A stretch of 46,259 nt of DNA from Nitrospirales bacterium (GTDB lineage: Bacteria; Nitrospirota; Nitrospiria; Nitrospirales; UBA8639): contig JAJDZI010000066.1 of NCBI GenBank assembly GCA_022824735.1, forward strand, positions 1-46,259. Reading direction: 5' to 3'. Under the pieces are notes generated by a model. That model did not search any database. It had not been told where the DNA came from and was given only the letters and a program-made list of their open reading frames with translations. Positions 1 to 46,259 of the stretch are shown here, piece by piece. The position numbers and the translations under genes are program-made. Each line of letters begins with the position of its first letter. The first letter of the stretch is position 1.

Positions 1-1
1 G

Positions 2-1249
2 CGCGGCGCCCGGGTCACGCTGTACGAGATGCGACCCAAACAGGGAACCGCGGCGCACAAGACGGATCAGTTGGCGGAAATCGTGTGCTCGAATTCATTG
101 GGCTCCGCAGATCCTCTCAGCGCGCCGGGCATTTTGAAGGAAGAGATGCGGCTGCTGAATTCGCTGGTCATCCGGGCGGCGGAAGCGGCCCGCGTGCCAG
201 CCGGGGCGGCGCTGGCCGTGGACCGCGAGATCTTCGCGCGCGAAATCACCCGGACGCTGGAATCCCACCCGAATATCCGGATCATCCGGGAAGAGATCCG
301 GGAGATCCCCACGGGCGCCCTGTGCATCGTGGCCACGGGGCCCTTGACGTCCGAGAGCCTGGCGCAGGCCTTGACCGCGCTCACCCACAAAACGAACCTG
401 GCGTTTTTCGACGCAATTTCCCCGATCATCGATGCCGAGTCCATTGACATGGACAAGGTGTTTCGGGCGTCACGCTATGAAAAAGGCAGCGCGGATTATC
501 TGAATTGTCCGATGGATGAAGAAACCTACTCGGCCTTTTACGAGGCGCTGATGGCCGCGGACAAGGTGCAACCGAAGGATTTTGAACAGGTTCCCTACTT
601 TGAAGGCTGTCTCCCCATTGAAGCCATGGCGGAACGCGGAAAACAGACGTTGACCTTCGGTCCGATGAAGCCGGTCGGACTGATCGATCCGCGCACCGGC
701 GTCCGGCCGCACGCGGTACTCCAGTTACGTGCGGAAAATCGTCATGGTTCGTGTTATAACATGGTGGGGTTTCAAACCAAGCTGACTTACCCGGAGCAAA
801 AGCGCGTGTTCCGGATGATTCCGGGCCTTGAACGGGCGGCGTTTCTCCGCTATGGAAGCGTACATCGGAACACCTTTGTGAACTCCCCTGCCGTGTTGCG
901 CAACACGTTGCAACTGAAGGCGTCCGACCCCACGTGGCTGGCGGGCTGTATCGTCGGGGTGGAAGGCTACGTCGAATGCGCCGCCACCGGCGGCCTGGCG
1001 GGCATCAACGCCGGGCGGGCGTTGGCTGGTCTGTCGTTGGTGACGCCTCCCTTGGCCACGGCACATGGGGCCTTGCTGCATTATATTACGACCAGCGACG
1101 CCAGGCATTTCCAGCCCATGAATACGAACTTCGGCTTGTTTCCGCCCCTTCCCGTGAACGTGCGGGACAAAGAACACAAGCGTCGCATGATCCACGAACG
1201 GGCCCTTGAAGAGTGGCAAACATGGAAACGGCAATCCGCGCTTTCCTGA
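2..1249 (+). CDS. trmFO: Methylenetetrahydrofolate-tRNA-(uracil-5-)-methyltransferase TrmFO, 5'-truncated by the window edge
   Basis: TrmFO is a folate- and FAD-dependent enzyme that methylates U54 of the tRNA T-loop. The reading frame is open from base 2, upstream of the first ATG at 29. The residues before that ATG (RGARVTLYE) fit the family's N-terminal beta strand, so the true start with its glycine-rich FAD motif lies outside the window and ATG 29 is not the start. The family signature MRP...HKTDQLAEIVCSNSLGS follows at once. The C-terminal half has the GVEGYVECAATGGLAGINAGRA segment typical of GidA/TrmFO flavoproteins. The 3' end overlaps xerC, so the two are probably co-transcribed. 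Family assignment is firm. Confidence 0.95.
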   Translation, partial: RGARVTLYEMRPKQGTAAHKTDQLAEIVCSNSLGSADPLSAPGILKEEMRLLNSLVIRAAEAARVPAGAALAVDREIFAREITRTLESHPNIRIIREEIREIPTGALCIVATGPLTSESLAQALTALTHKTNLAFFDAISPIIDAESIDMDKVFRASRYEKGSADYLNCPMDEETYSAFYEALMAADKVQPKDFEQVPYFEGCLPIEAMAERGKQTLTFGPMKPVGLIDPRTGVRPHAVLQLRAENRHGSCYNMVGFQTKLTYPEQKRVFRMIPGLERAAFLRYGSVHRNTFVNSPAVLRNTLQLKASDPTWLAGCIVGVEGYVECAATGGLAGINAGRALAGLSLVTPPLATAHGALLHYITTSDARHFQPMNTNFGLFPPLPVNVRDKEHKRRMIHERALEEWQTWKRQSALS

Positions 1250-2196
1250 CGTACCTCGACGTGGAACGAGGCGCGTCCCGCGAAACGATTCGTGGTTATA
1301 CGTCTGACCTGCGACAATTTGTGGCCTTTCTGAAGACCGTCACGGACGTGCCGCCGGAGCCGGCCATGATCGATGCGTCGCTGGTTCGCCGGTTTCTGGT
1401 GTGGTTGGCCGAGCGACGGGATAAAAAGTCATCGCAGGCGCGGAAGCTTGCGACGCTGCGCAGCCTCTTCAAATTTTTGCGCCGCCGCGGGAACGTGTCG
1501 AGCAATCCCGTGGCCAACGTTCGTTCTCCACGGCTGGGGCAACGCTTGCCCCGCGTCCTCACGAAAGACGAGGCGGGCCGGGTGATCGAATCTTCCGGTT
1601 GCGGTGAAGGAACCTGCGCAGCCAGGGATCAAGCGATTCTGGAAACACTCTATTCGACGGGCGCGCGGGTGAGTGAGTTGGTAGGGGTGAATTGGAGCGA
1701 CCTGAGTCTTGATGAAGGGATGGTACGGTTGAAAGGCAAAGGTAAAAAAGAGCGGCTCGTACCGATCGGGTGCGTGGCCATCGAGGCCATCCGGGATTAT
1801 CTTGCCGTGACCCCGGTTCGGGCGAATCCGGCCACGGACAAGGACGCGGCCTCGCCCCTCAACGTGAAACCGGCGGATGGTCCGGTATTTCGCAACAATC
1901 GAGGCGGCCGGTTATCGGTCCGAAGCGTGGAGCGGATCGTCCGGCGTTACGGCGACCGCTTGCAGGTGGGGACCGTGACCCCGCATACTTTCCGGCATTC
2001 CTATGCCACGCATTTATTGGACGAGGGGGCCGACCTCCGGGTCATTCAGGAAATGCTCGGACATGCGTCGTTGGCCACCACCCAGAAATATACACACTTG
2101 GCCACAGACCGGTTGATGGAAGTGTACGATCAGGCCCATCCGCGTTCCGGAAACGTGAAGGCCGGAAAGCCCGCGACCCCGAGGAAATCTCCATGA
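1222..2196 (+). CDS. xerC: Tyrosine recombinase XerC
   Basis: This is a site-specific tyrosine recombinase that resolves chromosome dimers with XerD at dif. An N-terminal SAM-like core-binding domain (about residues 3-85) precedes the catalytic domain. Catalytic residues are visible: Arg in STGARVSEL, Lys in the [12 protein letters not shown] hairpin, HxxR in [12 protein letters not shown], His in [12 protein letters not shown], and the nucleophilic Tyr in QKYTH. A GTG at 1213 would add three residues (MAN); I prefer ATG 1222. Both overlap the end of trmFO. The stop overlaps the start of hslV as ATGA. The xerC-hslV-hslU linkage is common in bacteria. XerC rather than XerD is inferred from this neighbourhood. 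Confidence 0.93.
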
Positions 2197-2735
2197 AGAT
2201 CCGGTCCACCACGATTCTGTCCGTTCGTCGAAACGGCACGGTGGCCATGGGTTGTGACGGCCAGGTGACGGTTGGGACTACGGTGATGAAGGCCAACGCG
2301 CGCAAAGTTCGCCGGCTCCATCACGATCAGGTCATCGCGGGTTTTGCCGGAGCCACGGCGGACGCCTTTACCTTATTTGAAAAGTTCGAGGAGAAATTGG
2401 AAGAATATCGAGGCAACCTGACCAGGGCCGCGGTCGAACTGGCCAAAGACTGGCGGACGGATCGCGTGTTGCGACGCCTCGAAGCATTGTTAGCCGTCGC
2501 GGACCTGGATCGGTCCTTTCTCATTTCCGGCACGGGGGACGTCGTGGAACCGGAAGACGGAATTCTCGCCATCGGGTCGGGCGGACCGTATGCGCTGGCC
2601 GCGGCTCGCGCGCTGATGGACCATTCTTCCTTGACGCCGCCGGAGATCGTCGACAACGCCATGCGTATTGCCGGCGGCATCGATATCTACACGAATCACG
2701 AAATCGTGATCGAAGAACTGAAGGCATCCTCATGA
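2193..2735 (+). CDS. hslV: ATP-dependent protease peptidase subunit HslV (ClpQ)
   Basis: HslV is the proteolytic subunit of the two-component HslUV (ClpYQ) cytosolic protease, a proteasome-like N-terminal-threonine hydrolase. The predicted 180-aa product starts [15 protein letters not shown]. The family's catalytic Thr corresponds to Thr6, so a five-residue propeptide (MKIRS) would have to be removed. The GDGQVT-like segment is present as GCDGQVTVG, and the C terminus has [11 protein letters not shown]. An open frame extends upstream to 1770, but that part is a shadow of xerC; ATG 2193, overlapping the xerC stop, gives the family's length. It is coupled by a 4-bp overlap to hslU. Confidence 0.95.
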
Positions 2736-4108
2736 ATCCCGACGCCCCGGCGGTGAAACTCGATAGCTTGTCTCCTCGCGAAATCGTCGAAGTGCTCGAC
2801 AGGTACGTGATCGGACAACGCGACGCCAAACGGATGGTGGCCATCGCCTTGCGCAATCGATGGCGCCGCCAGCAACTCAGCCCGGAACTGCGTGAAGAAA
2901 TTTTCCCGAAGAACATCGTCATGATCGGGCCGACGGGCGTGGGCAAGACGGAAATTTCCCGGCGATTGGCGAAATTGGCCGACGCCCCGTTCATCAAAGT
3001 CGAAGCATCGAAGTTTACCGAAGTGGGGTACGTGGGGCGTGACGTGGAATCGATCATCCGCGACCTGACCGAACAGTCGGTCAACCTGGTAAAAAATTCG
3101 TCGCTTGAGCGAGTCGAACGGAAGGCCGAAGACATCGCCGAAGATCACGTGCTCGATTTGTTGCTTCCTCCGAGTACGTCTCGACCTGCGGAGGGGCAGG
3201 AGCATGAGCCGGGGCAACCGGCGCCGGGTGACGCCACCCGACAAAAGCTACGCAAGCAACTACGGGAAGGCGGGCTGGATAACCGGACCGTGGAAATCGA
3301 AATCAAGGAGCGCGGGCTGCCCGTCGGGATTATCTCCAACGTCGGAGGCATGGAAGAACTGGAGAATCATTTGCGCGACATGCTTGGCGGGTTGATGCCC
3401 GGCAAGAAGAAAAACCGGGTCATGAAAATCCCCGACGCCCTGAAGTATTTTGCGCAGGAGGAAGCGCAGAAACTGATTGACATGGACGAGGTGACGCGCG
3501 ACGCCATCGAACGGGTCGAGCAATCCGGCATCGTCTTTTTGGATGAAATCGATAAAATTGCGGGCCGGGAAAAACACATGGGGCCCGACGTGTCACGGGA
3601 AGGCGTGCAACGGGATTTGCTGCCGATTGTCGAAGGAGCGACCGTCAATACAAAATACGGGCCGGTGAAGACCGACCATATTCTGTTTATTGCCGCCGGG
3701 GCGTTTCACGTGGCCAAGCCGACCGACCTGATTCCCGAGTTGCAGGGCCGGTTCCCCATTCGGGTCGAGTTGGAACCCTTGACCAAAGGCGACCTGGTGC
3801 GCATTTTGACGGAACCCAGAAACGCCCTGGTGAAACAATATCAGGCCTTGATGAAAACCGAAGACATCACGCTGGACTTTACACGGGAAGGCATTGACGC
3901 CATTGCGGCCATCGCCGTGGAGGTCAACGATCGAACGGAAAACATCGGCGCGCGCCGGTTGTTCACGATCGTGGAGCGGTTGCTGGAGGAAGTCTCCTTC
4001 GAAGCACAGGAACTGGAAGAGAAAAAAGTGGTGATCGACGCGCCCTACGTGCATGAGCATTTGAAAGAGATCGTCAAGGACCAGGATCTGAGCCGGTACA
4101 TCTTGTAG
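2732..4108 (+). CDS. hslU: ATP-dependent protease ATPase subunit HslU (ClpY)
   Basis: HslU is the AAA+ unfoldase ring that feeds substrates into HslV. The 458-aa length is normal. The N-terminal [22 protein letters not shown] segment is the HslU signature. Walker A is [13 protein letters not shown] and Walker B is [10 protein letters not shown]. The family-specific I-domain lies between them (about residues 110-240), and the C terminus ends DLSRYIL, as expected for docking into HslV. The start ATG overlaps the hslV stop (ATGA), implying translational coupling. Confidence 0.97.
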
Positions 4109-4128
4109 AAACGCCGGTTGCCCCAATC

Positions 4129-5022
4129 ATGAACAGACTGATCAAGAAAGCGGACGTCCTCGTCGAAGCGTTGCCCTACATCCGGACGTTCGCGGGAAAG
4201 ACCATCGTCATCAAATACGGCGGGAAAGCCATGGTCGAGGATGGACTGAAGGATGGCTTTGCCGAAGACGTAGTGCTGATGAAATACGTCGGCCTCAATC
4301 CCGTGATCGTGCACGGCGGCGGGCCGCAGATCGATCAAATGCTGTCCCGGTTGGGCATGAAGCCGACCTTCAGGCGAGGCGTCCGGGTCACGGATCAAGC
4401 GACCATGGACGTGGTCGAAATGGTCCTGGGCGGAAAGATCAACAAGGAAATCGTCACGATGCTCAATCAACACGGGGGGAAGGCCGTCGGCATCACCGGC
4501 AAGGACGCGCAGTGCATCGTGTGCAAACCGTTTTCCGCAAAGGCCTGGGTGCAGGGGTTGAGCCACGAGCCCCACGGTCAGGCGGAGGAAGAGTACGGCT
4601 TCGTGGGAGAGGTCGATCGGATCGAACCGCAGCTCATCACGAAACTACAGCAGGAGAATCTGATTCCGGTCATCGCTCCCATCGGCGTCGATCGCAAAGG
4701 CAAACCGCATAACATCAACGCGGACCTCGTGGCCGGTGCCGTGGCTGGCGCGTTGAAAGCGGAGAAGCTGCTGATGCTCACCGACGTGCGAGGCATTCGC
4801 GGTGCCAATAACCGGCACCTGCCCACGGTCTCCAGAAAAGACGTCGAACGCATGGTGAAGAAGGGTACAATCAGTGAAGGCATGCTGCCCAAGGTGCGGG
4901 CCTGTTTAGCTGGGATCGAAGCCGGGGTGCAAAAGGCCCACATTATTGACGGCCGGATCGAGCACGCCGTCTTACTGGAGATTTTCACGGACAAGGGAAT
5001 CGGCACGGAAATCGTGGCGTAG
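4129..5022 (+). CDS. argB: Acetylglutamate kinase
   Basis: ArgB phosphorylates N-acetyl-L-glutamate in the second step of arginine biosynthesis. Amino-acid-kinase fold motifs are visible: IVIKYGGKAM near residue 25, VIVHGGGPQID near 60, KAVGITGKDA near 120, and a C-terminal EHAVLLEIFTDKGIGTEI. The length of 297 aa is usual for bacterial ArgB. It starts 20 bp after hslU and may share its transcript. The N-terminal extension with KADVLVEALPYIRTF resembles the helix of arginine-sensitive hexameric ArgBs, so feedback inhibition by arginine is plausible but inferred. Confidence 0.96.
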   Translation: MNRLIKKADVLVEALPYIRTFAGKTIVIKYGGKAMVEDGLKDGFAEDVVLMKYVGLNPVIVHGGGPQIDQMLSRLGMKPTFRRGVRVTDQATMDVVEMVLGGKINKEIVTMLNQHGGKAVGITGKDAQCIVCKPFSAKAWVQGLSHEPHGQAEEEYGFVGEVDRIEPQLITKLQQENLIPVIAPIGVDRKGKPHNINADLVAGAVAGALKAEKLLMLTDVRGIRGANNRHLPTVSRKDVERMVKKGTISEGMLPKVRACLAGIEAGVQKAHIIDGRIEHAVLLEIFTDKGIGTEIVA

Positions 5023-5027
5023 ACCTA

Positions 5028-5063
5028 CCCCCTCTCCCTGACGAGGGAGAGGGCTGGGGTGAG
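5028..5063. repeat. GC-rich hairpin repeat after argB
   Basis: A perfect 10-bp stem, CCCTCTCCCT (5030-5039) with AGGGAGAGGG (5044-5053), has a 4-base loop and is followed by CTGGGGTGAG. The same theme recurs near 14.7 kb and 23.6 kb. There is no T-run, so calling it an intrinsic terminator would be speculative. I treat it as a dispersed intergenic repeat. Confidence 0.6.
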
Positions 5064-5091
5064 CGGGGTGCCGTCCCGCGGCTCTCACGAC

Positions 5092-5721
5092 ATGAAACTC
5101 ACGAAAGCACAATCCGGGGGGAAGAATCGTGCCGCGCCGCCGCCGCCGGACCGGAAGACCGTGCTGTTGCTGGTTCACCTCCAGAATGACTTTTGTCCGG
5201 GCGGCGCCTCGCCGGTGCCTGAAGGGGATCACGTCGTCCCCGTGGCCAATGACTGGATTCGGTTTTTTGCCGGGCAGGGGTACGGGATTGTCGCCACGCG
5301 GGATTGGCATCCGGCGAACCACTGTTCATTTCGAGAGCAGGGTGGACCGTGGCCGCCGCATTGCGTGCAAGGGTCATTGGGGTCCCAGTTCCATCCGGAT
5401 TTGAAAATGCCGCCCGGGACGCTGATCGTGTCCGTGGCCACCAATCCGAAACAAGAAGCCTATTCCGGGTTTGACGGGACCACGCTGGACGAGCGTCTCG
5501 AAGATCTGGGGGCGCAGACCTTGTACGTGATCGGGCTGGCCACGGACTATTGCGTGAAGCAGACGGTCCTGGATGCCTGCAAGCTGGGATTTCGTGTCGT
5601 GGTCCTGAGAGACGGTGTGCGCGGGATCAACGTGCAACCCGGAGATTCCGGGCGAGCCCTGGAGGCCATGCAGGAAGCCGGCGCTATTGTGGCTGTTTCA
5701 GCAGACCTTAGCATCCACTGA
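5092..5721 (+). CDS. Nicotinamidase/isochorismatase-fold protein with substituted catalytic residues
   Basis: This 209-aa product belongs to the cysteine-hydrolase (isochorismatase) superfamily and is closest in layout to nicotinamidase PncA. The metal-site residues seem kept: Asp71 and His73 (DWH), His77 and His90. The nucleophilic cysteine is Cys154 in ATDYCVKQT. The first triad residue, Asp in VDxQNDF of known PncAs, is His29 here (LLLVHLQNDFCPGG). The lysine of the KGxNP motif is Val115 (VSVATNPKQEAYSGF). The protein may therefore be inactive, use other residues, or have another role. A GTG at 5059 could add 11 residues, but that stretch falls in the repeat region, so ATG 5092 is preferred. 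It lies alone between argB and the convergent xth. Confidence 0.8.
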   Translation: MKLTKAQSGGKNRAAPPPPDRKTVLLLVHLQNDFCPGGASPVPEGDHVVPVANDWIRFFAGQGYGIVATRDWHPANHCSFREQGGPWPPHCVQGSLGSQFHPDLKMPPGTLIVSVATNPKQEAYSGFDGTTLDERLEDLGAQTLYVIGLATDYCVKQTVLDACKLGFRVVVLRDGVRGINVQPGDSGRALEAMQEAGAIVAVSADLSIH

Positions 5722-5736
5722 CTAGGTGACATCCTG

Positions 5737-6513
5737 TTATCGCTCCACCTGTAACTCACACCAGGCGGGCGTATGGTCGGAAGGCTTCTCTTTGCCGCGG
5801 GGACCTTTGTCCACACCGGAGGCGACCAGCCGGTCGGCCGCCTGCGGAGAGAGCAGCACGTGATCGATCCGTAAGCCCTGATCCTTGTTCCAGCACCCGG
5901 CCTGGTAATCCCAAAACGTGTACACGCCCGGGTGCGGGTGCCGCACGCGAAGGGCATCCGTAAGGCCCAGATAACACAACGTCTGAAACCGGGCGCGGGT
6001 CTCGGGGTGACAGAGCGCATCATGGGCAAACCCCTCTGGGTCGTAGACGTCCTCGTCCGTGGGGCACACGTTGTAATCACCGCCCAACACCAAAGGCTCC
6101 TCATAGGCCAGCAGGGTGCGCACGTGGGCGATCAGGCGATCCATCCACGCCAGCTTGTAGGAAAATTTGTCCGTGTCGATGGGATTGCCGTTCGGCAGGT
6201 ACAGCGACGCGACGCGGATTGAGCCAGTAACGGCTTCGAGATACCGGGCCTGTGCATCGGTCGAATCACCGGGCAGCGCCCGCTGTTCAACCTCAATGGG
6301 CTGTTTCGAGAGAATCCCCACGCCATTGAAGGTCTTCTGTCCGACAAGCGCAACGTGGTAGCCCACGTCTTCAATCCCGGCGCGAGGGAACCGCTCCTCC
6401 GTGGATTTCAATTCCTGGAGTAACAAGACGTCCGGGCTCTTCTCTCGCAGGTAGGCCGTGACGTGCGGCAGCCGGACGTTGATGGAGTTCACGTTCCACG
6501 TGGCAATCTTCAT
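5737..6513 (-). CDS. xth: Exodeoxyribonuclease III (ExoIII/AP endonuclease family)
   Basis: This is a DNA repair nuclease of the endonuclease/exonuclease/phosphatase fold: Mg2+-dependent AP endonuclease and 3' exonuclease in base excision repair. The 258-aa protein starts MKIATWNVNSINVRL. It has the catalytic metal Glu in LLLQELK, Asp and Asn in GGDYNVCP, and a C-terminal SDHTP with the catalytic Asp-His pair. Length and motif order match XthA-type enzymes. It converges with the nicotinamidase-like gene. It lies 44 bp downstream of polA on the same strand, a sensible repair pairing. Confidence 0.95.
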   Translation of the reverse strand: MKIATWNVNSINVRLPHVTAYLREKSPDVLLLQELKSTEERFPRAGIEDVGYHVALVGQKTFNGVGILSKQPIEVEQRALPGDSTDAQARYLEAVTGSIRVASLYLPNGNPIDTDKFSYKLAWMDRLIAHVRTLLAYEEPLVLGGDYNVCPTDEDVYDPEGFAHDALCHPETRARFQTLCYLGLTDALRVRHPHPGVYTFWDYQAGCWNKDQGLRIDHVLLSPQAADRLVASGVDKGPRGKEKPSDHTPAWCELQVER

Positions 6514-6557
6514 GCAGGGAAAATCCTAAAGAGTTCCATGGATTCGCGGCAAATTTC

Positions 6558-9362
6558 TCAATGCGCGTCGCCCCACGAGTGGCCTTGGCCTACGTCCACC
6601 GTCAGGGGCACCGACAGGTGGAGCGCGGGCAGGCACGAGGATTCCATGACGGTCTTCACCACGCCGGCCGTTTGATCCACGACCGCGTCGTCCACTTCAA
6701 AGAGCAGCTCGTCATGCACCGTCAACAGCATGCGGGCGCGCGTGTCCAGGCCGCGCCGCGCCAATGCCTGGGGAACGCGAATCATGGCGCGTTTCAGCAC
6801 GTCGGCGGCCGTGCCCTGGATCGGGGCGTTGATCGCCGCGCGTTCGGCAAAGTTGCGCCGGGCGGCATTCTTGTCGTGGATGCCCGGCACGTGGCACCGG
6901 CGCCCGAAGAGCGTTTCGACGTATCCACGCTCGCGACAGAATTGCTTGGTCCGGGTCATGTAGTCCTGGATACCCGGGTACCGTTCGAAATAGGCTTTCA
7001 TGTACGCTGCGGCCTCTTCGTTGGAAATGCCCAGTTGGCGGCTCAGCCCGAACGCGCTGATTCCGTAGATGATACCGAAATTTATGGCCTTGGCTCGACG
7101 TCGCATTGCCGGATCCACCGTGCCGGCGTCAACGCCGAAGATCCGGGCCGCGGTCAGGGCGTGAATGTCCACGCCGTCGTGGAACGCGCGTTTCAACGCG
7201 TCGATCCCGGCGACGTGGGCGAGGAGCCGTAACTCGATTTGGGAGTAGTCCAGCGAGAGCAGGAACCGTCCGGGTTCGGCCACGAACGCGTGGCGGATTT
7301 TTCGGCCGTCTTCAGTCCGAATGGGAATGTTTTGCAGGTTGGGGTTTGTGGAAGACAAGCGGCCGGTAGACGCGGCGGCCATGGCAAAGGACGTATGCAC
7401 GCGACCCGTGCGCGGGTTGATCTGTTCGATCAGGGCGTCGGTATAGGTGCTCTTGAGTTTGTCGAGTTGTCGCCATTCCAGCACCGTGGCCGGCAGTTCG
7501 TGCCCGTCGGCGGCCAGCGAGTCCAGCACGTCAGCGCCGGTGGCATAAGCGCCGGATTTCCCCTTGTGCCCGCCCTCCAGGCGTAGTTCGTCGAACAGGA
7601 CCTCACCGAGTTGCTTCGGGGAGCCCACGTTGAATTCACGACCGGCGAGCCGGTAAATGTCCTGCTCCAAGGCGCGCTGACGTTCTGCGAATTCCCGGCT
7701 GAGTTGTTCCAGTTTCTCCCGGTCCACGCGGATGCCGTCGATTTCCACGTCGGCCAGGACCGGCGCAAGGGGCCGTTCCAGGGTCTCATAGGGCGTCACC
7801 ATGCGTTCGGCCAACAGGCGGGGTTTGAGGAACCGGTGGAGCCGCAGGGTCACGTCCGCGTCTTCCGCGGCATAGGCCAGTGCCCGGTCCAGCGGAACCA
7901 GGTCAAAGGTGATTTGTGATTTCCCCGTGCCGGTCACGTCCTTGAACGGAATCGTCCGATGATCCAAATGCAGCGCGGCCAATTCATCCATGCCGTGACC
8001 ATGATTGCCGCCGTCCAGCACGTAGGACATCAGCATGGTGTCGTCCAAAGGCGAAACGGCGACGTCGTATCGTCGCAGCACCACCATGTCGTATTTCAGA
8101 TTATGACCAATTTTCAGCACCGAGGGATCGGCCAAGAGGGGCCTCAGGAGATTCAAGGCCGCGTCGAGCGGAATTTGTGCGAGTGGTTCCTGTTGTTGAG
8201 AAGGCGGCTCCTGCCCGGCGGCGGAACCCTCCGGTTCGGCCGCGGCCGCGGGCAGGCGGTGCGCAAGCGGGATGTAGCACGCATGGCCGGGTTGTACGCA
8301 CAGGGAGACACCGACCAGGTCCGCAAGGCTGCCATCCAGCGACGTGGTTTCCGTATCGAGCGCCACGGCGCCGGCGTAGCGCGCCCGGGTCACCCAGTCC
8401 TGCAGGACTTCAACGGATTGGACCAGTTCATAGCGAGTGACGGCAGGAGCGTCTTCGGTTTTGGCCGTGGCTTCCCCGGGGGGCAGCCGGTGTTGAACTT
8501 TGGCCATGACCGATTTGAAGCCCTGTTCATCGAGAAACGCGAGTAACTGCGAGAGGTCCGGGTCCCGGCGTCGCAACGCGGATACGGTCACGTCCATCGG
8601 CACGTCATCCCGCAGGCGAACCAGTTCGCGGGAGAGTCTGGCTTGCCCGGCGAAGTCGATGAGGCTCTGACGTCGCTTCGGTTGTTTGATTTCGGATGCC
8701 CGTTCGAGCAGGGAATCCAGGTCGCCGTAGGCTTGAATGAGTTGGGCCGCAGTCTTCACGCCGATGCCGGGGACCCCGGGAACGTTGTCCGTGGAATCGC
8801 CGGCCAGAGCCTGCACGTCCACGACCTGCTCCGGGCCTACGCCGAACTTTTCCTTCACCTCGTCCGGGCCGATCCTGCGGTTCTTGAGGGCGTCGAACAT
8901 GCTCACCCGCTCAGACACCAATTGCATCAGGTCCTTGTCCGAGGACACGATCATGACGTCGAAGCCGTCTGCCTGGGCGCGGCGCGCGTAGGTGGCGATC
9001 AGGTCGTCCGCTTCGAACCCGGGCCGTTCGAGACATTCAACGTTGAAAGCCCGCGTGGCGTCGCGCACCAATGGAAACTGGGGGATCAGTTCGTCGGGCG
9101 GGTCCGGGCGGTTGGCTTTGTACTCGGGAAAAATCTCGTTGCGAAAGGATTCCCGTGCCGAATCGAAAACCACGGCCACGTGCGTGGCCTGAAGATCGTC
9201 CAACAGTTTGAGCAACATGTTGGTAAACCCAAGAACGGCGTTCACGGGTGTCCCGTCCGGACGGGTCAGCACCGGGAGCGCGTGAAACGCCCGGAACAGG
9301 AAACCGGACCCATCCACCAGACACAGGTGCCGGTCCGGAGCGTCTCGGGATTCTGGCGTCAT
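6558..9362 (-). CDS. polA: DNA polymerase I
   Basis: PolA fills gaps in repair and removes RNA primers. The 934-aa length matches full three-domain enzymes. The 5' nuclease domain covers about residues 10-300, with VDGSGFLFRAFHAL, FEADDLIATYA and a GVPGIGVKTAA helix-hairpin-helix. The 3'-5' exonuclease domain covers about 325-530; its acidic motif ALDTETTSLDG, GHNLKYDMVVL and YAAEDADVT are present, so proofreading appears intact. The polymerase domain has FLLSLDYSQIELRLLAH (motif A), RRRAKAINFGIIYGISAFGL (motif B) and LLTVHDELLFEV (motif C). Proline- and glutamate-rich sequence around residues 380-400 looks like a local insertion in the exonuclease domain. Confidence 0.97.
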   Translation of the reverse strand: MTPESRDAPDRHLCLVDGSGFLFRAFHALPVLTRPDGTPVNAVLGFTNMLLKLLDDLQATHVAVVFDSARESFRNEIFPEYKANRPDPPDELIPQFPLVRDATRAFNVECLERPGFEADDLIATYARRAQADGFDVMIVSSDKDLMQLVSERVSMFDALKNRRIGPDEVKEKFGVGPEQVVDVQALAGDSTDNVPGVPGIGVKTAAQLIQAYGDLDSLLERASEIKQPKRRQSLIDFAGQARLSRELVRLRDDVPMDVTVSALRRRDPDLSQLLAFLDEQGFKSVMAKVQHRLPPGEATAKTEDAPAVTRYELVQSVEVLQDWVTRARYAGAVALDTETTSLDGSLADLVGVSLCVQPGHACYIPLAHRLPAAAAEPEGSAAGQEPPSQQQEPLAQIPLDAALNLLRPLLADPSVLKIGHNLKYDMVVLRRYDVAVSPLDDTMLMSYVLDGGNHGHGMDELAALHLDHRTIPFKDVTGTGKSQITFDLVPLDRALAYAAEDADVTLRLHRFLKPRLLAERMVTPYETLERPLAPVLADVEIDGIRVDREKLEQLSREFAERQRALEQDIYRLAGREFNVGSPKQLGEVLFDELRLEGGHKGKSGAYATGADVLDSLAADGHELPATVLEWRQLDKLKSTYTDALIEQINPRTGRVHTSFAMAAASTGRLSSTNPNLQNIPIRTEDGRKIRHAFVAEPGRFLLSLDYSQIELRLLAHVAGIDALKRAFHDGVDIHALTAARIFGVDAGTVDPAMRRRAKAINFGIIYGISAFGLSRQLGISNEEAAAYMKAYFERYPGIQDYMTRTKQFCRERGYVETLFGRRCHVPGIHDKNAARRNFAERAAINAPIQGTAADVLKRAMIRVPQALARRGLDTRARMLLTVHDELLFEVDDAVVDQTAGVVKTVMESSCLPALHLSVPLTVDVGQGHSWGDAH

Positions 9363-9426
9363 GATCGTCAGCCTGGCTCTTGCTTTGCCTTTGTCAGGAT
9401 TCGCAACGGATCGCCCCGGCGGGTGG

Positions 9427-11817
9427 TTACAGGTTCGTCTTGATGGTGTGACCGGGGGTGAGGACGTGAGAGTGGCCGTTGATGGAAACCTGGATCGGGG
9501 CGGCGTGACCCGGACGCGAGGCGAGTTGAAACGTGCCTGGAGCTACGGATACGTCCAGGGAATGCCCGCGATACTTCAGCCGGAGGTGAAGGGCTTCCAC
9601 TGCCGAAGGAAGACAGGGATTGAAACAGAGCGTGCCGTCCCTGCTTTCCCATCCCGTATAGGCGCGCTGCATCAGGTCCACTGTCCCGGCCATGGCTCCC
9701 GTGTGGATGCCTTCCGCGGTGGTGCCGGCTTGCAGGTCAGACACGTCCACGCCCAACGCGTCCTTGAACAGTTCCCATGAAGCTTCAGGGTCGGACCTCG
9801 TCATGGCCCAGGCATGCACCACCCGGCTGAGCGAAGATCCGTGCGCCGTTCGCGCCGAGTAATATTCGACGTTCCGGGAAATGGTGGTGGTTGCAAAGGG
9901 ATAGCCCAGCCGGTCGAACAGGGATTGCAGTTCATCCTTGGAGAACACATAAAAGAGCATCAGGACGTCGGCCTGTTTGGAGAGCTTGTAACGGTTCGTG
10001 GAATCCCCTTCGGCTTCCAGGATCCGGTCCAGCCGGTGGATGTCCCCGTATCGTTGCCGGTAGCCTTCCCAATCAAATTCCGCCAAAGCCTCATATCCTT
10101 CGAATTGACTGATGATTCCTTCGTCGTGAAACGGCACGAACATCTTCCGGCTGATGTCTTCCCACAAGGCGACCTCGGTGGGGCTGACGTGCAGGAGGTC
10201 TCGCACTTCGGTACGGGTTGACGCCGCGAGCCGGTCCAGGAGTTCCAAGGCCCGGCATAGAATCCAGACGACCATGACGTTGGTATAGGCATTGTTATCC
10301 AATCCGGGGTTTTCGGAAGCCGGATACTGATCGTGGTATTCATCGGGTCCCATCACCCGCAGAATCTCATAGCGTTCCTTGCCGGGATTGTATGAGGTGG
10401 CGCTGACCCAGAACCGGGCGATCTCCAGGAACATTTCCGCGCCCCGGGTGGAAAGAAACTCCCAGTCGCCGGTGGCTTCGACGTACTGCCAGACGTTATA
10501 AGCGATGGCCGCGTTCACGTGGCGTTGAAGCGTGCTCAGGTCCGGGATCCATCGACCGGATTTGGGGTTCAGGTGCAGGACCTGGCTTTCTTCCCGGCCG
10601 TTGCTGCCGCTTTGCCAGGGATACATGGCCCCGCTGAATCCGGCTTGGGCTGCATTGCGTCTGGCCTGTTCGAGGCGTCGATGCCGGTACAACAGCAGCG
10701 CCTTCGTCAACGCCGGGACTCGCAAGTTCAACACCGGGAAAATGTACAGTTCGTCCCAGAAAATGTGTCCCCGATACGCCTCGCCGTGCCACCCCCGCGC
10801 GGGAACGCCCGCGTCCAACTCGACCGTATGCGACGAAACCGTTTGCAGCAGGTGAAAGAGGTGTAACCGGAGCGTGAGTTGTGAGCCTTCGCCGCCTTGC
10901 AGGCCCAGGTCGCACTGCTGCCACACCTGGTCCCAGTGCCGGGTATGCGAGCGCAGCAAGTCCTCGAACCGGCCGGTATGCGCGAGGGCATCACGGGCCT
11001 CTTCCCCGCATTCCGAAATGCCGTGATCGCGCGAGGTATACAACGACGCGATTTTTTCAATGGTCAAAGGCTGGCCTTTCGTCATGGGAATCGTACATTC
11101 CTGGCCGATGTAGTCCCGGTCCTGCACCGGGGTCCTGGGCAATTCAGCCCAAGCCGCATCCGGAAAGAAGCCGGTGCGCGCGGCTTGGGCGATGCGGACT
11201 TTCGATTGAGTGGTCTCCGTACACAGGAAGATGCCGTCGCGGCTGAACGCGGAGGTTTCCAAGGGAGATAAGTGGAGATTGTTCAGTGCCGCGTAGCGCG
11301 GCACGCCGGTGTTGCGAACCCGGCCGTCGAGACCGGTATGAACCTCCAACGGGCCGGACCAGTTGTCAGGGGTGATGACGACCTCCAACCCGGCCAGGTG
11401 CGGAGCGCCCAGGTGGACGAGCCGGCGGCTGTTCACCGTGGTCTTTCGCCCCTGGCTATCCTCAAATTGATACGAACGATGCAGGACCCCGGTTTTCAGG
11501 TCCAGGGTCTGCCGGTACGAGAGCAGGTCAACGGCCTGGATGTTGAACCACTCGCCGTCGGGGTGGCGAAAGGTGAGGACCAACCAATTCGGCAGGTTCA
11601 CGAGGTCTTCATTCTCGATCGTCCGGCCTTCGATCTCGGTCTGCAACCGGTTGTATCCGCCGGCCAGGTAGGTTCCCGGGTAGTGCGTGGCATCGGCGTG
11701 GGCTTCGGGAGCCGCCCCGCGGGTGGCAAAATACCCGTTGCCCAGCGTACAGAGGGCTTCGCGCAGGCGCTCCTTCGCGGGGTCGAACCCGTCGTAGATC
11801 AAGGCCCAGTCGCTCAT
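9427..11817 (-). CDS. Glycoside hydrolase family 65 disaccharide phosphorylase (trehalose/kojibiose/maltose phosphorylase type)
   Basis: GH65 enzymes use phosphate to cleave an alpha-glucosidic bond, releasing beta-glucose 1-phosphate. The 796-aa protein has an N-terminal beta-sandwich (about residues 1-270) and an (alpha/alpha)6 barrel with GEAYRGHIFWDELYIFPVL, a PWQSGSNGREESQ loop and RVMGPDEYHDQ, whose Glu is the family's general acid. The substrate cannot be read from sequence. The stop codon of the next gene upstream on this strand, a beta-phosphoglucomutase/trehalose-phosphatase fusion, overlaps this start by 4 bp. That is the expected partner, since beta-phosphoglucomutase turns beta-G1P into G6P. 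The pair probably serves trehalose or a related alpha-glucoside. Confidence 0.9.
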   Translation of the reverse strand: MSDWALIYDGFDPAKERLREALCTLGNGYFATRGAAPEAHADATHYPGTYLAGGYNRLQTEIEGRTIENEDLVNLPNWLVLTFRHPDGEWFNIQAVDLLSYRQTLDLKTGVLHRSYQFEDSQGRKTTVNSRRLVHLGAPHLAGLEVVITPDNWSGPLEVHTGLDGRVRNTGVPRYAALNNLHLSPLETSAFSRDGIFLCTETTQSKVRIAQAARTGFFPDAAWAELPRTPVQDRDYIGQECTIPMTKGQPLTIEKIASLYTSRDHGISECGEEARDALAHTGRFEDLLRSHTRHWDQVWQQCDLGLQGGEGSQLTLRLHLFHLLQTVSSHTVELDAGVPARGWHGEAYRGHIFWDELYIFPVLNLRVPALTKALLLYRHRRLEQARRNAAQAGFSGAMYPWQSGSNGREESQVLHLNPKSGRWIPDLSTLQRHVNAAIAYNVWQYVEATGDWEFLSTRGAEMFLEIARFWVSATSYNPGKERYEILRVMGPDEYHDQYPASENPGLDNNAYTNVMVVWILCRALELLDRLAASTRTEVRDLLHVSPTEVALWEDISRKMFVPFHDEGIISQFEGYEALAEFDWEGYRQRYGDIHRLDRILEAEGDSTNRYKLSKQADVLMLFYVFSKDELQSLFDRLGYPFATTTISRNVEYYSARTAHGSSLSRVVHAWAMTRSDPEASWELFKDALGVDVSDLQAGTTAEGIHTGAMAGTVDLMQRAYTGWESRDGTLCFNPCLPSAVEALHLRLKYRGHSLDVSVAPGTFQLASRPGHAAPIQVSINGHSHVLTPGHTIKTNL

Positions 11818-13388
11818 GGCGTTTGGCTGTCCAGGTGACGACTCAATCGCATGAGAAATTCTTTCACCTCATGGGGGTCTTGCAATGAAAAAGAAGCGGA
11901 CGAAAAGCGCGAGCCGTGTTCCACCACGATCCCCACGCCGCGCTCGACCAACTCACGAAACGCATGTTCGTCCGTGAGATCATCGCCGATATACACGGGC
12001 TGGTACCGGCGCTCTTTCCATTTCATGCCTTCGAGCAACCACAACAGGGCTTTGCCTTTGTCCCAGTCGAGCTGCGGTTGCAATTCAAAGACCATCTTGC
12101 CTGCTGAGCGCTTGAGATCGGGAGACTCGGCCATGGCCCGGGTGACGGCCTCTTCAACTTTGGAAACTTCACCGGGATCGACCAGGCGATAGTGGACCGC
12201 GATGGAAAATTTCTTCCGCTCGATCAAGGCGCCGGCAATGGGGTGAAGAAGAGGCCTGAGCATTTCTTCCGCGTGATCGAGGGCCTTGGAAAATTGCGTC
12301 CCGACTTCATGGGACAGGGCGAAGCGTTCCGGTCCGGCAATGTCGAATCCATGGCTGCCGGCGTAGATCAGCGAGTCCAGGTTCACGAGGTTCGTGACGT
12401 CCTTGCGATCCCGGCCGCTGATGATCCCCACCGGACATTGACGGCTCAACGTGTCCATCACGTCACGCACGTCCTGCGCCAACACGGCCAGTTCGGGCCG
12501 GTCCACAATCGGCGTCAGGGTGCCGTCGTAATCGAGAAACACCACCGGTTGTTGCCCTATCCGTTCCAGCACGTCGTCGAATCGATCGAGCGCGGACGGC
12601 AGGGCCGTGGCGCTACGCCACGTGATTCCGGCTTCGTCCCGGACGACGAGTGCCTCCAAATCCTGGACAACCACGTCGCCGCCGTGAGCAGACAGGGCGT
12701 CGGCCTGACCGACGCGATCAAGGCCCACGACCAGGCCGAAGGATCCGGCCCGGCCGGCTTCCACCCCGGCCAATGCGTCTTCACACACCACGGCTCGTTG
12801 AGGCAGGACTTCCAAACATTCGGCGGCTCTCAAGAAGGTGTCAGGGTGCGGTTTCCCGCGCAGGCTCAAGGCACGGGCATCCCGGCCGTCCACCATCACC
12901 TCGAACAGGTCCGTCACCCCCGCGGCTTGCACGATGCCCCGGCCGTTTTCGCTGGCCGTGACAATCGCGGTTTTTTTGCCCAGAGATTTGAGCAGCCGCA
13001 TGAGCGCAACCGTCGAAGGAAAGACCTCCACCCCGTTCTCGTCCAGGGTCTTCAGAAACTGGACGTTCTTGCGATTTCCCAGCCCGCAAACGGTTTCACG
13101 CTCGGGCGGGTCCGAGGGGTCTCCATGGGGCAGTGTGATGCCGCGGGAGTCCAGAAAACTGGTCACGCCGTCGTACCGGGGCTTGCCGTCCACGTAGGCG
13201 CAATAATCATTGACGGGGTCAAAGGCTTGAAACGGTTCCCCGGTTTGCCCGGCTTGCGCCCGGAGGTAATCATCAAACAGGTGTTTCCACGCGGCCGCGT
13301 GAACCGCCGCAGTTCTGGTGATGACCCCATCGAGGTCAAAAATCGCGGCATCGAAACCGCTCAACTCCAGTAGGGGTTGATCCGCCAT
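11814..13388 (-). CDS. Bifunctional HAD protein: beta-phosphoglucomutase domain fused to trehalose-6-phosphate phosphatase (OtsB) domain
   Basis: Two HAD-superfamily modules lie in one 524-aa chain. Residues 10-250 are beta-phosphoglucomutase-like: FDLDGVITRTAAVHAAAWK holds the nucleophile and acid/base Asp pair, followed by AIVTAS, GKPHPD and VCEDALAGVEAG. Residues 270-520 are OtsB-like: VFLDYDGTLTPIVDRPE, GIISGRD, YAGSHGFDI and YIGDDLTDEHAF. The first domain would convert beta-G1P from the adjacent GH65 phosphorylase to G6P. The second would dephosphorylate trehalose 6-phosphate. No OtsA lies nearby. The ATGA overlap with the GH65 gene indicates coupled translation. Activities are family inferences. 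Confidence 0.87.
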   Translation of the reverse strand: MADQPLLELSGFDAAIFDLDGVITRTAAVHAAAWKHLFDDYLRAQAGQTGEPFQAFDPVNDYCAYVDGKPRYDGVTSFLDSRGITLPHGDPSDPPERETVCGLGNRKNVQFLKTLDENGVEVFPSTVALMRLLKSLGKKTAIVTASENGRGIVQAAGVTDLFEVMVDGRDARALSLRGKPHPDTFLRAAECLEVLPQRAVVCEDALAGVEAGRAGSFGLVVGLDRVGQADALSAHGGDVVVQDLEALVVRDEAGITWRSATALPSALDRFDDVLERIGQQPVVFLDYDGTLTPIVDRPELAVLAQDVRDVMDTLSRQCPVGIISGRDRKDVTNLVNLDSLIYAGSHGFDIAGPERFALSHEVGTQFSKALDHAEEMLRPLLHPIAGALIERKKFSIAVHYRLVDPGEVSKVEEAVTRAMAESPDLKRSAGKMVFELQPQLDWDKGKALLWLLEGMKWKERRYQPVYIGDDLTDEHAFRELVERGVGIVVEHGSRFSSASFSLQDPHEVKEFLMRLSRHLDSQTP

Positions 13389-13558
13389 ATCGTAAAAAGT
13401 AGGGAAAAGCCTCTGCCCGCTGTGACAGAAATTTCTACAGAAAGACCTACAAGATGATGCCGGAAAATGTCAATCTTGTACGCCAATTTTCCTCCCTCTG
13501 CCATCCTCGACTCTCTCTCGCCGTCATCCCCGGCATCCTTACTTGCGTTGCGGTTTTC

Positions 13559-13587
13559 TTGCAAAGACGGGTGCGTCTGCGTATGCT
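13559..13587 (+). promoter_or_regulatory. Possible sigma70-type promoter for the pheA operon
   Basis: TTGCAA (13559-13564), a 17-bp spacer and TATGCT (13582-13587) lie 32 bp before the pheA ATG. The rest of the 231-bp gap between the bifunctional HAD gene and pheA shows nothing else that I recognise. Assigned by eye only. Confidence 0.35.
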
Positions 13588-13619
13588 CAATCGTGCGCTG
13601 GGATGGCGCAGGTTACGGT

Positions 13620-14702
13620 ATGTCGAAACAAGAAAAAATAGACACAGCCCGCAAAGAAATCGACCGGCTGGATGATGAAATCATCCGGCTGCTCAATGAG
13701 CGCTCCGGTCATGTTATCACGATCGGCAAGGCCAAGCGGCAGGCGTCCCCTGATGGCCTGCTGCACACCGCCGGGCGGGAAGCCTTCGTGGTGGAACGGC
13801 TGGTGCGTCAGAACACCGGCCCCTTTCCCAACGAGGCGATTCGTCCGGTCTATCGGGAAATCATGTCCGCTTCGTTGTCGTTGGAAGGCACGCAGACCGT
13901 GGCGTACCTGGGTCCCCCGGCCACGTTTACGCATTTGGCGGCCCGGGGAAAATTCGGCGATTCCGCCCAATACGTGCCGGTCAACGGGATTCAGGACGTG
14001 TTTGATGAAGTGGAACGCGAGCGCGCGATCTACGGGGTCGTGCCGATCGAAAACTCGACCGAAGGTGTGGTGAATCATACCCTCGACATGTTTATCGACT
14101 CGAACCTGATGATCTACGGGGAAGTCCTGCTGGAAATATCCCATCACCTCATGTCGAAGAGCGAGCGGGTCGAGGACGTCGAGAAGATCTATTCCCATTC
14201 TCACGCCCTGGCGCAGTGCCGGAATTGGTTGAAGGCCCACGTGGCCGAGGTGCCGCTGGTGGAGACTCCGAGTACCTCGCGCGCGGCCGAACGGTGCCGG
14301 GAGGAACCGCGCGCCGCGGCCATTGCTTCCGAACTGGCGGCGAACATGTACGGCCTGCACGTGTTGAAATCGCGCATCGAGGACAATGTCAACAACTGCA
14401 CGCGATTCCTCGTGTTGTGCCGGCGCGGCGCCGAACCCACGGGAAATGACAAGACGTCCGTCATGCTGTCGGTGAAGGACAAGGCCGGCGCGCTCTATGA
14501 CCTGTTGCGGCCCTTTGCCTCCAACGGCATCAGCATGACCAAAATCGAGTCTCGACCCTCGCGACGCAAGGCTTGGGAATATATCTTTTTCGTCGATTTC
14601 GAAGGACATATACAGGAAGACCGGATCCGGCGGACCATCGAGGAACTGAAAGGCCGGTGTTTGTTCATGAAAGTGCTCGGCTCGTATCCCGCCCATTCCT
14701 GA
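13620..14702 (+). CDS. pheA: Bifunctional chorismate mutase/prephenate dehydratase (P-protein)
   Basis: PheA converts chorismate to prephenate and then phenylpyruvate for phenylalanine synthesis. Residues 5-85 form an AroQ-type chorismate mutase (IDRLDDEIIRLLNERSGHV, IGKAK). About 90-270 is the prephenate dehydratase domain with VAYLGPPATFTHLAA, VVPIENSTEGVV and the TRFLVL segment (NCTRFLVLCR). The ACT domain (about 280-360) contains the GALYDLLRPF and ESRPSRR signature of phenylalanine binding, so feedback inhibition is likely. ATG 13620 is chosen because the open frame upstream to 13467 adds non-homologous sequence across the promoter region. Confidence 0.95.
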   Translation: MSKQEKIDTARKEIDRLDDEIIRLLNERSGHVITIGKAKRQASPDGLLHTAGREAFVVERLVRQNTGPFPNEAIRPVYREIMSASLSLEGTQTVAYLGPPATFTHLAARGKFGDSAQYVPVNGIQDVFDEVERERAIYGVVPIENSTEGVVNHTLDMFIDSNLMIYGEVLLEISHHLMSKSERVEDVEKIYSHSHALAQCRNWLKAHVAEVPLVETPSTSRAAERCREEPRAAAIASELAANMYGLHVLKSRIEDNVNNCTRFLVLCRRGAEPTGNDKTSVMLSVKDKAGALYDLLRPFASNGISMTKIESRPSRRKAWEYIFFVDFEGHIQEDRIRRTIEELKGRCLFMKVLGSYPAHS

Positions 14703-14706
14703 GAAA

Positions 14707-14860
14707 TACCCCCTCACCCCAACCCTCTCCCACCAGGGGAGAGGGAGTTGAGGAGAGGAAGGAAAGGTCCCCCCGCCCCACGGCGGGAGAGGGAGTTGAG
14801 GAGGGGAAGGAAAGACCCCCCTCGCCCCACGGCGGGAGAGGGCTGGGGTGGAGGGGAAAT
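14707..14860. repeat. Tandem 47-49 bp GC-rich repeat between pheA and hisC
   Basis: Two near-identical tandem units occupy 14738-14784 and 14785-14833. Each begins GGGAGAGGGAGTTGAGGA and ends in CGCCCCACGGC. A third unit, from 14834, is cut short and joins the generic GAGAGGGCTGGGGTG motif. The whole block resembles the hairpin repeats after argB and after sppA. It fills most of the 209-bp pheA-hisC gap. Confidence 0.75.
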
Positions 14861-14911
14861 GCCAACGAATTACCGAACGCATACAATTCTGACCCGGAGC
14901 GTGAGGTGCCA

Positions 14912-16015
14912 ATGCCTATCCGAGTGCATTCCGATATAGCCGGACTTGTTCCGTATTCGCCGGGGAAACCCCTTGATGAATTGGAGCGGGAATTAGGCAT
15001 CGGCGACGCCGTGAAGCTGGCGTCCAATGAAAACCCGCTCGGCCCCTCCCCCGAGGCGCTCGCGGCATTGGATGAGGGAAAGGCCACCCTGCATCTTTAT
15101 CCGGACGGCGGGGCGCACCATCTCACCCGGGCCCTGGCCGACAGGTGGAAGACGTCCGGCGATCAGGTCGTCGTGGGCAACGGGTCCGATGAAATCATCA
15201 GCCTGCTGGTCAAGACGTTCATGTCCCCCGGTGAAGAAGCCGTGATGGCGGACCACACCTTCGTCATGTACCGGCTTGCCGTGACCGGCGGGCACGGGGT
15301 CTGCGTGGAAGTGCCCTTGAACGACTGGCGTCACGATCTCCCGGCCATGGCGCAGGCCGTCACCAGCCGCACGCGGTTGGTGTTCGTCTGCAATCCCAAC
15401 AATCCCACGGGCACCATGGTAACCCGCGATGCAGTCCGGACGTTCATGGCCGCGATGCCGGATCACGTGATCGTGGTGTTTGATGAAGCCTATTATGAAT
15501 ACGTCCGGGACCCGCAGTACCCCGATACCCTCGACTACGTTCGACAAAACCGGCCGGTAGTGGTGTTGCGGACGTTTTCCAAGATTTACGGGCTGGCGGG
15601 ATTGCGGATCGGATACGGACTCACGACGCCGGAGATCGCCGGGTATCTGCATCGCGTGCGCAACCCTTTCAACGCCAATAGCCTGGCGCAAGTCGCGGCG
15701 CGGGCCGCGTTGGGTGATGAACGGCACGTAGCCGCCAGCCGGGCGCTCAATGAAGCGGAAATGGCGTCGGTGGACAACGGGCTTCGCGCATTGGGATTGG
15801 CGCCCCTCCCCAGCCAGGCCAACTTTCTCTATTTCGATACGCACCGCGACGGCCGCGCGGTGTTCGACCGGCTTCTTCAAGAAGGCGTCATTGTTCGTCA
15901 CATTGCCGGGTCGATGCTGCGCGTGACGATCGGGCGGCCGGAGGAAAATCGTCGATTTCTGACGGCCCTGGGCCGGGCGCTGGAGACGCTGCCGATGGAT
16001 AAGGATTCCCGATGA
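14912..16015 (+). CDS. hisC: Histidinol-phosphate/aromatic aminotransferase (HisC family)
   Basis: This is a class I/II PLP-dependent aminotransferase of 367 aa. It opens with VPYSPGKP and has KLASNENPLGPSPEAL, NPNNPTGTMV, the conserved Asp/Tyr in FDEAYYEYV, and the PLP-binding lysine in RTFSKIYGLAGLRIGYG. Sequence signatures are HisC-like. Its place between pheA and the DAHP synthase/tyrA genes suggests that it also, or mainly, transaminates phenylpyruvate and hydroxyphenylpyruvate. The start follows GTGAGG at good spacing; the open frame further upstream crosses the tandem repeats and is not coding. The stop overlaps the next gene by 4 bp. Confidence 0.9.
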   Translation: MPIRVHSDIAGLVPYSPGKPLDELERELGIGDAVKLASNENPLGPSPEALAALDEGKATLHLYPDGGAHHLTRALADRWKTSGDQVVVGNGSDEIISLLVKTFMSPGEEAVMADHTFVMYRLAVTGGHGVCVEVPLNDWRHDLPAMAQAVTSRTRLVFVCNPNNPTGTMVTRDAVRTFMAAMPDHVIVVFDEAYYEYVRDPQYPDTLDYVRQNRPVVVLRTFSKIYGLAGLRIGYGLTTPEIAGYLHRVRNPFNANSLAQVAARAALGDERHVAASRALNEAEMASVDNGLRALGLAPLPSQANFLYFDTHRDGRAVFDRLLQEGVIVRHIAGSMLRVTIGRPEENRRFLTALGRALETLPMDKDSR

Positions 16016-17025
16016 TTATCGTATTCAAGCCGACGGCTACGGAAGAGGACATCGATCACGTGACGGATCGACTCCGGGAACTGGGCCTGAAATCGCAAAT
16101 GTCCCAAGGCGAGGAGCGCACCATCATCGGGGTGATCGGCGATGAACGCCTGTTGGACAACCAACCGCTCACGGTGTTCCCCGGCGTGGAAAGCGTGACG
16201 CCCATTTTGACGCCGTGGAAACTGGTGGGCCGGGAATTTCAACCCCGGAACTCGACGATTGCAATAGATCAGGTGACGGTGGGCGGCAACCGGTTGGTGG
16301 TGATGGCCGGCCCCTGTGCCGTTGAGAAGTTGGAAGTGACCGTCGGGATTGCGCATGACGTCAAGGCCGCCGGGAGCACGATCCTGCGGGGCGGTGCGTA
16401 CAAACCGCGAACCTCTCCGTATTCATTTCAAGGTCTTGGCCGGGAAGGGCTCGATTTCCTGGTTGAAGCGAAGAAGCAGACGGGGATGCCCGTGGTCAGC
16501 GAAATTCTGGACCCCCGCGACACGGACGTGTTCCTGGAAAAAGCCGACGTGATTCAGATCGGGGCCCGGAACATGCAGAACTTCGAATTGCTCAAGGAAG
16601 TCGGGGCCTATGACAAGCCGGTCCTCCTGAAACGAGGGCTGTCCGCCACGATCAAGGAATTTTTATTGTCGGCCGAATACATCGTCTCCCGCGGCAATCG
16701 CAACGTGATGTTGTGTGAACGCGGCATCCGCACCTTTGAAACCCAGTACCGGAATACGTTGGACCTGGCTGCGGTGCCGACGTTGAAAGAGCTCTCGCAC
16801 TTGCCGGTGATCGTCGATCCCAGTCATGCGACGGGCAAATGGAACCTCGTGGCTCCCATGGCCAAGGCCGCCGTGGCGGCGGGCGCCGACGGGCTTCTGA
16901 TCGAGGTCCATTCGAATCCGGAATGCGCTCTCTGCGACGGCGAGGAATCGCTCAAACCCAGCCGGTTCAAGGAATTGATGGACGAGTTGAAAATCCTCGC
17001 GCGCGCCGTGGGGAGAGAAGTGTAG
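16012..17025 (+). CDS. aroF: 3-deoxy-7-phosphoheptulonate (DAHP) synthase, type I, with N-terminal ferredoxin-like domain
   Basis: DAHP synthase condenses PEP and erythrose 4-phosphate at the entry of the shikimate pathway. Residues 1-70 form the small ferredoxin-like/ACT-like domain seen in AroA(I-beta) enzymes such as those of Thermotoga ([17 protein letters not shown]). The barrel follows with [48 protein letters not shown] and IVDPSHATG, covering the metal and substrate residues. The N-terminal domain in this class mediates inhibition by aromatic amino acids. It is translationally coupled to hisC. Confidence 0.94.
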
Positions 17026-17069
17026 AGGCTGCCCGCACCAGCGTGGTTAGCCTGAACGCCCCTGCTTCC

Positions 17070-17150
17070 AACCCCCCTGCCCCCCCTTATCAAGGGGGCA
17101 AGAGGCTCTCTTATAACGTCCCCCTGAGAAGGGGGAGGGAGGGGGTTGTC
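17070..17150. repeat. C/G-run hairpin repeats between aroF and tyrA
   Basis: Two hairpins lie in the 198-bp gap: 17078-17100 (CCCCCTT stem around ATC with AAGGGGG) and about 17119-17136 (CCCCCT/AGGGGG). They resemble common dispersed intergenic repeats. Neither is followed by a clear T-run in the plus direction. Nothing else is seen in the gap. Confidence 0.5.
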
Positions 17151-17223
17151 TTTCAAAAGATGGGAACTGGGGTCCGGAGGAAAGCAGTGGTAATCGTCAA
17201 CGCATGAGCCAACACAGCCAACC

Positions 17224-18090
17224 ATGACCGTTCATTTCAAACAAGTTGCGATTGTTGGAGTCGGTTTGATCGGGGGCTCCATGGGGATGATCCTGAAAGG
17301 CCGGGGGCTGGCGGATCGCGTCGTCGGTGTGGGCCGGAGTCTGGCCAACCTGGAATTGGCCGTGCAACGCGGGGCCATCGATGTGTTTGAACGTGATCCC
17401 AAGGCCGCGATGCCGGGGACGGAGTTGGTCATTCTCGCCACGCCCGTGGAAAGTTACGCCGGGCACCTCAAGGAATGGGGACACCTCCTGGAGCACGGAA
17501 CGATCGTCAGCGACGTGGGAAGCGTCAAGGGCCCTCTGGTGGAACAGGTGGAATCACTGGTTCCGGCCGGCGTGCATTTCGTGGGCGCGCATCCCATCGC
17601 CGGGAAGGAATCATCCGGGGCCGGCGAAGCGTCAGTCGATTTGTTTGCCAATGCCCTGTGTCTGGTTACGCCGACGGCGAACACCGATCCCCAGGCCCTC
17701 CGCGTGGTGCAGCACGTCTGGGAAACCATGGGAAGCATCGTCCGGTCGATCGATCCGTTTGTACACGATTGGATCCTGGGAGCGGTCAGCCACCTGCCTC
17801 ACGTGGCTGCCTTCGCGCTCATGAACGCCTTGGCGGATCTTCAGGAGCGGGGCGAGGCGGATTTACTGGACTATGCCGGCAGCGGCTTGCGGGATACGAC
17901 CCGGATTGCAGCCGCGTCCCCGGAAATGTGGCGCGATATTTTTCTGTGGAACGCCGACAACCTTCTGACGATGACCGAAGCCATGGAAACACACTTGCAA
18001 CGCTTCAAGGCGTTGCTCCAAGCCAAGGACGGCACGGGCCTGGAGCGCGAAATCGCCAAGGCGCGGGAAGCGCGGCAGCGGCTGAAATGA
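17224..18090 (+). CDS. tyrA: Prephenate dehydrogenase (TyrA)
   Basis: TyrA oxidatively decarboxylates prephenate or arogenate in tyrosine synthesis. The 288-aa protein starts with a Rossmann motif (IVGVGLIGGSMGMIL). It has SDVGSVKGPLVEQ and the catalytic histidine in VGAHPIAGKESSGAGEA, and ends in the all-helical dimerisation domain with LPHVAAFAL and DTTRIAAASPEMW. There is no chorismate mutase or ACT domain, so it is the minimal form. Cofactor choice (NAD or NADP) is not clear. The stop overlaps the aroA start (ATGA). The ribosome binding site is weak. Confidence 0.94.
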   Translation: MTVHFKQVAIVGVGLIGGSMGMILKGRGLADRVVGVGRSLANLELAVQRGAIDVFERDPKAAMPGTELVILATPVESYAGHLKEWGHLLEHGTIVSDVGSVKGPLVEQVESLVPAGVHFVGAHPIAGKESSGAGEASVDLFANALCLVTPTANTDPQALRVVQHVWETMGSIVRSIDPFVHDWILGAVSHLPHVAAFALMNALADLQERGEADLLDYAGSGLRDTTRIAAASPEMWRDIFLWNADNLLTMTEAMETHLQRFKALLQAKDGTGLEREIAKAREARQRLK

Positions 18091-19382
18091 GTACGCTCAC
18101 AATTACGCCGCAAGGACCCTTGCGCGGGACGATTCGGGTGCCCGGCGACAAATCCATCACCCATCGGGCCTTGCTGGCGAGCGCCTTGGCCGAAGGTTCC
18201 GCCACGATTACAGGCTATTGTCGTGGAGAAGATTGCCTGAATACCCTCCATGCCTTGCAGGCGTTGGGCGTCAACGTCGAAGTCGAAACGGATCAGGTCC
18301 GGGTCCAAGGCAAGGGGTTGAACGGGTTGACCGAGCCCGTGCAGCCGTTGGATTGCGGTAACTCCGGGACGGGCCTTCGTCTGCTGGCGGGCGTACTGGC
18401 CGGCCAACCGTTTTTTTCAGTCCTGACGGGTGACGATTCGTTAAGCCGCCGCCCCATGGGCCGGATCGTCAACCCCCTGCGCATGATGGGCGCGGCCATT
18501 CAAGGCAGGAAGGGTGGTGAATTGGCGCCGCTGGCCATCCAGGGTGGAGCCTTGCGGGGCATCGAATATCAATCGCCGGTCTCGAGCGCACAGATCAAGT
18601 CGGCGGTTCTCTTTGCGGGCCTGTTCGCCGAGGGAGAGACGCGGTTCTCCGAGCCCCTGCAATCGCGGGACCATACCGAGCGGATGTTCAGGTACCTGGG
18701 GATTCCGCTCGAAACCGATGAGTCTCGCATCGTCCTGAAGGGACGCCCCACCTATGCGGCCAAGGATCTGCCGGTTCCCGGCGACCTGTCCGCGGCTGCC
18801 TTCTTTCTCGTCGGCGCAACCCTGGTTCCCGATTCCGAAGTGCGGATCATGAACGTCGGCCTCAATCCGGCCAGGACGGGGATATTGGATATTCTCGGCG
18901 AAATGGGCGCTGATATCAGGATCGTCAATCCCAGGGAAGAGGCCGGTGAGCCGGTGGGGGATTTGGTGGCCCGCACGGCCCCGCTACGCGGGGTGAACAT
19001 CGACGCCGCGCACGTCCCCAAAATGATCGACGAATTTCCCATTTTTTGCGTGGCCGCGGCGCTGGCTCAAGGCCGGACCGTGGTGACGGGCGCCGAAGAG
19101 TTGCGCGTCAAGGAAACCGACCGAATCCGGACCATGGCCGCGGAACTCACCAAACTCAACGTCCCCATTCAGGAAACCCCGGACGGATTCATTCTCCAGG
19201 GCGGCGCCTCCATCAAGGGCGGGACCTGCATGAGCCACGGCGATCATCGCGTCGCCATGGCCTTGGCCATCGCCGCGTTGACCGGCGACGCGCCGGCAAC
19301 CATTCTCGACACAGGCTGCATTGCGACTTCCTTCCCCGATTTTCATGACAACCTGTTGGAATTATTGACAATTTCACATTGA
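18087..19382 (+). CDS. aroA: 3-phosphoshikimate 1-carboxyvinyltransferase (EPSP synthase)
   Basis: AroA joins shikimate 3-phosphate with PEP in the sixth shikimate-pathway step. The 431-aa protein has RVPGDKSITHRALL at the N terminus, LDCGNSGTGLRLLAG (PEP-binding loop), SRRPMGRI, a conserved DGDxS-like SGDLSAAAFF region, VKETDRI and GDHRVAMAL near the end. The NSGTGLR loop, with Thr where class I enzymes have Ala, resembles bacterial class II-type loops. ATG 18087 overlaps the tyrA stop; a frame running upstream to 17475 is a shadow of tyrA. Confidence 0.96.
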   Translation: MSTLTITPQGPLRGTIRVPGDKSITHRALLASALAEGSATITGYCRGEDCLNTLHALQALGVNVEVETDQVRVQGKGLNGLTEPVQPLDCGNSGTGLRLLAGVLAGQPFFSVLTGDDSLSRRPMGRIVNPLRMMGAAIQGRKGGELAPLAIQGGALRGIEYQSPVSSAQIKSAVLFAGLFAEGETRFSEPLQSRDHTERMFRYLGIPLETDESRIVLKGRPTYAAKDLPVPGDLSAAAFFLVGATLVPDSEVRIMNVGLNPARTGILDILGEMGADIRIVNPREEAGEPVGDLVARTAPLRGVNIDAAHVPKMIDEFPIFCVAAALAQGRTVVTGAEELRVKETDRIRTMAAELTKLNVPIQETPDGFILQGGASIKGGTCMSHGDHRVAMALAIAALTGDAPATILDTGCIATSFPDFHDNLLELLTISH

Positions 19383-19395
19383 ATTCTATAATAAT

Positions 19396-19538
19396 GGAAC
19401 CTCTGATTTATTGTGATAGCGGGATGCAGGGCAAGGCGTCCCGGAGCGAAACCCGAGGCTTATCAAACGAGATAGGTGAGGGTTGAGCGAGGACACAACG
19501 CAGTCCTGCGCCCGATAGTGCAGTAAATCAGAGGTTTC
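19396..19538. mobile_element. MITE copy 1 between aroA and cmk
   Basis: A 143-bp non-coding element is bounded by imperfect inverted ends, GGAACCTCTGATTTA (19396) and TAAATCAGAGGTTTC (ending 19538), 14 of 15 bases matching. A 4-bp direct repeat TAAT flanks it (19392-19395 and 19539-19542), consistent with a target-site duplication. Its core recurs almost unchanged, in inverted orientation, at 28083-28194. The terminal GGAACCTCTGAT matches the right end of the nearby IS5-type remnant, so that family's transposase may have moved it. Confidence 0.85.
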
Positions 19539-19553
19539 TAATGCCCTTTTCCG

Positions 19554-20231
19554 GTGACCGTGGAGAGGCGAGGCTTTATCATCACGATTGATGGCCCTGC
19601 CGGGTCGGGGAAAAGTACGACGGCGCGGGCGTTGGCGTCGCGTTTGGGGTATGCCTATCTGGACACGGGTGCCCTGTACCGCGCGGTCGCCTGGGTGGTC
19701 CGGCGGGCAGGAGTGGATTGTGCCGACGTCGAGGCCGTGGAGGAACTGCTGTCCTCAATGAATTTTCGTGTGTCTCTCGACGATGGGGTGACGCGGACTT
19801 TTATCGACGACGAGGAAATCACGGGGCAACTGCGTTCACCAGAAATCAGCCGGCTGGCCTCGACCGTGGCGGCGCTCCCGTACGTGCGCGACCGGTTGTT
19901 ACCGATTCAGGCACGGTTTAGCCATGAGGGCGGAATCGTCGCCGAAGGCCGGGACATGGGAACCCGGGTGTTTCCCGAAGCGGACGTGAAATTTTTTCTC
20001 GAGGCGGACATTGAGACACGGACGACTCGCCGGCACCGGGAGACGGTACGCGACGGTCATCCCGAAACGCAGCCGGACACCCGGCGGGCTATTGAGGAAC
20101 GGGATGCCAACGACCGATCGCGAGCAACCGCGCCGTTGAAGCCGGCCGGTGACGCGGTTGTGATCGATTCTTCGTCCTTGACGGTTGAGCAGGTGGTGGA
20201 ACGTATGCTGGCGTGGATTCCGGGTGAGTAG
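19554..20231 (+). CDS. cmk: Cytidylate kinase
   Basis: Cmk phosphorylates CMP and dCMP in pyrimidine nucleotide metabolism. The 225-aa product carries IDGPAGSGKSTTARALASRLG (P-loop), YLDTGALYRAVAW, the NMP-binding insert, AEGRDMGTRVFPEADVKFFLEA and a DANDRSRATAPL lid segment. A GTG start is used, at 19554 or at 19560; no ATG fits. The MITE upstream separates it from aroA, so it may have its own transcript or rely on read-through. The end overlaps plsC. Confidence 0.94.
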   Translation: MTVERRGFIITIDGPAGSGKSTTARALASRLGYAYLDTGALYRAVAWVVRRAGVDCADVEAVEELLSSMNFRVSLDDGVTRTFIDDEEITGQLRSPEISRLASTVAALPYVRDRLLPIQARFSHEGGIVAEGRDMGTRVFPEADVKFFLEADIETRTTRRHRETVRDGHPETQPDTRRAIEERDANDRSRATAPLKPAGDAVVIDSSSLTVEQVVERMLAWIPGE

Positions 20232-20865
20232 CGTGGTCTATGGAATCCTGTGGATTCTCACTCGCGCGGCTGGTCGCGTGTTCCTTCATTATCGAACGCG
20301 GGGCGCGGAACACGTCCCGGCTGCGGGTGGGGTGCTATTGGCGGCGAATCACGCGAGTTACGCGGATATTCCGTTGTTGGGTTGCGGGGTCCGGCGCCGC
20401 CTTTTTTACCTGGGACGGGCCAATTTGTTTTCCTGGCCCCTGGTCGGCCCAATCCTTCGCTGGCTTGGGTGGATTCCGCTGAAGACCGAGCGCTGGGACC
20501 GTCAGGCATTCGGGTCGGCGGTGGAGTTGCTCAAGGCGGGCAAGGCCGTGGTCATTTTTCCGGAAGGGACGAGAACCCAGGACGGCATGCTCCAGCCGGG
20601 AAAACCGGGAATCGGGCGGCTGGTGGCCCAAGCCCAATGTCCCGTGGTGCCGGTCTATCTCAGGGGGACGTATCAGGTGCTCCCGACTGGGGCGTCATGG
20701 CTGAGGCGGCATCCCGTGGAAGTGTCGTTTGGGGAGTCGATGGATTTTCAAGAGGAATGTCGACAGTACCAGGGCAAAGAATTGTATCAACGGATCAGTC
20801 AGATGGTAATGGCTCGGATTGCCGAATTGCGCGGCGTGGATCATTCGGCGGTTCCGACAACATGA
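20224..20865 (+). CDS. plsC: 1-acyl-sn-glycerol-3-phosphate acyltransferase
   Basis: This membrane-associated acyltransferase makes phosphatidic acid from lysophosphatidic acid. The 213-aa product has the HX4D catalytic motif NHASYADIP, the glycerophosphate-binding FPEGTRTQDG, and VVPVYLRGTY. The N terminus is hydrophobic (VVYGILWILTRAAGRVFL). The frame is open from 20185, but GTG 20224, overlapping the cmk stop by 8 bp, gives the family's usual start. The cmk-plsC-rpsA order is common in bacteria. Confidence 0.9.
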   Translation: MSSVVYGILWILTRAAGRVFLHYRTRGAEHVPAAGGVLLAANHASYADIPLLGCGVRRRLFYLGRANLFSWPLVGPILRWLGWIPLKTERWDRQAFGSAVELLKAGKAVVIFPEGTRTQDGMLQPGKPGIGRLVAQAQCPVVPVYLRGTYQVLPTGASWLRRHPVEVSFGESMDFQEECRQYQGKELYQRISQMVMARIAELRGVDHSAVPTT

Positions 20866-20983
20866 ACCCGAGAGAGATTGAGCCTCCACGTCGGTTCCGG
20901 CTCGATCCCCGTCACAACGGTTGCCGTGAGGCGACCGTGCAGGAGCGGACCCCCGTGTCCGCCCGAGGAATGAGGAATCATCC

Positions 20984-22672
20984 ATGAGCATGGAAGTCGT
21001 TGAAGAAATGGACCGCGGGGCATTGGAAGCCCTGTATGAAGAAAGCTTCAAAAATTGTGAAGAAGGCACGATCACGGAAGGCCGGGTCGTGGTGATTCAA
21101 AAAGACCGGGTGATCGTGGACATCGGGTATAAATCCGAAGGCATCATTTCGACGAACCAGTTCATGCCTGACGAGCTGGACACGTTGGCCGTCGGTGACC
21201 GCATCCAGGTGTACATTGAGCAGCGTGAAGACGCGGATGGGAATTTGCTCCTCTCCAAGGAAAAAGCCGACAAGATGAAGATCTGGGATGAGCTGGAAGT
21301 CGCGCACCAGGAGGAGCGGGAAGTCCAGGGGAAAGTGGTCTCGCGCATCAAAGGCGGCATGATGGTGGATATCGGGGTCAAAGCCTTTTTGCCCGGTTCG
21401 CAAATCGACCTGACGCCCGTCCGCGACCTGGATGGCCTGGTCGGCAAGACCTTCCCGTTTAAAATCATCAAAATTAATCATCGCCGCGGCAACGTGGTGA
21501 TTTCCCGCAGGGCCCTTCTGGAAGAAACGCGGGACAAGCGGCGGCAAACCACGCTCTCGACCCTCGCCGAGGGGCAACTGCTGGAAGGCACCGTGAAAAA
21601 TATCACCGATTACGGCGCATTTCTGGATTTGGGCGGCATCGACGGCCTGCTGCACATCACCGACATTTCCTGGGGACGGGTCGGCCATCCCTCCGATATG
21701 TTCGCCGTTGGGGACCGGTTGGAAGTGCTCGTGCTCAAGTACGACCGCGAGTCCGGACGCATCTCCTTGGGGCTCAAGCAGAAGACCGCCGATCCCTGGA
21801 TGAACATCGCCTCCAAATACCCCGAGGGGTCGCGGGTGAGCGGCAAGGTCGTCAGCCTGACCGATTACGGCGCGTTCGTGGAACTGGAGCCGGGCGTCGA
21901 GGGGCTCGTCCACGTCTCGGAAATGTCCTGGACGCATGAAGTGCGCCATCCGTCACGGGTGGTTGCGGTGGGAGACGCCATCGACGCGCAAGTGCTGCAC
22001 GTGGATCAGCAGGGTCGCAAGATTTCGCTCGGCATGAAACAGACCGCGCCGAATCCGTGGGACGTCATTCAAGCCCGTTACCCGGTGGGCACGCAAATCG
22101 AGGGGAAAGTCAAAAGCGTCACGGACTTCGGGGCCTTTGTGGGATTGGACGAAGGCATCGACGGCCTGATTCATATTTCGGACATGTCGTGGACCAGGCA
22201 CGTCAAGCATCCTTCGGAATTGTTCAAGAAAGGGCAACGGGTGTCAGCGGTCATTTTGCGCATCGACAAAGAAAAAGAACGGTTGTCGCTGGGCTACAAG
22301 CAGCTCACGGCGGACCCGTGGGAAGCGGACATCCCGGCGCGGTATCAGGTGGGCAGCGTTGCGAACGGGACGGTTTCCAAGATCGCGGATTTCGGTGTGT
22401 TCGTCGAACTGGATGGGGACGTGGAGGGGTTGATCCACGTCAGTGAAGTCGGGCCGGATGGGGCGAATAAGCTGGAGGAGAACTTTGCCATAGGCCGGAC
22501 CGTGACCGCGAAGATCGTCAAGGTCGATTGTGAAGAACGGAAAATTGCCTTGAGCGTGAAAGACTGTCCGCAGGAACCGGAAAACCAGGCAACCGGGACG
22601 GCCGGCGATCAGGGCGATGCCGTTCAGGAGCAGGACGTCCCGGAAACGCCGGAGACGCCGGAAACGACGTAG
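20984..22672 (+). CDS. rpsA: 30S ribosomal protein S1
   Basis: S1 binds mRNA on the 30S subunit and helps initiation on weak or structured leaders. The 562-aa protein contains six S1 (OB-fold) repeats. The clearest are repeats 3 to 6, recognisable by GTVKNITDYGAFLDLGGIDGLLHITDISW, GKVVSLTDYGAFVEL and GKVKSVTDFGAFVGL. The acidic tail is rich in Glu, Thr and Pro (PETPETPETT). A GAGG-containing ribosome binding site lies just before the ATG. The 118-bp gap after plsC holds nothing that I recognise. Confidence 0.96.
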   Translation: MSMEVVEEMDRGALEALYEESFKNCEEGTITEGRVVVIQKDRVIVDIGYKSEGIISTNQFMPDELDTLAVGDRIQVYIEQREDADGNLLLSKEKADKMKIWDELEVAHQEEREVQGKVVSRIKGGMMVDIGVKAFLPGSQIDLTPVRDLDGLVGKTFPFKIIKINHRRGNVVISRRALLEETRDKRRQTTLSTLAEGQLLEGTVKNITDYGAFLDLGGIDGLLHITDISWGRVGHPSDMFAVGDRLEVLVLKYDRESGRISLGLKQKTADPWMNIASKYPEGSRVSGKVVSLTDYGAFVELEPGVEGLVHVSEMSWTHEVRHPSRVVAVGDAIDAQVLHVDQQGRKISLGMKQTAPNPWDVIQARYPVGTQIEGKVKSVTDFGAFVGLDEGIDGLIHISDMSWTRHVKHPSELFKKGQRVSAVILRIDKEKERLSLGYKQLTADPWEADIPARYQVGSVANGTVSKIADFGVFVELDGDVEGLIHVSEVGPDGANKLEENFAIGRTVTAKIVKVDCEERKIALSVKDCPQEPENQATGTAGDQGDAVQEQDVPETPETPETT

Positions 22673-22689
22673 AGGATTGACGCTGGGGT

Positions 22690-23580
22690 ATGGGCGACGG
22701 ATCTTCAAGAACATCTCCTTCCAGGTGGCGACGGGTCTTCTGGATTGTCGTCGTTGCCGGGACGTTAGCCGTGGCGGGGAACGCGTTGTTGCCGGAACTC
22801 GCCACGGTCGGCAAGGAGCGCATCGCGCTCGTCAGGATCGAAGGTCCCATCCTGGATTCGCGATCCGCCGTGGATGAGTTGGAATCGTACGGCCATGACC
22901 CGCTCGTCAAGGCCATTGTGCTTCGGATCGATTCTCCGGGCGGCGGGGTTGCGGCCTCGCAAGAGATTTACAATGCGGTCAAACGGGTGCGGGCGGAACA
23001 GCAAAAAACGGTCGTGGCCTCCATGGGGACGGTGGCGGCGTCCGGCGGGTATTACATCGCCGTCGCCTCCGACCGTATCCTGGCCAATCCCGGAACCCTC
23101 ACGGGCAGTATCGGCGTGATTATGCAATTAGCCAATTTTGAAGAGCTGATGGACAAAATCGGCGTAAAAAATTTCGTCATCAAGAGCGGGCGGTATAAAG
23201 ACGTGGGGTCTCCGTTCCGCGTGATGGGTGAAGAGGACCGGAAGTTGTTGCAATCGGTCATGGACGATGCGCATCGTCAGTTTATCGAGGCCGTGGCCGA
23301 CGGGCGCGCGCTGGACGTCGCCGACGTTGAAGCCTTGGCCGATGGACGGGTGTTGACCGGGCAACAAGCCAAAGACGTGCTTCTCGTCGATGACCTGGGA
23401 GACCTGAAAGACGCCGTCAACCTGGCGGCGAGAATGACCGGGATAAAAGGCTCTCCGGCGGTGATCGAGACGACGCCGGAATTTTCATTCCGGGATTGGA
23501 TGATGGGATCCTTGTTCGGCGACACACCCGCGTTGCCGCTTCAAACGGGAATACACCTCATGTATTTCATGGCGCTGTAG
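22690..23580 (+). CDS. sppA: Signal peptide peptidase SppA, short form (S49 family)
   Basis: This membrane-anchored serine protease degrades cleaved signal peptides. At 296 aa it is the single-domain, Gram-positive-like form. It has one N-terminal transmembrane segment (about residues 15-35), IVLRIDSPGGGVAAS, the nucleophile Ser in GTVAASGGYYIAVASDRI and the general-base Lys in VIKSGRYKDVGSPFR. It starts 17 bp after rpsA and is probably co-transcribed. Confidence 0.94.
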   Translation: MGDGSSRTSPSRWRRVFWIVVVAGTLAVAGNALLPELATVGKERIALVRIEGPILDSRSAVDELESYGHDPLVKAIVLRIDSPGGGVAASQEIYNAVKRVRAEQQKTVVASMGTVAASGGYYIAVASDRILANPGTLTGSIGVIMQLANFEELMDKIGVKNFVIKSGRYKDVGSPFRVMGEEDRKLLQSVMDDAHRQFIEAVADGRALDVADVEALADGRVLTGQQAKDVLLVDDLGDLKDAVNLAARMTGIKGSPAVIETTPEFSFRDWMMGSLFGDTPALPLQTGIHLMYFMAL

Positions 23581-23584
23581 AAAC

Positions 23585-23657
23585 ACCCCCTCTCCCCGAA
23601 TACTCCCTCTCCCGTGGTAGGAGAGGGCTGGGGTGAGGGGGGGCGGGGTGAGGGGGG
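23585..23657. repeat. GC-rich dispersed repeat between sppA and the HU gene
   Basis: The stretch carries CCCCTCTCCCC, CTCCCTCTCCC...GGAGAGGGCTGGGGTGAG and G-runs. It is the same repeat theme as at 5.03 kb and 14.7 kb and can fold into a C-rich/G-rich hairpin. It has no coding potential. Confidence 0.6.
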
Positions 23658-23712
23658 AGACTGGCAGGCGCGAGCGCAATGGCGCCGAATCAGTCTATCA
23701 AGGAGTGGAGTC

Positions 23713-24015
23713 ATGACCAAGACACACCTGATCGAGAAAGTGGTGGAAAAAGCCAAAACGCTCAGCCGCCGTGACGCGGAAAAGGTGGTGAATGGTATTT
23801 TCGACTCCATCCGTGACGCCTTGAAGCGAGGCGAAAAAACGGAGATTCGCGGATTCGGCAGTTTCCGTCTGCGCGTCAGACGCACCAAGGACGGGCGGAA
23901 TCCGAAAACCGGAGAGACCGTATCCGTGCCTGAAAAACGCATGCCGTTCTTTAAGGCGGGGAAAGAGATCAAGGAATTGCTCAACGAAGAAAGGCCGTCG
24001 CATGAGTCATCCTGA
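23713..24015 (+). CDS. HU/IHF-family DNA-binding protein
   Basis: This 100-aa nucleoid protein bends DNA as a dimer. It has MTKTHLIEKVVEKAKTLSRRDAEKVVNGIFDSI (helical dimer core), EIRGFGSFRLRVRR (beta-arm base) and GRNPKTGETVSVPEKRMPFFKAGKEIKELL (the arm with the intercalating-proline context and C-terminal helix). The EIRGFGSF form and arm sequence lean to IHF-beta-like proteins, but HU and IHF cannot be separated here. AGGAG precedes ATG 23713. The 3' end overlaps the PCP_red-repeat gene by 14 bp. Confidence 0.93.
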   Translation: MTKTHLIEKVVEKAKTLSRRDAEKVVNGIFDSIRDALKRGEKTEIRGFGSFRLRVRRTKDGRNPKTGETVSVPEKRMPFFKAGKEIKELLNEERPSHESS

Positions 24016-24985
24016 ACCGGCATTAACGGCTCCGACCTGGACCCCTGAAGCCCTCGCGCGGCTTGAGCGCGCGCCGGTCTTTTTGCGGGGCATGGTCAGG
24101 CGTCTGGCGGAAAAGAAAGCCCGCGAATTGGGCGAAAACGAGATCACCGGGGAAATGCTGGACCGCTTCAAGCGGCAGATGATGGGGAGCATGGGCGGGG
24201 AAGCGGGGATGGCCGAAGCGGCCGATCAGATGGCGCAAGGGAAACTGCCCTGGACTGCGGAAGCCGCCAAACGGTTGGAAGACGTGCCGGAGTTCATGCG
24301 GGGCATGATCAAGCAAATTACCGAAGAGGTGGCGCGGGAACGGGGACACTTGGAAGTCAACGTGGAACTGTTCGAAAAAGTCGAAGCCATGGGAGAACAG
24401 GCCGAGGCCCGGATGGCGCCGGTGGAATGGACCGAAGGGGCGCAAGCGATGCTCCGGGAAAAGGTGAAGGATTCTCCACCCATTGCCCTGGAATTCGTCA
24501 CGGATATGCTGAAGCGGGACGCGGAGGACCTGGCGCGGGACGCCGGCCTGACCACGATAGATGAACCCACGCTATTCAAGATCTGGGAGGCGCCGCAGGA
24601 AGCCGTGGCGTGGGCTGACGACGCGTGGAAACGGTTGCTCACGTCGCCGGATTTTGTGCGTAGCGGCATCCGCAAGGCCGCGGAACGGCGAGCCAGGAAA
24701 CTCGGGTTGCGGGAAATCGACTCCGAGCACCTGACCAAATTCCGGAACGAAGCCATGATGAAAGCCGTCAAGCGGATCAGGAGTTTCGGGTACCAGGAAT
24801 TGACGTTTGACGCCTTCGACGACGCGTTGGTGAAAGTCAAACGCTTGAAAGGGAACAGTCAGGCCGAGCAGCGTCTTGAAGAAATCCGCGACTTCATGAC
24901 CAAGGAGAAACCCGAAGTCGGTGTACTCGGCGAAGAACTCATGGGCCGGTTTCGCAAATATCTCAAAGGCGAAGGCAAACTTTAG
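24002..24985 (+). CDS. Protein of four PCP_red-like repeats
   Basis: A soluble, charged, mostly helical 327-aa protein. It contains four repeats of the short PCP_red type, the helical domain at the C terminus of light-independent protochlorophyllide reductase subunit B: about residues 14-55 (LERAPVFLRGMVRRLAEKKARELG), 80-122 (RLEDVPEFMRGMIKQITEEVARERG), 140-195 (more divergent) and 200-250 (LLTSPDFVRSGIRKAAERRARKLG). No nitrogenase-like catalytic domains accompany them, so a chlorophyll role is unlikely. Function is unknown. It overlaps the HU/IHF gene, which suggests joint expression and perhaps a DNA-linked role. Confidence 0.8.
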   Translation: MSHPEPALTAPTWTPEALARLERAPVFLRGMVRRLAEKKARELGENEITGEMLDRFKRQMMGSMGGEAGMAEAADQMAQGKLPWTAEAAKRLEDVPEFMRGMIKQITEEVARERGHLEVNVELFEKVEAMGEQAEARMAPVEWTEGAQAMLREKVKDSPPIALEFVTDMLKRDAEDLARDAGLTTIDEPTLFKIWEAPQEAVAWADDAWKRLLTSPDFVRSGIRKAAERRARKLGLREIDSEHLTKFRNEAMMKAVKRIRSFGYQELTFDAFDDALVKVKRLKGNSQAEQRLEEIRDFMTKEKPEVGVLGEELMGRFRKYLKGEGKL

Positions 24986-24987
24986 GC

Positions 24988-24998
24988 TCAGAGGTTCC
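24988..24998. repeat. Solo IS/MITE end motif
   Basis: TCAGAGGTTCC, identical to the outer 11 bases of the MITE and IS5-type right end, stands alone just after the PCP_red-repeat gene. It could be a relic of an excised element, or chance. Confidence 0.4.
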
Positions 24999-24999
24999 G

Positions 25000-25632
25000 T
25001 TAGTGTGGCTTGTCCGGTGTAGACCGGGCGGCTTCTCTTGCCAGGCGATCCACCAGGTCGTTATACACGTCGCCGGAATGAGCTTGCACTTTGTGCCACG
25101 TCAGGCTCATGCCCAGAGCCCGGACCCGTTCCTTGTAGGCTTGAGTAAAGGCCGTCCGGGTTTTCCACGTCCCCTCCACCCAACTGGCCAACCCCTGGTA
25201 GTCGAAATGGATCTCAGCGGCTCGAATGCCCTGTTCCCGGCACCATTCCAATGCCTGTAAAACCGCCTGTATTTCTCCTGCCACGTTGCGATGCCGGTGC
25301 GCCTCAACGGGTACGTCGTTCCCACTTGCCCGGTGGAGTTCCCCTTCGCCGTCAAAGATGACGTAAGCCCAGCCGAAGTTCAGACGGCCCTTGCTGTTCG
25401 GGAAACAGGACCCATCGACCCACACGTGTATATCACCTGTTACCGGCCGGGCGTCGACCTGAAGAAGGGTAAGCGAAGGGGGAAGGTCTTCTCCCATGAA
25501 CGACAAGGCTTGAGCTTTCGTGGGAAAGGCTTTGTAGACGGCTCCGGGAAATCCCTTGACCTGCTCTTCACACGCGGACCAAGTGGTATAGACCCCGGGC
25601 TGGCGTCCCGTGCGCACGGCGTAGAACTTCAC
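25000..25632 (-). CDS. rnhA: Ribonuclease HI with N-terminal viroplasmin-like domain
   Basis: This enzyme degrades the RNA strand of RNA-DNA hybrids. Residues 1-50 form the caulimovirus viroplasmin-like/hybrid-binding domain seen in eukaryotic-type and some bacterial RNases H (FYAVRTGRQPGVYTTWSACEEQVKGF and KAFPTKAQALSFM). The catalytic domain (about 70-205) has Asp in WVDGSCFPNS, Glu in NVAGEIQAVLQAL, Asp in IHFDYQGLASWVEG and a final Asp in NDLVDRLAREAA. The architecture is complete. It is followed by the TPR lipoprotein gene upstream on the same strand, 5 bp apart, so the two may be co-transcribed. Confidence 0.9.
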   Translation of the reverse strand: MKFYAVRTGRQPGVYTTWSACEEQVKGFPGAVYKAFPTKAQALSFMGEDLPPSLTLLQVDARPVTGDIHVWVDGSCFPNSKGRLNFGWAYVIFDGEGELHRASGNDVPVEAHRHRNVAGEIQAVLQALEWCREQGIRAAEIHFDYQGLASWVEGTWKTRTAFTQAYKERVRALGMSLTWHKVQAHSGDVYNDLVDRLAREAARSTPDKPH

Positions 25633-25637
25633 GGCGC

Positions 25638-26804
25638 TTATTCACCTTTGAGGCGTTTCACGCGTTCCAGGACGAACTGGATTCGTTTGGCTTCCCTGGG
25701 GATGCCTTCGACCAGGGCCAGATAGGTCTCGTATTCTTCGATTGCGCGCCGGGTGTCGGTTTGTTCGAGGCTCGCAGCCATATAAAAACGGGCTTCGGCA
25801 AAGTTCGGGCGCAGGATGAGTGCCCGTTGAAAGAGGGCAATGGCGCGATCCTGCTGTTGCTGTTCGGCCAGGACCCGGCCAAGATTGCTGATGATCGCCG
25901 GAGTATTGGGGCGAAGCGAAAGGGCGTGTTCCAGTTCACGTTGCGCGTCGGCCAGTTGGCCTTGATCAAGAAACGCCAGGCCCAGTCGATGGTGCGCTTC
26001 GGCGACGCGAGCCTCGTCCTTGAGCCCGAGTTGAATGGATCGCTTGTAGGCCTCAACGGCAATCGCCGGTTGGGCGGTTCCGCAGGACCCGAATAACGCG
26101 GCTTCGCCTCGCGCGAATTGCTGGAGGCCCGGGAAATCGTCGGTTGAGTCCTTCTCCGGCGAGGGCTCTCCCGTCGTCGTGGAGCGGCTTCGGTTGAGAC
26201 CCGGCAGAAAGGTTTCATGATAACTCGACAGGAGTTGCTCGTATGGATCGATCGCCAGGGAAGCCACGAGTAACGTCGGGTCTTCCTCATTCTCCAGCAC
26301 CAGGTATTGGGTCGTGCTGGTGTAATCCCCGGTCCGGTACAGGGCCGCGGAGCGCGCGCCCTTCTGTGACAGGAGTTGCGTGGGGTCGATGTAAAACGTG
26401 GACGACGGAAGCAGTTCGGATAAGGTTTGCCGCAGCACGGGATATGCCTTCAAGGAGAGCCCTTTGTTGTAACGAAACACGGCCCCGACCAGGCGCTGCT
26501 CATCGTTGAAAAAGTAAAACCGGTCGTGGCCGGGTTGCCCGCTTTGCGCCGAACGTTGCAGTTGTTCTCCTGAGCCCCAGGGCACCCGTTCATAGCGGAG
26601 GCCCTTCCAGTGCTTGACAACACTCTCCTTGGCGTCGCACAGGTTCGACGCGCCCAACAGTTCGAGGTCACTCGCCGAAGGCGGGAGCATGGGGTCGAGA
26701 CTCGGCGCCGGTGAGGGTCCGCAAGCCGTCAGCAGGCTCAACCACAAGATAACCAGGCATGCCCCCGGCGGGTTCACTGCTGGGCGGGTAGGGAAAGACT
26801 TCAA
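25638..26804 (-). CDS. Predicted TPR lipoprotein of unknown function
   Basis: A 388-aa protein begins with a hydrophobic signal ending in the lipobox-like LLTAC, so lipidation at that Cys and attachment to a cell-envelope membrane are likely. The middle part (about residues 40-200) is of no family that I recognise. The C-terminal part (about 240-380) has tandem tetratricopeptide repeats: AEAHHRLGLAFLDQGQLADAQRELEHAL, AIISNLGRVLAEQQQQDRAIALFQRAL and ARFYMAASLEQTDTRRAIEEY. These usually mediate protein binding. The start is uncertain: TTG 26804 or GTG 26780, the latter giving a compact signal peptide. Confidence 0.75.
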   Translation of the reverse strand: MKSFPTRPAVNPPGACLVILWLSLLTACGPSPAPSLDPMLPPSASDLELLGASNLCDAKESVVKHWKGLRYERVPWGSGEQLQRSAQSGQPGHDRFYFFNDEQRLVGAVFRYNKGLSLKAYPVLRQTLSELLPSSTFYIDPTQLLSQKGARSAALYRTGDYTSTTQYLVLENEEDPTLLVASLAIDPYEQLLSSYHETFLPGLNRSRSTTTGEPSPEKDSTDDFPGLQQFARGEAALFGSCGTAQPAIAVEAYKRSIQLGLKDEARVAEAHHRLGLAFLDQGQLADAQRELEHALSLRPNTPAIISNLGRVLAEQQQQDRAIALFQRALILRPNFAEARFYMAASLEQTDTRRAIEEYETYLALVEGIPREAKRIQFVLERVKRLKGE

Positions 26805-26820
26805 GCTTGACCTGTGTCGT

Positions 26821-26846
26821 TCCTAATCGGAGATCAGAGATTCCTG
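26821..26846. repeat. Degenerate copy of the MITE arm
   Basis: The stretch reads like the right arm of MITE copy 2, with CTAATCGGAGATCAGAGATTCCT against CTTAATCGGGGATCAGAGGTTCC. It lies between the lipoprotein start and tRNA-Val and looks like a decayed solo element end. Confidence 0.5.
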
Positions 26847-26853
26847 AAGAAGT

Positions 26854-26928
26854 GGTGGGCGATACTGGTATCGAACCAGTGGCCTCTTCCGTGTGAGGGA
26901 AGCGCTCTCCCACTGAGCTAATCGCCCA
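26854..26928 (-). tRNA. tRNA-Val (anticodon CAC)
   Basis: The minus strand folds as a complete 75-nt tRNA with encoded CCA. The acceptor GGGCGAT (26928-26922) pairs with ATCGCCC (26864-26858). The D-arm is AGCTCAGTGGGAGAGC. The anticodon stem CTTCC/GGAAG holds loop CTCACAC, so the anticodon is CAC and reads GUG. The T-arm is CTGGTTCGATACCAG. Discriminator A and CCA are at 26857-26854. Confidence 0.97.
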
Positions 26929-26940
26929 TAAGACCAGTCT

Positions 26941-26969
26941 ATCATAGCCCGTTGATTTCTGACAATGAA
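26941..26969 (-). promoter_or_regulatory. Possible promoter of tRNA-Val
   Basis: On the minus strand, TTCATT (26969-26964), a 17-bp spacer and TATGAT (26946-26941) place a start a few bases before the mature tRNA 5' end. The -10 is good and the -35 weak. Confidence 0.4.
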
Positions 26970-27014
26970 CTGTACGCTTGCCTTCTGTCATACTCGACCA
27001 TATAAGCTGGATCC

Positions 27015-27043
27015 GTCCCCGACATCCTTAATCGGGGATCCAG
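27015..27043. repeat. Short REP-like palindrome, copy A
   Basis: Arms TCCCCGA and TCGGGGA enclose CATCCTTAA. A near copy lies at 36741-36773, and the same sequence is built into both arms of MITE copy 2. It is extragenic, before the BASS transporter. Confidence 0.65.
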
Positions 27044-27100
27044 TTTCTATGGAGGATGACGGAGGGGGAATTGTCAACGAATGACTGAACACATACAAGG

Positions 27101-28051
27101 ATGACAGAGGGGGGAATGTCGAGGATGACAGCAAGGAGATTGTTCAAGCTGCTTCAGGACGGCTTTCTCGTATGGGTCCTGCTCGGAGCCGCCTGGGGCT
27201 GGTTCATGCCGGGGCCCGCGGCTTCAGGGAAAACCTGGATTCCCGAAGCGTTAGCCGCCGTGATGCTCGGGATGGGACTGACGCTGACGCACCGGGACGT
27301 GCTCACCCTGCGTCAGGGAGGCCGGACGTTGCTGCTGGGCGTGGCCTTGCAGTACGTGGTGATGCCGCTGGGCGCCTGGGGCATCGCGACAATCCTGGGC
27401 CTGCCGAAGCTCTTGGCGCTCGGCGTGATCCTGGTCGGGGCCTGTCCCGGGGGAACGGCCTCGAACGTGGTGGCCTATCTCGCCCGGGGCGACGTGCCGT
27501 TATCCGTGGGCATGACGACGGTCTCGACGTTGCTCAGCCCGCTCTTGACCCCCCTGTGGATTTGGCTGCTCGCCGCCACGTGGTTGTCCATTGATCCGCT
27601 CCCGCTTTTATGGACGGTTACGAAGATTGTCTTGTTGCCGGTGGCTGTGGGCATGGTTCTTCGCCGCGTGTGGCAACCGAGTTCCTGGTTTTTTGAGGGC
27701 CTTCTGCCGCTTGCGTCAATGTTCATGATCGCATGGATCGTCGGGGTCATCGTCGGGTTGAATCACGATCAACTTCACTTGGCCGGTTTGATCGTGCCGG
27801 CTGTGATCCTGCACAACGCGCTGGGTCTAACGCTCGGATATTGGGGGCCTCGAATGGGGAACGTTTCGCCTCGCCTTTGCCGGACCGTGGCCCTTGAGGT
27901 CGGCATGCAGAATTCCGGGCTGGCCGTGGCCTTGGCCGTGGCCCATTTCGGCCCGGTGGCCGCCGTCCCCGGCGCGATTTTCAGTATCTGGCACAATGTA
28001 ACCGGCCCCTTGTTGGCGACTATGTGGCGCCGGGATCACAGGAACCTCTGA
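27101..28051 (+). CDS. Bile acid:sodium symporter (BASS) family transporter
   Basis: An integral membrane carrier of 316 aa with about nine to ten transmembrane segments, of the BASS superfamily that includes ASBT and plant/bacterial pyruvate and pantoate carriers. Visible marks are MLGMGLTLTHRDV, GVILVGACPGGTASNVVAYLARGDVPLS (the crossover helix region) and EVGMQNSGLAVALA (second conserved GMQNSGLA motif). The substrate is unknown. ATGs at 27101, 27116 and 27125 are all possible. The last codons and the TGA stop lie inside the end of MITE copy 2, so the natural C terminus has probably been altered. Confidence 0.88.
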   Translation: MTEGGMSRMTARRLFKLLQDGFLVWVLLGAAWGWFMPGPAASGKTWIPEALAAVMLGMGLTLTHRDVLTLRQGGRTLLLGVALQYVVMPLGAWGIATILGLPKLLALGVILVGACPGGTASNVVAYLARGDVPLSVGMTTVSTLLSPLLTPLWIWLLAATWLSIDPLPLLWTVTKIVLLPVAVGMVLRRVWQPSSWFFEGLLPLASMFMIAWIVGVIVGLNHDQLHLAGLIVPAVILHNALGLTLGYWGPRMGNVSPRLCRTVALEVGMQNSGLAVALAVAHFGPVAAVPGAIFSIWHNVTGPLLATMWRRDHRNL

Positions 28052-28236
28052 TCCCCGATTAAGAACGTCGAGGACATGTTTACTGCACTATCGGGCGCAG
28101 GGCTGCGTTGTGTCCTCGCTCAACCCTCACCTATCTCCATGATAAGCTTCGGGTTTCGCTCCGGGACGCCTTGCCCTGCATCCCGCTATCACAATAAACA
28201 TGTCCTCGACGTTCTTAATCGGGGATCAGAGGTTCC
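28041..28236. mobile_element. MITE copy 2 with 42-bp perfect terminal inverted repeats
   Basis: The arms 28041-28082 and 28195-28236 are exact inverted complements starting GGAACCTCTGAT. The core (28083-28194) matches MITE copy 1 in inverted orientation. Compared with copy 1, each arm carries the same extra 27 bp (28053-28079 and 28198-28224), which resemble the REP-like palindromes at 27.0 and 36.7 kb. The element has no coding capacity. It overlaps the 3' end of the BASS gene and could act as a transcription stop through its long hairpin. Confidence 0.88.
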
Positions 28237-29136
28237 TAAGGTATAATCCGGCCAGGTATCCCCCAACCCACCCCGACCCGGAGGCCTCCCATGCAGCAAG
28301 CCAGTTTTGCCGACCTTGCCTACACGCACAAGAAGAAGCTCACCCGCAAAGAACGGTTTCTCACGGAGATGGAGCAGCTGCTCCCGTGGCCCTAATTACT
28401 GCAGCCGATCCTCAAGCGGTATCCGAAGCCCGGGCAGGGGCGTCGCCCGATTCGGGTCGAGGTGTTATTGCGGATCTATTTCCTGCAATAGTGGTATGGC
28501 CTCAGCGACCCGGCGATGGAGGACAGTTTGTATGGCAGCGAGGCAATGCGGCGGTTTGCGCAAGTGGATCTTGAGCATATTCCCGATGAGACCACGCTCT
28601 GCACGTTTCGGCATTTTCTGGAGGCGCATGAGTTGACGGCCGCCCTCTTTCGGCTGACGACGCAGTATTTAGCGGATCGGGCAGTCTTGGTGCAGACGGG
28701 GACGATCGTGGATGCGACGATTAGCTCGGCCTCGGGCTCACGAAGAATCAGGCCTGCGCCCGGGACCGGAGATGGCGTCCACGAAAAAGGGACAGACGTG
28801 GCATTTCGGCTTGAAGGCGCATATTGGCAGTGACCCGCAGGCGCGGGTGGACCATGTTTTTGGAGTCATCAAACACTTGTGGGGATATCGGCGGGTGCGG
28901 TATCGGGGGTTAGCGAAGAGTGCGGCGCACCTGTTCACGTTATTCGCCTTGGCGGATTGGTATCTGGTGTGCCGCGAGCTAGCCGGGACGTAGGGGGCTA
29001 GTGGGTAGGGACCGCTCCGCTGGCGGCCAATCGGGGCGTCACCCTCATCGAGAGTCCTCTCTATTCTCACCGGCCCAGCCCACGAAACCCAACCCAATGA
29101 GGACTTTGAAAAAAACCGGACTTAATCAGAGGTTCC
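28237..29136 (+). mobile_element. Decayed IS5-family insertion sequence
   Basis: The transposase remnant (28290-28993) is followed by a right end reading ACTTAATCAGAGGTTCC (to 29136), whose terminal 12 bases equal the MITE ends. The left end is not separately visible. It may be lost, or the MITE's end at 28041 or 28236 may mark it. After 29136 a further ~100 bp up to ruvA shows nothing recognisable. Confidence 0.7.
28290..28993 (+). pseudogene. IS5-group transposase pseudogene
   Basis: Reading from ATG 28290 gives a typical IS5 N terminus (QQASFADLAYTHKKKLTRKERFLTEMEQLLPW). An in-frame TAA follows at about 28392 and a TAG at about 28488. The family sequence then resumes (YGLSDPAMEDSLYGSEAMRRFAQ, IPDETTLCTFRHFLE, GTIVDATI). 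A frameshift near 28735-28745 moves to the frame of STKKGQTWHFGLKAHIGSDP. The catalytic core is then deleted: KAHIGSDPQ joins directly to VDHVFGVIKHLWGYRRVRYRGLAKSAAHLFTLFALADWY from the C terminus. It cannot encode an active enzyme. Confidence 0.88.
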
Positions 29137-29237
29137 TTATGTATCATCGCCCTATCTCGCCAGCGTTTGCCAAGCCCCTGGATGGGACACTACAGTTGAC
29201 GACACGTCGCCGGACAGCGATGCCGGCTCCGTGTGGT

Positions 29238-29843
29238 CTAGTGTGTCGAGAGAATTTTCAATCCTTCCCGGATCAGTTCGTCGAGTGAGGCGGGGGCAGG
29301 GCTCATGCGGTTCACCTGGTCGAGGGCGTTTTTCACGTCGCGAGGCCGGTATCCCAGGTTGACCAGCGCCGACAGGGCATCTTCCCGTGGGGCGTCCATC
29401 GACGCCGGGGCGTCGGCCGCTTCCGGCGTTCCATCCCCGAGACCGGTGATGGAATCCTTGAGTTCCAGGGCAATGCGGCCTGCGGACTTTTTCCCGATGC
29501 CCGGAACGGACGCGAGTGTGTCCACGTCGTTGGCCAGCACGGCTTTCCGCAGGTCGGCAACCTTCAAGGCGGACAACACGCTCAGGGCCAGTTTCCCGCC
29601 CACGCCGGAAATTTTGGTCAGCAGGGTGAAGGCTGTTTTTTCGTCGGTCGTCAGGAATCCGAATAATTGAATGGCATCGTCCCGCATGTGCGTAAAGACG
29701 TGTAACGTCAGGGGCGCACGCAGGTCCGGGAGGGCGAAATAGGTGCTGAGCGGGATGAACACTTCATAGCCCACGCCGTTGACGTCGAGCACGAGCCGCG
29801 AGGGGTCTTTGGCTGCCAGGATTCCCGTCAGGTTGGCAATCAT
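29238..29843 (-). CDS. ruvA: Holliday junction branch migration protein RuvA
   Basis: RuvA tetramers bind Holliday junctions and load the RuvB motor. The 201-aa product has the N-terminal OB-fold (MIANLTGILAAKD...VNGVGYEVFIPL), the acidic-pin region, two helix-hairpin-helix motifs (LLTKISGVGGKLALSVLSAL and LASVPGIGKKSAGRIALELK) and a C-terminal RuvB-binding domain with LVNLGYRPRDVKNAL. It follows yebC on the same strand, 33 bp apart. ruvC, often between them, is absent here, and no ruvB follows. Confidence 0.95.
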   Translation of the reverse strand: MIANLTGILAAKDPSRLVLDVNGVGYEVFIPLSTYFALPDLRAPLTLHVFTHMRDDAIQLFGFLTTDEKTAFTLLTKISGVGGKLALSVLSALKVADLRKAVLANDVDTLASVPGIGKKSAGRIALELKDSITGLGDGTPEAADAPASMDAPREDALSALVNLGYRPRDVKNALDQVNRMSPAPASLDELIREGLKILSTH

Positions 29844-29876
29844 GAAGCGGAGTCACGCGAGAGGGGTTGGCGCACT

Positions 29877-30629
29877 TCAGCCGGAGGCCGCGACTTTTTC
29901 CATCACGGCATCCGGAATGTCGAAGTTGGCGTGCACTTTTTGGACGTCGTCGTGGTCGTCCAGTATTTCCATCAGTTTCAACATTTGCTCGGCCGGTTTT
30001 TCTTCGAGACAGACCTGATTCTGCGAAAGATACGTCAGTTCAGCCAACGACGTGTGGACGTCGGCCTCGTGCAAGGCTGTCTTGACTGCTTCGAACGCGG
30101 CGATCTCCGTGGTGATTTCAAAGCCGGCACCGGTCTGTTGCACGTCCTCCGCGCCGGCGTCCAGGACGATGTTCAATAGCTGATCTTCATCCAGCGCCGG
30201 CCCGTCCGCGACCAGGAGCCCTTTCTGGTGGAACTGCCACGCGACGGCCCCGGCTTCGGCCATGGTCCCGTGATTCTTCCCCAGCATGTTACGAATTTCC
30301 GACACCGTGCGGTTGCGATTATCCGTCATAACCTCAATCAGGATAGCGGTTCCACCGGGCCCGTAGCCTTCGAGGGTGAACTCTTCATAATTGACGCCCG
30401 GCAGTTCCCCCGTGCCGCGCTGGATGGCGCGTTTGATGGTATCGGCCGGCATGTTGGCTTCTTTGGCCTTGGCAATGAAGGTGCGCAGGGTCGGGTTTGC
30501 ATCGGGGTCGCCGCCCGCGCGGGCTGCCACGGTAATTTCGCGGATCAGTTTGGTAAAGATCTTTCCACGTTTTGCATCCACGCCGGCTTTATGCCGTTTA
30601 ATTGTGGACCAATGACTATGACCGCCCAT
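29877..30629 (-). CDS. yebC: YebC/PmpR family transcription/translation factor
   Basis: The 250-aa protein starts with the family signature GGHSHWSTIKRHKAGVDAKRGKIFTKLIREI and has ANMPADTIKRAIQRGTGEL, YGPGGTAILIEVMTDNRNRTVSEIRNMLGKNHG and a C-terminal PAEQMLKLMEILDDHDDVQKVHANFDI. YebC proteins have been described as transcriptional regulators and, more recently, as factors that relieve ribosome stalling at proline stretches. The role here is not determinable from sequence. A putative promoter lies at 30722-30751. It is probably co-transcribed with ruvA. Confidence 0.95.
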   Translation of the reverse strand: MGGHSHWSTIKRHKAGVDAKRGKIFTKLIREITVAARAGGDPDANPTLRTFIAKAKEANMPADTIKRAIQRGTGELPGVNYEEFTLEGYGPGGTAILIEVMTDNRNRTVSEIRNMLGKNHGTMAEAGAVAWQFHQKGLLVADGPALDEDQLLNIVLDAGAEDVQQTGAGFEITTEIAAFEAVKTALHEADVHTSLAELTYLSQNQVCLEEKPAEQMLKLMEILDDHDDVQKVHANFDIPDAVMEKVAASG

Positions 30630-30721
30630 GCCGTCGTTTCCTTATGCGAAACTTCTACGAACCGTGCGAAACTCTTGCGATGTTTCCCGGTGGTTTCGGG
30701 AACGCGCTGCTTGGTTTGCAT

Positions 30722-30751
30722 CATAGGATAGGGCATCCGATGGTTGCAACA
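30722..30751 (-). promoter_or_regulatory. Likely promoter of yebC-ruvA
   Basis: On the minus strand, TTGCAA (30751-30746), an 18-bp spacer and TATGAT (30727-30722) lie about 95 bp before the yebC start. TTGCAA is its own reverse complement. On the plus strand the same hexamer, with a 17-bp spacer, precedes TATTAC (30769-30774) and could serve the NYN gene. The rest of the 220-bp gap between yebC and the NYN gene shows nothing else. Confidence 0.45.
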
Positions 30752-30849
30752 ATCGGCTGCATCGTCTATTACATAGCCTCAACCCTTTCTCTGTTCAAGC
30801 AGGATGAGGCAACGAAGTTCGTTGCGAACATCAACGGCGGGGATGCGAA

Positions 30850-31467
30850 ATGGAAAAAGTTTTTATTTACTGGGACAATTCGAATATTTACATCAGTGCG
30901 ACAGAACTCGCTGCCGAGCGCGAGGGCCCCGATGCGCGCTATCGGTTGCGGCTTCACTTCCGTAATCTTTTGCGGTTGGCGGCCGCAGATCGTCCCATTG
31001 AGAGTGCCATCGCCGTTGGTTCGGTGCCACCGGAGTTACGCACGGTTTGGACCCGCTTGGAAAATGAGGGTATCACGGTTGAACTCTCGGAGCGCGGTGC
31101 GTTGCATGGAACCGAACAAGGTGTAGACCAGAAATTGCAGGCAAACATGTTGCGCAACGCGCTGGATTACAATGGCGACCCCGGCATAGCGGTGTTGCTG
31201 ACCGGTGATGGTAGCGGATTCTATGATGGCGTCGGGTTTCACGCCGACTTGGAGCGCATGCATCGCAAGGGGTGGCGTATTGAAGTGCTGTCGTGGACCT
31301 ACAGTTGTAACCGCCGGATGAAAGAATGGGCGGAACAAAACGGTAAATTTATTGCCTTGGACGATTTTTATGAAAGTATTACTTTTCTGGAGCCGCCACG
31401 CCCCGGACAGGCGCTTACGGAGCCGCGGTACGAAACGCCGATAGATCTTTCCCGCCGTCCGATATAA
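30850..31467 (+). CDS. NYN-domain (PIN-like) putative ribonuclease
   Basis: A 205-aa protein of the NYN/LabA-like family of PIN-fold proteins, usually Mg2+-dependent RNases. The acidic-site residues are visible: Asp in VFIYWDNSNIYI, Asp in GVDQKLQANML, and Asp in LLTGDGSGFYDGVGF near residue 120, followed by WRIEVLSW. The C-terminal tail is short and proline-rich. It stands 34 bp before fmt and may be read with it. Its base composition is less GC-rich than its neighbours, hinting at a different origin. The target RNA is unknown. Confidence 0.8.
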   Translation: MEKVFIYWDNSNIYISATELAAEREGPDARYRLRLHFRNLLRLAAADRPIESAIAVGSVPPELRTVWTRLENEGITVELSERGALHGTEQGVDQKLQANMLRNALDYNGDPGIAVLLTGDGSGFYDGVGFHADLERMHRKGWRIEVLSWTYSCNRRMKEWAEQNGKFIALDDFYESITFLEPPRPGQALTEPRYETPIDLSRRPI

Positions 31468-31501
31468 AACCAAAAAGCGGGGAGGATGGTAAGGAATCGG
31501 C

Positions 31502-32461
31502 ATGCGCGTTGTGTTTATGGGAACGCCCGCCTTTGCGGTGCCGTCACTCGAAGCCTTGGACGACTCGGACCATGAGGTTGTCGGCGTGGTCACGCAGCCT
31601 GACCGCCCCAAGGGAAGAGGCCAAACCGTGGTGTCGTGCCCGGTCAAAGAACTGGCGTTGTCCAGGGGATTGCCCGTGCGGCAACCCGAGAAGATCAAGG
31701 GTCCGGAATTCCTGCAACAACTTGCCGAGTGGAAACCTGACGTCATTGCCGTAACGGCCTTTGGCCGGATTCTCCCCAAGATGATCCTGGATCTGCCACC
31801 CATGGGATGTGTCAACGTCCATGGGTCGCTGCTGCCCGCGTACCGGGGCGCCGCGCCGATCCAGTGGGCGCTCATCCATGGAGATACGGAAACCGGCATC
31901 ACCACCATGTTGATGGATGAAGGTATGGATACGGGCGACGTGCTGTTTCAACAACCGGTCTCGATCGAACCCGAGGATACTGCCCTGGAATTGAGCGAGC
32001 GGATGGCGCTGGCCGGCGGCGCGCTCCTAGTGGAGACGCTGACGTGCTTGGCCGAACGTTCGGTCGTTCCCCGCGCGCAGGACCATGCGCGAGCCACGTT
32101 GGCTCCCTTGCTGAAAAAGGAAGACGGCGTGATCGATTGGACACAATCGGCTACGGAAATCGCCAACCGGATCCGGGGGCTGTCGCCGTGGCCCGGGTCC
32201 TACACGTTCCATCATGCCCATCGGTTGATCATCCGCAAAGGCCGTGTCGATGCGCAAGGCGGCCCGGACGGCGGCAGGCAGCGACCCGGCACCATCCTGG
32301 CTGTAGGTCCGAAATCCTTTTGGGTGGAGACGGGTGAGGGCAGGTTCGAAGTGCTGGAAGTGCAACCCGAGAATAAAAAACGCATGTCCGTGGAGCAGTT
32401 TCTGCTAGGATATGCCCTTCGAGCAAAGGAAACGTTTAGTCCGCAGCCGAGGAAGCTATGA
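31502..32461 (+). CDS. fmt: Methionyl-tRNA formyltransferase
   Basis: Fmt formylates initiator Met-tRNA using 10-formyl-THF. The 319-aa protein has MRVVFMGTPAFAVPSLEAL, VVGVVTQPDRPKGRG, the catalytic region VNVHGSLLPAYRGAAPIQWALIHGDTETGITTMLMDEGMDTGD (Asn, His and Asp triad) and a C-terminal OB-like domain. def, the usual partner, is not beside it. The stop overlaps the next small gene by 4 bp. Confidence 0.96.
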   Translation: MRVVFMGTPAFAVPSLEALDDSDHEVVGVVTQPDRPKGRGQTVVSCPVKELALSRGLPVRQPEKIKGPEFLQQLAEWKPDVIAVTAFGRILPKMILDLPPMGCVNVHGSLLPAYRGAAPIQWALIHGDTETGITTMLMDEGMDTGDVLFQQPVSIEPEDTALELSERMALAGGALLVETLTCLAERSVVPRAQDHARATLAPLLKKEDGVIDWTQSATEIANRIRGLSPWPGSYTFHHAHRLIIRKGRVDAQGGPDGGRQRPGTILAVGPKSFWVETGEGRFEVLEVQPENKKRMSVEQFLLGYALRAKETFSPQPRKL

Positions 32462-32796
32462 GTGACCAGACCAAGCAAGCCTTAGAATTCATCGGAAAGC
32501 AAATCCGCGAACTCAAAATCATTCGGCCGCACCTGCTGGAGGCCGTGAATGCGATCCTGGCAAAAGAACAATTCTCCAAATGGAAAAAACAGGTGGTTGC
32601 GCTGGTGGGAGAACACCTCGGCGACGTCTACCGGAAACGATTAGCCAAGGATTGGTTGGAAACGGCCTTTGCCGGAGCGGACATGTACGACGAATTGAAT
32701 GACGATATCGAAATGTGCCTCCGCCACCTCTACCAGCTCTCCCAGGAAATTGAAGCCAAGGGGCTGCAAGGCCGGGACGAACCCCCGTCAACCTGA
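32458..32796 (+). CDS. Small helical protein of unknown function between fmt and rsmA
   Basis: A 112-aa acidic/basic helical protein with no signal, membrane segment or known motif. Its ATG overlaps the fmt stop (ATGA) and it ends 5 bp before rsmA, so it belongs to the operon and is surely expressed. Regular heptad-like spacing in IGKQIRELKIIRPHLLEAVNAIL suggests helical bundling. Function is unknown. Confidence 0.75.
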   Translation: MSDQTKQALEFIGKQIRELKIIRPHLLEAVNAILAKEQFSKWKKQVVALVGEHLGDVYRKRLAKDWLETAFAGADMYDELNDDIEMCLRHLYQLSQEIEAKGLQGRDEPPST

Positions 32797-32801
32797 GACC
32801 G

Positions 32802-33617
32802 ATGCCCGTTCTGCCTCGCCCGCGAAAACGTCTCGGGCAACATTTTCTCATCGACCCCAACATCGTCCGCAAGATACTGCAGGTTGCGGCGTTGAATCCG
32901 GAAGACGTGGTCTTTGAAATCGGCCCCGGACGGGGCGCCCTCACGCTGGCTTTGTGCGAACGCGTCGCCCGCGTGATTGCCGTGGAGATCGACCGGCTTC
33001 TGGTCGAGTATTTGGCGCAAACCTGCGCGCAACGGGACGCCTTGGAATTGCATCACGGCGATGCCTTAGACTTTCCCTATGACACCTTGCCCGCGGGCAC
33101 GGTCGTCATTGCCAATTTACCCTACTACGTATCAACGCCTCTGGTATTCCGGTTGCTGGAGGAGCGCGAGCGCATCGACCGGATGGTGCTGATGCTGCAA
33201 CGTGAAGTGGCCGAGCGCATGGTCGCGGCGCCCGGCTCACGGGATTATGGCCTCTTGTCCGTTGTCACCCAATACTTGACGAAACCTCGCAAGGCCTTCG
33301 TCGTGCCGGCCAGTTGTTTCCGCCCGGTTCCGCAAGTGGACTCGGCGGTGGTATGTCTGACGGGTCAGGCCGCCCGTCACCCGACCACCCCAGGATTTGA
33401 CGACGTGTTCATGAAGGTTGTCCGGGCTGCGTTTGCGCATCGCCGCAAAACCCTCATCAACTCCTGCCGCGAAGAAGGCTGGGAAGAACCCGTGCTCCGA
33501 CGGGCCCTGGAAGAAATCAATATCGATCCCCGCCGCCGCGCCGAAACACTCACGGTCAAGGAATTCATCGCCCTGACCCATTCCGTCCGCCCACTCGGTT
33601 TACTAAAAGTTCATTAG
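32802..33617 (+). CDS. rsmA: 16S rRNA dimethyladenosine transferase RsmA (KsgA)
   Basis: RsmA dimethylates two adjacent adenines in helix 45 of 16S rRNA as a late check on 30S assembly. The 271-aa product opens RKRLGQHFLIDPNIVRKI and has the SAM-binding motif FEIGPGRGALTLAL, the catalytic NLPYYVSTPLV and a C-terminal helical domain with AAFAHRRKTLINSC. Resistance to kasugamycin is associated with its loss in other bacteria. Confidence 0.96.
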   Translation: MPVLPRPRKRLGQHFLIDPNIVRKILQVAALNPEDVVFEIGPGRGALTLALCERVARVIAVEIDRLLVEYLAQTCAQRDALELHHGDALDFPYDTLPAGTVVIANLPYYVSTPLVFRLLEERERIDRMVLMLQREVAERMVAAPGSRDYGLLSVVTQYLTKPRKAFVVPASCFRPVPQVDSAVVCLTGQAARHPTTPGFDDVFMKVVRAAFAHRRKTLINSCREEGWEEPVLRRALEEINIDPRRRAETLTVKEFIALTHSVRPLGLLKVH

Positions 33618-33662
33618 GTAATTTGGTTGATAAACGTCGAAGCCATATGATAGAGTTGATCT

Positions 33663-36029
33663 ATGCGCCTATTTTTCAGGCCCGCCAAGAAGTCCGCCAG
33701 GCCGGCAGCGCCTCGCCCCGCCCTTCCAATCAACCGGGAAATTGTCGGCATTCTGCTCGTCACGCTGGCCGTGTTGATCTTTCTGAGTTTGTGGTCCTTT
33801 TCACTCCATGACGTCGGCTGGTCCGGATTCCCGGAGCGTGACGCGGTGGTGGAACGCGGCGGCCCGCAAAACCTGGTCGGGCTGGTGGGCGCCTACATTG
33901 CCAAGGCGCTGATTTGGCTTGTGGGCTCCGCAGCCTTGGCGATCCCGTTTGTCATCCTCGTGTACGGCATTCGCATGTTCCTGACGGAGCGCAAATCCGT
34001 CATGACGATCCTGGGCTCCGTGCTGCTCATCCTGGGGTTGAGCACGCTCGTGTGGTTGCATCATCCCGTCTCCGTACAGGTTTTGGAAGACGGGATCGCC
34101 TCGGGTGTCTATGCCGGGCACGCGGGCGCTTGGACAGCCGGTATGCTGGAACCCTTATTCGGCCGATGGGGCGCCACGATCCTCTTGGGAGCCTTGCTGC
34201 TCGTTTCCCTCTTGCTTATCAAGCCTTTTTCCCTCTCCGCAGGGGTCGGAAGCATTCCCACGGGCATGGGCAAGATGGGGGCACTGATACGGCGTCCCGT
34301 TTTGAAGTGGCCTTCGACTTTGCAATGGCCCTCCTGGTGGAAGGACCGCTCGCAACCCAGGGCCAATAAACCGCTCAAAATCAATCGCGAATCGAGAAAA
34401 CAGCGGCCGGCCTTTGCGTTTCTCAAGGAAGACGACCCGAAAGAGGAGCCGCTCCTGGAACAAGACGCCCAAACTTCGGCTGAGATCGATTTTCCTGCGC
34501 GGAATGGACTTCGCCCCGTTTCGCAATCCGACGTGGGGCAACCCGAACAGGTCAGGAAAGTGGCGAAGGGCTATCACCTGCCGGACCCCGTAGCCCTCCT
34601 TGAGGCACCCCCGGTGTCAAACACGCAGCAGACGGATCAGCTTTTGGAGTCGCAATCTCAAATCCTCACGAACACGTTGCAGAATTTCGGGATTGCCGGA
34701 AAAGTCACGGAAGCGCACCCGGGTCCGGTCATTACCATGTATGAATTCGCGCCGGGGCCCGGCATCAAAGTCGCGCGGATCGTGACGCTCGCCCACGATT
34801 TGGCGATGGCCCTGAAAGCTCCGAGCGTGCGGATTGTCGTCCCGCTGCCCGGAAAATCCACGGTGGGTATCGAAGTCCCCAACCCGGACAGGGAAACTGT
34901 GGCCTTACGGGAAATCCTGACCAGCGAGGCATACGGCCGGTCCCGGTCCAAATTAATGCTGGCCTTGGGAAAGGATATTTTCGGCCGGCCGTGCGTTGCG
35001 GATCTCAAGACCATGCCGCATCTTCTTGTGGCCGGCGCAACCGGTTCGGGCAAAAGCGTGGGATTGAACAGCATGTTGCTCAGCCTCATCTTTTCCGCCC
35101 ATCCCGACGAAGTCAAGTTGTTGCTCATTGATCCCAAGGTTTTGGAATTGCAGATCTATGACGGAATCCCCCACCTGCTGCATCCGGTGTTGACGTCTCC
35201 GAAAGCCGCGGCACGCGGGCTGACCTGGGTTCTGCAGGAAATGGAGCGCCGCTATCGTCTGCTCGCGGAATACGGGGTGCGCAATATCCAGGCTTATAAC
35301 GAGAAAGTAGAACAGGTCGCAGGAGATGGCCCCGAGCCTGCCGGTGATTTTGAAAACGAGTCGGCCCCGCAACCGCTTCCTTATATCGTGGTGGTCGTGG
35401 ACGAATTTGCTGATCTCATGATGACGGCGCCCAAGGAAGTGGAAGAAAAAATCGCCCGGCTGGCGCAAATGGCCAGGGCGTCGGGCATCCATCTGATCCT
35501 GGCTACTCAACGTCCGTCGGTGGACGTGGTGACCGGCCTTATCAAAGCCAATTTTCCCACCAGGATCGCCTATCAGGTCTCGTCCAAGACCGATTCCCGG
35601 ACCATCCTCGATACCAATGGAGCCGAATCCCTGCTGGGGTGGGGAGACATGCTCTATTTGCCGCCGGGCACCGGCCGTCTGACGCGGCTGCACGGCTCCT
35701 ACGTCTCGGACGACGAAGTTCGCCGGGTCGTCGAGTACGTGAAGGCGCAAGCCGGTCCGGAGTTCTCCAACGAACCGGCGTTCCAGGAACAGGTCATCGT
35801 CGAAGAAAATCAGGAACGCGACGAAATCTATGAGCAAGCCAGGGAAGTCGTGTTGACTTCCGGGCAGGCTTCCGCGTCGCTCATTCAACGCCGGTTGCGG
35901 CTTGGGTATCCCCGGGCCGCACGCATGATTGAACAGATGGAAGAAGAAGGCTTGGTGAGCGCCCCCGGACGCGATGGCCGTCGAGAAGTCCTGGGTCGCC
36001 GGATGGCGCTTGAAGAGGAGGCGGGATGA
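33663..36029 (+). CDS. ftsK: DNA translocase FtsK/SpoIIIE
   Basis: FtsK sits at the division septum and pumps chromosome termini, activating XerCD at dif. The 788-aa protein has about four N-terminal transmembrane segments (residues 25-200) and a short linker (about 200-310). The motor domain follows with Walker A AGATGSGKSVGLNSML and Walker B YIVVVVDEFADLMMTA. A C-terminal winged-helix gamma domain (about 715-775) carries SLIQRRLRLGYPRAARMIEQMEEEGLV and reads KOPS-type sites. XerC is encoded in the same window at 1.2 kb. The stop overlaps lolA (ATGA). Confidence 0.96.
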   Translation: MRLFFRPAKKSARPAAPRPALPINREIVGILLVTLAVLIFLSLWSFSLHDVGWSGFPERDAVVERGGPQNLVGLVGAYIAKALIWLVGSAALAIPFVILVYGIRMFLTERKSVMTILGSVLLILGLSTLVWLHHPVSVQVLEDGIASGVYAGHAGAWTAGMLEPLFGRWGATILLGALLLVSLLLIKPFSLSAGVGSIPTGMGKMGALIRRPVLKWPSTLQWPSWWKDRSQPRANKPLKINRESRKQRPAFAFLKEDDPKEEPLLEQDAQTSAEIDFPARNGLRPVSQSDVGQPEQVRKVAKGYHLPDPVALLEAPPVSNTQQTDQLLESQSQILTNTLQNFGIAGKVTEAHPGPVITMYEFAPGPGIKVARIVTLAHDLAMALKAPSVRIVVPLPGKSTVGIEVPNPDRETVALREILTSEAYGRSRSKLMLALGKDIFGRPCVADLKTMPHLLVAGATGSGKSVGLNSMLLSLIFSAHPDEVKLLLIDPKVLELQIYDGIPHLLHPVLTSPKAAARGLTWVLQEMERRYRLLAEYGVRNIQAYNEKVEQVAGDGPEPAGDFENESAPQPLPYIVVVVDEFADLMMTAPKEVEEKIARLAQMARASGIHLILATQRPSVDVVTGLIKANFPTRIAYQVSSKTDSRTILDTNGAESLLGWGDMLYLPPGTGRLTRLHGSYVSDDEVRRVVEYVKAQAGPEFSNEPAFQEQVIVEENQERDEIYEQAREVVLTSGQASASLIQRRLRLGYPRAARMIEQMEEEGLVSAPGRDGRREVLGRRMALEEEAG

Positions 36030-36715
36030 AGCCATCGGCATGGGTCATGATCGGGTGCATGTTGGTGGTGGCCCCGGCGCTTGCGCAGGCCAAGGCGAGC
36101 GATGAACTTGGAGCCTTGGTCAATCGCGTCGATGCGCAATACGCGCAGGTCAAGGATTTCCAGGCTGATTTTGTCCAGGAAACGCGCATTCAAGGATTCG
36201 ATACGCCGGTCCGTTCCTCCGGTCACGTCTATCTCAAGAAACCCGGCCGGCTCCGCTGGGATTACCTGGAACCCTCGGTGGAGCACATCTACGTGCAGGA
36301 GGATCAGGTGGCCATGTACGTGCCTGCCCACAATCAGGTGCTGAAGGGCAGTCTCACGATGATGGTTTCGACCAAGGCCCCGCTCCGGTTGCTCCAGGGG
36401 GTCGGCAAACTGGCCGAACACTTTACCCCGCAACCCACGGGAGACGGCGAGAAAGGGGAAGGCGGGTTGCCGTTGATCACGCTGATCCCCAAACCCGTCG
36501 CCGGCGCGCCGCCGTCGTCGCTCGTCAAGATTGTGGCGGAAATCCAACCGCGGACCTATATGATTCACGTTCTCGCCTTGCATGAGAACAATGGTAACGT
36601 GTCCACCTTTCGGTTCTCCGGCTTCAAAGTCAACAAGGGCCTGGACGACACGGTGTTGAACCTGAATCCGCCTGAAGGGGTGGTCATCGTCGAAGATTTT
36701 CTTCCGAAGAACTGA
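36026..36715 (+). CDS. lolA: Outer-membrane lipoprotein carrier protein LolA
   Basis: A periplasmic chaperone that ferries lipoproteins from the inner membrane to the outer membrane, which implies a diderm organism. The 229-aa product has a signal peptide (MKPSAWVMIGCMLVVAPALAQA) and then VKDFQADFVQETRIQGFDTPVRSSGHVYLKKPGRLRWDY, the conserved start of the LolA beta-sheet. A C-terminal LNPPEGVVIVED matches the family end. ftsK-lolA linkage is common. Confidence 0.92.
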   Translation: MKPSAWVMIGCMLVVAPALAQAKASDELGALVNRVDAQYAQVKDFQADFVQETRIQGFDTPVRSSGHVYLKKPGRLRWDYLEPSVEHIYVQEDQVAMYVPAHNQVLKGSLTMMVSTKAPLRLLQGVGKLAEHFTPQPTGDGEKGEGGLPLITLIPKPVAGAPPSSLVKIVAEIQPRTYMIHVLALHENNGNVSTFRFSGFKVNKGLDDTVLNLNPPEGVVIVEDFLPKN

Positions 36716-36740
36716 GATTGCGTCATTCCCTGCCCCTGCC

Positions 36741-36773
36741 GTCATCCCCGACATTCTTAATCGGGGATCCAGG
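36741..36773. repeat. Short REP-like palindrome, copy B
   Basis: GTCATCCCCGACATTCTTAA followed by TCGGGGATCCAG: arms TCCCCGA/TCGGGGA around a 9-base loop. It is nearly identical to the copy at 27015-27043 and to the inner arms of MITE copy 2. Confidence 0.7.
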
Positions 36774-36851
36774 GTTTTTGTCTTTGGTGCTTGTAGCCGC
36801 GTGATCTCGTCGCGCTTCTTTCCGGACGAACCGTTTTTTGAGAACTGTGTT

Positions 36852-37442
36852 ATGCCTCATGTGAAGAAAAAAATGATAGGTGGACCCGTGAGAATCCTGC
36901 TGTACCTCATCGTCTTGGCTGTGGGGACGTGGCTTTTCCCCGCGCCAGCTTTGAGTTTGACGGGCGACTTGACCAATGATCCCGCCAAGGTGATCAAAAA
37001 ATATCTGTCGCTGGATCAACGGGGGGTCCGGCTGGCGGCGGAAACTTACGAGGCGGTCAAGCCCTACGCGGCGTGGGACCGGGAGGAACCGGCATGGGAA
37101 CGGGTTGTGGTGATCCGGAAGTATTCAGTCAGCGACGACGTCACGCAATGGACGATCGTCAGCAGCACGGAAGCACTCATTCCCGTCACCTTTCAGGTCC
37201 TTGGCGTCGCTGACATGAAAACCGCGACGTTCGTGCCCGAGCCGCGGAAGGAGCAGTTCTCCATTCGTATCCGGGCCGTGGGCAATCAATGGAAAATGGT
37301 GTCGCCGGCGTTTCCTCCGCACGTGGGCCGGAGCCGCCTGGCGGACTTCGCCAAAGACGCCATGCTCCGTGAAACCAATGACGACCGCGCCCGGACGTTG
37401 CGCAAACTCAGAAACGATCTCGCCAACGCCGGCCGGCCATGA
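36852..37442 (+). CDS. Predicted exported protein of unknown function
   Basis: A protein of about 196 aa with an N-terminal signal (KKKMIGGPVRILLYLIVLAVGTWLFPAPALS), probably cut before LTGD, so periplasmic. The mature part has no motif that I recognise. It contains mixed alpha/beta sequence (VVVIRKYSVSDDVTQWTIVSS, FSIRIRAVGNQWKMVSPAFPPHVG) that could bind a ligand. The frame is open from GTG 36801, and ATG 36852 or 36873 is more likely. The stop overlaps gph by 4 bp, indicating a shared transcript. Confidence 0.7.
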   Translation: MPHVKKKMIGGPVRILLYLIVLAVGTWLFPAPALSLTGDLTNDPAKVIKKYLSLDQRGVRLAAETYEAVKPYAAWDREEPAWERVVVIRKYSVSDDVTQWTIVSSTEALIPVTFQVLGVADMKTATFVPEPRKEQFSIRIRAVGNQWKMVSPAFPPHVGRSRLADFAKDAMLRETNDDRARTLRKLRNDLANAGRP

Positions 37443-38104
37443 AACGCGGCGGTCTCACGGACTCCGTCCGGTTGATCATTTTTGATCTCGACGGGACCCT
37501 CATCGATTCCAAGTACGATATTGCCGCGTCGGTGAACCTCACGCTCGGGGATCTGGACATTCCCACGTTGTCGCCCGAACGGATTTTCACCTTCGTGGGC
37601 GACGGGGTCAAACGGCTGTTGCGCTTGTCCGTCGGGGAGGCCAATGAGGCGCGGTATGAAGAAGCCCTGCGGATTTTCCGCGGGCATTATCTCGCGCATT
37701 GTCTGGACGCCACGCAGTTGTATCCCGGCCTGGAACAATTGTTTGACGGGCGTGATACGCGCATGAAGGCCCTGGCTACGAACAAATCGCTGGAATACAC
37801 CCTGCGCATCACCGAAGGCCTGAAAATCAAGGACCGGTTTGCCGCGATCGAAGGTCCCCTCGATCAGTCCGATCTGAAACCCGATCCGGGAATGTTGTTG
37901 CGCATCCTGGACCGCCTCTCGGTTCGACCGGAAGAAGCCGTGCTCGTAGGCGACAGCACCAACGACGTGCGGGCCGCCCAAGCTGCCGGGGTGTCTGCCT
38001 GCGCCGTCGGCTACGGTTACGGCAACCGGGATAAAGTCTCAGCCCTCAACCCCGACTACCATTGTGAAAAACCGGCCGACCTGCTTTCGCTCCTGTTCGG
38101 GTAG
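37439..38104 (+). CDS. gph: HAD-family phosphatase, phosphoglycolate phosphatase type
   Basis: A 221-aa HAD hydrolase with nucleophile motif IFDLDGTLIDSKYDI, an alpha-helical cap (about residues 25-95), motif II ALATNKS, a conserved Lys in SDLKPDPGMLL, and motif IV VLVGDSTNDVRAAQAAG. This matches Gph, which clears 2-phosphoglycolate, for example from DNA repair. Related phosphatases share the pattern, so the substrate is tentative. It is the last gene before the island. Confidence 0.85.
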   Translation: MKRGGLTDSVRLIIFDLDGTLIDSKYDIAASVNLTLGDLDIPTLSPERIFTFVGDGVKRLLRLSVGEANEARYEEALRIFRGHYLAHCLDATQLYPGLEQLFDGRDTRMKALATNKSLEYTLRITEGLKIKDRFAAIEGPLDQSDLKPDPGMLLRILDRLSVRPEEAVLVGDSTNDVRAAQAAGVSACAVGYGYGNRDKVSALNPDYHCEKPADLLSLLFG

Positions 38105-38167
38105 GGGTTCTTTGCTGGCCTGAAGGATCAAGATTATCTTGAGCACTTGAGCTATGTTTATCTCTGT

Positions 38168-38198
38168 TTGAATGCCATCCGAGAAACAGCCGTATAAT
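38168..38198 (+). promoter_or_regulatory. Possible promoter of the Xre-MTase unit
   Basis: A perfect TATAAT (38193-38198) lies 45 bp before the Xre ATG, with TTGAAT (38168-38173) 19 bp upstream, a long spacer. It sits where base composition falls, at the left edge of the island. Confidence 0.4.
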
Positions 38199-38242
38199 GA
38201 GTTAGCTTGATATTAGAGGCATGCTTGTGATACCAAGCGTCG

Positions 38243-38614
38243 ATGTCGCATAAAAACCCGAGGCAAGGTTGGCTTTTGGCGGATGCAAGAAAACGTAAAG
38301 GGTTAACCCTTCGGTCAGTACAGAGCCAAGTGGGGGTATCCAACGCCTACATCAGCCAACTCGAAACGGGAAAAGTAAACGAACCTTCGCCGCATGTGCT
38401 GTACAAGCTTAGTAGACTTTACAAAGTGCCCTACTGGACGCTGATGGAGGATGCCGGATATCCCCTGCCAAAAGAGGTGAGGCCGCCAACTTGGGGGACG
38501 CGACTTGTATCCCGAATTGGTCCAATTTCGCGCGAGGAAGAGGACAATATCGTAGCTTTTATTGAATTTCTAAGGTCTAAGGGAAAAAGACCAGCTAGAC
38601 GCAGTAAAGGATGA
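38243..38614 (+). CDS. Xre-family HTH transcriptional regulator
   Basis: A 123-aa DNA-binding protein with a Cro/C1-type helix-turn-helix at about residues 9-65 (LLADARKRKGLTLRSVQSQVGVSNAYISQLETG, then LYKLSRLYKVPYWTLM). The C-terminal tail (about 85-123) is basic and carries EEEDNIVAFIEFLRSKGKR. It precedes a DNA methyltransferase by 100 bp on the same strand. That recalls the controller proteins of restriction-modification systems, which time methyltransferase against nuclease expression. Whether it also controls the convergent HerA-NurA unit is inference. Codon use is more AT-rich than in the chromosome to the left. Confidence 0.85.
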   Translation: MSHKNPRQGWLLADARKRKGLTLRSVQSQVGVSNAYISQLETGKVNEPSPHVLYKLSRLYKVPYWTLMEDAGYPLPKEVRPPTWGTRLVSRIGPISREEEDNIVAFIEFLRSKGKRPARRSKG

Positions 38615-38714
38615 GAAACCGCTGCAGTGCCTTTTTAATGAAGTAACTGGACGACGCTGGCAGATCTAACGCAATTCGAATTCAGTTTGGGCCTGTATAG
38701 AAGGTGATGCTCTG

Positions 38715-39803
38715 ATGAATGGTACCTCTTTGAACGCTATTTGCCCTTACTTCACTATGTTTCCTTTGGATTTTCCTGTGAAAGTAATAGAAAGGCACGC
38801 TAAGAAAGGGTCATGGGTCCTAGACCCATTCTGTGGACGCGGGACAACAAATTTTGCAGCCCGTATTCTCGGTATCCCTTCGGTCGGTGTCGATTGTAGC
38901 CCTATAGCGGTGGCAATTGCGAAGGCAAAAACCGTACGGTCGACGGTAGATGCTGTAGTTAATGCCTTGAATGAGTGCTTAGAGTTCGACTTAACTGAGC
39001 CAATACCACGCGGCTCGTTTTGGAAGCGAGCATACCATCCAAAAACTTTAGAATCCCTGTGCCGTATTCGAGCAGCACTCATCAATGACTGCACCACATC
39101 CGCTCAAGTCACGCTTCGCGCATTATTGCTTGGTGCCCTGCATGGCCCACTGACCAAAGGTGTACCATCATATTTCTCGAATCAATGCACTCGAACGTTC
39201 GCACCAAAGCCAAAATATGCTGTAAAGTTTTGGAAGGCCCGATCGCTTCATCCGCAAAGGATTGACATTCGAGATCTAGTTCAGCGCAACGCCCGGCGAT
39301 ACTTAGAGGGGCAGCCACGTCTTGCCCCCGGACTTATACATCTTGCAGATAGTAAGGCTCTCGATCGCCTCTCATTGCCCCGTGGGATAAACTTGGTAAT
39401 TACGTCCCCACCATATTACGGTATGAGAACTTACCGCCCCGATCAATGGTTGAGAAACTGGTTCCTTGGTGGCCCCAATAAGGTAGAATATGGCCAGCCA
39501 GACGGCTCACTTTCTCATAAGTCTGATAACGATTTCGCGCGCGAACTTGGCGATGTCTGGCGAAGCGTATCCTCTGTGTGCGCTCAAAATGCAAGACTGG
39601 TTTGTAGGTTCGGTGGCATTCGTAATAGAAGCGCCGAACCACACGATCTAATTAAGCGGTCTTTCAAGGATACTGATTGGAAAATTACCACAATGAGAAA
39701 TGCTGGCAGTGCGACACGGGGGAAGCGTCAGGCCTATCAATTTGGTGGTCGATCAAGTGATAGCCCGCGAGAAGAGTACGATGTCTATGCGAAACTTATG
39801 TAG
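38715..39803 (+). CDS. DNA methyltransferase with DPFCGRG and SPPY motifs (N4-cytosine or N6-adenine type)
   Basis: A 362-aa SAM-dependent DNA methyltransferase. The N terminus (MFPLDFPVKVIERH) looks like motif X. Motif I is DPFCGRGTTNFAAR (D37-G43), followed by VGVDCSPIA. Motif IV, SPPYYGMRTY, comes only at residues 231-240, after a spacer of about 185 residues that may hold target recognition. SPPY favours N4-cytosine methylation but does not exclude N6-adenine. The order X-I-spacer-IV resembles the alpha class, whereas SPPY enzymes are most often beta class. A good GAAGGTG ribosome binding site precedes ATG 38715. It converges with the HerA gene, stop to stop 9 bp apart. Confidence 0.88.
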   Translation: MNGTSLNAICPYFTMFPLDFPVKVIERHAKKGSWVLDPFCGRGTTNFAARILGIPSVGVDCSPIAVAIAKAKTVRSTVDAVVNALNECLEFDLTEPIPRGSFWKRAYHPKTLESLCRIRAALINDCTTSAQVTLRALLLGALHGPLTKGVPSYFSNQCTRTFAPKPKYAVKFWKARSLHPQRIDIRDLVQRNARRYLEGQPRLAPGLIHLADSKALDRLSLPRGINLVITSPPYYGMRTYRPDQWLRNWFLGGPNKVEYGQPDGSLSHKSDNDFARELGDVWRSVSSVCAQNARLVCRFGGIRNRSAEPHDLIKRSFKDTDWKITTMRNAGSATRGKRQAYQFGGRSSDSPREEYDVYAKLM

Positions 39804-39812
39804 TTTCGAGCG

Positions 39813-41909
39813 TTAAGTCTTAAAGATGAACGTAGTATTTTTGGGTCCACGTTTTTCCGTTTTCCAATTTCTCTGCCCGAGAATTTGGTTTAACGCTTCC
39901 GTCACCAAATTGAAAGCAATATTGTCCCGATCATCCAACGTTGCTGGCAATTCGTCGGCTAGCATACCTTTGACTACTCCCCAAGGAATGCCTGATTGTT
40001 CAATGCCAGTCGTGAATTCCGGGTTTTCTTGAAGAGCATCAATTGCCCGTCGCTTGTGCATTGCAAATACATCTAGTCCCTCACCCTCTTCAACCTCCTC
40101 TTCACTGGCAGGTGCTGCAAAATCACTTGTTTTGTCTGTAGGACTTAACTCTTCAGATTGACTCAGTATATAGTCGCTATAGCGTTTTCGAAGCTCGTTT
40201 GCATAGACATTGATGCTAGGCAAACGGTATTCAGGGTCTCGAAGGTCGTACAACTTCTCAAAAGACAATACCCGGACAGGGATCGGATAAATTGTGTTTC
40301 CGGCACTACTCCAAAATATACCCTGGCCTGGGATTGGCTCATTTAACAGCGTACTTAGGAGGTCGTCACTGAAGTGGGCATTTGCACTTTTCACATTCCT
40401 GAGATCTGCGGCAGAAAGTAAGTGAAATATGAACCAGTTGTCACCTTGACTCAGGATATCTACGGGGATACTGCCTGGCTGTTGGGTGATTAGCAACGCA
40501 CCAAGATCATATTTTCGACCTTCCTTAACCCATTCGACATAAGGACCAGATGCGGATGAGTTCTCGTTTAGGACGGCTTGTGCTTCCTCAACAACGGCGA
40601 TAGTGGGTATAGTCTTCGGTTCGGCTTTAGTAAACTCTTTTTGATTACGGTCAAAAATCCTTCGAAGGATTAGACCAGACAAAATAAGGGATGGGCCACC
40701 CCTAAGTTGCGATACGTCGATAACACACAGTTTCCCACTAGCCAGTGACTCTAAAAGCATATCCATCAATTGGCTACTTGGGTCATGCAACATCCGAACT
40801 ATTGAGGTCATGTTTGCCCGGGCAGCCAATGCCTCAACATCTTGCCCCGACTCCAAGTGCATTAGATCCTGTATTAGTTTCAAATCTGCGGCATTGCCGT
40901 GCCGATAAATCAGGTCAACGAGGCTTGACCAATTTGTCAGGTTCATGCCTCTGAGTTTTCTAACATTCTGTTGATCTTGTTTCTCTGGGGAAAGCGCGAT
41001 TGAGATAACGTCACCGGGTTGTAACCTGCGAATGTCGAGTTTGACTCCACCGGCCACGAATGAATTATAGAACTCGCTTGGAGCTGCTCTGGAGGTGAAG
41101 ACTACGATCTGGTCTTTTAATTCATCAACATCGCAGAGACCCGGTCGGCCTTTATCATCGGGCCAAAAATACTCTCCGTCGGGATCAAATATGACTGTTC
41201 CGACAGGCACTTCTCGACCGCCTCTCTTTTGCACTTTAGGAGTGTCCGCATACAGCCTACTGAAGAGCAACTTATTTAGATTGGATTTTCCAAAACCAGC
41301 TCTAGCGAACACAAAGGTCCGCCTAGATACCAAGTTTGATATTGAAAACTTGACTGTTGCTAGTGGCTCCTTGAGTTGCATCCACGATTCAGCCTCAAGC
41401 CTGTCGTCTCCATAGGCATAAATGTATTCTCCGAGTGCAAAGAAACCTAGTTCTGCCCCTAAGCCATGGTGGCCAGCAAGATGGCCCAGGATCTTGTCCG
41501 ATGGAAACGCTATCGGACTGCCTACGTGTGGCAAGCGACGTTGTGATGGTACGAAGGTAATGTCTTCCCCATTCGAACGGACGATACCTAAAACGCGAAT
41601 CTTGACACGGTACTGCAGATACTCTTCGCGCAGATGATCAGGCACCTGTCGCCCCTCGTCAACTGCGCGAATTGAATATTGCTCTCCCGCTGAACTCGTT
41701 AATTTTCCTTCAGCCGACAAAGATGTAATACGACCCAAGACGGCCTCATCTGGGTGTTCCAATTGTACCAATACAAACTGCCCATGCATGGGCACATTAT
41801 GAAGTTTTTCCTTGTAAGGAATAGTCAGATCAGCGTGGAACTCCAATCCACCCTCACGAAAACCCCTGAAAACGCCGACTATCTCGTGTTTCGGGAACAA
41901 TTCCAGCAT
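39813..41909 (-). CDS. HerA-FtsK family ATPase (DNA translocase/helicase)
   Basis: A 698-aa hexameric-type DNA-pumping ATPase of the HerA/VirB4-like branch. Residues 1-110 form a HAS-barrel-like N-terminal domain. Walker A is ARAGFGKSN (K208) and the loop FDPDGEYFW follows. Walker B is TIAVVEEAQ (E441, E442), with the motif LLITQQPGSIP near residue 475 in the sensor position. The C-terminal part (about 600-698) has an acidic linker (SEEEVEEGEG) and a likely winged helix. It lies directly downstream of the NurA gene, the classic partner that supplies nuclease activity to HerA. AGAGGACTCCT precedes the ATG. Confidence 0.88.
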   Translation of the reverse strand: MLELFPKHEIVGVFRGFREGGLEFHADLTIPYKEKLHNVPMHGQFVLVQLEHPDEAVLGRITSLSAEGKLTSSAGEQYSIRAVDEGRQVPDHLREEYLQYRVKIRVLGIVRSNGEDITFVPSQRRLPHVGSPIAFPSDKILGHLAGHHGLGAELGFFALGEYIYAYGDDRLEAESWMQLKEPLATVKFSISNLVSRRTFVFARAGFGKSNLNKLLFSRLYADTPKVQKRGGREVPVGTVIFDPDGEYFWPDDKGRPGLCDVDELKDQIVVFTSRAAPSEFYNSFVAGGVKLDIRRLQPGDVISIALSPEKQDQQNVRKLRGMNLTNWSSLVDLIYRHGNAADLKLIQDLMHLESGQDVEALAARANMTSIVRMLHDPSSQLMDMLLESLASGKLCVIDVSQLRGGPSLILSGLILRRIFDRNQKEFTKAEPKTIPTIAVVEEAQAVLNENSSASGPYVEWVKEGRKYDLGALLITQQPGSIPVDILSQGDNWFIFHLLSAADLRNVKSANAHFSDDLLSTLLNEPIPGQGIFWSSAGNTIYPIPVRVLSFEKLYDLRDPEYRLPSINVYANELRKRYSDYILSQSEELSPTDKTSDFAAPASEEEVEEGEGLDVFAMHKRRAIDALQENPEFTTGIEQSGIPWGVVKGMLADELPATLDDRDNIAFNLVTEALNQILGQRNWKTEKRGPKNTTFIFKT

Positions 41910-41918
41910 AGGAGTCCT

Positions 41919-43040
41919 CTATTCGTACCGTCGACAGCTCGGGTCGCTCTCTTGGAATGCCATTTCGTCGATAACAAAGCGCTTATTCCCCAGTGTATTG
42001 CGAATGGCAGAAAATATTTGGTCCTGCAGTATATCCATGTCGAAATCCACAATAGCAGCTTTAGCGTGTGCTCGCTGCAAACACTCTGGATAATAGGGTA
42101 TAGGAAATCCGTCCTGACAATCAGCGAGCAGATAACCAAGGATGGTAGGAGCAGCTTCGACTTGTGATGCAAATATGTCGATTGCCCAGATTGGCGAATA
42201 GGGACTCTTGCCAAATTTTACTAAGAACATGGAACCGGCAACATAGCTCTCACCCTCTCCTCCGCCAGTTGCGAATTCAGACCACTTGTACACCTTTGCT
42301 TCTAGATCTTTCGGGACCGGAACATATGCGGGATAGGCAATCCGAAGCACTCCTTCAAGAGCCATGGCAAGTCGGTATTTCTGCAAGAACTTGCTGTGCT
42401 TTGCGATACCGACAATATAGATACGCCTGCGGCTCTCCTCGAAGTGCCGAGAAATCTCGGTACCAATCGCCTCCGCTAACTTACCGAACAAACCTTTCTT
42501 GAACATCTTCGACCGCAAAAAACCATCGCGTACAATAACTGTGTCGGTCCCAAAGTCCTTTGTGCGCAGCAGTTCGAGAAGTACGGCCCATTCACTCATC
42601 TCACGATACACCTGCACCCAACTTGGTGATCGATCTTCAATATTCTCCTTGAAAACCGGAGAAAGGTCTTGAAGTTTGCGGAGACCCAATACCTCGGCTA
42701 ATCTACCAAGAGGAGTCAGGCCAACGCCACCACTGTCAAAATGCCGTGTATTTAAGTCAGAAAAATCGGATGCTGGTGTAACAACTTCTAAGCAGTGTTG
42801 GTTATCACTTGAATCAACGACTCTTACGATCTGGACCATGAAGGGGTCAAACTTTACTGAATTTTCCCCACCATCAGTTCCCACCAAGCTGATGGCCGTG
42901 GCCGAACGGGCCTGTATTCGCCGCGTGTTAGATTTAAGGGTTCTCAGATCAGAGAGCATTGCGTCTAATAGCGACTGGTCGCGTTCAATGTTTTCTCGTA
43001 CTTTGCTAGCAAGCTCTTCTATGATTTTCGGCTCAATCAT
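41919..43040 (-). CDS. NurA-domain nuclease
   Basis: A 373-aa protein matching the NurA nuclease pattern, an RNase H-like fold with two-metal catalysis. Asp56 lies in VGTDGGE, there is a glutamate-rich helix (E147, E150), Asp172 in VIVRDGFLRS, Lys214 in IVGIAKHSK, and a C-terminal His region in ECLQRAHAKAAIVDFD. In archaea NurA works with HerA to resect DNA ends; bacterial HerA-NurA pairs also occur in defence contexts. The frame extends to a TTG at 43061 that overlaps the ParA-like gene. ATG 43040, preceded by GTGGAG, is preferred. This is the likely DNA-degrading effector of the island. Confidence 0.82.
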   Translation of the reverse strand: MIEPKIIEELASKVRENIERDQSLLDAMLSDLRTLKSNTRRIQARSATAISLVGTDGGENSVKFDPFMVQIVRVVDSSDNQHCLEVVTPASDFSDLNTRHFDSGGVGLTPLGRLAEVLGLRKLQDLSPVFKENIEDRSPSWVQVYREMSEWAVLLELLRTKDFGTDTVIVRDGFLRSKMFKKGLFGKLAEAIGTEISRHFEESRRRIYIVGIAKHSKFLQKYRLAMALEGVLRIAYPAYVPVPKDLEAKVYKWSEFATGGGEGESYVAGSMFLVKFGKSPYSPIWAIDIFASQVEAAPTILGYLLADCQDGFPIPYYPECLQRAHAKAAIVDFDMDILQDQIFSAIRNTLGNKRFVIDEMAFQESDPSCRRYE

Positions 43041-43053
43041 GAGTATCTCCACT

Positions 43054-44898
43054 TCACTCAAATTTTGAGCTAACAGGGAAGTATGCAGGCGTCACATTGG
43101 CTCCTGAAAGAAGTTTACTAATCGACTCCAGATCATCCACAAACTCATTGGGCTCAACCACGAGATAGCGCCAGCAGCTAAATTCCGGAAGCTGTTGTGA
43201 CATGATTTGTTCTTTGGCAACCGCCAACTCTTTTTGGGCGTATTCTGTATCACCGACAACCCAATGAGTGATGCTCAAGCATTGTGAATAATTTGCCCTC
43301 CTTGGTCTTTTAAGGTCTTCTTCATCCTGCTGAAGTACGAGCTCGAAGAGTTCACGAGGAGGAGTACCCTCTACAGCCCATCTTGCCATGCCGAGATTGA
43401 AGGCAACTGGCTGTTGAAGGTCGCTCACTCCTTTTTGAGTGGTTTGCACGAGTTCAATGGCAGAACTTGAACGGCCCTGACCGATCAGGTTTAGCATCAA
43501 TGCCGATATGAGTTCTGGACTCGGGCCATTACTCCTCTTGACCCTTGTCGACATAAGTTGTTCGGCAAATTTTAAGGTGGCAACATCCCATGAGAGCGAA
43601 GCGCCACATAATTTCGCGATTTCATAGTCACTAAGAGCTTCAACCGCTGTCCATGTTCCAGCCATATCAAGCAACTCGGGCTTTAGATCGCGTAGCCAGC
43701 GGATGGCCCTACTGACCTCAGGGAAATCCGCATCCTCCCTAGACAGTGCAAATTTTATTGATTCGACCGCCCGTTCAGTGTCACCAAGTCGCTGGGCAAT
43801 ATCCGCACGGCGTAGATGGATATCCGCACTATCTTTGCCGGCTTCTATTGCATGGCCAAGAAGCACGTCTGTCTCTTCAAGCCGACCTTGTCTTCGTCGA
43901 AATTCGGCAAGACGAACAAGGATTTCACCGTCGTCCTTATGAGTCTCATAAAGTTTCCGAAGACTATCCTCAACATCGTGCCTATCTCGTTCCTGACGAC
44001 GGGGAAGCAGTTGTTGTCTTGGTTGTCGCAAATGATCGAGAAAATCTAAAGCGCCTTCTCGATCCTCAGGATTCAAACGCCGGATTTTTTTTAAAAGTGA
44101 GCGATATTCGCCTGCCAGCCTACTCCGCGGCCGTTTCAACGTGAATACTGTTTGATTGAGCAGAGCAAGATTGTTGTAATGGTGAATAGTTGCCGCTAGA
44201 TCATCATATTCAAGCTGGTCCTTGAATCTACTAAGACGGTTCTTAAGGATCTGATCTTCGTCATCGAGATCAGGCACGTTAGAATTTACAAACAAGAGAC
44301 GAATATTTTTCTCCCTTGGAGGTTTGTCTTCGTTCCGAATTCGGCTCACAACCTTTTGTAAACCGTGGAGATTTTGGTCAGTAGGAAAGAATATGCAGAC
44401 AACAGAATCTGGCAGTTGGCGTGTACAGATTCCCCCCGCATCAGTGTATCCGGTTCTCGAATCAATAAGCACATAATCTGGGTCGATAAATGCTTCCCAT
44501 TGCAGTTTCAGGTCTTCGAACAGAAAATACCCATCTTCCTTTGCGTAAAGCGAACGCCAGTCTATTGAGCTTAAGCGGGCTGGGTAGTGCTCATCTTGCA
44601 ACCCTGCTGGCATAACCCATAACTCGCCAGAAGAACTTAGTTGAACAGCCGACTTGTAGAGATAATCGGCGACATCTGGTGCCTTTCTATTGGTAAGGTA
44701 CGACTGAACATAATCAACAAGTCCTGGCGTTTCAGTCTTGGGGCGCGGCAAGTTAAATGTCTCAATCCCTGGGGCTTCGAGATCAAAGTCGACTACTAGA
44801 ACACGATTGCCCGACATAGCCATCTCCATAGCTATGTTCATAAGTGCCATGGACCGACCAGCACCGCCCTTGAAGGAGTAAAAGGTGACTACGTACAT
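43054..44898 (-). CDS. ParA/MinD-like ATPase (KGGAGR type) with C-terminal TPR-like helical repeats
   Basis: A 614-aa protein starting MYVVTFYSFKGGAGRSMALMNIA. It has a deviant Walker A of the ParA/MinD (SIMIBI) class with signature Lys10 but Arg15 where Lys is usual. VLVVDFDLEAPGIE follows, then YVLIDSRTGYTDAGG as the switch/Walker B region. After about residue 300 the chain is helical, with TPR-like units (ILVRLAEFRRRQGRLEETDVLLGHAI, IHLRRADIAQRLGDTERAVESIKFAL) and further repeats to about 590. Similar KGG-x-GR ATPases joined to repeat domains occur in predicted biological-conflict systems. A sensor or switch upstream of HerA-NurA is plausible. An extra 13 residues to 44937 are possible. 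Confidence 0.82.
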   Translation of the reverse strand: MYVVTFYSFKGGAGRSMALMNIAMEMAMSGNRVLVVDFDLEAPGIETFNLPRPKTETPGLVDYVQSYLTNRKAPDVADYLYKSAVQLSSSGELWVMPAGLQDEHYPARLSSIDWRSLYAKEDGYFLFEDLKLQWEAFIDPDYVLIDSRTGYTDAGGICTRQLPDSVVCIFFPTDQNLHGLQKVVSRIRNEDKPPREKNIRLLFVNSNVPDLDDEDQILKNRLSRFKDQLEYDDLAATIHHYNNLALLNQTVFTLKRPRSRLAGEYRSLLKKIRRLNPEDREGALDFLDHLRQPRQQLLPRRQERDRHDVEDSLRKLYETHKDDGEILVRLAEFRRRQGRLEETDVLLGHAIEAGKDSADIHLRRADIAQRLGDTERAVESIKFALSREDADFPEVSRAIRWLRDLKPELLDMAGTWTAVEALSDYEIAKLCGASLSWDVATLKFAEQLMSTRVKRSNGPSPELISALMLNLIGQGRSSSAIELVQTTQKGVSDLQQPVAFNLGMARWAVEGTPPRELFELVLQQDEEDLKRPRRANYSQCLSITHWVVGDTEYAQKELAVAKEQIMSQQLPEFSCWRYLVVEPNEFVDDLESISKLLSGANVTPAYFPVSSKFE

Positions 44899-44938
44899 AT
44901 TGCTACATACATTTTTTGAGAGAAACCTCTTGAACAAC

Positions 44939-45493
44939 TTACGCCGCTAACCTAAACGCTACAGAATCCCGCTTGTGCTTCTCTGTGGGAATCAATATCG
45001 GGTATTGATAAGGTTGTTGTTCAGATCCGGCAAGGAAATTGCGGAATGAGTGGTAGTTTCTCTGTTGAATTCTTTCGAAGTTTTCCGGAAACGAAAGAAG
45101 ATACAGATATTGATCCATTGCCGAATTCTGGATGAGCAAGGCATTTTCCCAGCGATTAATGGACGCCTCACCAATTCTCGTAACTCGGGCAAATTCAGCG
45201 CGAGACCGATTGTATTGCTCACGAATCAAAGCAATCTGTCTTGGGGGCATTACTTCAAGATGTCGACAGATAGCATTGTGTTTTGCTTGGTCTGCGAGTT
45301 CATCAGTGAATTCGAACTGGCAATCTTGGCAGCTATGTACCGGCACGATGGCAGATAGAGTTACCTCCTCCTTGCCAGATCCATAAGGGAAGGATTCCGA
45401 GAGTTTCCGAGTCACAATCCTCTTGCTTTCGCAAACCGGGCACAAAATCTTACGTGAATCCCGAGATATGGAAAATTTATTTTTTTCGATCAT
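44939..45493 (-). CDS. MqsA-like zinc-finger/HTH protein (putative antitoxin or operon repressor)
   Basis: A 184-aa protein with a zinc ribbon made of CPVC (Cys18, Cys21) and CQDC (Cys55, Cys58). A helix-turn-helix at about residues 85-140 follows (LIREQYNRSRAEFARVTRIGEASINRWENALLIQ). This is the arrangement of MqsA/YgiT antitoxins, which bind their own promoter. The frame is open from 45601, but ATG 45493 avoids overlap with the upstream gene and gives the usual Zn-ribbon start. It is second in the leftward operon, just after a 115-aa protein. The operator candidates are the ATCATATG palindromes at 45887-45936. Confidence 0.78.
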   Translation of the reverse strand: MIEKNKFSISRDSRKILCPVCESKRIVTRKLSESFPYGSGKEEVTLSAIVPVHSCQDCQFEFTDELADQAKHNAICRHLEVMPPRQIALIREQYNRSRAEFARVTRIGEASINRWENALLIQNSAMDQYLYLLSFPENFERIQQRNYHSFRNFLAGSEQQPYQYPILIPTEKHKRDSVAFRLAA

Positions 45494-45509
45494 TTCGGCT
45501 CTCCCTGTT

Positions 45510-45857
45510 TTAATCAAACTCGCTGTAGTGAAAGCTACGTCCGATAACTTCCATACTTCCGAACTCCAATTTGACGTAAAGCATTCGCTGGTTTGTGCCA
45601 AGATCTATCTTCATTACATAGCCCTTCTTGTCCGGGGGGCTGTTCAATGGGACCTCTTCGAGCGGGTGTCCTTCCTCTAACTTTTCTTCGATGAATTGCC
45701 ATGCGCCGTTGAAGGTGAATGGCATCCCGCTAGACGGGTGCGGTATCTGTGTCGGCCGCCAATCACTTGGCTTTTCTCTTGACCAAGGATTTACCCGTTT
45801 GCGCTGCTTAATTAGCGCCACCAATTGTTTTCGGATTTCCGATAGATCGTCATCCAC
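45510..45857 (-). CDS. Small protein, possible toxin partner of the zinc-finger/HTH protein
   Basis: A 115-aa protein encoded first in the leftward operon, 16 bp before the zinc-finger/HTH gene. The N terminus is basic and helical (EIRKQLVALIKQRKRVNPWSREKP). The C terminus ends in a beta-rich stretch, LYVKLEFGSMEVIGRSFHYS, loosely like the last strands of RelE/MqsR-type RNases. Size, order and partner fit a type II toxin-antitoxin pair, but no catalytic signature is certain. It could equally be a small component of the defence module. Confidence 0.65.
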   Translation of the reverse strand: MDDDLSEIRKQLVALIKQRKRVNPWSREKPSDWRPTQIPHPSSGMPFTFNGAWQFIEEKLEEGHPLEEVPLNSPPDKKGYVMKIDLGTNQRMLYVKLEFGSMEVIGRSFHYSEFD

Positions 45858-45886
45858 ACCTTGTTCCTCTTCCAGAAAGAAATGGA

Positions 45887-45936
45887 ATCATATGGTGTAT
45901 AAATAAACATTGTCAAATTATATGTTATCATATGAT
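45887..45936 (-). promoter_or_regulatory. Promoter and twin palindromic operators of the leftward defence operon
   Basis: On the minus strand, TTGACA (45916-45911), an 18-bp spacer and TATGAT (45892-45887) form a strong sigma70-like promoter about 30 bp before the 115-aa protein's ATG. ATCATATGAT (45927-45936), a perfect palindrome, lies just upstream of the -35. ATCATATGGT (45887-45896) overlaps the -10. Their centres are 40 bp apart, about four helical turns, which suits cooperative repressor binding. The zinc-finger/HTH protein is the likely binder. The rest of 45940-46148 is GC-richer and holds only repeat-like CGAAGCGAAGGACCT sequence. Confidence 0.6.
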
Positions 45937-46148
45937 GCCGACATGAAGTTAGGGCTTCTCTCTTCCTCTGACACCTTCCTCCTGTTGTCATCCTCAGTCG
46001 TGGCTGTTCTCAGCGAAGCGAAGGACCTACGCCGGAAGCCTGGTATAACGGCTCGTCGGGGAGTAGACTGAAGAATCAGAGTCGTGCCGGCGACAACGCC
46101 TTGATCATAAGAGTTGCCGGCAGCGAGTCGCGGAAAGGAGGAAGGCAT

Positions 46149-46259
46149 ATGGAGATCGGAAGACGGACGGTTTTGCAGGTGGGGGCATTGGCGGGGTTGG
46201 GACTCCTGGTGAAGGCCATGGGTTTCTCGCCCGTGTTGGCCACGACGAAAGAGGCCCAG
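46149..46259 (+). CDS. Start of a Tat-exported protein (cut by window end)
   Basis: The first 37 codons follow a very strong Shine-Dalgarno sequence (AAAGGAGG at 46134-46141). The product begins MEIGRRTVLQVGALAGLGLL and continues to SPVLATTKEAQ. The twin arginines, hydrophobic core and Ala-x-Ala-like end form a Tat signal peptide, so a folded, probably cofactor-containing protein is exported. Its function lies outside the window. Confidence 0.75.
   Translation, partial: MEIGRRTVLQVGALAGLGLLVKAMGFSPVLATTKEAQ

Follow-up and report, generated by a model that had tools for sequence, protein, structure and literature searches.

The gene at positions 5092–5721 of the window (the whole stretch of 46,259 nucleotides that was analysed) encodes a PncA-like protein, here named PncL, in which two of the three catalytic residues of nicotinamidases, enzymes of vitamin B3 recycling, are replaced, as they are in a group of Nitrospira-related bacteria. 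On the basis of sequence comparisons and a structure model, we consider with medium confidence that PncL is a predicted pseudoenzyme, which is kept by selection and would bind a metal and a pyridine, and that it is not a nicotinamidase. The window is contig C93 of a 2.3-Mb genome in 151 contigs, which is 98% complete. The genera of its GTDB family are designated g1 to g10, the window genome belonging to g1, and aligned orthologues are called rows. The features of concern are:

29–1249, forward strand: trmFO/gidA-like gene, first conserved gene of the operon (PF01134, synteny)
1213–2196, forward strand: xerC-like gene (open reading frame, synteny; named from the sequence)
2199–2735, forward strand: hslV-like gene, inside an open reading frame of 1770–2735 (open reading frame, synteny; named from the sequence)
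2732–4108, forward strand: hslU-like gene (open reading frame, synteny; named from the sequence)
4129–5022, forward strand: argB-like gene, directly upstream of pncL (open reading frame, synteny; named from the sequence)
5030–5053, forward strand: perfect inverted repeat of 10 nucleotides with a loop of 4 nucleotides, between argB and pncL, no T run following (sequence search)
5092–5721, forward strand: pncL (name coined here), PncA-like protein of 209 amino acids with His29, Val115 and Cys154 (open reading frame, PF00857, PRK11609, fold match to 1ilw)
5176–5178, forward strand: codon CAC of His29, in the place of the catalytic Asp (1ilw alignment; His in 20/20 His-type rows, Asp in 20/20 other family rows)
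5302–5361, forward strand: metal-site segment with D71 (5302–5304), H73 (5308–5310), H77 (5320–5322) and H90 (5359–5361) (alignment)
5434–5436, forward strand: codon GTG of Val115, in the place of the catalytic Lys (Gly, Val, Cys or Ser in 20/20 His-type rows, Lys in 20/20 others)
5551–5553, forward strand: codon of Cys154, nucleophile position, retained (likewise Cys in 13 of 14 g1+g7 rows; all five readable g4+g10 rows have Trp)

The reading frame of pncL starts with ATG at 5092, and its stop codon ends at 5721; the list of open reading frames also holds an in-frame GTG at 5059. A wrong start codon is not favoured; alignments of relatives begin at the same Met. Profile searches gave 118.9 bits against the Pfam Isochorismatase family (PF00857) and 189.4 bits against NCBIfam NF008623 (PRK11609, nicotinamidase/pyrazinamidase equivalog), the latter above the curated cut-off of 174. 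The best solved chain by sequence (phmmer) was PncA of Pyrococcus horikoshii, 1ilw (E 5.4e-59). An AlphaFold2 model, built from 56 sequences with a mean pLDDT of 92.9, matched 1ilw with Z 30.3 and an rmsd of 1.0 over 179 aligned residues; thus, the isochorismatase-like hydrolase fold is present. The closest named relatives among the best 80 of 116 loci showed 86–92% identity and belong to metagenome-assembled genomes which bear the name Nitrospira sp. or Nitrospirales bacterium.

In the phmmer alignment to 1ilw, with correspondences counted by hand, His29 stands opposite residue 10 (Asp), Val115 opposite residue 94 (Lys) and Cys154 opposite residue 133 (Cys), as an earlier note, made from the window alone, had read them. 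Residues 10, 94 and 133 are those which we take to be the catalytic triad, in agreement with passages of published papers. Triad positions given in parts of PMC3581539 and PMC5531466 are consistent with this assignment. Judged as a PncA nicotinamidase, the protein therefore lacks the catalytic Asp and the catalytic Lys and possesses the nucleophile Cys, and no other Asp and Lys appear to take their places in the sequence alignment to 1ilw, a possibility which the earlier note had raised. Passages of PMC5531466 describe the metal of P. horikoshii-type enzymes as held by one Asp and two His; D71, H73 and H90 align with the Asp and His of the 1ilw metal motif, so that these ligands are present by alignment. 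H77, which had also been proposed as a ligand, is present too, but it is not required of full-triad enzymes, since several relatives with the full triad carry Thr and one carries Ala at this position.

Among 48 genomes of the family which were searched, 43 contained a match, and 40 operon orthologues were aligned (14 from g1+g7, 6 from g4+g10 and 20 from g3, g5, g6, g8 and g9). The partial copy of G059 and the remnant of G008 were left out of the residue counts; G022 was readable only in part, not at the Cys position. His29 was found in all 14 g1+g7 rows and all 6 g4+g10 rows, Asp in all 20 remaining rows. None of the 20 His rows has Lys (Gly in 16, Val in 2, Cys and Ser in one each), and all 20 Asp rows have it. 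The His codon was CAT in 12 and CAC in 8 of the His-type genomes. Since both residues are gone in all 20 of them and the His codon varies silently, a sequencing error or a chance double change is very unlikely, which bears out the original judgement on sequencing error. Whether close homologues share both replacements had been asked as well: His is common to the whole group, and Val115 is private to the window genome among the 11 rows of g1, the other ten carrying Gly (nine) or Cys (one). The common trait is thus the loss of Lys, not the presence of Val.

The nucleophile Cys is retained in 13 of 14 g1+g7 rows (Phe in G019) and in 18 of the 20 rows with Asp (Ser and Ala in the other two), and all five readable g4+g10 rows carry Trp in its place; altogether, 8 of the 39 family rows readable at this position are without it. 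The full Asp-Lys-Cys triad is found in 18 of 40 rows. The steadiest of the examined sites was the metal site, with D71 in 39/40 and H73, H77 and H90 each in 40/40 rows; in His-type rows it is intact in 19 of 20. Residues of the presumed pocket, placed there in part by alignment, are likewise conserved in g1+g7: A150, T151 and D152 in 14/14, Y153 in 13/14, Y124 and W87 in 12/14 rows. Around the site, most g1+g7 rows have the same residues as the outgroup enzymes. G019 lacks D71, W87, Y124 and the nucleophile Cys. The two Asp-type operon copies with Ser or Ala for Cys are L116 (G050) and L127 (G056); a second PncA in G050 has the Cys.

Of 70 more distant loci (L042–L111, taken from the best 80 of 116 that had been confirmed), 69 showed Asp, one being unaligned at position 29. 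Three of them (L062, L070, L106) encode PncA-like proteins in which Asp and Cys are kept and the place of Lys is taken by Ala or Gly. When 395 genomes of the phylum were scanned at the DNA level for the motif H-x-Q-N-D-F-x-x-x-G, 16 gave a match. Fifteen belong to the family of the window genome and represent every His-type genome in the 395-genome draw, G022, G024, G041, G043 and G044 not having been drawn. In the sixteenth (G169, L191) no isochorismatase-like protein was seen by eye among ATG-started open reading frames of at least 100 amino acids, and the match appears spurious.

Among the loci listed, pncL follows argB in the same orientation at the end of the operon in 37 distinct genomes, in addition to the window. 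In loci of sufficient length the genes are arranged as trmFO-xerC-hslV-hslU-argB-pncL, both in His and in Asp genera (the names xerC, hslV, hslU and argB being assigned from the sequences). Since this order is common to both, the two forms look like vertical orthologues whose active site was altered in place. Horizontal transfer from outside the family is not favoured; the operon place is identical throughout. Downstream of pncL, xth was found in g1 loci only, among the loci listed. A site related to the inverted repeat at 5030–5053, with 3 mismatches, occurs at 14819–14842 (0 such sites in 100 shuffles), and the repeat may be a dispersed intergenic one.

Elsewhere in the window, a possible mobile or defence island extends over 38715–45601. 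It consists of a DNA methylase (PF01555; 38715–39803, forward strand) and, on the reverse strand, a HerA-like ATPase (39813–41909), a protein without Pfam or PADLOC match (41919–43061), a ParA-type ATPase which matches TPR weakly and PDC-M28B of PADLOC at 1.7e-35 (43054–44937), and a protein whose weak HTH match falls short of the Pfam cut-off (44939–45601). At 9427–13388, both on the reverse strand, a GH65-family protein adjoins a 524-amino-acid fusion of a HAD hydrolase and a trehalose-phosphatase domain.

A species tree was constructed from five upstream operon proteins of 42 genomes (G051, G054 and G060, with two genes only, were dropped). It separated g1, g7, g2, g3 and g6 from g4, g10, g5, g8 and g9 with support of 100/100; within the first half, g3 and g6 joined g1+g7 with only 87/77. 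All groups tested by p-AU were named post hoc, after inspection of the data. A single clade of all His genera was rejected (cost of 174 log-likelihood units, p-AU 1.5e-65), as was a g1+g7+g4 clade (p-AU 0.0009); a g4+g10 clade was not rejected (p-AU 0.35). The Asp/His state required three changes, with the G008 remnant scored as His. By this tree, the change arose more than once or was exchanged.

The PncL tree, from which the triad and D71 columns were removed, disagrees weakly with the species tree. It grouped the His rows with 83/72 and the family Asp rows with 91/92, neither being starred, and the outgroup did not fall on one side of a branch. Here g1+g7 together with G018 and G015 was rejected (p-AU 0.006), and g4+g10+g5+g8+g9 gave a p-AU of 0.051. 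At positions 111, 112, 115, 116, 118 and 122, in the loop of the missing Lys, the two His groups have a residue in common which differs from that of the Asp group. Not all of these differences are changes in the His groups, since at 112 and 116 most of the outgroup has the residue of the His rows; at 122 it has that of the Asp rows. Without residues 108–125 and 58 and two long outgroup rows (L049, L102), the rejection disappeared (p-AU 0.29) and the His grouping fell to 67/39; L047 had been dropped from all PncL trees and from the structure alignment. The disagreement between the two trees is thus in large part located in the Lys loop. The His form may have arisen by parallel change, by local exchange of the gene or through the sorting of two ancient copies.

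Selection was estimated as the median pairwise dN/dS, using a Nei-Gojobori count scripted for this work. For ten core genomes of g1 (45 pairs each) the values were 0.094 for PncL, 0.109 for trmFO, 0.170 for xerC, 0.075 for hslV, 0.070 for hslU and 0.049 for argB; 28 pairs each gave 0.112 for xth and 0.124 for polA. For five g4 genomes they were 0.076 (PncL), 0.103 (xerC) and 0.032 (argB), at synonymous sites near saturation (median pS 0.63–0.71), 0 to 4 of 10 pairs per gene having been dropped as saturated (none for PncL). The Asp form in eight g9 genomes gave 0.151, with 0.125 for xerC and 0.043 for argB. The His form is under ordinary purifying selection, by dN/dS no looser than the Asp form. 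Since the catalytic residues are lost and selection still protects the gene, PncL probably has a different job.

The gene is nevertheless dispensable. A full-length frame is present in 11 of 14 g1 genomes, the exceptions being G002, G008 and G004. In G002 argB lies next to xth without space for pncL. In G008 the frame is broken after the VHLQ motif by a tandem repeat of 66 bp which reaches the contig end (L173, 7127–7479, 5.3 copies), and a C-terminal remnant lies on another contig (L139), preceded by a similar repeat. These two genomes are sisters on the species tree (100/100). G014 has no pncL after argB. In G004, as in G055 and G061, neither argB nor pncL was found, and in G047 the contig ends at argB; these four are uninformative on absence.

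A second, intact pncA in the window genome, which the earlier note had suggested looking for, was not detected: PncL is the single PF00857 match in this 98% complete genome. No pncB (nicotinate phosphoribosyltransferase) was found there either, by the family model or with the sequence of a 446-amino-acid relative; nadA, for de novo synthesis, was detected. Within the family, both searches yielded pncB in the same 19 of 48 genomes, among them 8/20 with His rows and 9/20 with Asp rows, and the His form therefore does not track pncB. NadA was found in 45/48 genomes and in 33/33 of the better ones. Some other His-type genomes (e.g., G012, G016, G024, G042) contain further PF00857 proteins. In six g9 genomes (G049, G050, G053, G059, G062, G063) a second, short PncA of about 176–189 amino acids, with triad and metal site, adjoins a NAPRTase/pncB match, and this protein, not the operon gene, is likely the salvage enzyme there. 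In G062 (L131, 2854–4881) a Macro domain is fused to the nicotinate phosphoribosyltransferase next to the short full-triad PncA, possibly as an ADP-ribose/NAD salvage pair.

The original suggestion had been a pseudoenzyme, a metal or nicotinamide sensor, or a hydrolase of new chemistry. It is supported in part, the pseudoenzyme being the best supported of the three, since the whole group is without two triad residues, some sub-lineages have lost Cys as well, the metal site and purifying selection are kept, and the window genome yielded no second protein of the family. Loss of catalytic residues across orthologues together with retention of the gene by selection is one mark of a pseudoenzyme, and PncL shows it. 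PncL would then be a retained, vertically inherited nicotinamidase relative with its machinery for amide hydrolysis switched off. A divalent metal may still be bound and may seat a pyridine-type ligand without turnover, and the nucleophile Cys would be free to drift, because it is no longer needed. In the enzymes described in passages of PMC5531466, the pyridyl nitrogen of the substrate takes the place of the axial water on the metal; Asp is assigned there to water activation and Lys to stabilising or protonating steps, which is debated. An Oceanobacillus K104A variant retained 1.45% activity according to a passage of PMC3581539, whose authors suspected misfolding. A nicotinamide-like ligand is favoured, since most g1+g7 rows keep the pocket residues of the outgroup enzymes. 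The ligand- or metal-bound protein could serve as a binder, as a sensor or as the partner of another protein; the analysis pointed to neither a partner of PncL nor a gene regulated by it. Several observations speak against a pseudoenzyme, namely the score above the nicotinamidase equivalog cut-off, a Cys154 which would be needless in a dead enzyme, a His29 which is fixed and does not drift, the dispensability of the gene (G002, G008, G014) and the loss of several site residues in G019.

Those concerning His29 and Cys154 lead to a reading which we regard as doubtful, in which His29 is a working residue and PncL hydrolyses another substrate without Lys; in g1 and g7, His29 could form a pair with Cys154, an arrangement common among cysteine hydrolases, or offer a nitrogen ligand close to the metal. 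In 20/20 rows it is always His that stands for Asp, with silent CAC/CAT changes, and on the species tree the same swap was repeated or exchanged (three changes; p-AU 1.5e-65 for one clade). However, g4 combines His29 with Trp at the Cys position in 5/5 rows, so that a His-Cys pair cannot be the common mechanism, and the grouping of His rows in the PncL tree without triad columns (83/72, not starred) makes a repeated origin uncertain. Somewhat more speculative is the thought that an operon-borne nicotinamidase was rebuilt at least two times in one family, each time by exchange of Asp for His and of Lys for a small residue, the new His having a specific job at the old active site; this might be a new chemistry of the metal or of Cys in g1 and g7, or that of a pyridine or NAD-status sensor, and the Lys loop (111–122, L-I-x-S-(G)-A-T-N-P-x-x-E), common to both His groups, would be part of the new function. 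We hold it to be improbable that PncL is still a nicotinamidase, either a slow one or one in which His29, metal-bound water or another residue has taken the roles of Asp and Lys. The curated score, the 3 of 70 distant loci (from the best 80 of 116) with Asp and Cys but no Lys, and the mechanistic flexibility argued for these enzymes in passages of PMC5531466 would be in accord with it; Asp and Lys, however, were lost together, g4 lacks the nucleophile as well, and the window genome has nadA and no detected pncB, although 8/20 His-type genomes do have pncB. Just as improbable is a decaying gene, eroding without function after loss of NAD salvage. Absence or breakage in the sisters G002 and G008 and absence after argB in G014, the patchy pncB (19/48 genomes) and the state of G019 would suit such decay, but the dN/dS of PncL in g1 is lower than those of trmFO, xerC, polA and xth (higher than those of hslV, hslU and argB), the frame is full-length in 11 of 14 g1 genomes, and the metal site is intact in 19/20 His-type rows.

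Isochorismatases of the PhzD/EntB type hydrolyse isochorismate-type vinyl ethers and function without a Cys nucleophile, the Asp being kept as acid. Their fold is shared with the PncL model (Z 22.6–22.9); their active-site Asp is absent in PncL, which by the 1ilw alignment has His29 at the Asp position of the superfamily. In open-licence PubMed Central, searched mostly at the level of titles and beginnings of abstracts, no paper on a nicotinamidase-type pseudoenzyme of the PncL kind was found; PMC4207490 contains both "isochorismatase" and "pseudoenzyme". With PncA itself (P. horikoshii 1ilw/1im5; NF008623) PncL shares the fold, 51–52% identity, the DWHPxxH metal motif and Cys154 within G-L-A-T-D-Y-C, and it differs by His29 for the catalytic Asp and Val115 for the catalytic Lys. 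The short PncA of g9 (e.g., L131) likewise matches PF00857 and has the metal-site residues, but it possesses the triad, is shorter and lies at another locus. Further counterparts are the Asp-Lys orthologues of g3, g5, g6, g8 and g9, with the same place after argB, length and metal site; they differ by having Asp and Lys (20/20) and mostly Cys (18/20), and many have an altered pocket (position 124: Arg 10, Lys 4, Tyr 3 of 20; position 87: Trp 14, His 4 of 20). PncL is thus a conserved, selected and probably non-hydrolytic variant of a known fold, to which a curated annotation model would give the wrong name. Since this model accepts a protein that lacks two catalytic residues out of three, a salvage step may be wrongly ascribed to these organisms in annotations and metabolic models. 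The group-wide swap to His, and the natural series Asp-Lys-Cys, His-Gly-Cys and His-Gly-Trp in one operon place, are unusual; with the series one can study why selection maintains an enzyme fold after catalysis has been lost.
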